This document shows, in pieces, positions 1 to 64,000 of a DNA stretch of 64,000 bases (its first letter is position 1; each line of letters begins with the position of its first letter). Below the pieces are notes generated by a model that saw nothing but the letters and a program-made list of their open reading frames with translations, did no database searches and had not been told where the DNA came from. The stretch is from assembly GCA_947568835.1 (NCBI GenBank), contig OX387608.1, forward strand, positions 7,602,001 through 7,666,000. The letters are read 5' to 3'. Origin of the DNA: Protonemura montana (Eukaryota; Arthropoda; Insecta; Plecoptera; Nemouridae). The position numbers and the translations under genes were made by a program.

Positions 1-30
1 CGTAGTGTTCCTTAACTTCGGTGACGTAAA
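1..30 (-). repeat. 5S-derived SINE, head fragment at window edge
   Basis: The first bases match the reverse complement of the 5S-like head (the AAGTTAAGCAACACTG region), with a few changes. The copy continues beyond the left edge or is truncated. Confidence 0.6.
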
Positions 31-254
31 ATTGCAGAGAAATATTGATGTTTCTCTGGGATTCTTAGAACTTTAAACTATGTTTAAGAATTTGATAAAA
101 ACCTTTTCTAAACAACCGGTGGTGACCGTAAAAATTGTTGACCTTGAATTGCTTATAACCTTCAATCATCTTATGCCACGTCCTCTCGCCTCTACAGATG
201 GCGTAATCACCACACGCACTCACACGCACGCGCAGTAGCGACAAACAGCGCAAG

Positions 255-3200
255 ATGGCGAACACGGCACAGCTGATCCGTCGACAGAGCTCGCAGAATC
301 TCAATCCTCAACACTCGCTGGACCGCCTCGAGATGAAAGAGCTGCGCGGACGACTGGTGGTAGAGAATGGCAAGAGTAACACGGCGCCGAGTTATGGGGC
401 AACCAACGTGGCCTTCGATGACTCAAGTCCCAACACGTTGCAGGTAGGCTTTTGGGTTTATCGATGATTCACTGGGGAATTTACTGGGGGTTTGTGCATG
501 TGGATAAGGAGTCAGTGCCATTCTAGAAAACGAGAAGAGGGAATGATAACGAAAGCTTCGTTATAGAATCAAAAATAGTGAAGCAACTTCACTTGCCTTG
601 CTTCTTAACCTCTCGACAGCATTGATTATTGGAGGAATCCTGTTGTTCGCATTATACCATTCTTCGGAATGGACGTTAAGACGGTTGTCCCCTTCGTGAT
701 CTTCGACAGGAGTAAGTCACGTGCATAAACCGGTTTTTACACTTCCCTTATAAACTAGGCCCAACAAAAACCTCAGCATTAACCACCAGCGCCATTAGGT
801 CAATGCCACATGCTCCGTTGTCAAAGCAGTGCGTCATGGGCATCGTACATCAATCAATCAATCGAATCCAATGCAATGTGCATGATTTGCAGCTGTCAGT
901 TTTGTTGTTTTGGACTCTCATTCTCAGCCTGAATCCCGAATCCAGCAAGAAGTGACTGGTAGTGGTAGTGCAACAGGTCTACGAGCTTAAGCCGCACTTG
1001 GCTTCATATCTTGTAATTGACATCGAACCTAAGTCCATTCTACATGCTATGGTACAATGCAACAGGTGTTCTGAGGCATAGAAATTCAGGACTAATTAGA
1101 TCGGTATCGACTCTATAACCCCCTTGCTGACCAAATTAATTTGATACTAGTGTTTACTTCATTTTTTAAGATACTCAGTTCGATTCTAGTCTTCACCAAT
1201 ACTGGGTTGGGTTTTTTATGGTTCCTTACGACAGTTCCAGGCGAAAATTGGGAAATGTTTCTTATCCAAGACCACAATCGAGCTGAATAGAAGTATGATA
1301 GATGAACTTGACAAATAAAATCTTTTAAATATTAATGTTTTTTGGTTATGAAAATAGTAGGTATGTATGTTACTGATACTGATTTTCAGCCCTTCTTGAA
1401 GCACGCAGACATTTAAGCAAGCATCTCCATGACAAATTAAACAAACATTTTAAAGAGTTCATTTAATCACTGTCCATGCTTTAACGTGGTGATTTAAGCA
1501 GAAATCAACTGAGTTTATTTGAGGTTTAATCGAGTTTTATTTTATTAAAACCGTCCTCAATCCGAGTTTCTTAGTTTTCTGAAATTTTCCTGCATCCATG
1601 CTCAACCTGACGGCACTCTCACCATTGCTCACGGCTATAACGAGACGTTTTTCGAGACCCTTCGATTTCCTTTGATCGTGAACCCAACCAGCCATGCTAA
1701 CTACGCTCCGCCTTCTTAATCCCGCGACAAAGAAAGCCCGCATCGGAACGTAAGCTTCCTGGATCGCTACCCCTAGCCGACAGGATCGACTATCCACAGG
1801 GCGGAGGCAGCACAAGATGGTTGAATTGAATGGTTGAATACATAAAATGTTATCGACATATTTCGTCAATTCTGAATTCAATGGCATGTTTTACGTGCTA
1901 TAAGGTCGTAGACTTACTCGGCGAGTCTGGCTACATGAAGCAGCTTGAGGCACTGCACCGTATTTCACTGGGACTTTATGATTAAAGGTCTCATTCGGGA
2001 AAAGTTTTTCCCTACATGTGCTTTAAGCACAGAGGGATTAGTCCCTTTAAAATCGAAAATTTTAACTTGTATACGAGTAGGTTGAAATACGAATTCGTGT
2101 ATGCGCATTAAAACCTAAGGCTTTGCACATCTAGGAATTTTTTCTTTCAATTTTTCCCCCGAAGCTTGTTTAGCATGTGATGAGGTTTCTTCACTGTATT
2201 AAGGTTGGGTTTTACCGAAATTAGGAACTATAATTTAGACCACTAGCTCATAGAAACACCTGAATTTCACTGCATGTGATTGGAAGTCGCCATGGCAATA
2301 GTTTCAACTAATACTTCAACTAGGAAGCAAGATTTTGATAAAATCTGGCCTAAAAAAAGTAAGCTTTATTCAAAATGTTGGAAAAACCAATAGACTTTTA
2401 GATCAATTAAGCAGCCAGCTTGTAAACAGTTTCAAACATCTACTCACTGCTCTAAACCTGTCCTTATCACCAATTTTCTAATTGTAATATCGAAACTTTT
2501 AAGGTTGTGAATGTCGAGATAATTCTCGAAACTCTGCATCTAATTCCTCGACGTTACCATTTCGGCAAAGATTTCGAGTTCCTTTTCAATTCCGAACGAT
2601 CCTCATCACGATAGCAGTGATCCGACCCAATAACAAGGCTGCACCAAATTCCCCACACGGTTTGCTCGTTAAAGTCAGACGAGCTCTTGAAATCGAGTAA
2701 CGAAACGGAGATGTTAGTGGAGGCGTCAGCAATCGACGTCTCTAGCTGATGAAATCAATTAGAAAGAAGCGAGCAAACAAAAAGAAAACATGGAGAGGTG
2801 GAAACTTTTCCCGATAATCGCGCCCTCGTGAAATAACAAAAGCGGTGCTCGGATTAAGTTTGGCGTCTCTTTGTCGGCGTGCTCCGGGATCGAGGAAGCT
2901 GCAAAGGAAGCACTTGCAAACGTTTTTGTTTTCATCGGGAACAGACGGTACGATTTAACGCCACCTTTATAACAGTGCCGAGTGGCGAGATGGAAAGTCA
3001 ACCTGGCAGTGAACGTCACTTTATTATGTTACAGTTATTGTCTTTATCGTTTAAATTAATCCAGTATTATTAAAAAATAGGTTTTTCGTGAAAGATTTTT
3101 TTGTCTTTTTAGCCAGACATGCGGTTCACGCCATTAAAAAAAAGCACACAATTTGCAACTCATTTTGTCTGAAAATATTTTATCGATTTTTCTTCTAACG

Positions 3201-6200
3201 ATTTTGAGAAGGATTTTAAAACTTAAAATTGACTGCATTCTTGATTTTTTTTAAATTTATTTAAAGTAGTCCAAGATGCAGTAAAAACAAATGCTAACTT
3301 CAACGAATCTACAAAAATCTGGGAGAAGAGATTTTCTTTGACAAGCATCCTGCTGATTATGTTACAGCGGACAGAGGCAGCACTACTCTAGTATCTTAAA
3401 TCAACTGTCTAGATCAACAACCTATTAGCAAGCCTCAAGAAACAATAAGTTAATATTAAATTCATAGCAGTATAGGTACACATTATCAGGCCATTACACC
3501 CAAATCCACGAAATCACTTCCGTCTGAGCCCCTTCTTAAGCCATCACGTATACTAATGCCGATTTCCATATTTCCTTTCCTTGAGAAAATCCACGCATTT
3601 CCCGACTAGAAGGTCCTCGTCATGGAGCACGTATAGACTGTTCTAGAACAGGCATCGTGCCACATAACTGAAACTAGGTCACGCTGCGAACGCATGGATT
3701 ACCCTTATCCCTGCTCCAATCCCCAGGAGGTCGGGGGAAGCCCAGGGAAAACTGTTGCTGGAAAATGGTATGCTCCAGCCAGATGGGGTTCACGTTAGCC
3801 ACGGGATTGTGGAACGGTAACAAAGTTCTGGGTTCAGATACAGGTGGGTGAACATTTGCAAGTGCATTGGATACACTTTACACAATTCACAGGATAGTTC
3901 TCCTGAATGTAATAATCTTACTTGGTCTAATATGGTAAAATATGCAGTGTTCATCGCACGGCTGACTGAAGATTCAATTCAATTTACCAGGGGAGCTAGT
4001 ATTCTGAGTAATTGCGACGTTAATTAGTTAACGGGCTAATAAGATTTTGACCCAATTTTTTTAAGTGGGAGTAATTGGTGAAATAATTTGTGTACGCCCC
4101 ATCGAATATTTATCTTCCTAACTACCTTAATTGTATTAACTAACTCTGAAGTTTGATACAAACATTATAATTTCATTATCTAACCATGTATTGCAAGAAT
4201 TTCAACAATATGAGGATTTCACGAACAAAGATCCTGTCTATGCGGCATCTGCATCGAAGCGAAAATAGCAGTTGAATTTGTTCAAAACCCGACACATTGC
4301 TGCGATTTCTGAATGAAACTTGTGATAAAAAAGCACTTTTGTTGGGTGGTCAACGAACATCATATAAGTACTGATAATAAATATTTTGAAATATTCAGAT
4401 TTATTCATATCTGCGTTATTCTTAAAAGCTATGTTTTTTTCTTAGGTACCAAGCCGAAAAATAGTCAACTTTTATTATTTAATCATTTTTTTAACTCTTT
4501 AAATTCATAACTAAAGAATATAAATAAGTGGATACATTTACTTTTCAGATGTAATTACCCTGTTCATGTTATTGCATTTTGCAACAGATTTCTCATCACT
4601 TTTTACCGTTTTTTTTTTATGTCATTTCCAACAATGCTCAAGCTAGGATTAAAGAAATACACGAATGCTCATTCATCAACGCGATAAAAAGCGTTCGCGA
4701 AACCCTAATAGCATTCTCCTCTGTCAGTTCTAATCGTAAACGTTACCCTATTTTACCCTACGATAAATAAATCTATTCAATTTCAAAGAAAGCATTGCAG
4801 TAAAAGTAAGACGGTTGTTCTCGTCCAGTTCACATTACTATTCTCTGTGGGTAAAACTCACTCTTTCTCTCTTGACACCACGTTCTTGTGATTTGTAGCT
4901 CGTGAAAACTCCCTTATCGTTGGAAAACAGCAGGCTTCCCACTTGCACGCTGCTACTTGTCTTTTTAGATGAAAACAATCGGTGCATTTTCCACTAGTTG
5001 GAATATTTACAGTGCAAATGGGGAATATTTTGAATTTTTATCCTAGCAGTTGAGTTCGGGTAACGTTCTTTGGGGATTGTTGTTTCAATTCGTGAATCCA
5101 ATTGATTTTCATGCATCGTTAGCCACGCATCCCTCGGGATGTAGCTCCAATTTACGGACAGTCAAACTAAATAGGGATTGCATCAATTTGCTAACTCCTT
5201 TAATTGGTTTACAAAAATAGAAACAGAATTAGGTTTTGTGAAAAGACTGGGTGGTATTTTTATCATGTGCTTAAATGTTTATAAGAAACTAATAAACTAC
5301 GCAATTTTTAACACGCACTTTAGGTTTTTTTGAATGTTTAACTGTCTTTACGTAAAATGACCGACAAATGACAGATTTACAGACACAAATAGAGGATGCA
5401 ATTCTAGGTAGATTCACCGTCGTTCCAAACGTGTTAAGAAATTTAATTTCATATTTCTCGCAGATTACTTTTTAATTGTCCCATCCCACATGAGAGCCAA
5501 CTGTCTTTTTTTAAAACACTACAACTTAAATCCACTGATGGCCACCATTTCCTTTTCCTCTAAAGATTTTGTCGTGCCAAAATCTTTTGTTTTATTAGCT
5601 ACCATACGAATGTTTCTACCAATAATAACAATCCTGGGAATAATTTTGCAGTATAAAAAGTGTTTGGAAATCCTGTCACCGAAGTCGTAACTGGAATTTT
5701 ATTCATGGGTTGGTAACAATGCCCCAGGTAGCCCTTGGGTTGGTATCTTCGCTCGCGGGCTGGACTGTAGAATCTTTAGAAGAGGTATAAATATCCCATT
5801 CCAAATTTTGAAAATTCTTCCAGACATAGAGGTCCATACTTAGGTTTAACGTAAAAAAGGAGCCATATTCAGGATATTAATACCGAAACTTTAACTCCGC
5901 CTGCCAAAATCTATGTAACATGGACGTCTCCCATCCGAAGGTGCCACAGATCTGGCTCCCGACCTATCTTTGCTCCCTACTCTGAAACAAGTGCAAGATT
6001 CGAGCGGCGTCGTGGGTCGATTACAAGACCTACGGATCGTGACACTCAAGAATTGAACACCGATGCTCGGCAAACAGCTGACACTCGGTTCAGCACGACG
6101 CTGAGAAAACTTTCCTCGAGTTTCCCGGTGGGAAAGCAGCACGCGTACAAACATGGGAAACACCTGTCACTCTAGCGCTCACATCGGTTGTTTGTCTTAG

Positions 6201-9200
6201 AGTTAGCGCAGGTTATTTGAGGTTACAATCTGCTGGAGATTTTAGACATGTCACCTGCGACGGATTATTTGTTTTTATTTTGGTAGCGTGACATTTTGCA
6301 AGATTCTGTAGCAGGAATTCTCGACAGGGGTTGTCAAAAATTGCATTAACGTTGCATCGAGTTGTTTCATTGTCGCATGTTGGTCTTGACGGTTAGGAAA
6401 TATTGGTTCTCGAGATATTGCCGAAGTTAAACAACACTGAGTTGGGTCGGGTATTGGACGGGTGACCACCGAACGGTTTAGTGTGTTGTACAGCCTGGTT
6501 CTCGTTGGATCACTAAAGTAGAAAACTGGATGGATGGCCACTGACCAAAATAAATCACGACCACGAAGAAATAGAGGGAAAGCAATTTTTTATTATTAGG
6601 AACACTATCTACTACCCTCTCAAAAATTGATAATTATGGATAACTTTGCAAATGACCATAAAGGTGATTTGAGCTGACATTTTTGGGCCGACATCTTGAC
6701 ATTTTGAGACCTCTCCTAGCCAGAATAGGAGAATTTTTCCCGGTCACAAGCACCCCCCGCCAAAATAAAATCGACTTGATGAATTGCCTACTTTTCAGTC
6801 TTTAGACATTTGAATTACGTTCGGTTTCACCACTGTCTCAACTTTTTATAGAAATGGAAGTTCCAAGATGACTTGCAATCATGTGTAGTGAAATTAAGAT
6901 GTTTCTTTGAGTTGAATCTCAACTTAGAGTTGAGGAATTTGGTAACCCCAGTCTTTTCCACCCTCGGAATCCGCAACACAAATCTTACCACCCATTCCGT
7001 TCCAGACTGGCAAGGTGAGCGGTGGCAGCAAGCTTGGATCTGGAGAGGGGAAGGCGATCTTCAAGCCAGAGGGTGGCGACGACGAGCGGGAGTCATGGGA
7101 CAGCAAGCTCACCTTCTTGCTGGCCATCGTTGGGTACGCCGTTGGCCTCGGCAACGTTTGGCGGTTCCCCTATTTGGCGCAGAAGAATGGCGGAGGTAAG
7201 AGTGGAGGCACTTCGTTGGTATTATAATATATTTAATTAATTAACTATTTCATCTTTATGTAAATAAATTCAGCTCACGTTTGTTCTAAATACGCTGTTC
7301 TCAAACTTGCTAAGGTTCCCGGTCCACAAACATAATCATAAGCAGTCTAAGCATAGTACCGTACAACCATAGCGCTAATGTTAAACATTACAGAAAAGCG
7401 AAAAATTGCCATTGAAAAAAAACTCAGGGTTTGAATAAAACCAGTCAACCAAAGACGGTGTTTCCAGATTTTCAGGGGTTGTTACCATGGTGATAACAAC
7501 TTCACCCCCAAATTGATGAGAGAAAAACTTAAATTCTGCTTTGTAGATCCGAGCTAACGGTATTATCATTGAGCTCTAAACCTCATAACCAAACATTTTG
7601 AGACGTGTCGTTTGTTTCAGTTTTCGTGGTAAAACATTTGGCTTTAATTGCTACAGAAAAAAAAGGCATTTTTGGTATTTTAGAGTGTTCTCTCTTAAAA
7701 GGAGAATGGGTGAAACCACTTGCTAATCCCCACTCAACACGTTTCTTCCATTACAGGCGCCTTCCTGATCCCGTACTTCGTAATGCTAGCCATCGAAGGC
7801 ATCCCAATCTTCTATCTGGAGCTTGCTATCGGACAACGCCTGCGCAAAGGCGCCATCGGAGTGTGGAACCAAGTGTCGCCCTATCTGGGTGGAATTGGGA
7901 TCAGCAGCGCCGTCGTCTCGTTCAACGTGGCCCTCTACTATAATACGATCATCGCCTGGTGCCTGTTTTACTTCGTGCAGAGCTTTCAGTCGGAGCTGCC
8001 GTGGGCGACGTGCCCGATCAAGTACTTTGGGAACGGCACGTACGCTCCAGAGCCGGAGTGTGTGGTGAGTTTAACATGTGACCAATTTTTATTATATTGC
8101 AAAATAGATATCCAGTATGAAGGGAAATACAACGTAGGGTTTGACAAATTCATAACTTTTCGATAGGATGAGAAAGAGGTTGAAAAAGAAAGTTGGCGTT
8201 CTTTGATAGAGGACGGTCTCTTTGATCTTGCCTTGACACGATATAGAGGGACAGTCGACTAACAACCCGCCCCTAATTAGACAGTGTAGTTCCTAGAAAC
8301 TATCGAAATCAGTGTTTGCAGATTTTCATGGGTCATTATTACTGTTGTGAAAGGCTTTTTGGCCCCTATAATGAAATATAGTGAAGTAATTTTCGGTATG
8401 TGAATTCCCACACTAATTGTGCCCATCGTTATCGTTCCGAATTCCACTCAAACAGGGATGTTAACTGATTTTTTTAGCTGATTTTTGGTCTATAGACTTC
8501 AAAATATTGTCAAAAAAGTAGACCTCGAGGGGTTGGAAGAGTAAAGACTTTCCTGTCCCTTGAACGAACGCGTGCACCACGGTCGTAAAAAAATCAAACA
8601 ATGCGTCTACCTAATGTAAGTACTCCAGATGTATAGTTGGTCTGTTTCACTTCCTTCCGACTTCCAATTATTAGTGTTTACAAAGAGAGAACTCGCTGGT
8701 TTCGTTAAAAATTCTATAAAATATTAATATCGGGAGTCGAGGCTGTGCTCTTTCCGGGACGCGTCCAATTTCCTCACGAGAGCGCATTTTTCACCACTTA
8801 TTTCAACAGTTTCAATTTACATTTTTGTACAACTTTTCACTTTTAAAAGCAATTAAACTATCAGGATCGTTAAATATCACGATTGGAAGAAAGCAACGAC
8901 CATCGAGAACAGAGAAATTTTCTCTGATTTTGACCGAAACTTTCGGCACCACTTTCAAGAGATGTCGGATCAGCAAACAACGCAAGATGAAAAAAGGCTA
9001 AAAATTTCACATCTGAAAGCTTTTAATAGCTTGTCTACTACAGTGAGGTAAAGCAAGTTCAAGTCAATTTGAAAGTCAGAGCGTGGTTAAGTTAAAAGAG
9101 AGAGACAACCCTCCCCAACTCCGCACCCAACGAATGAGATTTGCTCGAAATTAGCCACACCGCTCATCGTCAAAGTTTTCCCGACGGGCACAGCAAACTC

Positions 9201-12200
9201 ATAAAAACGCTCTCATCTCAGAGGCACGGTGTAACCAACTGCCAAACTTCGTTACAATCTTTCTTCCTTCTAAGTTCCAACCATTGCAGCCTAATTCAGC
9301 CTCCAACGCCTCTCCTTGCCTCTTTCCAGACGAGCACACCAACACAGTACTTCTGGTACCGCACCACGTTGATGGTCAGCGAAGACATCAACACGCCCGA
9401 CATGTTCAACTGGAAGATCGCGATCGCGCTGGTCGTCGCTTGGATCCTCGTTTACATGTGCATGATCAAGGGGATCGCGTCGTCGGGCAAGGTCGTCTAT
9501 GTAACGGCGACCTTCCCCTATCTGGTGCTGATCATATTCTTCTTTCGCGGCGTCACTTTGCGCGGGATGGGCGACGGCGTGCGCCATCTGTTCGTGCCAA
9601 AGGTGAACTTTGCAGGGATATGGACAATTTTTAGTATGTTCAATGTTTTACCGTCGGTATTATCGATGTTCTTAATAATTATGCGTTGCGGTAATCCTGT
9701 AGGCGTTTACAAAATGTAAATGCAGATACAAACGCGTTTTGAAAAAAAAAGAGGTGTAGATTTATTTGAAATTTGAATGACCCCATAGCGTCGAGTTTCC
9801 ATAAATAGAGTTTCAGTAGTTTCGAATTGACTACAAGTATAATTTTTCGACAAAAATCACTGCGCTTACAACTAAGAATGTATAAGTGACTTTATAAAGA
9901 CTCGTTTTAATGAAAACGTTGTGTATTTTCTATAACATAGAAACACTTTACATGGTAAGAATGTGTAGAACTTGTCGTGAAAGTCCGAAGTGTCAATTGT
10001 TAGCTTTCTCTGCTCAGCATGGAGTCAATTTCGACCAAAACGACCGATTAAACGCATGTCGATTAAACCCGCTTTTAAAAGAGAAATTCAAATTAATATA
10101 AATCATCGTCAATGAGCAAAATAACTCCTGACCATAAAGCCACTTGCCATTAATGCTTTGTCCTCTGTTGCCCAATAACCCAGCATACAATGTCGCTTTT
10201 CTCTGAGACTGTCTAACGCCTCTTTGATCCTTCTAGTGGAGTATCCTGATGGATCCTGTCGTTTGGCTGGAGGCGGGAACGCAGATCTTCTTCTCGCTCG
10301 GACTGGCATTCGGTGGGTTGATCGCCTTCTCCTCGTACAACCCTGTCAACAACAACTGCTACCGCGACGCCATCACCGTCTCGCTCACCAACTGCTTTAC
10401 CTCCATGTTCGCCGCCATCGTCGTCTTCTCTATCATAGGCTTCAAGGTACAGATATAACTCTCGGACTTTGATCTCACAATTGAATTACTTCTGTCGGGT
10501 AACTATCACATATTTGCAGTGTCTTTTGGGTTTTCTGGCATTTCCACTAGGGAGCTTAAACCAGCAAGCGGATGATGGAAAAGAAGCTAGACTGGAAAAA
10601 TGAGCAGTATTTTTCGGTTGCACATTTTCCATATGACTCTGAAAATATGACTCTGTATTCGTGTATTTCCACTACAGGCAACGATGATCCATGAGCGATG
10701 CCTGGAGGACCGAAACTCCACGCTCATGTCATTGTTTGGCAAGCCCGTGTCATTGAGCACTCTGCCACCAGAGGGCAGCGTCATTCACTGGGGTGGCATC
10801 AACGGTAGTTTGCAGCCGACGTATATGCCACCGCTGCCGGAGTGCGACCTTCAGAAGGAGCTGGACAACGTAAGTATTAGGTTCTTGATGTTTGCTCTCT
10901 TAACGGACGTTGTGGAGACTTGGTTTTTTAGACTTCTTTGTTAGGTGTGGAGGATGCATTATGACGGGTCTTAACGCCTGACGTGGATTTTTTTATTGAA
11001 AGTATCAGCGAAAACAGAATCGCCAGTTAAATATAAATATATTTTTTGCAGTATTTTTATTTACACGTAAAGACATGGTTAAAACGTACTATCGAGGTTT
11101 TCAAGGTTCTCTACGAATTGGCCACATTTAGAGTTCCCGCTCCTCCTCCCCAACACCAAGTTGAAGATGCAGCGAGTTTTAAGTGGAAATAAAAAGAGTT
11201 TTTATCAGCTAAGTTCCAATCTGTCAGATGTTTTACTGACATCTATAAAAAAACAGGTGACTTAAGAGAAATCCTGGCAAAGGAAATGTTTAAATAATAT
11301 TTCAATTTTATTTATGTGTAATGTTAAGTCATCTGACACGTTGAAAATTGCAGACATCTGTCCATTTAAATAGAAAAACTCCGTTTATTAAACCTGATGC
11401 AATTTTCTTTACACAAAAATCCTTTTGCAGTCTGCCTCGGGCACCGGCCTGGCCTTCATCATCTTCACCGAAGCCATCAACCAATTCCCTGGCGCCCAAT
11501 TCTGGTCGGTGCTCTTCTTTCTGATGCTCTTCACCCTTGGCATCGACTCTCAGTTTGGTACCCTCGAAGGCGTGGTCACCTCCATCGTCGACCTCAAACT
11601 CTTCCCGAACCTTCGCAAGGAGATCCTGACTGGCGTAATCTGCCTTTCACTTTGCGTCTTCTCGATGGCATTCGCCCACGGTGCTGGCAGCTACGTCTTC
11701 GTTCTCTTCGACAACTTCAGCGGCAACTTTCCGTTGCTCATCATCGCGTTCTTTGAGTGCATAGGCGTCTCATATGTGTACGGCCTCAAACGGTGAGCAG
11801 TCTAGGTGTAATCCCCAACGTTGTCCATGACCCTCGTAACCTCCATTTTCAACCCTGCATACATGTGTGATTGTAAAATAAGAAAACCATCAAAAAATGT
11901 TTAAAAAATTAAAAAATTAAATAACTATTACGGAGTTTCCAAAACGTCGAACGTGTTGCTTAACTTCTGTGATCTTCCGAGAACCGGTGTTTCCAACAGG
12001 CCAAACCACTCGGTCTCTTACTCTGCTCTTTCTCGTCTAGGTTCGCGGACGACATCGAGTTGATGACCGGCAAGCGTCCAGGACTGTACTGGCTCATCTG
12101 CTGGAAGTATCTGTCACCGTTGGCCATGCTGGCCATCCTCGTGGCAAGCTTTGTGCAGATCGCGACGGAGGGCAGCGGCTACCAAGCCTGGGTAGCCTCC

Positions 12201-13133
12201 AAGGGGGACACGGTCAGGCACGAATGGCCCACGTGGGCACTTGTCCTGATCGCAGTGCTCATTCTCATGTCGGTGCTCTGGATACCGGTTGTCGCTATTT
12301 GCAGGTATACACTCTTTCAGCTTGGCTCTTGTTTTTTTTTAATTATTTGGTGCAAAATATTTGCTTGTTAGATGTGGGGTCTATTAATTACATAGTTAAA
12401 AAATATTACTTAATTGAAAATTGCATTAAAAAGTTCAATTGGCTCAGCAAAAGTTTTGTTTTCCAAGTCTAGGTTATAAATTTGTACTCATATTCTAGTC
12501 TACTTTTTCTCTATCTACCTTTTTTTTATGTTCCGCCACAGGTTCCGCTCTATTTTTTCAATATAAATAACAAGAAAATATAGCCGGCGCAAGACGGTTT
12601 GAGAAAAGGATGTGTGGTTTCAAATAAATATTCAGAATATCACCTGGTATAAGATACTATTGTATTTTCTAAGGATAGTATGAGTTGAGGTTGGGTGAGG
12701 GTGTATCCTGGAATGTGTGTTCAGTGATGGCCAATAGGTTGGTCATAACTTCATGCTCATCGCCACCAACTGACTTTTGTTATTTCGAAAAGTTGGAAAG
12801 GTTATGGTACTGCTGGATCACTCAGCAGTATTTCCAAGGTTAAAATGTACTTAAGAAATTCTGTGACTTTTGTTTAGCCGCTGGAGAGATTTTTATCAGC
12901 CACTGTCTTAACGCCAATTCACCTTTTTCCGCAGAGCATTCGGGATCCTTATAATCGACGACAACGAAAAGGCGTGGTTCCCGGCAACAGACCTGCAGGA
13001 TTTCCACGGGATCGTGCCCCACCAACCGACACCCGCCGAGAAGTTTCTCTTTTGCATCCACGAGGACGGCACCGAGGGCATGTGTTGCCCCACGACTGAC
13101 CGCGAATATGACGATGACCCGGACGTGCCCTAA
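255..13133 (+). CDS. SLC6 family Na+-coupled amino-acid transporter, SLC6A15/SLC6A17-like
   Basis: Nine exons join in frame: 255-443, 7006-7195, 7757-8064, 9330-9602, 10237-10446, 10678-10869, 11431-11792, 12041-12304 and 12935-13133. All have GT/AG borders with matching phases, and the stop is TAA. The product is 728 aa, the usual length of SLC6A15/SLC6A17. These are 12-helix symporters that move neutral amino acids with Na+ across the plasma or vesicle membrane. Visible landmarks: TM1 with the Na+/substrate motif [10 protein letters not shown] (residues 110-119), then NGGGAFLIPY; TM6 [16 protein letters not shown] (340-355); TM8 [16 protein letters not shown] (455-470); and the [17 protein letters not shown] loop after residue 575. 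Extracellular loop 2 carries an NGT glycosylation site. The start at 255 has a purine at -3 and G at +4. A possible acceptor (TCTACAG, ends 197) lies upstream, so a further 5' UTR exon may exist outside the window. The exact SLC6 subtype and substrate are inferred. Confidence 0.93.
522..866 (+). repeat. 5S-derived SINE, 5'-truncated diverged copy
   Basis: It contains the body motifs CTTGCCTTGCTTCTTAACC, CTCGACAGCAT, GGAGGAATCCTG and GGACGTTAAGACGG, and a 3' tail ending in (ATCA)n. The 5S head is missing. It lies in intron 1 of the transporter. Confidence 0.8.
6388..6536 (+). repeat. 5S-derived SINE heads, two tandem fragments
   Basis: One head (GGTTCTCGAGATATTGCCG through GTATTGGACGGGTGACC) is followed directly by a second 5' end (CCGAACGGTTTAGTGTGTTG, then GGTTCTCGTTGGATCAC). 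No SINE body follows. Either one copy inserted into another or both are truncated. Confidence 0.75.
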
Positions 13134-16100
13134 AGCAAGCTTGATGGAACTTCTCAGGCTTCAATCGGTATGGGGAGGGTGCTAACAGAACGCACTTTTA
13201 TGTTTTTTTTAATGTACAGCTGTACTTTTAGGTCCGCAGGTGTGTACATTTACATACCCGTCCAAAGTCTCCGCTGACGCAGGATTGGAAAGCTGCATAA
13301 TTCCCTACAAAGAAGAAGTAACTAGTTCTGAATATTTTTAGTGCCAAAAATCGGTCATTATAACATAAATCAAGATTTGCTTTTGTTGTCACCTGATTAG
13401 TTCTCATCTACTGAGGCAAAGTTTGTTTTTTTTCTTTCTGGTTGAGCAAATTTGCAAGTGAAAGATTGTTTTTTGAAAATGGGTATTGAAGTATTATGTA
13501 AAAAAATTTTTTTTTTTTTCTATGAGATGTCAAGCACCTATGGTAAGCACCCACTTACCTATGGTTAGTGGAAGTGAGCCATGTTACGAAACGAAAAAAT
13601 ATTTTGGCTCCATTTAGCATTAAATATTCATTTTAGAAAAAAAAATCACTGACAACGAGTGCAAGTTGTCTTGAATTAGGTAGACTAAGGTCTAAAAGAC
13701 TATTTTTTTTTAATCGAACTTTTTTTTTAATTTGCGCCTCCAACGTATTCGCATCCACATCGAAACGCATTCCACAGCCTCTGGTTTGGAGCAAATGATG
13801 AGAATGGTGGCCAATGGAAGTGGCCTATTGTTGATGTTGTTGTTATTGTGGTCAGGCAAGTGTTGATGTTGCGTAGTGCCCGGCCACGTGGTTCCCTCTG
13901 TCAGGAGGTTTGTCAAACTCCCAAGGAAGACAACGCTTGCCAATTACATAAACTTGTTTAACCGTTCGTTCTGCAGTCATGAAGGAATCGTTGTAATATC
14001 TGAAATGGTCTACTGTTCAGAGATTTTTGTGCATAAGATTTATCTGTACAAGCTCGATTTAGTTGGGCTACTTGAAAAACGCAAAAAAAACGCACTTGAC
14101 TGGAGAAATGTATCCTAGATTCATAGATATTTATGCCAATAACGTACTGAGGTTGATACTTAAAATGCTACACAGACATAGGTGGGTGTTTGCATTCTTT
14201 TCTTAACTACCTATGCGGTTAGGTTTCGTGAAGGATCAGGATGTCGCCGAGTCTTTTTGGGTTTCAGAATCAGAACGACCGTGCCTTCTCACGTTCGCTG
14301 ATTTCGAGGTATGGAAGTATTGTAGATAACGAAGGAATGGGCGCGGAATGAGAAACCGGCCATGAACGGGATTCGAAAAGATTTAGAGTCGAACTTGTAG
14401 TTTGTTTTGGGTTAACGCTATAAATTCGACAATAAGCGTCAAAATGTGGTGCATTCCTTAACGCGTTTGCGTGATCTGCCCACTTACATAGTTTTAGTTG
14501 AATCTGTCCAGGAATAAGTTTCCGTCTATACATGCGCGAATATATCGTCCTAATTTCTAGCTTGTTATAGCTGTGCCCTTCGCTATGAGTGGTGGTGGGC
14601 CTATCTGAATTTAAAGCAATAGACGTAATACCAGCAACCTACATACCTACATTAAAAGAGACTTAAATATGTGTACTTGTATTTATTTATCATGAGATAA
14701 GCGTAATTTATGTCAATAACTAGGCCTCAGAAACCAAAAACAACCCCAGGGTGTTGTACGTAGGTAGAAAGATACCTAAACATATCCATTTGCAGAGAAA
14801 TAAACAATTGGGAATCTATATATCTACATATCGGCATTCATTTCCGGCAATTGAACTGTAACTACAAATTCCTCCAGCCACATTTCGACAACATATCAAG
14901 AATTGCAGAAATATCAAATCGTAAAAAAAAAAAACTTATATATTCTGTGAGCTAAATTGCAAAAAAAATTAGTTGTAACATATAAAAATGACAGCGGCAG
15001 CTTTGAGGTGTTTCAATCAGATTGACTATAGACACTTTTCGGCTAATTTTTTTTCTTGACGGCAACTGCTCTAGCAGTCTTTGCCCAAAAGCTAATGAGA
15101 AAACAACATAGCATCTATGCTAAGTCTAATCAAGGATTGGAGGGGACAATATTATTGTTTTTATATTACTATCTTATAGTTTAAGGCCACAGTGGCAATA
15201 ATTGAGCCCCTAGCAAAGACTTAAAAGAGAATAATTGTGTACTACGTTTAGTTGTAGTTACTTTAGGACTGGTACATGTAGGCGGTAGAAACCTAGAACG
15301 TTTTCTAGGTATAAGTAACAGTTCCGTTTATGTTCTGAAGTAACATAAATACAATTTCTATTGGCTAGTAATACTCACACTTGTTGTAACATATGTTCAC
15401 TGATATTACTTTATAAGACTGTACATGAGTTGTATTATATACTCCAATCATTTATCGCGACAATAATATTAATGACGAGTAAGTAGTTAACTTATTAACA
15501 AAATATTTTATGGAAATGTTTTACTAAACATATTGAACCCTAAGTCTGCATTCTTTAGATTAAATAACACAGAAATATTTTCTGGTTTCAAACTCAAATG
15601 TGTTTCCAAATTATGTATCATCTGAGCAAAATTGTTCTAAACTCCTCGGACTCGAGAAGCAAAATAGGTTAACTTTATTTTGTACGTCTAATTCACGTGG
15701 GTGACAATAAATAAGGTGAATTCGAAGTGGTATGAATAATTTACCGTTTAGAGGAGTGACTATTGACTGTAAAGATAGCAATTTAATTTTTTTACTTCTC
15801 TAGAACCTAAGTGTAATTTGACTAATATGTGGTTAAAAAAGTAGTTCTATTTCTTTTCTGAACTAGTTCTGTTTTTTAGTATTTTAAGTCCTGTAATACG
15901 TGGAATGAATAGCACAAATTAGAAGTTGTGTCCGTTTTTATTTCGGTGTAATATCCGTAATTTGCGGAGGCTGGGAGGTTGCAAGGGTCAAGCTGGGTAC
16001 GAAGGAGAGCCAAGATATTGTAAAAATGTTGAACTAATACTAAAATAATTAACTGTTGACTGTTCCGTGTTAGCTAGAATTTCGAGTATTGATAAATTAA

Positions 16101-16256
16101 TAAGTGGATTATTTACCTTGTTGAATGATATAATAGCATATTATACAAAATTATTATTATCTGTGCTGTGAATTGATGTATACCTATACCTAATTCTTGT
16201 AAATAGGAACCTTGTTGTGTATAAATGTCTGACAATAAACCTGTTGATTCAATCAA
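13134..16256 (+). other. Probable 3' UTR and downstream flank of the SLC6 gene
   Basis: No exon-like ORF is visible in this AT-rich 3.1 kb. It ends near an AATAAA followed by a TG/T-rich stretch. Long 3' UTRs are common for neural transporters, but without transcripts the UTR end is a guess. An ORF on the minus strand (13710-13943) has simple N/R/K-rich content and no recognisable domain. Confidence 0.45.
16234..16239 (+). terminator. Possible poly(A) signal of the SLC6 gene
   Basis: AATAAA is followed within 25 nt by TGTTGATTCAATCAATG and then a T-rich segment. It is 3.1 kb past the stop codon. Another AATAAA near 15708 is an alternative. Confidence 0.4.
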
Positions 16257-16900
16257 TGTTTATCTTTGCTTAGCAGTAGTCGTACACTTCTAAAAATTAA
16301 GGAAATGTCCAAGCAACTGCGCTTCACTTATTCAATTACTTTTACAATCGGTTAGTAGATGTTTGGCTTAAAATTTCACTAATTTTTCAAGACGTGTGCA
16401 TCCCCAAGCAGCCAAGAAAACTGGCAGCAATAACCAAAATCAGCATGTCGTAAACACATAATTTATTTATATTTATTTAAAATCTTTGTTAGCAAGTGCT
16501 TTTAGAGGTTAACAACTATACATTTCTGGAGACGATTTCACATATTCTGTGTTAATATTTTTAAAAGGCAGCCTTAAAAATGTGTTGATTTTACACAATT
16601 CTACATTCAGCTGGTTTTATAGTGTCTAGTAATACTTTAGAAGGTAATCGAGGCTTTTATATTAATAATATATTTAGGGTAGAGTGGATTATTTGCATCT
16701 CAAGTAAAATTTGTAAATGCACGTCGATTAGGAGACACTTTTTTTGGTCAAAGAACAAAAAACGTGACAATGTAATCTTAAATCAAAAATCGTACATTAT
16801 AACGATGCATTATCATCATTCATATCGTACCAGTCTGTCAGGCCACCTTTATTGCCTGCAACATGTTGGACTCATTCTCAAATCTGTAACATCTCAGTGG

Positions 16901-16940
16901 ATCTGTAGTCCCTTGATATCGATATCAAGGAACTACAGAT
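16901..16940. repeat. 40-bp near-perfect palindrome
   Basis: Two 20-nt arms meet at a GATATC/GATATC centre without a spacer. The only mismatch is 16910 against 16931. Confidence 0.95.
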
Positions 16941-17740
16941 AATTCATTAAGGATTCTTAATGAATAATTGGAAAAAAATAAAGCAGCAGTATGTTTTATA
17001 TGGCAATATAATTGTTTGGTATACAATTAACATAGAGTAGTTTCAGAGGTGCTTTTCAACCCTTTGTAGATATTGTCACATGGTTGGTGACATTGATCAT
17101 TTCCAATTGGCCCATTCTCACGGTCGAGTGACTGCACAATTTGGCTGTGCGTGCATTCGATTGGGCCGATCAATCCCGGAATTCTAGTGGCAACCAACCT
17201 GCAAAGCACAAAGTTAGACATCGAATCACTTACCATAATAATAATTATTATAATAATTTTTCTTTATTTCAGTGAGCAATGTAAAATGAACATTGTAGAA
17301 CAATTTGTTTATCACCTTGCTTCTTTCAAAAGAGGTTAATAATGGCAGCAGTCAAACCTTTTATTTATCAACCACGCTTTAACAGTATTTCAGTTTTGTT
17401 GTGTCCCGGTACCTGATGTGCCTGGGAACCATGGTCGTGCAGCCACACACTCACCTTTGTTCCAACGCTAATGGCACTTTTCTTCCATGCTTGCATGGAA
17501 TGTCATCCCTCATTTCTTTGATAAGGGTTCTGAGCACATTATACAGGAGCTCATAAGAGATAATACAGATTCTGTGGAAGGTGTGTCATCGCACATCAAA
17601 TAGTTCATACCAATCCATTTGACAATCAAAGAAGAAAAATATCAATACATTTCCTCCACTTTAAATTTGTAATGGCATATTCTAGATTCAAATACCTTTA
17701 CCTTCAAGCATCACCAACGCTATGATAGTGAGTTAGTAAT

Positions 17741-17799
17741 CTACAATCATAGAAAAAGGATTACCTAGGAACCTAATCCTTTTTCTATGCTACAATCAT
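17741..17799. repeat. 16-bp-stem hairpin flanked by 10-bp direct repeats
   Basis: Arms 17748-17763 and 17774-17789 are perfect reverse complements around a 10-nt loop. CTACAATCAT occurs at 17741-17750 and again at 17790-17799, so the hairpin sits inside a direct duplication. Confidence 0.9.
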
Positions 17800-18601
17800 C
17801 TTCAAGGAATTTTCGAAGTATAGCGGAATAGGTACGTAAATTAGCTGTAATTTTGTTTTGGTCAAAACCAGGATGTTTTGATTTTCCTTAATATCTAATA
17901 CACCGCTGGATAGCAAATACGCAACCATAAACTCAACACTTGTAAAGAACAGCAAGAAAGATATACCCGAAATAAACCTACCCAATCACACGGCTTCTTG
18001 GTCCGGACCAAAAACCATATAACCCGCCATCTTTGATATGTGAAAGCAAGTTTCACCAACAGCTCGCACCAAAATGTATATTTTACAAGGTTGTTGCACT
18101 TGTCTTGCCGGCTTCTTCCCGCGCTTCTGTCTGTCATAGAGCAGCAAATTTTGGCGCAACGGTTCCGATCAAAGGGTCTTTGGATCAAAGGTTCCGATCG
18201 AAGATAGCTACGATTGAATTTGCTTCCGAGTACAGTTTGAGATGGTTAGATTATAATTACATTAGATAACAGGATTTGAACATTTGAAGGTAAGCCCGCT
18301 CACAGTGACATTCGCAGTTCCTTTTTGGTTGTGATTTTATTTGACACAGTTGATTAATTTCCGCAACTGCCAGACCACTTGCCATGTGCCTTTGTATTTC
18401 TAAGGTTTTCAACTCGAAATCGTGGTGCCAGCAACAATAATAAACGAAATACAATATAAGACCTGAGCTTTCAAGCTTTCATTTCTCAAGCTCTTAAATG
18501 ATGTATGTCCCAGATTAGAGTATGGACAAAATATTAAGATGTATTAAGGTACCATCCCTTTCCGTAGCGCTAACTCACTGAACCTTTCTTTTAGGAAGAA
18601 A

Positions 18602-21600
18602 ATGTTCGAATACGACGATAGCGGGAGTGAAGGTGACTTTAGTCAAACTTTCAAAGAAGTGGACGCTTCCTTCGTCGTCAGTGATGCTCGAAAGTCCTTT
18701 GGCCGAACCTTCGACCCTCGAGCAATCCTCGGCGAATCAGATGAAAGTGACTACTCAAACTCTGATGTTGAAAAATCAATCAGTCCTGTTGTCCCTGTTA
18801 GAGCAAAAAATGTTCGTAGGCTGATTTCTTCGGACGATTCGTCGGAAACGGACATACCGAGAGAAGAACAAATCCAGGAAATATCGTCTGACAGTGAAGC
18901 GGCGTCCAGCCACACTGAAAAGATAATAGAGCTCAGTTCCGAAGACGACGACAATTTTGTGGTGTCTCCAGGATTATCTGTGGATTCACGAATACCAAAA
19001 TTGCCTGCCATACAACCAAATAAGCAGCCAGAAGTTAGCGCTGGACCCATTCAGAACCCAGGAGTTAGTGCTGGATCCACTCAGCAGCCAAGAGTTAGAA
19101 ATGGACCCTTTCAGCAGCCAGGAGTTAGTAATGGACCCACTCAGCGCTCAAGAAGTGATGGACCCTTTCAGCAGCCAGGAGTAAGTGCTGGATCCACTCA
19201 GCAGCCAGGAGTTAGTAATGGACCATCTCAGCGCTCAAGAAGTGATGGACCTTTTCAGCAGCCAGGAGTAAGTGATGGACCCACTCAGCAGCCAGGAGTT
19301 AGTAATGGACCATCTCAGCGCTCAAGAAGTGATGGACCCTTTCAGCAGCCAGGAGTAAGTGATGGACCCACTCAGCAGCCAGGAGTTAGTAATGGACCAT
19401 CTCAGCGCTCAAGAAGTGATGGACCCTTTCAGCAGCCAGGAGTTAGTGATGGACCCTCTCAGCGCCCAAGAGTTAGTCCTGGAACCATTCAAAAGCCGGG
19501 AGTTGCTACAGGCAGCTTCGAAGAGGCTCTTGCAGCAAACAAAGTCCAGGTGCTTGTAGCAAAGATTTCCGAGAAAAAGATGCAGTACTCGCAGATTCAG
19601 GTGTGTGGCAGTCATTTTGCTGGATGTAGTGGGTGAATGTCAGTGCGGTTGTGGTTTTAATGGCGATTGTTACAGGCTGCCCTTAAAGGGACCGAGGTCT
19701 CGCAGCTTTACGATGGAGGACAAAAGCTTCTGAACCGCGCGGCAATACTTTCAGACGAGATACTTGCGCTGGAAACAGCTGTGGCGACATTAGCGTCTAT
19801 AGACCCAGCTCCTTCGGAAGCCCAAGGAGTGCCCGTTGCGCGGACAGTTGTTCCCAAGGCGGTCGTTGCGGCACCTCAATGGAACGCCATACGCAACACA
19901 ACAGATATACAGCACGGGTTCGGCGCCAAAGGTACCCCACCTTTCAAGTGCTAATCCTGTGCCAATAGAAGGCGTCGCGTCTTGGGACATTCGGTGACTT
20001 TGTTGCTTGCTTGCAGCTCTGGAATCGTACACGGTGGAGCGCGACTCTGCGTTGGCGACACTGGCAAGCCTGCATCGTGCGCTGAAGACACGACCCGGAA
20101 AAGAAGTGGCCAAAGCACCACGGGCCCTGCGTTCAGACACAACGCTGATGCCACACCAGCTGAGGGCCTTGGCCTGGCTAGCTTGGCGAGAGGCTGGGGC
20201 AAAACCCTGCGGAGGAATACTCGGTAAACGTGAATAAAACTTGCACAGTCAATTACAGGCTTTAGCTAAGCATGAGCATGGTAAACCGTAAGACTTGAAA
20301 GCTTCCATCATGCTTGGCACGGGGCTCTTAAGGCTTTTCCTGGGTGCAGACAACATGTGTGACAGCCACCGATTCAATAATAATAAATTATTGTCAGGAT
20401 GATCAAATACATGATATTCAAACAGTCGTTATAAATAAATATGTACATATGTCACTGTCTTTTAACCTCTGTTTTTTTATGCTGTGATAAAATATACCTA
20501 CTAGGTAATTTTTTAGAGTTCTTTATATTTTTTGTGATTTTTGTATTTTATATTTTTTGAAAGCGCATTAAAACGTAATATTCTGCCACAGATTCCGCTA
20601 CGAACTGTTCCTTGTTTGTAAATGAATGTTTTATGTGGTAGACATCTATGTCAATCATATCATCTAGAAAACTTTTACAACGTAGACGAGTTTTTTATGT
20701 TAAATGCAACTCAAACCTGACAAAGTACATTCTATTAACCGACAATGTTTACGTCTGTATATATGTATTTCACTAACACATCTAAAAAAAATATGTAATA
20801 ATGCGTTGGTCTTGTGTTCCAGCTGACGACATGGGGCTGGGAAAGACGCTTGCGATGATTGCGCTGGTAATGTCAGACTTGGAGTCGCGGGACTCTGATA
20901 GTGAAGACGATGACTGCTATACCACGACCAAAAGTCACAGCAAGAAGAGTGGTGAGCTCAGTCTGTTAAGATATCCTACGTATTGTTATTGATCTCATTC
21001 CCTGGCAAGGAACATTGACTCATATGAAATGTACACTTACTGACTTGTAAAACGGTCCTGTACACGATAAGGTCATAGGAGAAGGGTAATAATAATAATT
21101 GTTATTAGTTTATAACACAATCAGCCAGTTGGTATGAGAATTGTCATGGTACACATAATACACATGTAGTACGTGGCTTGAATCACGCGCCTGTAATTCA
21201 TTCTGATAAGCCAGTTTCCCAATCGGTAGCTGCCTCACTTATGCAGATTTCTATCTCAAACCACAGGTCTGAATTTCAAAATTTTGGGGATAGAAGCAAA
21301 ACTCATGAGTGAGTCGTCTCTCCTTGAAACTCAGTTAGCTAAGGTACTGCTTTTCTAATATTGAAAAGAAAACAAGTTTTCTAACTCTGCTTCAGCTTCT
21401 GTTATCTTCAAATCAAAGCAGTCGTTCGACTCTAGACTTGACCTTTTTGATGCTGACTAGTTCGTGCAAGTTGGCAATAACAAGAAGGGAAAATAAGTGA
21501 ATTACTGATGTCGATTTCTTTGGTCTGACACATTTTGATGGCCAAAACAGCACCTCTGGTATCACGAGGAAATTAAATATATCATTTAAATATATCATTC

Positions 21601-24600
21601 AATAATTAAATACATTTATACAATTGTTCTTTTTATCATTCAAAAGTGATATAAGATCCGTTGAATTTTTTAGTGGAAATAAAACACGAGGTCTTTCTTT
21701 AAGGCAGAGGTGTAGGAAGCCATATCAATAATATTGCCTTGACAACTTAACTGGTTTCATGTTCTCTTCAAAGACTTCTTGTAGCTAATGATGCTACTTG
21801 ATGCTTTGATCAAGTGCTTCCATCACATGCTAGATTATGTGTTATAGTCAAAGGGGGCACTCTTGTCATCTGCCCGGCTAGCTTGGTTGGCCAATGGGAG
21901 GGCGAAGTACGTCGCCGCGTGAAGTCAGACAAAGCAACCGTTGAAGTCCACCATGGATCCAATCGAGAGAAGCGAGGCTACCGGTACGCTCTCAAACTAA
22001 AAACTCTACAGAGCTTGCAGTAATGACACATTTGAAGACTTTCAAACGTTAATATCTTCTCATTTCTTGCAGTTCTTTTAAAGTACCAAATGGTAAACAT
22101 GTTATATTTGCCAAATTTCTTGCAAATGTCTTCCAAATTGCCTCTTACCGCATGTTCTTTAAATAATTGCCATTCTCTGCTATTTATTGCGACAATTCAT
22201 CTGCACTTACCGCGATTTTCATGTCCCGTAATCTCAATTTGTCTGTCAGACTCGCTCGGCGCACCCTGGTGGTGTCCACGTACGCCATAGTGCGCACAGA
22301 GCACGCTTCGCATGGCGCCCTGCACCAGGTGCACTGGCGACGGATCATCTTGGACGAGGCACACGTCGTGCGCAACCATAAGAGCAAGACCGCCGAGGCC
22401 GTATTTTCTCTCATGGGAAGGTTCCGCTGGTGTCTCACGGGCACCCCGGTACACAACAAAGAGCTCGACCTATTTGCCCTCATCAAATTCATCGGTTGCA
22501 CGCCATTCGACGACGTAAACGTGAGTGGTTCGAACTCTAGGAACCTAATGACTTCTTCTTTTTTGTTCTACAATGATTCGTAAAGCAGCTCATGTGAAAT
22601 CCTCAAACAAAGTCGATGTGTAGCTGCCGACATTAAGGGTCTACCCACAATTGACATAGCAATCAACACTTGCACAAGCGCAAGGGTTTTAAAACTTGGT
22701 TGTCACTTGGGACTGCACACAGTTGACACAACTGTTAAAATATTCCAACTACTTGTGTGCTGTGCTTATGTCAACCATTCACAGAGAATTACTTTAACAA
22801 ACATGGGGGATGGTCTAGGTGTACTGACAACGTTTTTGACTGCTCCATTTTTAGATAATTTTTTTTTTATATATGTGTCTATTTAGAGATGGCCAAAAAC
22901 CATTGGTACCTGACGACTACTTTATGTAATTAGTCAGCGAGTAAAATTCAACGGTTTAATTGTACTGTAAAAATATCATTAAATGTGTAGGTTATGGCTG
23001 GGGAGAAAACGTTACTGTCATGCTTTCTGCGGAGCAAACTAGCCGACTTTACAATTAAATAATTGCTACTCAAAATATCGATGTATGTATGTCAATCGTT
23101 GAGGTTGGCATTAATAAAGGTTAAGTTAGTGTAAACCAGTCTCAAACGTGAGTAATCTGCGAGAATTTCATCACACCCGAAATTACCGTGACTCCACCAA
23201 TGAACTTTCTTCAGTTCCCTTTTTTTTTTGTCAGTAAAGTAGTCATTTGGCAGCCATCTTCGGCATTGACAGGTTAGCATAAGCGTTCGGAAAATACGGT
23301 AATATACTTAAATATCATCTCAAATGGACTCTGCTGAAAACACATTTCGGCTGAGCCAAAACCTTCTTTGTGTAGCGGCAGATTCAAAGCTTGAGGTTAA
23401 TTTTGCTGTGCAAGAGCTTACGTTTATTGCTGTTTCAACTGTGCTTTGCGTCATTAAGTGTTAGCCTGCGTTGTTTTGTGATTGGTCCCTTTGTGGTCAG
23501 GTGTGGAAACGCTGGATAGACAACAAAGGCAACAATGGGGCGGAACGGCTCAACCTATTGCTGGGCTGCTTGTTGCTTCGTCGGACCAAAGCTGAACTCC
23601 AGGGGAACGAAGAACTGCAGGGGCTCAGCTCCAAGGAACTACACACCTGTCACGTCGCGTTGACAGAGCAAGAGACAGCCGTCTACGAGAAAATTCTCGC
23701 TTTCTCAAAGTAATGTTGCACTCTGCTCAACCAACCAGTACCGTCCAATTTATTTATTTATTTATTTTGTTTGGCTACTGACAAGTTTCATAGTAATTGT
23801 ATGGCCTTATAGATTAGGTTTACCTATGGAAGTGTAAACAGTAATATACAATACAATAATAATAATATGATAAATAATTTATAATAATATTTATGTCTCC
23901 AAGAATGTTTCTGGATAGAGCAACTGGATCATTTTGCAGTAAAAATCTACTTTGATTGTTAATTGAAAAGCACAGCCAAAAACATCGTTATGGTTTTTAG
24001 ACTCGTGTCTGCTTTTTCTAACCTTAGCACTTATTTTGGAAAAAAAATCAAAACTGGGTTTTGAATGCTAAGGAAAAAACAAATAGTATTCCTGGAGTTA
24101 CTATTACTAGAGCGGTTGCTTAATATAAACTAATAAATATAAATATAAACTATTATATAACTTAGCATTCCAAAGCATTCGCGACCATTTAAATCTCAAC
24201 CAGCCATCCCTCTAAACACATATAAAGACAAATTTTTCTTTTTCAAGTTTTCCCATTTATTTTCCAAAACATAAAAAGACGCCGACGATTTGAGGCCGTC
24301 TCAATTTTTTTGGACCGATGTCGCTACCCGTATCTGGGCTAGCCGTGTGGTAACGTTACGATTGCCTACAGATCGATGTTCGCCAAGTTTCTCCAGCAAC
24401 GCCACGAGCGAGAGGCCATAAAAAACGGCGACACAAACTACAAGCCTCTCGATTTTAAGAACCGTGAGTAGCCACACGCTAGTCAACACTGTGCTGGGTC
24501 GACTAAAATCATCGTTGTGGTTCTAATCTCCGTTTTTGTCGGCATTCAGTTCAAGGCCAGGTGTTCGAGCCTGGAACAAAGCTGGGCAAGATGGCTGATA

Positions 24601-27600
24601 AGTACGCCAGCATGTCGGATATCAAATCTGACGTCATCCTCGTGCTGCTTCTGCGGTTGCGGCAGACATGCGTACATGCTACGCTCGTGTCCTCGGTAAG
24701 ATTGCTTGGTTATTTTATTATATTTTATGATGCACCGTTTTGACAACGGGCCCTGTGGAACTGGTCTAATGCCGTCGGTAAATGAGCGGATTCTCAATGC
24801 CGGCATGTAGTCTACTCCTGTTGAATAGCACCAAGGTGACCACCGGCTTAACGTCCCTTCTGAAGGACGGTTCCATGCTGTCGAGATGTTGATAAGCAAG
24901 GCGAATGGAGTTGCTGTAATAACTTTGATACCTTCTATCTCTTTCCCAAACAGAACTGGTTATGTATTTGATGGTCACCCATCCAATACCTGACTCAGCC
25001 CATTGTTGCTCAACTTGAGTAATCTTATGAGAATTGGTGTTTCCAACACGCCAAACCGTTCGGTTCCTCGGTATGACAAAGTGTACTTTAGAATATATTG
25101 GATATATTGGACACTCAACTTACAGTACAATTGGCATAAACGGACGAGCCATTTTGGCACAAAGGAGTACTTGGAATGTAACATATGTAAAACCTTTGGC
25201 CTAACTATCGGTAAAATTGGTAAAATAGAGTGATAGAGCCCAGTGTCTTCTTATGTTCATCTTATGGGAGAAAACAATTGCCATGGCAACATAGCAGGAA
25301 AGGCTACACATTTCAGGAGCCGGAAATTTAAACTGGTTTCGGAGCTGTGATCTGGTTTGCCTTTTCGGAGAGAAGTTTGTAAAAAAGTGTTGAAACTGAC
25401 AGTCATGTTTACTTTGGTCACTGGTTGCTCTGGTCTCAAGTTGTGCAATTTTATTGGCTGGACTTCAGATGCTGGACATGCCCACGCTGGAGCCGGCCAA
25501 TGAGGAGGAGGACGACGAACTGGCAGGCGCGCTTGGCAAGCTCAGGCTCCGAGAGGCAGAAAACTCTGAAGAGGACGAGGAGTGTGTCTCGGAAGACAGC
25601 TTCTGGACCCCAGAGAACCCGGTTTTCGATGGAGATAGCATTAGTTCTAAGGTTAGTCTTATCTCCATCCTGGGCCTCGTTGAAATATATCCAGGGAACA
25701 GCCCGTGGCTCAGAATGACTTGATTTTGAGATTGTAACACAGAGAATAGTGTTGAATACGTTGTGTAAAAATTTGTAGCGAATCCTCATTATCTAAATGT
25801 TTTTAGTTTTTGGATTTGACTAAGAATATTGAATGTTTCTGTGTACTTATTTTTTTTTATGCATAGCGTTCGTCTGCTATGCCTGTAATCTCTTACGATT
25901 CAATTTGGTCAATGCTCAAGTGCTGAAAAACATGCATGCTGCCACTGCCAGATTGAAATAAGTGTACTTCGTTACATGGAAACATGGAACTTAAAATTTA
26001 TAGTTTCTACATTTTTAATTTGAAATATCTTTGTGGATCTTCTCCATGTCAACAAAGGGGTCTTTTAGAATCCTGCTTGCAACATTATTACATAAGCCAG
26101 GGCATATACACATATTGTTTCTTACCTAGACTCTTAACTCGTCTCAAACTATTTTTTGTTTGCAGTCTCATTCCATATTTCTTTGTTCAATCTTTGTTTA
26201 TTTCTTTTATAATTTTTTGTTTATTTTCTACCAGTTTGATCCTCTTTATTTAATATCTTTGTTTTCACTTGGTCTATCCATCTTTCCCTGGACTTTTTCT
26301 CTCTTTTCAGATTTAATTTCAAGCATTTTGTTCGCTTACCTAATTTCTTTCATTATCATCACCTTTCCATACAACTTCAATCTTAGTTCACCAATACATT
26401 AACCTACATAAATGTGAAATATCATGTAAACTGCAAATGCCTCCAATGGGCAAAGTATTCTATTATTATTTTTCCTAACAAATAAAAAGTTCCGTCATTC
26501 CTTTCTTAATAATAAGTCATTTGCTATTTGCTCTATATTGCGTTAACCGTTTGTTGTGTCGGCAGATGCAAGCTGTCCTGGATATATTGCAGTCGCCATC
26601 CGTTGCCAATGGCGACGATAAAGCTGTCGTTGTCTCGCAGTGGGTTTCCATGCTTAACTTGCTTGAAAAGGCGTTAAAACAGAAACGGGTGCACTGTGTT
26701 AAACTATGTGGAGCGACGCAGGTCCGCGATCGCAAGAAAATGGTCGACGACTTTAACAACGCAAAGTCAGATGTCAAGGTAGGCTTTCCCCCTAGGCTTA
26801 GAGTGTCAAACTAGGCTCGACCCCTGAGATATTGCGTGTCAAGGCAGGCTCCTACCCCTAGAACCGAACCGGTTGGAAACACCGGTTCTCGTTAGATCAC
26901 CGAAGTGAAGCAACACTGCGCTGAGGCAGGTACTGGATGGGTGACCATCATACACATGACCAATTCTGTTTGGGTAAGAGGTTAGAGGGATGAATGTTAG
27001 TTCAGCAACTTCACTTGCCTTGCTTAACAACCTCTTGACAGCATGGATTTGTGGAGGAATCCTGTCGTTTGCGTTGTACCGTCCTTCGGAAGGGACGTTA
27101 AGCCGGTGGTCCCCTTGGTGCTCTTCGACAGGAGTAGGCTACGTGCCGGCACCAGGTTTCCCCTCCTCCCTTCTAGACTAGGTTAGGTTCATCATCATCC
27201 CCACCATCATCAACTCGTTCACCGACGCCATTAGACCAGTGCCGCATGGCCAGATGTCAAAACAGTGCGTCGTTAAACACCACATATAATAATAATAATC
27301 CTCCCCCTAGACATGGCCTGTCAAACTAGGCTCCTAACGATGGCTCGTGATCTCCAGGTGATGCTGCTGTCGCTAACCGCAGGGGGCGTCGGCCTTAATC
27401 TGGTCGGTGCGAACCACTTACTGCTCTGTGACCTCCACTGGAATCCGCAGCTGGAGGCACAGGCGTGTGATCGTATCTTCCGTGTGGGTCAGACTAAGCC
27501 TGTACACATTTACAAGTGAGTGCAACTTAGATAGAGACTGACCAAGCCAGTGCACGGCCCTGCGTAACGGGGAGAGAGAGAGACTGTCCACCATGCTGGG

Positions 27601-27787
27601 TCTTGTTGCAGGTTAATTGATAGACTCTGTTTACAGGTTTATCTGCAAGGATACAATCGAGGAGAATATCCAAGCATTGCAGGAGAAGAAGATGGCTATC
27701 GCCACAGATGTTTTGACGGGAGCGCGCGACTCCTTGGCCAGCAAACTGTCCTTCGACGATCTCAAAATGCTCTTTGGGGTGAAGTGA
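18602..27787 (+). CDS. Transcription termination factor 2 / lodestar-like SNF2 ATPase
   Basis: Thirteen exons join in frame: 18602-19600, 19676-19931, 20017-20223, 20823-20951, 21854-21983, 22250-22520, 23501-23709, 24372-24463, 24550-24695, 25469-25651, 26566-26778, 27358-27515 and 27637-27787 (TGA). The product is 1047 aa, close to Drosophila lodestar and human TTF2. The family uses ATP hydrolysis to strip RNA polymerase II and its transcript from DNA, notably at mitosis. SNF2 motifs: Walker A DDMGLGKT (489-496), DEAH box (609-612), LTGTP (636-640), [35 protein letters not shown], and motif [13 protein letters not shown] (980-990). The N-terminal third (1-333) is one acidic, Ser-rich exon with Pro/Gln repeats and no visible zf-GRF finger. 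An acidic insert (about 814-874) divides the two helicase lobes. GEEDEC-type low-complexity runs are typical of the family insert. Confidence 0.95.
19020..19490 (+). repeat. In-frame coding tandem repeat in TTF2 exon 1
   Basis: About 160 residues (roughly 140-297) are built of units such as [20 protein letters not shown] and GPSQRSRSD. Together these make a higher-order unit of 29 aa (87 bp), repeated about three times with partial units on both sides. The repeat is multiple-of-three and open throughout, so it is under coding constraint and likely length-variable. Confidence 0.9.
23050..23265 (+). repeat. Short interspersed repeat, family B (MITE-like)
   Basis: It shares ACAATTAAATAATTGC, TCAATCGTTGAGGTTGGCAT, CCAGTCTCAAACGTGA and GTCAGTAAAGTAGTCATTTGG with copies near 36545, 47272 and 47580. 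It lies in the TTF2 intron between exons 6 and 7. No coding capacity is visible. Confidence 0.75.
23992..24130 (+). repeat. Short interspersed repeat, family C (hairpin MITE-like)
   Basis: It contains CCTTAGCACTTATTTTGG and GGGTTTTGAATGCTAAGG, matching the foldback at 55898-56036. TTAGCA/TGCTAA lie in inverted order. It lies in the TTF2 intron after exon 7. Confidence 0.6.
24729..25063 (-). repeat. 5S-derived SINE in TTF2 intron, internal deletion
   Basis: Reverse orientation, running from the GATGCACCGTTTTGACAACG tail to the CCAAACCGTTCGG head. The body is shortened where the TACGTGCC and GGAGGAATCC segments should be. It lies between TTF2 exons 9 and 10, antisense to the gene. Confidence 0.88.
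26425..26500 (-). repeat. tRNA-SINE 3' tail fragment
   Basis: ACTGCAAATGCCTCCAATGG, then GCAAAGTATTCTATTATTA, matches the reverse tail of the tRNA-derived SINE seen at 34957 and 39121. No tRNA head remains. Confidence 0.5.
26779..27357 (+). repeat. Intronic short tandem repeat split by a SINE
   Basis: Both sides of the SINE carry variants of a unit of about 40 bp containing CCCCCTAG and TGTCAAACTAGGCTC (left about 26788-26862, right about 27300-27342). The intron is therefore a small minisatellite interrupted by a SINE, between TTF2 exons 11 and 12. Confidence 0.7.
26864..27299 (+). repeat. 5S-derived SINE, near full length
   Basis: The full order is present: CCGAAC head, CACCGGTTCTCGTTAGATCA, box-A-like AAGTGAAGCAACACTGC, box-C-like GGATGGGTGACC, GTACCGTCCTTCGGAAGGGA body, CTAGACTAGGTTAGGTTCAT, and a 3' end in TAATAATAATAATCC. 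Sense to TTF2. Confidence 0.93.
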
Positions 27788-30420
27788 AGCGGTGGTAGCC
27801 GGCTGAGAGTTTTTCTGGTGGGGCACAAATTAAAATATGGGTAGATGAAGAAAGTTTGAGAAGGAAAAGACTAGCTGCAAGCAGATGTCTGCTTCACTGA
27901 GGTGTGTTTTTGAGCTCTGAGGTTTTTTGTTCTTCTGAGTTTTTACCACTAAAAACCTGGGTTAGAAGGGCTTTCATTTATTCCATCGAACTTAAGAGTT
28001 AACATCTTTGTGAAGTCGACGGCATTTCATTCAAGGCTTAGCACCGATTCTGGTGTAGGCGTCCTAGCATTTTGACCTAAAATTTACTATCCAGAATCAG
28101 CAAGGTAATAGATTACGGCACTAAATTCGTGATCGAAACGCTAAATTACCGAGTGAATTACAAGTTCAGAGGTAGCGAGTACAGACTGTCTATCTACCGA
28201 GCGCTTGTCTTGACAGTCGTCTGTCAAGGGTTTTGGTGACGGCAGAGAACGCTCGCATTGCTTTAGTGCAAATCAGCCCATTTATGCGAGGCGCCAGGGA
28301 AGTACTTTTAAATTGTGCGCTTTAATAAGCTGTCTAATAAACTGTGATTTAAAAAAATGCTCAGCATTGAATGGTGCATTTTGATAGGCATAATTACATG
28401 ACATGCCAAGCCGTGTTTTGTTTGTATGTTTCTTCCTTAACCTTTTTTTTTTTTTAATTGATTGTTTTTCACAATATTGGATAAGTCAGTAAGTGTATAT
28501 TTACAACTTAATCTTACAGTAAATAGTAAATAGTAAATAAAGCCATTCTGATGAATAGCCTGCACTCAATAATAGCAAGTATATTTTATGAATGATTTCA
28601 TACAAACAGTCGTTTTTATTAATAAACATTTTTCCTCACACTGTCCTTGGATCATAATTGTGTTGCTTGTGATATTTTATACAAAAGTTTGTCATGTGAA
28701 TTATCATGTTATAAATATACATGCATGGCAGTGCTAATAACTAAAATGTAATGAGAAAAAGGGTTGCAAAAATATAAAACACAAAAGTAGTTAAGCATTA
28801 GTAGGTTTTGTATGTTGAAGCATGTTCTTTGGAACAATGGCTGAAACAATCATACTATATGTCAGAATAAATATATGATATGAATAATACACAGATTTTA
28901 CATATTAAAAATTGTATAGCATACAGAGGCTTCTTTTATTGTGACTTGATGAATGTGCATTCCAGCTAAGCTTAAAATCGATGAATGACCCTAGATTTTT
29001 TTGCTCTTGATCTGTATGCTCTCTTCCCACTAAGGTAAGATACTAAGGGGACCGAACCGTCAGCATTATGCATGGTTTTTAGATTGAAGTTAATCATTAC
29101 CATCTTATTGTTTGGTAGCAACTTGTTTTTGAGGCACTACTCCTACATTTGCAAAACTGCTGTTTAGTAAACATAGATTAACCACTAGAAGTAATTGTGT
29201 TGTAGAAATCATTTGTACATATGATAAATAGAAAGGGAGCAACTACTATTTCTAATTCAGATTAGGACCGCTTGGCTTCTATTGTACAGATATGATCTAT
29301 TCCAGTTGTTACCACTCCACAGACTCGTAGGTAAAACAGTTTTTAAGAAGCTTACTTTGACCATGATAAGAACATGGTTTGAGGCATAACAGAAATGAAT
29401 GACACTATTGTAGTGGTATTTTGGAAGGATAATATTATATTCACAAAGTGGGAGTTTCATATCAATAGATGTGTGAATGTTGGGTAATTTAATCATCCTG
29501 ATACGGGAAAAGTGGAGGTATTTAATCAATGAGAAGTAGGTACTTGAGGCTAATTCAAGTTCCATGTTGGCTTCAAATGCAACTGAAAAATAAGATACCA
29601 AAAGTTTTGTTAGAAGAATTGTACTCTATTTTGTAAGTACATAATGATGTAATGGAAAAGAGATAGGAGACTGGTATATTTTCCCAAAAAATAAGTTCCG
29701 GTTCTGGCACAGAGGTTCCGAGTTTTATCTTATCATGAGGCCGATCTCTCATACTGAGTGATAGGCATGGCAACAAGCTTCGGTCAAAGTGCTGACAGCA
29801 GTCACGCTTGTCAAGGCTTTTAGTTGCTAGGAATCATATTTTGGGAGAGTGGAGTTAAATTTGCTCTGCTAGTTGCAATCTGTAATGCATAGAGCCAGAT
29901 GTGCTGTAGGTACTCAAATCCCATAACAATCTCAATTTCCCAAAAATTTCCAATGAATCAGGACTTAAGCACCAAAAGTAAATCTCGCCGAACTTTATCT
30001 ATTGAAACGAAAAAATTATGCTTTTACGACATTCCGCTAAAATAATTGTAGAATTAGGAAATTCCAAATTCAATGTTATCAGTACGTTCACATTTTTTTA
30101 CATAAAACTGGCTTTACTCAGAGCAGTTATATTTTCGAAAATGTATAGTTATTCCAGGAAAAAAAACTTAAAGAAAATGTATCACTTCATTGCAACATGA
30201 TTGCAGGGACCACAGAGGAAGGAAGGATATGGATCTGTGGTTATAGGGCCTGTAGAACTTTGCACTATTTTGCAAGTTCCTGCCGGTGCCCAAAACGCAA
30301 ATTTAGGTGCCTACCTTCAATCCGTCCCGCCAGTGGTCCCGCCCGATAGAAGTCATTTCGTGGCTTTGAATAAAAATTGTTAGTTATTTATCCTATCCTA
30401 TTTTCCCGGCTTCTGCCGAA
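27788..30420. other. TTF2 3' UTR and intergenic spacer
   Basis: The sequence is AT-rich with no recognised gene. A 114-codon minus-strand ORF (29257-29601) follows an acceptor-like TTATTTTTCAG but matches nothing I know. The right end merges into the NHE8 promoter. Confidence 0.6.
28536..28541 (+). terminator. Probable poly(A) signal of TTF2
   Basis: AATAAA lies 750 nt past the TTF2 stop, after a TAAATAG repeat. A nearer AATAAA at 28336-28341 is an equally simple choice. Confidence 0.45.
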
Positions 30421-30430
30421 ATCACGTGAC
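30421..30430. promoter_or_regulatory. CLEAR-like E-box upstream of NHE8
   Basis: ATCACGTGAC matches the GTCACGTGAC CLEAR consensus (TFEB/MITF, lysosome and endomembrane genes) at 9 of 10 positions. It lies 191 nt before the NHE8 start codon in a GC-richer stretch that looks like a promoter. Confidence 0.45.
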
Positions 30431-30620
30431 ACACACATTGCAAGATGTCAGCCAAGTCACGAGGTCTGTCAGCTGACTGAATCGATTCATAATCAGTAAC
30501 CTGACAGCTACTCAGCTGTGCAGTTGTTTTGACTGTGGCAAGGACGCCGCGACGCCTGGCCGACGTCTTCTCAGATAATGACGCAATCAACCTAGAAGTT
30601 TCCACTGAATTCGCAGCACT

Positions 30621-33600
30621 ATGCGCACACTTAGCTATAGTTTTTACACGCTTTTCGCCGCAATCAGTATTCTAGTCTGTGTTTTGTTTGTAGAGAAAGT
30701 GAGTCCAGATGGCAATGTTACAGAAGAAATCGTCGCGACGCCTAAAGACGCCTCCAAAGACCCCATCGGCGACATCGTCGGCCCCGATGACCAAGCGGGG
30801 GCGGAGAGCAAGAAGGATCCACAGACCTGGGTCTCCAAAACCCCGCCTGACATAAAATCGGCAAATACGAGCTCGTCGTCTACTACAACAGTTGCGACTC
30901 CATCTGTCGTTAATGCAACAAATGCTACGATCTCAAGCACGCTGGCTGCTGAGCCGATTTTGCCTGACAAGGGATCTGCAGAGGAAGAGCATAACAGTTC
31001 GCTGTCGATATTCTTCGTGCTTGCGATTCTTGCCTTGGCGATATTACTGATTCACCTGATGCTCCAGACCAACTTTCAGTATCTTCCTGAAAGTGTAGTT
31101 ATCGTTTTCTTGGGCGCATTGATTGGTGGCATCATTCACCTCATGTCCAACCAAAACATAGCAAACTGGCGCAAAGAAGAAGCTTTCTCTCCAACAGCTT
31201 TCTTTCTCGTCCTCCTGCCACCAATCATCTTTGAGTCTGGATACAATCTGCACAAGGGCAACTTCTTCCAGAACATCGGGACAATCCTAGTATTTGCAAT
31301 TTTTGGCACATTGATCTCAGCGCTGGTCATTGGAGGTGGAGTCTACTTGCTTGGGCTGGCATCGGTGGCGTACGAGCTTAGCTTTGCGGAAAGCTTTGCA
31401 TTCGGATCATTGATTTCTGCCGTCGATCCGGTTGCCACAGTTGCAATATTCCATGCGCTTGATGTGGACCCTGTACTAAACATGCTTGTGTTTGGTAAGT
31501 ATCTACAACGTTGGTCTAGTAACTGCTTTTCTGACTGTCTAATCTAAAGAAATATTTTGCTTGTAATAGAAAGTTACCAATGTTTTTTCATGTAGTTTTT
31601 CTGTGAACAATTTCAATAACTATGTAGGTAGGATAGGTAGGTCATTAGGTACAGCCCAGGGCTTAACTTTCCAATTTTACTTCTTCTAGTACTAACCATA
31701 CCAGCAGAGGGCCTCTAAAGCGTTTTAAATTTATCTCCAATACAAAATACAAATATAAATACAAGGAGAAGCTACTTGTTGCTGCTCAACTATACTTTGT
31801 TCAGCGAGAGAGCATACTTTTCCGGCAGAGGTGCCACCGGTCATCTTGTAGTCACATACTGGCCAACTGTCATTTAAAAAAATACTGCAAATTATCTTTG
31901 TTGCTATCTGCCACTTTAATTTTGCCCGTAAGCTTTTTTTGTTCCAAGATGATTTGTTTTTCAAGCTACTGTAAAAAGGTTTATAGTGTTTTTATTTAGT
32001 GAAATGATACCTTTTCGTAAATTAATATTACGTAGCTGTATTATGACAACTGACATACAGTAAAATTCAGTTATCTCCTTACATTGATCACCTTGGGCAG
32101 TATAGGTAATTCAGAGTTATAAATCCATAGTGTTGCTCTAGCTACTTTGTCCCAATAGCAAGAAAACATTGCAATATTGAGAAACACGGTAAGCTTTTTG
32201 AATTGGCCCGATTGTATCCAGGCGAAAGCATCCTGAACGACGCTGTAGCCATCGTGCTGACCACGACGATCCTCGAGTCCAACAGTCCTGACATGTCATC
32301 CTCGGAGGCCGTCGTGGCAGGCATCAGCCGCTTTTGTCTCATGTTCTTCGCGTCGGCGGGCATTGGTGTTGCGTTCGCTCTCGCATCTGCACTGCTTTTG
32401 AAGCATGTCGACTTGCGCAAGAACCCGTCGCTTGAGTTTGGTGAGTCACTTGGCTTGATTTACTTTAGAAATATAATGAAAATGTTGATAGTCAATATGA
32501 GCAATTATGTTTGACATTACTTAAGCCAATAGTTGACAGTCAGTTGGAAATGTAGACTGATAACTGGCAAACTATGAAGGTTGCACAGATAGGTACAATA
32601 ATTAAACTCTCTTTGAAGTCTTTGCTATAACTGGTTGCTTGCAGCTCTTTTCAATATCTTTAGCTGGTCGATTGTCAGTATTTTGCTTGCAGCTTTTAGA
32701 ATATAAGGCCCATACAATTGCTATCTATTTGTCAGTAGCCAATAAATAAATAAAATAAATCAAGTCTGGTATGTGTTCTATTGTTTTTTTTTCTGGTTTT
32801 AAATTGTACTTTAAAAAGTTTTCATCAAAAAAATAAGTACATCCAGGCACTAGAAATGTACCTATGTTTCTACGCTTGCTGCATTATTAACAGGTTTAAA
32901 TTTTTTGATTTCCTTCTCCAGGCATGATGCTGGTGTTCACGTACCTTCCGTATGCACTAGCGGAAGGCATCCATCTATCCGGAATCATGGCCATCCTGTT
33001 TTGCGGCATCGTCATGTCGCACTACACCCACTTCAACCTGTCTACAGTGACACAGATCACCATGCAGCAGACCATGCGTTCTCTGGCTTTCATTGCCGAG
33101 ACCTGCGTCTTTGCCTATCTGGGCCTAGCGTTATTCAGGTAGAGTTAAAACAATGGTTAAATGCTTTCTAGTTAGTAACTGCAGTATGCTTCTAAACCGG
33201 CCAACTCTGCTTTGTAGCTGTCAACTTTTATAATTTTTTAAAGTTAACTATCCTATTTTAATGCTTGCTTTTGGGACATCATACTTGGCCACCAACGAAC
33301 GTAATCAACTCCCTCCATGATGTCCAATCACTTCTTGGCAGACAACGGTGTCAATTAGCTGCTAAAAGTTTGTGAAATTTTATTTCAATTGCAAATACAA
33401 TTGCCATGCACATTTTATTATTTGCCTATTTGTTCTTAACCTCCCTAAACTTGCTGGCAAAATGGGACATTGAACTCTGATCTCTATCTGTTGCAGATGT
33501 TGCTCTAACCAATTGAGTTAAAAGAAAAACTATTTGAAATGGGTTTTTAATGCTAAGTAAAGGACAACTAAAATTGATTGAGTTACTGATTATATTACAA

Positions 33601-36222
33601 TTATTATTACAATAATATTATTACAATTATTACAATTGAGTTACTTGGACATGTCTTGAAATCTGCTCATCTGATCTCCTGGATTCTTGTTGCTAGACAG
33701 CTGTGAGGTCAGCAATTTTAAACAGTAGTTAAAATAACTGTGTTTGGTGTAGTTTTCGGCACCGCGTGGAGCCTGCTCTTGTGGTGTGGTCCATCGTTCT
33801 CTGCCTGCTGGGCCGAGCTTGCAACATCTTCCCCTTGGCCGTGGCGTGCAACAAATTCCGCGAACATCCGATCACTAGCCGCATGATGTTCATCATGTGG
33901 TTCAGCGGACTGCGCGGTGCCATCGCGTACGCCCTCTCTTTGCACCTGCAGTTCAGCGATGAGACTCGGTACGTGGCTGTTGCGTTATTCGAGCGCTTTT
34001 TATTGAGCTAGCGAGCGTAAGAAAAGCTTTTATTCGCCTCTTTCATTTTTTATTTTCTTTAAACATCCTCTAATCCTGCAACTTCTTTGCTCGAATATTA
34101 TAGCATTAATTTTTTACTGTCATGGCCAGAATTACAATGTCTGAAATAAATAATTTAACATGAAATTTGAAGTATCCAATTGGGTGTAACTAAGGAGATG
34201 TTAATGTTTAACTAAGGAATGTTATATGGCTTATTTCTATTTATCTAGACATTGCAATTTCGGTCCTAAGTAGAAGAAAATTGTTTTGGCTATCAACAGA
34301 CTTCGCAAAAATTTGAGTATGGTAAGGACAGTAAACCTTTTAATTAAGTGACCTAATAATAGTACAATCAAGCCTTGAATGATATAAATCTAAACTGTAT
34401 CATTTCACCGTATTTTTAAGTCACAAACTACAAGCGAAAATGACCAAAATATAGCCTTGTAACAACATGCACTCAAAGGAGCTAATGTAAGCATAAAGGC
34501 TATGTCGGTGGTTCTAATCCTGAAAATACTATCGGATGTCGATCGTTGTCAAATCGTTGAAACAACAATTCAACGCTGTCGATTTTAGCCACGTGATCGT
34601 GACGACGACGCTGATCATCGTGCTCTTCACGACCCTGGTGTTCGGTGGGTCAACCAAGCCGCTGATGAAATTCCTGCAGGCCGAGAAGAAGCACAGTCGC
34701 CGACGCAGACGAGACAAGGACATCTCGCTGAGCAAGACCAGGGAGTGGGTCAGTACATGCAAAAGGACATAACTGCACCTGGCTTCGGCAAAAGGGCCGC
34801 TGGCAACAGCTGTGATAAAGCAGGAAAATGGCTACCTGATGGCTATCTTTAGTTTCAAGGTTTTTTCAAAGACTTCCCTTCATAGTATTGCTGTCATGAT
34901 GAGAACAATGTGGATTTGCTGCCATCCAAACACATACTGGCGTTATGAAAACAGATGCAAATTGCAAATGCTTGCAATGCACAAAGTATTTTTTTCTTAT
35001 TGCTAACTCTAATGACCAGTACTAATGACTAATAACACGAAATTGGTGCCCAAACGGAGACTCGAATCCTGATCTTCACCTGTCGCGGGTGTTACTCTAA
35101 CGTAATTATGCTTAGTCGAAACTATGGTCCCTATGTATTTGATGGATTTATAAACGTTGGTGTGAAGCGTATCAAAAGGCTGTGGAAATGATTATGGGGA
35201 CAAATGTTGAGAGGAAAAAAGTTACGCCATGTTAGATGATTACTGGGTTGGTAGGTTAACCTTTTTTCTCCGTTTAGTTCCGTAACTTCTTCACCATAAT
35301 CATGGATTTATTAAAAGTGTAGACTGTTTTGCAAGTCCAGATGTGCAAACATGTTGAAAACAAACAAAAAAAACATTACATGTTTTCTAATTAAGAAAAC
35401 CGTGAAGTGCCGTGCAACTGTATTTTACCTTACTCTGGTTTTTCTTCGTTTCAGGGCCAAGCTATAGACTCGGAGCATGTTTCCGAATACACCGAGGAAG
35501 AAATGGAGGTGAACTTTGTGCAGTCTCGGATGCGAGGTTTCGCTCGTTGTGACCTCAAGTACTTTATCCCGTTCTTCACGCGACGGTTTACGCAGCAGGT
35601 AGGTGAACGAACCGTGATTACCCCCCAATGTGTTTTAACTTCGGTAAAATGTTATCCCTACAAAGTAAAAGTCAGTTTCTAGGATCAGTTATGACTTTCT
35701 CTTGTTTATGAATGAATAAGATGGAACGGCAGAGTGGTTCAGAATCACTATTAGATTGTAAGTGAACAGTTGTGATGAAATTTTGGTCCAGAGGACTAAA
35801 AGTCCTTTGGTCAAGAGGTGGGAAAGTTTATATCAAAGATAAAATAACCACTCGCAAGCGATGAAAGAGATATAACGTTTTTACTTCTGCGTTAAGTTCT
35901 TGTTTGTTTTTTTGTTCACGTTTGTTTGCCTTTTCTATTTTGTTAGTTTATAATGCATCTGAATTTGTAGCACATCTTTTTCAAGTGCAGGCCAAGTATT
36001 CCTGACCATATAATCTTGTATATTACTTTGGTTTATGAAGTTAGGCTAGATTCTAAATCAGATTTTATTTACTAGTTATGGCCATCTTATGTTCTGCAGG
36101 AGCTGAAAGATTGTAAGACCCAGATGACTGACCTTACCAACCAGTGGTATCAGGCCATTCGCATTTCGCCGACGCAGTCCGAGGAAGAGACCACAAGCAC
36201 TACGCGGTCACTAGTCCACTGA
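30621..36222 (+). CDS. Sodium/hydrogen exchanger 8-like (SLC9A8/NHE8)
   Basis: Seven exons join in frame: 30621-31494, 32222-32440, 32922-33138, 33753-33968, 34589-34748, 35455-35598 and 36100-36222 (TGA), giving 650 aa. NHE8 exchanges luminal Na+/K+ for H+ in Golgi and endosome membranes (apical membrane in some epithelia). An N-terminal hydrophobic segment (about 8-24) is followed by a Ser/Thr-rich luminal stretch with NVT, NTS, NAT and NSS sequons (30-127). Exchanger landmarks: FFLVLLPPIIFESGYNL (194-210, amiloride-region motif), SAVDPVATVAIF (266-277), ESILNDAVAIVLT with the transport ND pair (297-298), and MMFIMWFSGLRGAI. The cytosolic tail has SLSKTREW, SEHVSEYTEEEMEV, FFTRRFTQQ and QMTDLTNQWYQAIR, which mark the NHE8 branch rather than NHE1-5 or NHE6/7/9. 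It is about 70 aa longer than human NHE8, mostly from the N-terminal stretch. Confidence 0.95.
33455..33532 (-). repeat. Degenerate tRNA-like SINE head
   Basis: On the minus strand AACTCAATTGGTTAGAGC resembles a pol III A box, followed about 20 nt on by AGTTCAATGTCC, a damaged B box. No paired acceptor stem is visible. It lies in the NHE8 intron between exons 3 and 4. Confidence 0.5.
33528..33600 (+). repeat. Family C MITE-like fragment
   Basis: ACTATTTGAAATGGGTTTTT and AATGCTAAGTAAAGGACAAC match one arm of the foldback at 55937-56036. An ATTACAATTATT microsatellite follows. Confidence 0.6.
34957..35122 (-). repeat. tRNA-derived SINE, diverged copy
   Basis: Reading the minus strand: an A-box-like segment near 35120, AGTAACACCCGCGACAGGTG, GGATTCGAGTCTC (B box), GTTTGGGCACC, and a tail ending TTGCAAGCATTTGCAATTTG. 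It lies in the NHE8 intron before exon 6. Confidence 0.75.
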
Positions 36223-36366
36223 ATTTGCTACCAAGGACTGCGGCAAGCACATCTCAACGCCAGTATTGTTTTGTTTTAAAAATACTTTCTCGATTTTAAT
36301 GTCGTGCTTGGTCTCACGAAGTGCTGACAAATGTATTTATGTATTGTATTTTATGATTGTGTTACC

Positions 36367-36372
36367 AATAAA
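36367..36372 (+). terminator. Poly(A) signal of NHE8
   Basis: AATAAA lies 145 nt past the NHE8 stop, followed by TATGTTAAAAATGTGCTTGTTG, a good GU-rich downstream element. Confidence 0.75.
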
Positions 36373-36438
36373 CCATTTATCTTATGTTAAAAATGTGCTT
36401 GTTGGTCACATTCTTGTTTTCCAGGTGAGTGATACGGT

Positions 36439-36491
36439 ACTACCGTTGAGTGTGCATCTATGAGTCTACCTATAGCACACTCAACGGTAGT
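36439..36491. repeat. 17-bp perfect inverted repeat with 19-nt loop
   Basis: Arms 36439-36455 and 36475-36491 (ACTACCGTTGAGTGTGC and its complement) are exact. It begins about 70 nt past the NHE8 poly(A) signal, so it may lie in or just after the transcribed region. Confidence 0.92.
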
Positions 36492-36544
36492 CCCATTGTT
36501 CAACATTAACGCTGGTGGATTTTTGCAAGAGAAGTTAAACTGTC

Positions 36545-36655
36545 TTTGCAAAATATGGCCACCAAATGACTACTTGACTGACAAAAATGGAGTCTGCGAC
36601 TAGGTGGAGTCACCGTCATTTCTGATGTTAAGAAATCATGTTTTGTTATTTATTA
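36545..36655 (-). repeat. Family B MITE-like repeat
   Basis: Reverse complement of the 3' half of the copies at 23050 and 47272: ACGGTGACTCCACCTAG and GTCAGTCAAGTAGTCATTTGG. Confidence 0.7.
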
Positions 36656-36659
36656 CAGA

Positions 36660-37390
36660 TTTTTTGCATTTCAGACTGATTTACGCTCAATTAATCTTGC
36701 TACTCCGACTGCATAGCTTAGCAAAGCTTGGTTAATCTCATCAGAAAAAAAGCTAAGTGTGTTGAAGTCAGCAAACTGACTTTTAAGCAGCAAAGTACGA
36801 ATACGAGGTGGGAAGTCTGTGACCAGAACAGCAACATCCAACGGAATATGACAATTGGAAAACGTGGGGGCGCAACTATCTTCACTCAGGATATCAGCGC
36901 GAGCACTGTGCGTGTTGGTCCGAGTGGAGCGCCTCTGCACATGCAAAACGAGTCGGTGCGTATCGTGAAAGGTTGCCTAAAACCCCGATACATGTACTGT
37001 ACTCGATTATCAATATAGCTCCTCCACATATCCGCTGGATCACTGCAGCTGATGTGGGGAAAGCAGATTGACTTTCGTCACTCAACGCACGGACACCAAC
37101 CTGGGAAAAAATGATTTCGTTCCAGAGAGCGTTATTGCCAGAACTGAGTGCTTGAAAGCTCACCAGAGGCAAATTGTATCGCTCATTGGAGCAGCAAACT
37201 GACCGCATCAAACAAAGATCTCTCTTATTTGCTGTCTGGCGCACACAAAACCGCTTGCAAACTGGAGCGACAAACTTGCAGGAAAAAGGGTTTCCTGCTT
37301 GCTAGCCAGGATCTCAGGTGTGAGTGCAGTCAGGTGCAGGATCCGCATCACCTCCTAGTTTTGTCAGCGGCTTGACAAACCTTGTACCCT
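36660..37390. other. Unassigned GC-balanced segment with overlapping ORFs
   Basis: The composition is less AT-rich than both flanks. ORFs of 91-116 codons run on the minus strand (36671-36946, 36894-37244) and one of 96 on the plus strand (36728-37018). I recognise no domain. It could be a decayed mobile-element or gene remnant. Neither strand gives one continuous frame. Confidence 0.35.
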
Positions 37391-39110
37391 GCGTGATATT
37401 CTGTATAAAAATGCAAATGTGATAGCTGTGGTAGATTTTTGGAAGAATATTGTTTGATGGGACATGGAAAGTAGGTAGAGTAAGTGATTATCGTGGTCCA
37501 TGGACCAGTTGCGAAGGCTTGCGGTCATGAGGTTGGCTGTGTGAGGTCAGGGGTCGGGCAGCAGTGGCATGACGGCATTCACCAGCTGTGTTCTTGTGCT
37601 GTGTTCAGCTGTCGCCCTTGTAATTAAATGAACAATTGGTAAATTTATATTTGACTGAACATCAACCAACATCTTGCCATCTCGCACTTTATCTCATTAT
37701 CGCACACTATACGATTTAATTTTCATTTAATTTTAATTTTTGATATTATTATTTGTTATTTACAATGGGTATTTTCTAATGATGAATTGCATGAAGTAGT
37801 ACAGGAATTGCATGAAATTTGAACGGCAATGTTTGTAACAAATAATAATAAATTAATATGATGTCTAAGCTTGTGAAAGAGATTTAATTAATGTGGAAGA
37901 TATTCCCTTTAAATCCAATTACAGTTAACAATTCTTGCATCGCCAATCGGCCTTTTGCATCGTCGGCCTATCGGTACGCTGCCGCCAATCAATGTACCAT
38001 TATTTGGCCACACAGAATACTCGTAGCAAAGCCCAGTTCCCGAGTCCCAGTATAGATGACGCTGCTAGCTGTGAATGTCCTTCTCTTCAAATTTGTTACG
38101 AAGGCGGCGTAATATCTGGATTTTCTGGTAAGTTGTGTTTTCTCATTTAATATTCTTGAAAGCAAAGAATTTTTGTACTATTTATGACAAACGAGGCTTT
38201 ACTTGAAAATATCTTCTAATATGAAATTAGCAAAATACAAATTCAAACTACGAATCCCAAACATAACCTAAAAACCCCACATGTGTGGAGTGTCGTCCGT
38301 AGCTAGATCAGTACGATATGTTCGCCGAACGGACCATCTAAAACAGTTCCGTAGTAAAGGCCGTTTGATCATAACGCTCAGTCGCAGCGTGGAAATAGTG
38401 GCAAATCAGGATAGTGAGACCAAATGAGATTATTCTGGTAGTTTGGCTGGGGTGATGTCGGCCATGTACATGCTCTCTTGGGCGAGTTTTAGACACGGGT
38501 TGAGGAGGGGAGGGGGAAGGGCGGGATATTTCGCGTTTTTACCTTTTTTAAGGCTTATTATATGCAGTGATTTTAATTTAGATTTTATTTTGACAATGGA
38601 ATCGAGTAGTACGTGAACATATTGCCATATAACACACGGACATATTGCCGAAAAAAAGCTTAAATACGTCAAACAGCACTGACAAGGAAAACGAGATTTC
38701 AAGTTTCATGCTATTCCCTAACCCTTGAAGTGAATAAGTATATTGTTCATAACACGAAAACATCTCCTCAAACTAGCACGTAGCCAAAAAATACATGTAC
38801 CTAAGAGCCTCAGGTGGATTCACATGTAAACATACTGATTCATGACTAAGTACAAGAACTTTGCTTTGTAGGTAGGAAAATTAATATTGCACATTGAAAA
38901 AGAAATGAGATCGGCTAGCCTATATTGCAATTACGACTTTTAGTAGTGTAAGGACCGTTTAAACTCCAGCCAATCAAAAAATGTAGGTAGTCTACTTTCT
39001 GTGTTTTCTCGGCACACGAACATATAGCTTTCCCAGCATCGAATAGAGTGTCGGTCGAAATCACCTAAATGAAATTAATAAAATTCACGAATGGTATACC
39101 AGCTTAGGAT
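37391..39110. other. Gene-free AT-rich spacer
   Basis: Nothing convincing was found. One ORF (37935-38150, +) ends near a weak TCTGGTAAGTT donor and contains a CEC...C cluster but no identifiable domain. Confidence 0.6.
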
Positions 39111-39111
39111 G

Positions 39112-39455
39112 TAATCTTATTTAAAATGCAAACGCTTGCAATGCGCGGGGTATTTTGTTATTAACAACACTATAACCGTTTCAAAAATTGATGCCCAAAC
39201 GCGGACTCAAACCCCGATCTCCACCTATCGCGGGTGTTGCTCTGAACCATTAAGCTATTCGTACACCGGCTTTTTGAGACGATTCGAGTGTATTTGATAC
39301 ATATTTAATGACACTAGAATCGTCTCAGAAAGCAAATGTTCAAATAGCTCAATAGTTCAGAGCAACACCCGCGACAGGTGGAGATCGGGGTTCGAGTCCG
39401 CGTTTGGGCATCAATTTTTGAAACGGTTATAGTGTTGCTAATAATAAAACGGTAA
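39112..39455. repeat. Foldback made of two head-to-head tRNA-derived SINEs
   Basis: The left arm (about 39150-39290) and right arm (about 39310-39452) are near-identical inverted copies. Each holds A box (TAGCTCAATAGTTCAGAGCA), B box (GGTTCGAGTCC) and TTTGGGCATCAATTTTTGAA. The centre TGAGACGATT / AATCGTCTCA also pairs. The left side carries the SINE tail (CTTGCAATGCGCGGGGTATT, reverse). Confidence 0.88.
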
Positions 39456-41655
39456 ACCAGCTGATTCCCAGAGTTGATCCACGTGTGTTCGTCTCTGCGT
39501 AACACTTAAAAAATGATTTTAATTAATCAAAGGATCTGTAACAACGACAGTAAAACAAATTTAATCACATTTATCTTGATAGATCAAGATCTAAAAGGCG
39601 ATAGCAGTGATAAAATGTGAAACAATGGAGCAGAAAAATAGCATCAGAATGTAGGAAAGACTTGGACAGATAGTAAGCAGATAGCCAATCATAAAACCTG
39701 TCATGATGTTATGGATGCAGACCAATCATGATTCAGTTCCTGACCTTATTTCCATAGCCGTATAAAGGTTAAACCATGAAATTATACCGTGAAATAATTG
39801 AATTTGACGACGGTATTCATCAAATTATCAGCGCTTTGAGAGCTTGAGACCATGATTTGATATCACGTTCTGATCTGATTACGGAACAGACCCTTCGGTT
39901 AATATCTTTACCTGAACACAAGTACCTACCTAACATTTATTTTAATGTTGCAGAAAATGGGGAACTACGAAAGAAAAAAAACTAAATGTGAGTACCTTTT
40001 TTCATGCTAAAGGCAGTCAGAATTGTTAAGTTGACGACGTAATCGATAAGTCACCTTACAAAAGATTTTGCCACACCATTAGCGACTCGTAACTAAGTAA
40101 GAATTACAAAAAGTTTGCTCCCGGCGAACTCACTGGGGAGAATCCTGTGTCAAGTAAAACAGCTAGAGTAGGGTATTTGTTGAACAGACAAAATCTAAGC
40201 ATGGCCGAAGAAGATTCTTAAGAAAATCTGATCAAATGAGCACAAAATATGTTTACTCGATCCTCTCCGCCCTCCCGAAATATACTCAAGTTTGCACGGT
40301 AATACGTTTTTACATCAGGAAAACAGATGCTAAATGAGTTGGGTGCACTAAGAAACAATATAGTCGGAACAGGTTGGTTCACGGGATTTTTAAAGAAACA
40401 GTTTACAAAAATCAACAAACATTTAAGAAACAAATGGGTCATTCCACGTCAAATCAGCACAGCAAAAATCCTGATCATTATATAAAAAAAAAGTGGTGCA
40501 TGAAGAAACCTAAGGACAGAAAAAAACCTTTTTTTTTTTTTCAAAATTTTATCTCGCACATTTCATGCTCAATAGCCGTTTGAACTTTAGCACTTTAGGG
40601 TGCACTTTTGCGCATTCCACAACGTTTGGGCTTATAGCTAACGACTCGTTAAAGATAACAAAAAAAAAAACATTGAAAATCTGAGAAAATTTCGGTTAAG
40701 TAAAGATAAACGAAATGCATACAAATAAAAAAAACTAAATTTAATGTACAATCATCCCAGTTGCATTGGATTCCATGGATTTGCATGTAAATCAGTTAAG
40801 CTCATATTGTTACTTACCCGATCGGCTTTAAGACAACAACGGTTTGTCAAGGGTTTCCAGATTCAATGTGTTAATGCTTTCTTTGACAAATTGTAAAATG
40901 TAAAGAAAAGGCACAGAGTTAGGCCAGAGATTATCTGGAATTACACAGAGTTATTGCCCGGCCAGGCCGGAAGCGAAGAGAAGAAATAACAGTCTTAGCT
41001 GGATGTGACAGCAAACAAACCCTCTTAATTTTTCCATTTGTACATTTTAGGCAAAATTTTACTAACGATGTTCCCTTGAGCAGTATTCGGATGGGTACTG
41101 AATGGTTTTTATTCAATTGACAAATTCAGGGAAAATAATCGTATCTGTAAATACTGAGATTAGGGAGTTGAAGACAATTTCCAAAGTCTGTAATTTTATT
41201 GCATATATTTTATATTCTGAATGTTACAAATAGGTAGATACATAAATGTACATAGAATGTTATAAATAAATACAAATACAAATACAAACCCATCCGGATG
41301 GATGAAGAAATCACATTTCATCGTGTATTTGCGATATTTCTCCAAAGACACTCGCTGCTCGATAGTGTTTTGTTAAACAAACACAGTTAATACCTTTCAA
41401 TACTAGCTGTAAATGTGTGCAAGTATTCTGGGGTGACTATTCTTGCCCCCCCCCCCTCCCTCCCCCTTCCACAATACTGCAGCTAAAAGTTGCAACCCTT
41501 CGACTACATTGCCTACAGATCTTTTAAAGAATTCCTGAGCTTTGTTTGCGATTCCTGGTTGCGCTATAACAACCCTGGAACGCTTAGGTACAGGAACTAG
41601 GCGTTAAATATAAAAATAACTCTATATAAAATAACGTCGGGATTCAAATTTTCAG
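39456..41655. other. Gene-free spacer
   Basis: AT-rich, with poly(A) and poly(T) runs and a C/T tract at about 41446-41470 (13 consecutive C, then CTCCCTCCCCC). No gene is supported. Confidence 0.6.
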
Positions 41656-42287
41656 GGATTTCTCATTTCACCAGAGAACCGTTTTTATCAGACGAGATTT
41701 CTTCATCATTTGGTGCCGAGTGTACGGCACCAACATCAGAGTCAAGCACCTATGAAGAAGATGCTGTGGAAGTTACAGAGGAGCCAGATACTTCAGATAA
41801 AGCAGGCAAAGAGATCTGTGAAAATGTTAGCCAAATCGAAGGATTTCAGGTTGATTCTGTTACTGGAGAGCTCAACCCCATACCAGGACCTTCAAAGCGA
41901 ATAGAAAGAACTCCTGCCGTAATGCAAACACCACTAGAGCAACGTCCTTTGTCGAAAGCTGGTCCCGAAAACGTGGGGAACAAACGGAGTGCTACAGCTT
42001 TTACTGAAACACCGGAAGAAAATTTCAGAAAGGTGGCAAAAAATATATCACCCGTCAAAGAAACACAAGAACCAGACGAATTGCTTAAAAAATCAGCACA
42101 AGACAGATATTTTTGTACGGTTTGCTCGCAGTTGTTCTACGAAAGTCCCCCAGAGGAAGTCTGGCTGAAATGCTTGAGCTGTAAGTTGTGGGTGCATCGG
42201 TGCACTCTGGTCTCACATGGATACTATTGTGATGAGTGTGTAAAATGTTTCAAACAGAAACGATGGCCAGATGGCTTTTACAGGTGA
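41656..42287 (+). mobile_element. Pogo/Tigger-type DDE transposase C-terminus, open exon-like fragment
   Basis: A reading frame stays open from an acceptor-like ATTTTCAG (ends 41655) to TGA at 42285-42287. A donor-like CAG/GTGATT starts its intron at 42284. The translation keeps the order typical of the C-terminal tail of these transposases: GISHFTREPFLSDE (compare the G-x-PF...F.DE motif), IPGPSKR, PLSKAGPENVGNKR, TETPEE, and a terminal PHD-like finger YFCTVCSQLFY...W.KCLSCKLWVH..C....YYCDEC. The catalytic DDE core and DNA-binding HTH are absent. So this is either a truncated element or an exonised tail. About 210 codons without a stop argues that it is young or constrained. Confidence 0.65.
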
Positions 42288-43218
42288 TTTTTATTTTACT
42301 GAGTTACTACTATTACCTCACCGAAAAGTTAAATTGATTCTTGAATAACTGTCATCTGCCAATATGTTTTCTTTCTTCATATATACATTAATGTCTTTTT
42401 GCTTGTTTTCTACACATTACAAATATTTTCTCAAATAGTTGTTTAATTTTTTATTGTTCGTAAAGAATCTAAAAGTCTGTTAAATTGTTATTTGCTTGGT
42501 TACAACCAATTAGAAGATGTTCGTTTCTTATTGGCTTATTGATTAATATTTTGACAATTCTTTAAAGGTGTCAAAATGAAATTTTCAAAGACATACAAAT
42601 GTTCTAAATGGTTTGAAAATATTTTTTTATATTGTCATTTCAATTAGGTTGGACTTAGTTTTCGATTTGTGATGCCCAAAAAATAGGACATGAACATCAT
42701 CCTTGCTATTCTCTTAGCACCATAAATTAATATCTCCATTGACTTTTAATAAAAGATTAATTTCGATAACCCTTATGAAGCTGAATGATCAAATGCACTA
42801 GCAATAAGTGGTGGCTTTAAAAAAGGACTGCAATGAAAGAAAAGTCCAAGTAAGTTTATGAAAATGATTTTTTGCAAAACATGAAAATTTAATTTATAGT
42901 AACGTTTATAGTTCCTAAAATTGTGGTTATGTGATAGAGAAATCAACGATTCTCGAGTGCCAATGTACAAATGTGCGAATATTTAACGTTATTATCGATG
43001 TAATATCAACTAATAAAATATTTTTCATCAATTACTTGTCTTTTAATTACATAAAAATCTCAAATTTTAGCAGTTCTTGATCCGAACACTTTTTAAGTGT
43101 CTTTTGCACACAATCAAGAAAGTTGATAAGGATGTAACAATTATTGGGAAAGATCCTATAGGCTTGTTGAAAATCCGTCAGACAAATCAATCCATAAGCC
43201 AGTCAAATTTGAACTTTC
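42288..43218. other. Gene-free AT-rich spacer
   Basis: No recognisable feature other than AT-rich sequence. I could not find the rest of the transposon here. Confidence 0.6.
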
Positions 43219-43260
43219 TCCCTGCTCTTACTACATCTATAGATGTAGTAAGAGCAGGGA
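43219..43260. repeat. Perfect 42-bp palindrome
   Basis: Two 21-nt arms, exact reverse complements, meet at TCTA/TAGA with no spacer. It lies about 150 bp before the 43-bp satellite. Confidence 0.97.
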
Positions 43261-43410
43261 ATATTTTGTTTCATTTTGATCAAAAACTCAAATTTTTATC
43301 GAAAAATTCAAGAAACCGGCAACATTTTGCAGACACTGGCTAAACACTGCACTAGCAGACACTGCACGGTGATCACTAGCTGTCAGTGCAGCAGTGGCCA
43401 GTGTGCAGTA

Positions 43411-44068
43411 ACATGCCCAGTCGAACACGTGAAAGTTGCACTGGGGCAGAGTCACATGCCCAGTCGAACACGTGAAAGTTGCACTGGGCCAGAGTCACAT
43501 GCCCAGTCGAACACGTGAAAGTTGCACTGGGGCAGAGACACATGCCCAGTCGAACACGTGAAAGTTGCACTGGGTCAGAGTCACATGCCCAGTTGAACAC
43601 GTGAAAGTTGCACTGGGGCAGAGTCACATGCCCAGTCGATCAAGTGAAAGTTGCACTGGGGTAGAGTCACATGCCCAGTCGAACACGTGAAAGTTGTACT
43701 GGGGTAGAGTCACATGCCTAGTCGAACACGTGAAAGTTGCACTGAGGCAGAGTCACATGCCCAGTCGAACACGTGAAAGTTGCACTGGGGCAGAGTCACA
43801 TGCCCAGTCGAACACGTGAAAGTTGCACTGGGGCAGAGTCACATGCCCAGTCGAACACGTGAAAGTTGCACTGGGGTAGAGTCACATGCCCAGTCGAACA
43901 CGTGTAAGTTGCACTGGGGTAGAGTCACATGCCCAGTCGAACACGTGTAAGTTGCACTGGGGCAGAGTCACATGCCCAGTCGAACACGTGAAAGTTGCAC
44001 TGGGGCAGAGTCACATGCCCAGTCGAACACGTGAAAGTTGCACTGGGGCAGAGTTACATGCCCAGTCA
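43411..44068. repeat. 43-bp tandem satellite, about 15.5 copies
   Basis: The motif CATGCCCAGTCGAACACGTG recurs at 43412 and every 43 bp up to 44057 (16 starts), with about 0-4 changes per unit. Each unit has the E-box palindrome CACGTG (lost in one unit, CAAGTG) and GTTGCACTGGGG. Because 43 is not a multiple of three, the repeat is read in all frames and the apparent ORFs across it are not evidence of protein. Confidence 0.97.
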
Positions 44069-45280
44069 AACGCTGCCCATTTAATGGCCAACTTGTTGAC
44101 AATGTTTTATGTTAGTTGGGTAGAACCAGAAAAAATATTTTATCTTGCAACACCATGAGTATTGCACCCAATTTTATGCCCGGCAACAACGCTATTTTAC
44201 AGAAAATAAAATTTTTCTTAATATAAATTATTTTCTGATAGGAAATTTTCTCGAAGTCAAAATCGAGCTGGAAGCTTGAGCACCCAGTAATGACTAACTC
44301 TCCCCATTGTCAAGAGAGATCCCGAAGGAAACGAGCGAAGGGTCTACAAGCCAGACCAGAGCCTGGATTTTCGCCGGCGAGGAGAGCAAAATCAACAACG
44401 CTTGCTAACTCAATTGCTGTTCCATAACCAACACGCGAAGTTGCCGCTAAACTTTCTCTCGAAACCACTCACCTCTAAGCACTCACCACTAGGCGTCTTC
44501 GTTTGTACCGCGTCGCCATGACGACGAATCACGTTGAGGGTAGACGCCGTCGTGGGCGTCGGATCTATGACGTGTGGGCGTCGGTGGCGAGATAGACGCT
44601 TTTTGATTGAATTGAAAACTATTTATTTAGGCTGTTTTTCTTGATTATATGGTAGGATTAAATAGAGTAAGGTGGATATGATTTAAATTTCAAAATGGAA
44701 CGCTACTAAAACAATATTAGTTTATTCCTATGTAGTCAAATATATAATTTTCTTTAAAATTTGACCCTTGCCGATGTTGGTGCAAATTTCCGAATACATT
44801 TCAACGGACAATGAACTATTTTGAAGTAATTTTGTGGGGTTCAAAGTAAGCTAGAATAAACTAGTTAAATTGTAGTTCCTAGTGCCAATGGCCATGGAAA
44901 AATTACATAAAGAAAGGTGCAATTACTGTTAGATAATTACTATCGAGTTTAAAAAAAATTGAAGGTTACATTTTAAGCCTGGAGCTACCAGTTCATTGCA
45001 CTGATTGTCCAGAAATTACCAAGTTTTTTGAGTACCTATGGAAAATGTTTTTTGTATTTAGCCAATAAATAGCAACGTGCAGATTCATTTTCCTGATCGA
45101 TATCGTCAATGTCCACTTTCCCTAAATCACACATATTAAGTGCATGTGGTTGAACAGCAGAGCATCTCTGAAATCAGAGTGACCATGAGTAATAATATTC
45201 TCATTGTTCTCCTTGGAGATCCCTTATTCTTATCAAATGCACTAAAATCCTCTCAAGAAGGTAATGTCCAATTAGCTGAA
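44069..45280. other. Spacer with a GC-rich island at 44270-44600
   Basis: The island has several CpGs. On the minus strand it contains an ATG (44518-44516) with eleven open codons up to a strong GTGAGT donor. This may be a first exon of an unseen gene, but no continuation is visible. The remainder is AT-rich and empty. Confidence 0.4.
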
Positions 45281-45288
45281 ATGGTTTG

Positions 45289-45632
45289 GATATGTGACCA
45301 TCATACACATGACCAGTTCTGTTCGGGAGAGAGGTTGGAGGGATGAAAGTTAGTACAACAACTTCACTTGACTGTTTTTCAACCTCTCGACAGCATGGAT
45401 TTGTGGAGGAATCCTGTGGTTCGCGTCGTACCGTCCTTTGGAAGGAACGTTAAGCCGGTGGTCCCCTTGATTACTAGTCTTGGTGGCACTGGGTTTCCCC
45501 TCCTCCCTTCTAGGCTAGCTTAGGTTCAACACCATCCTCATCATCATCCACTCATTCGCCGACGCTATTAGACCAGTGCCGCAAGGCCCGTGTCAAAACA
45601 GTGAGTCGTTAAACTCTATAAATCAATCAATC
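45289..45632 (+). repeat. 5S-derived SINE, head lost
   Basis: It starts within the box-C region (TGTGACCATCATACACATGA) and runs through GGAACGTTAAGCCGGTGG to an AAATCAATCAATC tail. A loose head remnant may lie at 45180-45232. Confidence 0.88.
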
Positions 45633-45637
45633 CGCTC

Positions 45638-45740
45638 AAATGCTAGATCAACACCAACGACCGGTGAAGATCGTGGTTCGAATCCCCGGTTAGACACCAA
45701 TTTTTTAAAGGTTAGTAGTGTTTCTCATAATAAACTTACA
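45638..45740 (+). repeat. tRNA-derived SINE, diverged copy
   Basis: ATCAACACCAACGACCGGTG, GTGGTTCGAATCCCC (intact B box) and AGACACCAATTTTTTAAAGG, followed by AGTGTTTCTCATAATAAA. It follows directly on the 5S-SINE tail. Confidence 0.72.
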
Positions 45741-47270
45741 TTCTATCTTGGATCATTTTTCAAATGTCATTGTATGTGTAACGTATGAGGAAGTAATCAA
45801 ATTGCATGAAATTCCTCTCTTTGAACGTAAATCTTCCACCCTGCTGAAAATACCACAACTTCCACTGAGTGTCCCAATTCTGTTAAATTATATAAATACA
45901 GCCAAGTTCGTAAATGCTTCATCTGAACTGTTTTATTGAAAACCAAATCCGTCGCCACGAAAAGAATAGACATTTGAACCCACGCGCGCAGCGGGGACAC
46001 GAAGGATATAATACATCCCTATATTTTGCTCAGAATTCGGAATATGTCTTCAGCTATAGATACGCATTGTGGGCGTTATATATCGACAGGTTGTTTACCT
46101 ATACGCGGTGTAGCTGACATGCTAGACCGTCTAGACCGCGATGATAGTAGCTCAATATCATGCGATGATAGACTGCCCCTCCCAGCATTGCGACAGTTTA
46201 GCCTATGAGAGAAGATACCAGCACAAGGATGAACTCATAAATGAAATTTTAGCTATGTTTTCAGTGTCGAGATTTCAAAATATGTAACATATCAGAAAAA
46301 TAATTACAAAGATTGTCAAAATTGGTCAAAAATGGCTCAACAACAAATATCTGTTGGTGCGAAAATACTTTAGAGAGCTTAAAAAAAAATGGCGGACATC
46401 AGAGAAGTTGAATTATAGTTATCTTTTTAAATGACAGTTGTCCCGCATGTCACCCCAAAAACGACTCTGTCGGAAAAGTATGATCCGCTGAACGGATTGT
46501 ATTTAGAGAGAAGGGAGAGGGATTTGGCTGTCTAGGGTTTGGATGCGTAGGTGGCATAATTAGAACTAACAGAAGCAACGCTCGGCAGTGGCACATGCAC
46601 ATGGATGAACTTACCGTTCTGAAGCGAAACGCGCTTGTTATATTATTAGATTTCATGGAAGGTGTTACTTGGTTTGATTCTGTCAACCTGCTCAACTAAG
46701 ATAACATTTATATGTACATGTTATCGAGATTTCATCGCTGGTTTTCGCTAATTTCCATGTCAAAACAAAAATGTACGCGTATATTTAATGTTTAAACTGC
46801 AGTTTGATAATTATTTTTGCAGCTGACTGAAAGTTTACTATATTTGCTGACAGTTTTATTGCTGTTTTGCTACCACCGAAGGCTGGTAGTTATGAGTTGG
46901 AGGCCTGTCGAAACGTCAAGCCATATTCACTGATTCCGGGGCAGACAAACCCTCATTAAACCGACAAACTTAAGGTGGCAACAATACTCTTTAATCTATG
47001 ATTTAGCTATGAAGAAAGCAACTTTTTAAATGAAGATAGTTTAGGTAATATTTTTCAGCAGACAACTCTACTGGGTAGTAAGAGCTAGGATAGGGCTTAT
47101 AAAGTGCAAAATAATAATATGCTTATGCCACTGAGTTTATGGATGTAGTCAGACCATGGTTAGACTCAGAGCGCCAGCGTTTCTGCTCGGGAAAACGAGG
47201 TGGTAACACGTATAGTTACGCTTAGTGCCATCCAATGACGCTTCCGACGATGATTTTTAACAAACCTATA
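45741..47270. other. Gene-free spacer
   Basis: ORFs of 60-80 codons are present without recognisable domains. GGAGGCCTGTCGAAACGTCA near 46900 resembles the tail of some retroelements, but too little is left to assign it. Confidence 0.5.
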
Positions 47271-47271
47271 T

Positions 47272-47475
47272 ACAATTAAATAATTGCGATTAAAAATATC
47301 GATACATGTATATCAATCGTTGAGGTTAGCATCAATAAAGACTAATTGGGCGTTTATCAGTCTCAAATGTGATTCATCTGTAAGAAACAACGAACTAAAA
47401 TTTCTTAACACTCGAAACGACGATGTCTCCACTTAGCAGCATCATCTATTTTGTCGGTAAAGCAGTAAGTGGAAT
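47272..47475 (+). repeat. Family B MITE-like repeat
   Basis: ACAATTAAATAATTGCGATT, TCAATCGTTGAGGTTAGCAT, TCAGTCTCAAATGTGA and TTTGTCGGTAAAGCAGTAAG align with the copy at 23050 across the whole length. Confidence 0.75.
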
Positions 47476-47579
47476 TTTTGTTTGCAAATACAGCTTCAAA
47501 TTAGCGCTGGGCTTCTAACTTTACCTATAAATTCAATGGTTGTACACCTGATTTTATGTCATTTAAGATACAAGATTAG

Positions 47580-47715
47580 TCTTAAATACAAGGAATTGGC
47601 GAGAATTGACGAAATTAACTTTTTTAACACTCGAAACGACAGTGCCTCCACCTAGCAGCATCCTCTATTTTTTCGGTCAAGTAGTCATTTGTTGGAAATT
47701 TTTCTCAAAGACATC
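47580..47715 (+). repeat. Family B MITE-like repeat, 3' half
   Basis: TTAACACTCGAAACGACAGT, GCCTCCACCTAGCAGCATCC and CGGTCAAGTAGTCATTTG match the 3' half of the copy 310 bp upstream. Confidence 0.7.
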
Positions 47716-48254
47716 TTAAAATGAGCGCTGACCCGCTCTAACTGTTAATTAAACACTAAATATTATTAAGCATTTTTTCTTTACCCTTAAACGTTAAGTG
47801 ATTGCAAACAAACAAATTTCTCTTTAATTTTTCGCAGACAAATAAAGGAATAAATAGATGTTGACTTTCGCTCTTGACAGCTTCCCAAATTCGTTACCAA
47901 TCAACGCCCAGGGGCTGAAAACTCCGAGCAGTGGGTGGCATCGAATTTTGTAATCAGACGAAACACCAGTGGAATGGGGCGCTAGAAGAGGAACTAGGTC
48001 AACTAGGTCTCCGATTTCGTAGTTGCGTGGGCGCGTAGTTGCGTATTGAAGGCGGATTTTAATGAAAATTGCTAGAATAAATTCGCTTTATATTCAGTGA
48101 AATGTAAAATGTAATACAGAACACGTATTTGATACGCCGACTATTCACTGCCTTGATAATATCAATGTTGAGATCATTGCACATTCATAGAACAAAGTAT
48201 TCCACCGTTGAGTATTCCACATTCGCGAAGCTTTATTCTTCGCTAGAAAAGCGG

Positions 48255-48291
48255 ATTACTTTTTGAAGCGCTTCGTGCTTCAAAAAGTAAT
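48255..48291. repeat. 15-bp-stem hairpin
   Basis: ATTACTTTTTGAAGC and its exact complement are separated by 7 nt. The loop is GCTTCGT. Confidence 0.92.
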
Positions 48292-48611
48292 GCGAGAACC
48301 GGCTCGAGCTTACAATTATTTTCTATGTCGTCTGCCAAATGAAGCATCGTTCAACATAATCCGCTTGAAGCTACACAAAATATATAAATATCTTCAAAGC
48401 TTACTGGCTGATTCCTATTCAGGATGCTTAGTAAAATTACTACGCTCAGTCTTGCAGCCAGGATATCAGGGGGGTTAAAAGTAGACAATAATTCTAATAA
48501 TAATAGCAATACAGGTATTTTTCTCTGTCCCGATTGGTCATACAGCACGGGTCATGCCATTTCATGTGTTCTTAGATATTGATTTTTGCTGGTGACACAA
48601 ACGATGATGAA

Positions 48612-48700
48612 CAAACTGTTTGGCCTGTTGGGAACATTGGTCCTCGTGAGATCACCGAAGTCTACACTGAGCTGGTTTAAGTATTGGATGGGTGAAAATA
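48612..48700 (+). repeat. 5S-derived SINE, head only
   Basis: AACTGTTTGGCCTGTTGGGA, CCTCGTGAGATCACCGAAGT, GTATTGGATGGGTGA. The body is missing after the box-C region. Confidence 0.8.
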
Positions 48701-49090
48701 CCCTCAAGTACAGAGTGCCTTTGTAACCGTACCTCTCGAGTTTGTGGTTACAGCAATTTGATACATTTCAGTTAGTCACGTTAATTACCTAGATTTTATT
48801 GCTTTATTATGACTTTAAACCCAACCCGGGCTACCTGAACCCTTGTATTCTATACTCAAAGGTGGTATTACACGTCTGTACTCTTTCTTATCAGAGAAGT
48901 CCAGTTATCAGACAGAACGACATCGATCATATCGTTCCTACTCTTGTTTGTAATTTAGTGAGGGTTTGTGAAATCTATCGGTACCAATAACCGCCAGCCA
49001 AAATAATTCTACATGCTCTTGGATCCTTTTTGGACAGTTTTCTTAAACTCACACGCTTCTTTGCATGTTGGTGAACAGTCTATCTCTCCT

Positions 49091-49503
49091 TATTGTTCTC
49101 GGGAGATCACCGAAGTTGAGCAATACTGCGCTGAGTCAGGTATTGGATGGGCGACCATCTTACATATTACCAGTTCTGTTCGGGAGAGAGGTTGGAGGGA
49201 TGAAAGTAAGTACTACAGCAACTTCATACGCCATGGTTATCTTCCTCTCGACAGCATGGATTTGTAGAGGAATCCTGCGGTTCGAGTTGTACCGTCCTTC
49301 GGAAAGGACGTTAAGCCCTTGGTCCCCGTCGACAGGAGTAGGCTACGTGCCGGCATCGGGTTTCCCCTCCTAACCCTTCTAGGCTTGGTTAGGTTCATCA
49401 TCATCATCCTCACCATCATCCACTCATTCGCCGACGCTATTACACCAGTGCCACACGGCCCGTTGTCAAAATAGTGCGTCGTTAAACACAATAATCAATC
49501 AAC
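49091..49503 (+). repeat. 5S-derived SINE, nearly complete
   Basis: It begins at TTGTTCTCGGGAGATCACCG with box A (AAGTTGAGCAATACTGC) and box C (GGATGGGCGACC), then the body and an AATCAATCAACAAAC tail. The first ~30 nt of the usual head differ. Confidence 0.92.
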
Positions 49504-51179
49504 AAACACCGAAAAAAATCAAAGTGGAGCTCCCAAGAAAATATGTATCAAGGTCATATTTATAAGTAAATTACGAGTTCCGAGCAAACATTTGATATTA
49601 TTTGAAGCTTTGTCAGGCCTCAGGAATTCTAAGGCAAGAATATTAGGGACTCAACTTTGATTGTTCGCTTGTACCTACCACTGCGCGGATTTATTTTGAG
49701 AGCCTTGAGAGAAACTGTTTGGGGCTCTAGCCAGGGTCTGTAAATCTGCAGAGTTGCATTATTTAAATTCAAATAAGTACCCAGTATAAAGGCACTCGAT
49801 TATTTCTCAAGTCTTATTTATTTTTCGAAAAAAAAAATGTAAAATTAAAAAGGGTACGTAGGTGTTTTTAATGCGAACTGTTTTGTCCTGTACGGGACCA
49901 GCCCGTGACCGTGGTCAAGTACCCTTCTGTCCTCTCCTGGCTAAGCCACTGAATATTTACATACTGCTGCTGAAATATTGTTTTATTTTATTCTAAAAAA
50001 CAGTGTTACTTCTACAAAATCTTTTTCACTTCACATAAACCTAGATTCTTTTCAAAATAGATTTATCAAAATGGTTGATCCTCTTTATGCAATCCTATCT
50101 CACTGGAAGTTTCCTGCTCAGGCAAGGAAACGCCTACGCACCATATCTATGCTATCAGATCGATGTGCAGAGAAAAGATCTTACCTACAAGTTTTTGCAA
50201 CTTTTTTGCTCGGAAATAATCTTTTTCTCAGTAACGAGGTCGTTGCACCATCTCGAAGAGCGGCCTAGCAACGCACCGAGTCTTTAACGAGCCTTCGTTA
50301 TTTTCAACCCTACAGCAAGTCAAAGGGAATTCATCGCATCGAATTCACTGTATGAAAGAAACACGTCAAGTAAAAATTGTATAACATTTATTGGCGAATT
50401 TCCTCGAATTTCACAGTAACTAGGGGTTAAAAATAATACTATGATATGTAACGAGTTTATTCAAGGGTCTACTCTATCAAAATAAGTCTATCAATATCTA
50501 ATTGTCAGTGTTAATGACCTTTATATAATCTAGAATGGTCTTCTAAGCTTTCGCTTCTATTATTAGCGTCTATGACGGCTCAGGTGGTTCATATGGCACA
50601 ATTATTTTACCTACTTACTTCAGTTTGTCATATGATTTACACTGACGAGGACGTATCGTTATGGTTTTCTCTCATTTCGCTTTATACATTAAATTGAGAT
50701 CAGTTTTAGTTTCTCACAAAAGCAGGGAATCATAATTGTATTTTTTTTTTACACATTAAAAATGTTTAAAATGCTGAATTTTTATGCCTCACCTAAAAGC
50801 AATTTTAAACATGATATAGATATTTTTTTAGACAGTTCTACACAGTTTTGATTGATACGATATTATTTATGTATAGAAGAGTTAGAATTGACAACATTGC
50901 AGTATTGGAGGCTAATTTGTAACTACATTTATTGAACATTGTAAACACCTGAAGTTACCGTCTGTAAAAATCGGCAGATTTTGGGTGAAATGCTGTAAAT
51001 GTGATTATTTTTGTTCAGTTTCACGATAATATTGTCATAAAATAACTTACAGGATGCAAAACGATTGGTAGTATTATCCTTTTAAGACATCTCAGGTATA
51101 TAATATATAAAAGTAAAATCCGTCATTGGCTAGACATCATTTTATATGAAAAATGTTTTTAAAAACTATCAGGTATCGT
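49504..51179. other. Gene-free spacer, probably including the kinase 3' UTR
   Basis: No coding region is visible. The right part lies downstream of the minus-strand kinase. TTTATT motifs (AATAAA on the minus strand) at 50928-50933 and 50388-50393 could be its poly(A) signals, but I cannot choose. Confidence 0.5.
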
Positions 51180-51452
51180 TCAAATAAACACAAAATCGTC
51201 TTCGTCTGCCAGAATTTCGTCCTGATCATGACAATTAATACCAGACTCCAGCCACTCGGCTACCTTCGTCGCTTTCCTTTCCTGACCCCTCCCCGCCTCC
51301 ACCCTTGCCTGGATCGTGTCTATGTGGTACCCACTCAACGTAGCACTCTCAACCTCCTCTACCAACGTAGACAAACGCTCGCGCATCCTCATCGACGACC
51401 GATTGCTAACAACCGCCTCTTCTATCCGATCCTCCCAACCCCCGGCTTCTTC
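51180..51452 (-). CDS. Possible stop-codon readthrough extension of the SBK1/Meng-Po-like kinase
   Basis: Directly after the kinase TGA (51455-51453) the same frame stays open for 90 codons and ends in another TGA (51182-51180). The peptide begins EEAGGWEDRIEEAVV, has a probable amphipathic helix near MRERLSTLVEEVESA, and ends in the acidic DQDEILADEDDFVFI. Its base composition resembles the kinase body rather than the AT-rich spacer that follows. Regulated readthrough is well documented in arthropods. The alternative is an ordinary 3' UTR that happens to be open. No conserved domain is recognised. Confidence 0.4.
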   Translation of the reverse strand, partial: EEAGGWEDRIEEAVVSNRSSMRMRERLSTLVEEVESATLSGYHIDTIQARVEAGRGQERKATKVAEWLESGINCHDQDEILADEDDFVFI

Positions 51453-52598
51453 TCATAAAACGTCCACAGCCGGCGCCTGTTGAACATCGGTCGACAACAC
51501 CCACTCCCAAATCCTCTTCGTCATCACCTTCTGGTCGATTGTCGTCTCCAAACCATAGCTGCTCATCGTCTTCTTCAGTCTCAGTTTGCCGTCATCGACG
51601 GCGCGATCACCGTCCTCATTCTGATGCAGATACATGTTGACAGAGTCCTTTTTCCACCACTCCGTCGTCGACGCCGCGACGCCGCTTCCCGACGCCTTAC
51701 CGGCGACGAGCCACGCGTCTTTCAAGTACTTGTTGATCTCCGTCACTTTAGCGCGACCCTCCGGCTTGTGCTCGAAGAGGCGTTTGAAGAGGCGCAACGC
51801 TCGCGGCGTGAACCGCTTGAACTGCGCCGGTATCTTGGTGGTACGTCGCCGTTGCCAGCGAAAGAAGGCCGAGTATGCGGGGTCGGCGATCGAGTCGGCC
51901 GCCTGCCATGGAGGGTGTCCAGTCAGACAGACGAAGATGACAACGCCGAGCTGCCACACGTCTGCAGCTAGATGGCAGTGGTAGCGCTCGTTCCATACTA
52001 CCTCGCACACTTCAGGAGAAAGGAACTGGTGCCACGTACATCTGACCTTAGAAACGAGGCTACCGTGACGTCTGGTAGAACCAAAGTCGCAGAGTTTAAC
52101 CTTAGACATGTCGGGAGCAAAAACCAGCACGTTCTCGAGCTTGAGGTCGCGGTGAACGAGCTCTTTGGAGTGCAGGAATTCGAGGGCAAACGCCAACTGC
52201 TTGGCTATCAGCTTGCAAGATTCTTCGGGCAGCCCACCGGCCTTGACGTTGCCGGCAAGGTCGCCAAGCGGCGCGTACTCCTCGGCGAAGACAAAGTAGT
52301 CGTCGGCGCGAAACGCGACGTCGTAGACGGACAAGACGTTGGGGTGGGCGCTGAGATGGTAGCTGTAGTGAAACTCGCGGAAGAAGTCGCGAGCGACTGT
52401 CATCTCGGTGTGGACAGACTTGAGGACTACTGTGGTGTTGGTGCGGCGGTGGGTGGCGAGCAGGACCTTGGCGAAGCAGCCCTCGCCAAGGGTGCGGATC
52501 ACGGCATAGTCCTTGGGGAGGTTGACACGTTCGAGAGTGAACTCCTGGACGCGGTGGATGCGACTCTCTTTGTCGCTACGTGGCGTGGTCTCACGCAT
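51453..52598 (-). CDS. Serine/threonine kinase, SBK1 / Meng-Po-like
   Basis: A single coding exon gives 381 aa from the ATG at 52598. Kinase motifs: glycine loop LGEGCFAKV (37-45), VVLK with the ATP-binding Lys (60), EEYAPLGDLAGNV hinge region, catalytic loop HRDLKLEN (149-156), DFG (171-173), and a SPEV region in place of the usual APE. The C-terminal MSSYGLETTIDQ...TKRIWEWV block is, from memory, shared with arthropod homologues. SBK1 family kinases are cytosolic. Drosophila Meng-Po was reported to stabilise CrebB in memory formation. A longer frame reaches an ATG at 52679, but TTACAG at 52612-52607 is a good acceptor. I therefore start at MRETTPRSDKESR, which fits remembered homologues. 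An upstream 5' UTR exon at about 55373-55504 is likely. Confidence 0.92.
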   Translation of the reverse strand: MRETTPRSDKESRIHRVQEFTLERVNLPKDYAVIRTLGEGCFAKVLLATHRRTNTTVVLKSVHTEMTVARDFFREFHYSYHLSAHPNVLSVYDVAFRADDYFVFAEEYAPLGDLAGNVKAGGLPEESCKLIAKQLAFALEFLHSKELVHRDLKLENVLVFAPDMSKVKLCDFGSTRRHGSLVSKVRCTWHQFLSPEVCEVVWNERYHCHLAADVWQLGVVIFVCLTGHPPWQAADSIADPAYSAFFRWQRRRTTKIPAQFKRFTPRALRLFKRLFEHKPEGRAKVTEINKYLKDAWLVAGKASGSGVAASTTEWWKKDSVNMYLHQNEDGDRAVDDGKLRLKKTMSSYGLETTIDQKVMTKRIWEWVLSTDVQQAPAVDVL

Positions 52599-52788
52599 GA
52601 CGGCGTCTGTAACATCAGGAGGAATTTGGGCAATTAGAGATGATGGACACGGAGGCAAAGTAATCATGAGACACGACAAGAAATTCTCGTGTTACAAGAA
52701 ACTTGGTAAAGATCATCGATCTCCTTCAGTGTGTTGCTTGTAACTGTGTATTACTACTAAATATTAATAAATTATTAGTATGATAATC

Positions 52789-53040
52789 AAGGGGACCATT
52801 AGGCTTAACATTCCTTTGGAAGGACGGTACAGCGCGAACAACAAGATTCCTTCATACACCCATGGCTCCAAGAAGTTAATAAGCAATGCTAATGAAGTCG
52901 CTGTACTATCTTTCATCCCTCTAACCTCTCTCCCTAATAAAACAGGTCATGAGCATTTTGGTCACCCATCCAATACCCAATCCAGCTCAGTGTTGCTTAG
53001 CGTTGGTGATATCACGAGAACCGGTGTTCTCAAAACATAA
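52789..53040 (-). repeat. 5S-derived SINE, 3'-truncated
   Basis: Reverse orientation, from AAGGGGACCATTAGGCTTAA to ACGAGAACCGGTGTTCTCAA. The tail half (TAGGTTAGGTTCATC onward) is missing. Confidence 0.88.
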
Positions 53041-53185
53041 CACTGCTGCCATAAAGCACGATGTCGCGTTGGACTAACACAACACAACTTTCGCCGCCCA
53101 AGCACCAGGTGTCGAATCGATCGGGTCCCTCCCGTGCGTCGGGGGCAAAACACCTCGCGATCCCGCTCGCCCACGCGCTCCCGTC

Positions 53186-53193
53186 TATAAATA
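53186..53193 (+). promoter_or_regulatory. TATA-like box in a GC-rich block
   Basis: TATAAATA is followed 14 nt later by TCAGT, an arthropod initiator-like sequence, inside a CpG-rich segment (53060-53230). The spacing is shorter than the usual ~30 nt, and no plus-strand exon follows, so a working promoter is uncertain. Confidence 0.25.
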
Positions 53194-53523
53194 GCCCACT
53201 CAGTCGAGCGGCGACGACATGCGCTGTCACGCTAGGGGATGCTGATTGGCGGGAAATTGGGGATGAAATCTTACGGTTGTTTTGATGCCACTAGGGAGTA
53301 AGGGTGGAAAGACTTTCGTTTAGGAAGATGGCGCGTGCGGCATGCGGCAACGAAACACGTCGAAATTTGGTAGAGATATTTTCGAAATAAATCTTTATTT
53401 CGGACCCCGTGCTTGAAAATAGTTCGATGGTTAAGTGGTTTTAACGAATCTCCCGAACATAACTGGTCACGAGTGTTATGGTCAGCCATCACATATTTAT
53501 ATTCATGACAATATTCATTGTTT

Positions 53524-53912
53524 ATTGTGGTTTAACGACGCACTGTTTTGACAACTGACCCTGCGGCACTGGTCTAATGGCGTCGGTGAATGAGCGAATG
53601 ATTAAATAGATGATGATGAAACTAACCTAGCCTAGAAGGGAGGAGCCTACTCCTGTCGAAGAGCACCATGGGGACCACCGGCTTAACATCCCTTCCGAAG
53701 GACGGTACGACGCGAACAACAGAATTCCTCCACAAATCCATGCTGTCGATAGGTTGACAAGCAAGGCGAATGAGTTGCTGTACTAACTTTCATCCCTCCA
53801 ATCTCTCTCCCGAACAGAACTGGTCATGTGTATAATGGTCACCCATCCAATACCTGACTCAACGCAGTGTTTCTTACGAGAACCGGTGTTTCCAACATGC
53901 CAAACCGTTCGG
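53524..53912 (-). repeat. 5S-derived SINE, nearly complete
   Basis: Reverse orientation, from TTATTGTGGTTTAACGACGC to the AACATGCCAAACCGTTCGG head. There is a small deletion around the GGAGGGGAAACC segment and a damaged box A (CAGTGTTTCTTACGAG). Confidence 0.92.
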
Positions 53913-54285
53913 CGACCATTAGAGCTCCATTACGAGGAGGAAAACAAGGATCCTGCCACGGAACGTCTTTCATTATGACAAAGTGGTCAGCATCAATGCA
54001 GAACATCCTCTAAGTGGAATGACCAGCGCGTTTACATTGCAGAAACAAAAAGCGAATTATTTTCAGGCACTCCTTTGTCAGAAATCGAAACGCTATAAAG
54101 TTCAGGACTCCCAGACCAATCACGTGTCAGCCAGCTACGTCACGACCCAACTGATCCACAAGCCGAGATCACGTGACTCAGATCAATCCTTCACCATCAG
54201 CCCCAGAGATCGTCTCGACACCGGCCAACGAAATGAGATTATGTGACGACAACCCAGGCCAGCACCGCTCGGTCGATATGGCGCC

Positions 54286-54335
54286 GACGTCACTCTGTGA
54301 CGTCACTACCGGAGCGAAGCTCCCCTCTGACGTCA
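54286..54335. promoter_or_regulatory. Cluster of three CRE (CREB/ATF) sites
   Basis: GACGTCA at 54286-54292 and perfect TGACGTCA palindromes at 54298-54305 and 54328-54335 lie within 50 bp. TACGTCAC near 54137 and CACGTG E-boxes near 54121 and 54170 flank them. It lies about 1.2 kb inside the inferred kinase transcription unit. Confidence 0.6.
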
Positions 54336-55372
54336 CGTCGAGGCTTGCCTGGGATGACAATACCAGTGTTTAGGGTGCTGGACGGGGGGGAAGGGGAGCG
54401 TTGGAGAGGGTGCACGCTCGGGCCACGCGAAGGGGGTGAGTGTATTTGCGGACGCTTCGAGACTTTACTCTAGAGGGTTGTGCATTATCAACGAAGGGCT
54501 TGCTTGTTTGCAAGAGAAGATGAGTGATTTTTGGACAAAGGACACAAATGTGATTGGTTTTTGAGAGTTTTTTGATGACTTAACTTTAAGTCATCTTTAA
54601 AACTGAAAATTACTCACCTAATGAGCGCCAAATATTGTATAACCAAAACCTTCAAAGCTTTGTACAGTTTTTAAGCAAAACATACGTAGATTTTTCTTAC
54701 AAAATTCCTCTTCCCCAACTTTCATGTCTCTCTTTTCGGGCAGAAAAACGTTTCGAAACATTCATGTCTCAACCCCTTGAACCACTGAACGACAACCCCC
54801 CCGACCGCTTTCCCTGCTCGCGCCAAGGCCACTGCTTCCCGCGAAGGACGAGCACTGTATGAGTCAATTTCCCTAGACGCGTTCACACACTCGTTACCTC
54901 TGCGTACACACACACATTTACACATCGTGTCTGGCCAAACAAAAACGACCTTCAGTCTCACTATCTCATTAAAAACTTGCGCTATAAACACTTTCTTTCA
55001 TCGTATTCGAGTTTCAGAACCCCTGAACTGAAAAGTAGAAGCGTAATCTCAAAAAAGAAGCCTTTTAGATAATTTCTATAACATCTTCTATGTTCAAAAT
55101 ACAAAATTTTACAATTCTAACGTTTAAAAAAAAATGTCACTTTCGAAGTGGCCTTGGCTACAACATTCAAGTGATCGACACACTGCAAAAGATTATTTAT
55201 GTTCAAAATATCTCTCACTGTAACTAAAACAAATGTGCAATCATCCTGTCAAAATGTTTAAGAATAAAAGAGGAAAATAAACCATTAAACCTTCCCTTGA
55301 TCTAGTCCCAGTATAAAATTCCTTCTTTAAGATGAAATTAAAAAACATCTTTCTTTAAAGCCTAGTACTCAC

Positions 55373-55504
55373 CTGTAAAATCTTGACCCACGATTGGCGA
55401 GTTAATTGACAGTTTCACTCTCCCTGACAACCCTAATGCAGCGTTCTTCCGTCCAATCTCGCGACACGTTTCATCTCCGCACTGTTACCAACGCAACTGA
55501 AGCT
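55373..55504 (-). other. Inferred non-coding first exon of the kinase
   Basis: It is bounded by an initiator-like TCAGC/TCAGT (A at 55504 or 55498) below a TATA box and by a CAG/GTGAGT donor. It contains one short upstream ORF (ATG at 55474, 13 codons, TAG) and no start in frame with the kinase. The evidence is motif-based only. Confidence 0.4.
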
Positions 55505-55524
55505 GAGTTGCGTGGAGAACCCTG

Positions 55525-55532
55525 TATATATA
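55525..55532 (-). promoter_or_regulatory. TATA box, candidate kinase core promoter
   Basis: TATATATA is palindromic. On the minus strand TCAG with A at 55504 lies 28 nt downstream and TCAGT with A at 55498 lies 34 nt downstream, around the normal TATA-initiator distance. The surrounding 55440-55620 is GC-richer than its flanks. Confidence 0.45.
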
Positions 55533-55897
55533 GCGTACTAGATGCGGGTGGCAATGCGCAAGCGTTGGGAGTTGCGTTGAGGGGTTGCTCTGTAGCTTTG
55601 AGCGCGATGAGATGAGAGATTCGGTAAGGAAATCGCTGTTTTGTGAAATGAATTCACAAGTTGCATGAACGGTGAAGTGGTTTAGAGCAGTGATCTGATG
55701 GATGATACAGTTGATGGTTTTGCTGTTTTGTTTGAATTTTGGTTCTAATAATCAGTGACCATCTGCTGCTCACTATAGCCCTGAAGATGTCGGTACCAAC
55801 GCAGATGAAACGTCGATCTAGGTCCTGTTTGGGACCAAAAGTCAATAAATTCAGAGCAAGACCGTCAACTACATCACCATTTACAAATTATGATGGT

Positions 55898-56036
55898 TTT
55901 TTGACTCATGTTTACTTGATTTATCCTTAGCACTAGTTTTAATAAAAACTATTTGAAATGGGCTTTGAATACTAAGTAAAGGAGGAATTTCAGTTGTCCT
56001 TTACTTAGCATTCAAAACCCATTTCAAGTAGTTTTT
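55898..56036. repeat. Family C hairpin MITE-like foldback
   Basis: About 40-bp arms (55937-55976 and about 55990-56036) pair almost perfectly: ACTATTTGAAATGGGCTTTG against its complement, ending AAGTAAAGGA. A loop of about 13 nt separates them. The left flank CCTTAGCACTAGTTTTAAT is shared with the copy at 23992. Confidence 0.85.
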
Positions 56037-56702
56037 GTTATTTACAAATTAGTTTGAAAAAAGTTTAAAAATTGTTGATAAAGAAACTTATTTACATTCT
56101 AAATTCTGTTAGACCTTGCGGTAGTACCTACAGCAAATGGTATTGGATAGTTTAAATGTTTTATTGCTCATGGTTGATCAAATTACATGAATAAAATACA
56201 TCTATGGCATTGTCCTGCTTGTCCAAAGTTCATCGATACCGTTCGTGCTCCAACTTCAAATCATATCCCACTCGTCGTCGATGCGTTCAGTGAATGAGAG
56301 CTTTGATCGATGTCGAGGGTGCCCCGGGCTAAGCCTGGAATGTTGGAGGGAGAAGGGGGGGATCATTGCAGTAATTTCACTGTAAAAATAATAACGAAAA
56401 GGACATTTTTTAATTACTAATTACTTTTTTAGCTATATAGGTCACAAGCGAACAAATATTATTAAAAGTATAACACGTTATATGTTATTTTGTATGAAAT
56501 TGAAAATTAATGTCGATTTAAATGTACTCATGGCTCATCTACAATTAGCACAGCCATAAACGTAACATTTAAATAGCAAAACACATACACTTGCGATAAG
56601 AGATAGCAACATAACAATGCATAGTTACACAACGTATAGATGTATTGTAAAGGTGAAATTTTAACCAGCCCTTTAGGCTCAAAATCACCTAGAAATATTC
56701 AA
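56037..56702. other. Gene-free AT-rich spacer
   Basis: No feature recognised. Confidence 0.6.
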
Positions 56703-56703
56703 A

Positions 56704-57123
56704 CCGAACGGTTTGGCGTGTTGGAAACACCGGTTCTTGTGAGATTACCTAAGTTAAGCAATACTGCGCTGGGTCAGGTATTGGATGAGTGGCCATGATA
56801 CATATGGCCAGAGAGGTTGGAGGGATGAAAGTTAGTACAGCAAATTCTTCACCTTGCTTATGAACCTCTTGACAGCATGGATTTGTGGATAAATCCTGCT
56901 GTTCGAGTTGTACCGTCCTTCGGAAGAGACGTTAAGTCGGTGGTCACCTTGGTGCTATTTAACAGGAGAAGGCTACGTGCCGACACCGGGTTTTTCCCTC
57001 TTCCCTTCTAGGCTAGGTTAGGTTCATCATCATTCTCATCATCATCCGCTCATTCACCGACGCCATTTGACCAGTGCTGCTGGGCCCGTTGACAAAACAG
57101 TGCTTTGTTAAACCACAACAATC
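56704..57123 (+). repeat. 5S-derived SINE, full length
   Basis: Starts CCGAACGGTTTGGCGTGTTG, with ACACCGGTTCTTGTGAGATT, AAGTTAAGCAATACTGC, body GTACCGTCCTTCGGAAGAGA, and ends TTAAACCACAACAATCG. A short deletion removes part of the GACCAGTTCTGTTCGGGAG stretch. Confidence 0.95.
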
Positions 57124-57719
57124 GAGAAATATTCACAATTTTAAATTAATTTTTTATTTTTTTTTATTTAATGCTAAAAATGCCTTTTCTCTATTTTTGT
57201 TTTGTTAAGACTTATCAAGTAATTCATGCAGAATGACTCAACACAAATTACAACGTGATTCAGCTGGAATACTTAGATAATAAGTTTAATCAAGCAAGAA
57301 CAGAGGTTTTTTAACTATTTTTAACTCAATTTTTCAAATGCCCATCTTACCACAACATTATCGACTGAAAGTAAACCAGACTTATCCAAACCCAGCCCGG
57401 GGCTCACCCTTACATCGGCTACGTGATGGACGCGTGCTATGGGGGTTGGGCGTGGGGGCGATTGCCTCACACGTGTCAGAATGAGGGGTGGTGAGGGGGG
57501 GGGGGGGGGGCACGTGACAGGCGAGTGCTGGGAGCGTGGGAAGGAATCGCAGTCGTCGGCTGACGCCGATGATTTCGATTGTTCGATTGCGGTGGAGTCG
57601 TTATGAAATGCAAAGTCCCAGTATTGTGTTTTTTTTTTTTTTTTTTTTTTTTAGAAAAAAGTGAATTTGATGGTGGAGAATCTATGGCAAAAAAGTAATA
57701 AATAAAAGTTATCATATTA
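57124..57719. other. Spacer with homopolymer runs
   Basis: A run of 14 G lies near 57497-57510 and a run of 22 T near 57630-57651. No gene is supported; the minus ORF across the T run is low complexity. Confidence 0.65.
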
Positions 57720-57995
57720 GGATGAAATCTTATTTAAATTGCAAATGCTTGCAATGCGCGGGGTATTTTATTATTATCAACACTATAACCGTCTCAAAAA
57801 TTGATCTCAAAATCTAAAAAAAATCTAAAAAAAATTGTGAACTGTCATTCTCATCAAATACACTAAAATCGTCTCATGAAGCCAGTGTCCAAGTAGCTCA
57901 ATGGTTCAGAGCAACACCCGCGATAGGTGAAGATCGGGGTTCGAGTCCGCGTTTGGGCATCAATTGTTGAGACGGTTATAAATAGTGTTGATAAT
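57720..57995. repeat. Second tRNA-SINE foldback, one arm deleted
   Basis: The left part (reverse tail and AACACTATAACCGTCTCAAA) and right part (complete SINE head 57886-57960 with GACGGTTATAAATAGTGTTG) repeat the design of 39112-39455, but the left tRNA head is replaced by AATCTAAAAAAA runs. The right head folds as a tRNA: GTCCAAG/TTTGGGC acceptor, GCTC/GAGC D stem, and an ACACC/GGTGA anticodon stem with one mismatch. Confidence 0.85.
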
Positions 57996-58710
57996 AATGA
58001 AAAGTTATCATAGTTTTTACATCTTAACATGAAATTTATTTTCGGAATTACACCAAACCAAGTTTCGTATTTAGTCTTATAAAATAGTGTGTTATTATTG
58101 CAGAATATGTATGTATTGCATATTTTAAATGTACAGGTCACGAAAATGGACGAAGATATAAAATACTGGAGAGATGGATGAGAGATTGTAACAGGCAAAT
58201 TTTATCGGCAAAAATGGGCATGAATATGAATTGGCTTCAAAGAAAAAAGGAACGAGATAAACAAAGGACTTCTGGAAAAAAAAGACGTACAAACTGAAAG
58301 AAAATAAAAATAACGAAGGAAATTTCGACAGCGCAAAATAAGTTCTAACGGGGAAACAAAACAAAAAACTTTTAAAGTCACTCTCAACTTGTTTACAAAT
58401 CTGCTTCAATGAATAATGAAAAACAAAATGTTTAACTTGTTATAAAAAGGAAGGCTCAGTTAAAAGGTCTGTAAACTCTCGGCTGATGCCACGTTTAGGT
58501 CCGATAGGTTCCAATAGCTTCCTATAGGGTTTTTTAGTCAAGGTCGTAATTGTGTGTTTTAATTGCCGAATTTTTCAATTATCAGTCTTGCAGCCAGTAG
58601 CCAGGTAATGGCCCCGACAATTGCGACAATGAAAATTGTTCGAATGCCCTATGCTGGAGATTTGCCCTTTAGGTGCGTCGCTACATGACGCAATGTAGGA
58701 TTTATTTATT
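57996..58710. other. Gene-free spacer
   Basis: AT-rich; minus ORFs (57863-58198, 58125-58409) are F/S/L-rich translations of A-rich DNA and overlap the SINE. Confidence 0.6.
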
Positions 58711-58711
58711 T

Positions 58712-59139
58712 GTGGTGGTCAATGACGCACTGTTTTAACATCTGGCCATGCGGCACTGGTCTAATGGCGTCGGTGAATGAGTGGATGAGGATGATGATGA
58801 TGATGAACGCAATCTAGCCTAGAAGGGAGGAGGGGAAACCCGGTGCCGGCACGTAGTCTACTGCTGCAAAGAGCACCAAGGGGACCACCGGCTTAACATC
58901 CCTTCGCAATGACGGTACAAATCGAACAGCAGGATTTCTCCACATATCCGTGCTGTCGAGAGGTTGATAAGCAAGGCGAGTGAAGTTGCCGTGCTAACTT
59001 TCATCCCTCCAACCTCTTACCCGAATAGAACTGGTTATGTGTTTGATGGTCACCCGTCCAATACCTGACTCAGCGCAGTGTTGCTTAACTTCGGTGATCT
59101 TACGAGAACAGGTGTTTTCAATATACCAAACCATTCGGT
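58712..59139 (-). repeat. 5S-derived SINE, full length
   Basis: From GTGGTGGTCAATGACGCACT through (GATGAT)n, GGAGGGGAAACCCGGTGCCG and CCACCGGCTTAACATCCCTT to CAGTGTTGCTTAACTTCGGT and ACCAAACCATTCGG. Confidence 0.95.
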
Positions 59140-59362
59140 CGCAATGCTGGAGCTGATGTTGATGAACGCAATGTTATGCAATTTTTTAGCTAATGCTAAA
59201 ATTTTGACTGACTCTTTTTACATACTTGTATTTTGACAATTTTTCCAAAACAGAATTTTAAAATGCCATAATTTTAGTTATTTCTATCTCACTAAAGAAT
59301 TTTCTGTGAATCAATAGTCCTTGCAACTACATGATGATAAATTGCACAATAACTATGTTATT

Positions 59363-59410
59363 ACGGTCACCCACGTAACAACAGACTCAGCGTAGGCTTG
59401 CTGAACTTTC
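59363..59410 (-). repeat. 5S-derived SINE, head scrap
   Basis: ACGGTCACCCACGTAACAAC and GACTCAGCGTAGGCTTGCTG resemble the reverse box-C/box-A stretch, but shortened and diverged. Confidence 0.5.
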
Positions 59411-59481
59411 TGCAAAAAACAATTTATTCTGCTTGCTTTTATTTTAAAATATATTCAAAATACATTTCTAATCATAGTGGT

Positions 59482-59915
59482 AACGGTTTGGCGTTTTGGA
59501 AATGCTGGTTCTTGTGTGAACACCGAAGTTAAGCAACACTGCGCTGGGTTAGGTATTGGATGGGTGACCATCGTACACATGACCAATTCTGTTCGGGAGA
59601 GAGGTTGGAGGGATGCAATTTTATACAGCAACTGCATTAGCCTTGCTTATAAATCTTTCGACACCATGATTTGTGGAGGAGTCCTACAGTTTGAGTTGTT
59701 CTGTCCTTCGAAAGAGACGTTAAGCCGGCGGTCCCCTTGATGCTCTTTAACAGGAATACACGACGTGCTGGTGGGATTTTCTCTCATCCCTTTTAGACTA
59801 GGTTACGTTCATCATCATCTTTATCATTATCCACTCATTCACAGAAACAATCAGAGCAGAGTCACAGATCCCGTTTTTGGAACAGTGCGTCGTTAAATCC
59901 CACTACTCAATCAAC
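59482..59915 (+). repeat. 5S-derived SINE, full length, diverged 3' half
   Basis: An intact 5S-like core (CACCGAAGTTAAGCAACACT, GTATTGGATGGGTGACC) is followed by the body with GAGACGTTAAGCCGGCGGTC and a tail AATCCCACTACTCAATCAACC. Confidence 0.94.
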
Positions 59916-60266
59916 CATTAAGTTTAACTATTTATAGACATGCTAGGTAATTTTCGTGGCCGTAGGAGGATAATTCAAAAACGTGCAACACGTGATATCT
60001 GAAAATAACCGCCAACGCACAATTTTCCGGGTGTCACCAGCAGACGGCGCCATCGGCACGAGTCCTTACGCTGCGTCTAACAGGTGGGGTCGGTTTGCCC
60101 ACGCGCTTTCCAGAAGCATTGGAATTAGCTGCTTGATTTGGGGCAGACATGCGAACCGTGCGTTTGGTTCATGTACTTTGAGCGGTACAAATTAGATTTG
60201 GTTTGTCCGGCATTACGTTTGATGTAGCGTGACGATAAAAAGACAGCACTTTCATTGATTTGTTGA
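59916..60266. other. Short spacer between two SINEs
   Basis: A somewhat GC-rich 200 bp (about 60000-60190) with a 70-codon ORF but no recognised domain or promoter. Confidence 0.5.
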
Positions 60267-60671
60267 GTTTAACGATTATCTCTTTGACGAAGGGCCCTGC
60301 GGCACTGATCGAATGGCGTTGAATGAGATTGTGATGAAAAAGGTAAGCCTAACCTAGTTTTTAAGAGGGGATGGTTAAACCGGTATCAGCACGTAGCCTG
60401 CTCTTTTCGGAAATAAATAATTGGGGCCTACAGCTTAATTTCCCTTTCGAAGAACTGTACAAAGCGAATATCTGAATTCTTTCACAATTCCATACTTCCG
60501 AAAAGGTTGAAAAGCAAGGCAAATGAAGTTGCTGTATTGATTGCAATCCCTCCTACTTCCCTCGCAAACAGAACAGGTGTAATGACACCCATCCAATGCT
60601 TGAATCAAAGCAGTTTAGCATAACTTCGGTGATCTCACGAGAACCTGTGATTGAAAAGTCCAAACCATTCG
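60267..60671 (-). repeat. 5S-derived SINE, old copy
   Basis: Reverse orientation with many changes: GGGCCCTGCGGCACTGATCG, AAGCCTAACCTAG, CCCATCCAATGCTTGAATCA and ACTTCGGTGATCTCACGAGA remain recognisable. Confidence 0.88.
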
Positions 60672-61639
60672 ATGGTCACCCAATCAATACCTGATCTACA
60701 GCTTAATTTCGATGACATCTCGATGACAGCTGGAGGTAAGAAAACTCCACACTGTTCGGTTAAAGGAAAAATCACTTTAAATTACTAATTTGATAAAAAG
60801 TAAAAAAGAGTGTAGATGCCTGCTGGTTTTCTATTCAAATAAAGGTGAAGATATTTTTCTAATGACATTTTTTTGCAGTGTGAACAAAAACCTTTTGGAG
60901 TATTTTCTAGAAATTAGTGCACCAGCTTCATTTCTTTATCAAATATGAACATAGTTGTCAATTCATAATTAAAATGAACGAAACCATAAACTCTTTATAA
61001 GGATAGGAACATAGGTCGGTCTTGGCATCCAGCAAGAATGCCGTGAGCCGAATGTTCCTGTACCTACATACAAATTTTCTTCGCTGAATTTTTATTCAAT
61101 TATCAATAGCATGGTTTCAATTTGAGATGGCGGGGAAATTGGAAAAATGTTCGCTGAAAAGCACGAGGGGTTTCCATATTAAAGCAGAGTGAAATTTACT
61201 GGAGTCTTGGGATACCCGATTAGATAGGGGATGAAATACCAGTCACTGGAATTGAGAAAAGAAAGAAAGTAGGTAGAAGAGATCCAATAAAGAAAATAAT
61301 CCTGTTAAGTTAATCAACATGAGAAATGTCACTACTGGAAGCAAAAAACCTTTCGTTCTAGAATTTCATTCAAAATTCGTCTGCTGCAAACTGCGTTAGA
61401 AAGCAATATCAATTAGAGTATCCGCCTACGACCGGCTACGTTTAATGTTTTCTCTGTCGCGCTTTTGCGGATGATAAACAAAATGTTGCCTCTTTCTTCT
61501 TTCTTGTGGTGACATTTCCGAGACCAAGCAAATACAACGGGGATAAAAGGTCACAGATTCTGTGTAAAATGACAAGCAACACAAACACCTTTCGGAAATG
61601 TTTGGCAACATGAAATATCATCAATTTACTGACGATATC
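60672..61639. other. Gene-free spacer
   Basis: AT-rich with no feature recognised. Confidence 0.6.
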
Positions 61640-61722
61640 ACATATGGGCCACCCATCAATTGCTTGGAGTAGCAAAGTTTTGCTTAACGCTGGTGATTTG
61701 ATCGAGATTGAGTATTTCCAGT
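61640..61722 (-). repeat. 5S-derived SINE, head only, diverged
   Basis: GGGCCACCCATCAATTGCTT and TTTTGCTTAACGCTGGTGAT keep the reverse box-C and box-A outline. Confidence 0.6.
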
Positions 61723-61790
61723 TCTGGTACAAATGTTTTGACTGATCAATTCTTGATCATTTCAGAAATGCGAAGTAACAAATTGTTTTT

Positions 61791-62174
61791 GTTGTGTTTT
61801 ACGACGCACTGTTCTGAAAACAAAGCTGTGTGGCATTGGTCTAAAGGCGTCGATGCATGAGTGGGTGATGACGACGATGAATTTAGCTTAGCCTAGAAGG
61901 GAGGAGATAAAACCCGGTTCCGGCATGTAGCCTATACTCCAATCGTAGAGCACCAAGGAGACTCCCGAGTAATCAGCCCTTCCAAAGGATGGTACAATTC
62001 GAACAACAGGATTCTTCCACAAATCCATGACACCAAGAGGTCGATATGTGAGCCAAATGAAGCTGTTTTACTTACTTAATTCCCTCTAACCTACCTCGCG
62101 AATCAGTGTTTGAAGGTGTACAAAGCATATTTTAGAACAGTGTTGCTTAACTTAGGTGATCTCACGAGAACCAG
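61791..62174 (-). repeat. 5S-derived SINE, old copy with box C lost
   Basis: TTTTACGACGCACTGTTCTG, AGCCTAGAAGGGAGGAG, ACCCGGTTCCGGCATGTAGC and CAGTGTTGCTTAACTTAGGT. The GGTCACCCATCCAAT stretch is replaced by unrelated sequence. Confidence 0.88.
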
Positions 62175-62636
62175 AAAGAGATGTTTGTGTATTGAAGAAG
62201 GGTTTGCCTAGCATCAATGACGTCTTTGCCAACGACCTCCTAAACAATTGAAATTTTCTTGAGATGCACAGGGCAACACTTTCCTAGCTGAGCAATTCAA
62301 ATAATAATAAATAACGTAAAATATTTTGTTTTCAATTTTTTTCACCCTTTGATAGCCTTGTTTTAATGAAGTCTTGATCGATTTTGGCGCTGCTGCAGGC
62401 TTCTGATTTTTCCTAAACTTTCTAAGAGTTACGTTTTGCTCACTTCTAAGTCACTTCTAAGTAACAGGTCGTTCACTAACCCTTAGGCGTATTAAGTTGT
62501 ACCTCCTAGCAAATCATTGTTTGCATCTAGCATCCATCTTAAACCAAACAAATTACTATAAAAATGTACTTCTATAAGATTGGCTCCTAGCCGAAATCTG
62601 GTTTAGATTCCCTTCCTTTCCTTGTTTTCTTTTCTT

Positions 62637-62829
62637 AAGTCGGTGATCCCCTTTGTGCTCTTCGACAGAAGTAGGCTTTGTGACGTCACCGGGTTTCCTC
62701 TCCTCTCTTCTATACTAGTTACAGTTCATTGTCATTCCAATCGTAATCCACTCTCTTACCGACGCCGATGACCAGTGCCGAAGGGACCGTTGTCAAAATA
62801 GTGCGCTGTTAAACACCAAAAATTAATCA
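62637..62829 (+). repeat. 5S-derived SINE, 3' half
   Basis: It begins at AAGTCGGTGATCCCCTTTGT and keeps the right half to GTGCGCTGTTAAACACC and an AATTAATCAAT tail. Confidence 0.85.
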
Positions 62830-63785
62830 ATTTGAGGATTTTTTTTTAATTGGCAATTCCTAAATACGGATTATACATAACTATGCTGCATCTCTTTTGT
62901 AAAGTTCGGAAAACGAGAATGTTATTAGTTTGATAAGGACAAAAAATGTACATTCACAGGGAGATAAAAAAAATATAAAGAGGAAATAATTTACTTACAT
63001 GTATATACATTGCATTGTACGTACATTTTACATTTACAATTATACATTACACGCAATCGTTTTACATTTACAATTATACATTACACGCAATCATTTATTA
63101 ATTATTTGATATTATTTACATTTAACAATGTACATGTAAACACGTTAAAAACAAGAAAACTGCCAATGTGTGCATCTTGGGGAGTGTGACCCAATAATAA
63201 TATCCCGTATACGAGTCTCGAGTGAATTTACGAGTAATACACTAGTTTCGGTGTATCGTGATCGGCAATTTGCAGTATTCTTTTTATGAGGAAACATCCA
63301 GAGGCTATTATTTTTACTGATTAAATGTGTATAAACCTATTTCTCACTGATGACAAAAATACCCTTTTTTCCAAATAACAAATTATGTAAGTTTGATGCA
63401 GTTTGATGCATGTACACCTGGAAGGTTTGCCTTAATTTCTTTCACCACCAACACAAACAAACATAATTTATTTCCGAGCCTATTCCGGATTAAATCGGCG
63501 GTCGACGCTTCTAAATTTGTATACACTTTCGATCGTGGTATAAGTAGTATACCATTTTGTTCCATGTTCCTCATTTGCTCCCTTAACTTTTCGTGTACAT
63601 CATGCAATTGCTGTTACTGCACTCAAACAAAGCAGTACTCGTCGATACTATTAGCTGTAAGACTTTCACTTTACCTGCATTCCGCACAGCGGCGAGCGTT
63701 CTGAGAACTTCCCCAGGGCCCGTTGCATAAACAATGCCGTTTAATCTTATTTTTGAAAATCGCAACGCCCAACGTTTTAGCTCTT
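62830..63785. other. Gene-free spacer
   Basis: Apart from the 34-bp duplication nothing is recognised. Overlapping ORFs at 63383-63704 on both strands have no known domain. Confidence 0.55.
63023..63092. repeat. 34-bp tandem duplication
   Basis: TTTACATTTACAATTATACA with TTACACGCAATC occurs twice, exactly 34 bp apart (the ACGCAATC blocks at 63051 and 63085). Confidence 0.9.
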
Positions 63786-64000
63786 TGGAAACATTACTTC
63801 TCATGAGATCACCGAAGTCAAACTTCACGGCGTTGGGTCAGGTTTTGGGTCGGTGACCATAAATCAGATGGGTTGCAGAGATTGAAGTTATTCCAATAAG
63901 TACACTCATCTTGCCGATCAATCTCTCTACAGCATAGATTTCTGGAAGAATACTACTGTTCGAGTTGTACTATTCATCAAAAGGGACGCTAGACCGGTGG
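63786..64000 (+). repeat. 5S-derived SINE, cut by the window end
   Basis: GGAAACATTACTTCTCATGA, GATCACCGAAGTCAAACTTC, GGTCGGTGACC and GGACGCTAGACCGGTGG in the usual order. The copy is old and runs off the right edge. Confidence 0.85.

Follow-up and report, generated by a model that had tools for sequence, protein, structure and literature searches.

A protein kinase reading frame of the plecopteran insect Protonemura montana ends at a TGA codon, and the same frame then stays open until a second TGA. The question raised by this locus is whether the codons between the two stops are translated by readthrough of the first one, which would give the kinase a second C-terminus, or whether they have another explanation. 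We analysed the locus within a stretch of 64,000 nucleotides (GenBank contig OX387608.1, positions 7,602,001 to 7,666,000), referred to here as the window, and all coordinates are positions of the window. The original prediction of a TGA followed by 90 open codons up to a second TGA was borne out with exact coordinates, and the features of the locus are as follows.

51453..52667, minus strand: ORF of a meng-po/SBK1-type protein kinase, 404 codons plus TGA counted from the first Met (52667)
51700, minus strand: CCG|GTAAGG, the sole GT[AG]AG donor-like site in the C-terminal part (scan of the sense strand, 51453-52000), located in a variable linker
51456..51464, minus strand: C-terminal D-V-L, an example of the [DE]-x-hydrophobic end counted in relatives
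51453..51455, minus strand: first stop, TGA then G, in the same alignment column as the usual C-terminal stop of short-tailed relatives
51183..51452, minus strand: 90-codon in-frame open extension, a candidate readthrough region with positional periodicity and mixed coding scores
51194..51247, minus strand: interval of the fitted GC change point, from GC-richer to AT-rich
51180..51182, minus strand: second in-frame stop, TGA, read from the sequence

The kinase and its usual C-terminal end

From stop to stop, the kinase ORF covers 52691..51453 (-), or 412 codons, and its second Met, at 52598, lines up with the start of its relatives (MRG...). The ORF has a Pfam Pkinase match (1.9e-43) with intact catalytic motifs (VVLK, HRDLKLEN, and DFG), and K83, D174, and D194 fall in invariant columns of an alignment of 22 sequences. 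A protein search with the kinase, in which 7,992 candidates were scored, gave 1,056 matches, of which the best 120 were listed. Timema, Gryllus, Anabrus, and Nilaparvata proteins are among the best matches, several of them labelled meng-po or SBK1, and the closest relative among the best 120 of the 1,056 is a Timema protein with 66% identity and 76% of the query covered. The organism-named relatives among these 120 are insects or decapod crustaceans, and in a midpoint-rooted tree of 42 rows the kinase groups with insects, two decapods being the exception, at a position that the tree does not resolve. The kinase domain and a C-terminal YGLETT...WEW block are common to the window kinase and its insect relatives; a search of solved structures gave general kinases only, such as ULK2, CHK2, and Aurora, among the best 60 matches. 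Judging from its sequence, the window gene encodes an intact insect kinase of the meng-po/SBK1 type; the Pkinase match and the meng-po-labelled best matches uphold the original assignment as SBK1/Meng-Po-like, and a pseudogene was rejected because the kinase motifs are intact. The nearest characterised counterparts of the window kinase are human SBK1 and Drosophila meng-po (CG11221), the latter reported to be needed for long-term memory (PMC5825208). Beside the kinase lie diverged direct repeats at 52802-52999 and 53680-53876.

The kinase reading frame ends ...APAVDVL-TGA, with the stop at 51455-51453 (-). Tails were counted from a conserved Trp, which 119 of the best 120 relatives keep aligned to W389 of the window kinase; P0007 has no such Trp and was left out. 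In the 119 listed relatives, 10 to 244 residues follow this Trp, and some have longer or different tails (23 residues in Nasonia, 34 in Chrysoperla, and 68 in Aedes). The window kinase has 15 residues between W389 and the TGA, and exactly 15 are also found in 39 of the 119. Where the tail has 13-18 residues, as in 52 relatives, 47 of them end in [D/E]-x-[ILVMFY]; of all 119 counted, 59 do so (alignment A2). Because relatives share both the tail length of 15 and the same kind of C-terminal motif, the first TGA most probably represents the ancestral stop of the kinase family, and the extension would therefore lie outside the protein that the family usually makes. In short-tailed meng-po relatives, the free [D/E]-x-hydrophobic C-terminus may itself be functional.

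The open frame beyond the first TGA

The extension reads EEAGGWEDRIEEAVV...DEDDFVFI, 90 codons between the two TGAs, and includes the tryptic stretch LSTLVEEVESATLSGYHIDTIQAR; it is charged and ends DDFVFI, with VFI as a hydrophobic end. AlphaFold2 modelled the extension alone as all helix (mean pLDDT 54, no alignment used), which is not informative. The frame stayed open in 338 of 40,000 dinucleotide shuffles, and the in-frame opening after the ancestral stop is thus genuine and above chance by shuffling. In 24.5% of 5,000 shuffles, at least one of the six frames was open across the extension. The caveat that other frames also have few stops applies to one antisense frame, which is open across the extension (102 codons, 51150-51458 (+)), but not to the remaining two sense frames, which have 6 and 4 stops. 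The GC content is 0.53 in the extension versus 0.25 in the next 100 bases, and the best change point is at 51240; in log-likelihood, placing the change at the first stop is worse by about 28 units and placing it at the second by about 6. The change point is thus near the second stop, as expected from the claim that the extension ends where the sequence turns AT-rich.

The coding evidence for the extension pulls both ways: the predicted coding-like composition is supported by a positional score and by codon-position information, but the kinase-codon score is ordinary and an independently trained score is intermediate. With the kinase-trained positional score, the extension gave +8.7 in frame 0, whereas the other two sense frames scored -30.1 and -35.5 and the highest of the antisense frames +0.8; four equally sized kinase blocks, which are the score's own training set, ranged from +4.2 to +38.1. 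This score was matched by 8 of 30,000 shuffles and, per codon, by none of the 114 ORFs of at least 70 codons outside gene stretches and by 7 of the 188 outside the kinase locus. The extension has a codon-position information of 0.064 bits, a value that 30 of 40,000 shuffles attained, as did 4 of the 114 ORFs outside gene stretches. The positional signal is significant in codons 21-90 (1 of 5,000 shuffles) and not in codons 1-20 or 1-30 taken alone (976 and 669 of 5,000 shuffles). Among 8,250 frames of 270-base windows slid over the sequence beyond the kinase locus, which includes exons, 0.76% matched the positional score, whether open or not; the share was 3.9% among the 1,446 frames with a GC content of at least 0.48.

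The kinase-codon score was not matched by any of the 338 open shuffles, the best of which came close (-0.282 vs -0.280 for the extension). The same score ranks the extension 108th among the 198 window ORFs of at least 70 codons, and 51 of the 114 outside gene stretches match it; third-position C has a frequency of 0.12 in the extension versus 0.42 in the kinase. An independent classifier took its training data from exons of the window's symporter, SNF2, and exchanger genes, with the kinase left out. It gave the extension -1.7, intermediate between coding stretches of 270 bases (-1.0 to 9.2, own gene left out) and noncoding ones (mean -5.8, SD 2.0), and this value was matched by 40 of 2,278 noncoding windows. 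One antisense frame with three stops inside beats the extension at -0.2. The charged tail is probably a hard case for a classifier trained mostly on membrane-protein genes.

Outside the kinase locus there were 123,722 placements of 270 bases; 2,237 of these were open, and 300 of the open ones matched the positional score, forming 10 clusters. In seven of the clusters there are Pfam domains that belong to other genes (exons of the symporter, of SNF2, and of the Na/H exchanger). Another cluster, at 34532-34831 (-), lies antisense to an ORF whose exchanger match is weak (E 0.053), and the last two, at 25400-25720 (+) and 33733-34008 (+), are without assignment. The neighbouring genes themselves comprise sodium:neurotransmitter symporter exons at 7714-12368 (+), with Pfam SNF in 7714-8163, 9138-9716, 10237-10455, 11398-11793, and 11973-12368, an exon with an SNF2-related ATPase domain at 22167-22580 (+) (6.1e-25), and sodium/hydrogen exchanger exons at 30609-32511 (+) with Pfam Na_H_Exchanger, the weak match at 34524-34769 (+) (E 0.053) being below the cut-off. 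The window also contains a 362-codon open frame at 18548-19633 (+) with an extensin-like match under the Pfam cut-off, and four 5S-rRNA-like matches above the Rfam gathering score (24945-25063 (-), 26855-26976 (+), 59019-59139 (-), and 59482-59594 (+)), which are possibly 5S-derived repeats.

Two protein searches with the extension, with 7 and 121 candidates, gave no homologue at E 10 or better, and Pfam yielded nothing either when E values as high as 10 were allowed. The protein searches covered lengths of roughly 50-157 and 272-866 residues. They are weak negatives, because shared five-residue words were required and because, to our knowledge, readthrough regions are seldom annotated in protein collections. 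A tail duplicated within the window was rejected, as no clear second copy was found and the best non-self matches had E values of 1.1 (protein) and 0.048 (DNA). Of two scans of viral contigs for relatives' DNA, one gave none and the other a single unrelated locus of 23% identity; a scan of prokaryote contigs gave 30 loci of 24-34% identity, all bacterial by record title, and none was used. Splicing into the extension was rejected for want of a convincing acceptor, since pyrimidines make up no more than 60% of the 15 bases upstream of any of the 32 AG sites that 51180-51500 contains on the sense strand.

Insect readthrough candidates prefer TGA as the stop and C as the following base (PMC5100048). 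The base after the first TGA of the kinase is G, so that the typical leaky context, TGA then C, is not found here. The RNA after the first stop has no unusual fold compared with shuffles (z -0.03 and +0.46); in PMC5100048, only 9-10% of candidates have a stable structure predicted in the RNA up to 100 bases from the stop. A search with Rfam up to E 5 found no SECIS in 49900-51460, where the only three matches were far below their gathering scores.

Readthrough and the competing explanations

The explanations were weighed by judgement, and their probabilities were not computed. Stop-codon readthrough of the meng-po kinase is the leading explanation, as a candidate to which we give rather less than an even chance. 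Of the original case for readthrough, the gene identity, the open extension, the GC boundary, and part of the coding-like make-up have held, whereas the ordinary codon score, the intermediate score of the independent classifier, the TGA-G context, the lack of a stimulatory fold, and the failure of the protein searches to find a homologue of the extension tell against it. Readthrough gains support from its base rate in insects, since the 95% lower bounds for functional readthrough are 614 stops (5%) in Anopheles gambiae and 960 (6%) in Drosophila melanogaster (PMC5100048). Over half of functional readthrough regions are suggested in the same source to be shorter than 10 codons, beside which a 90-codon extension is long. 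If readthrough occurs, a near-cognate tRNA would let some ribosomes read past the TGA, yielding a kinase of 495 residues (472 counted from the second Met) whose charged and possibly helical tail ends in DDFVFI. Such a product would no longer have the free [D/E]-x-hydrophobic C-terminus common to short-tailed relatives, and it could therefore differ from the normal form in partners, location, or stability.

It is a serious possibility, to which we give a good share of the remaining probability, that the kinase simply ends at the TGA and that a G-rich 3' UTR is open and periodic-looking by chance. The stop at the family end, the TGA-G context, and the lack of a stimulatory fold all suit an ordinary UTR, and the failure of the protein searches to find homologues of the extension points the same way, as does the paucity of signal in the first 20-30 codons. 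An open frame somewhere among the six is common in shuffles, the kinase-codon score is matched by many nongenic ORFs, and the independently trained score is reached by some noncoding windows. However, the frame in question is seldom open in shuffles, and none of the open ones matches the codon score even if the best is close. A chance origin also has to account for a positional score that few shuffles and no nongenic ORFs match, and for a GC drop that lies near the second stop rather than the first.

The stretch might instead be, or have been, coding without readthrough, as an alternative 3' exon, an exon belonging to a different gene, or a short downstream ORF starting from the Met at extension codon 21, which we consider unlikely. 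Such an origin would fit the concentration of positional signal in codons 21-90, codon usage unlike that of the kinase, and the one donor-like site at 51700. The acceptor scan argues against it, however, as do the identity of the extension frame with the kinase frame and the failure to find a homologue within the protein lengths searched. A separate downstream ORF is further disfavoured because animal ribosomes rarely reinitiate after an ORF of 404 codons. A base error, a segregating nonsense allele, or a recent re-gain of the stop after the lineage had acquired a longer tail would explain the coding make-up past the stop without recoding, and tail length does vary widely among the listed relatives. 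But the stop lies exactly where 39 of the 119 end, with the same type of C-terminal motif, and an independent error at this very codon is improbable. We regard this group of explanations as highly improbable and rejected a fresh nonsense mutation or base error on this ground; the concern of the original prediction about a base error in the TGA is unlikely to apply, since the TGA is at the family's normal end and short-tailed relatives stop at the same codon. Decoding of UGA as selenocysteine, for which the in-frame TGA codon speaks, was already disfavoured and is scarcely credible, given that no SECIS family was found in the region searched and that relatives end at the same codon.

A possible C-terminal switch in a memory kinase

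The [D/E]-x-hydrophobic end common to short-tailed relatives resembles a class III PDZ ligand. Readthrough might switch a memory kinase between two C-termini: the normal stop would expose this end, and readthrough would bury it behind a 90-residue charged tail ending VFI. This idea draws on the conservation count and on inference, and we think it quite unlikely to be correct in this form.

Like the readthrough genes described from Drosophila and Anopheles (PMC5100048) and the ribosome-profiled extensions (PMC3840789), the kinase has an in-frame ORF after a TGA in an insect host, and like the candidates in PMC5100048 its extension has an intermediate single-species coding score. Unlike the published insect candidates, the extension has TGA-G rather than the commoner C, has no predicted RNA structure, is long, and is known from the sequence of a single species. 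A literature search found no report of readthrough of CG11221, and the gene is absent from the main texts of PMC5100048 and PMC3840789. A second, extended C-terminus of the kind proposed here is also seen in AQP4x, the mammalian aquaporin-4 readthrough isoform, which is reported as demonstrated, although that protein is mammalian and unrelated to the kinase (PMC10701521). The locus adds a new candidate to a phenomenon that is well known in insects.

If the extension is translated, termination efficiency would set the balance between two C-terminal forms of a kinase on which long-term memory depends in the fly, and the conserved C-terminal tripeptide offers a concrete, testable explanation of why it could matter which C-terminus is made. 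It would also add a long TGA-G readthrough tail to a phenomenon catalogued mainly in flies and mosquitoes.
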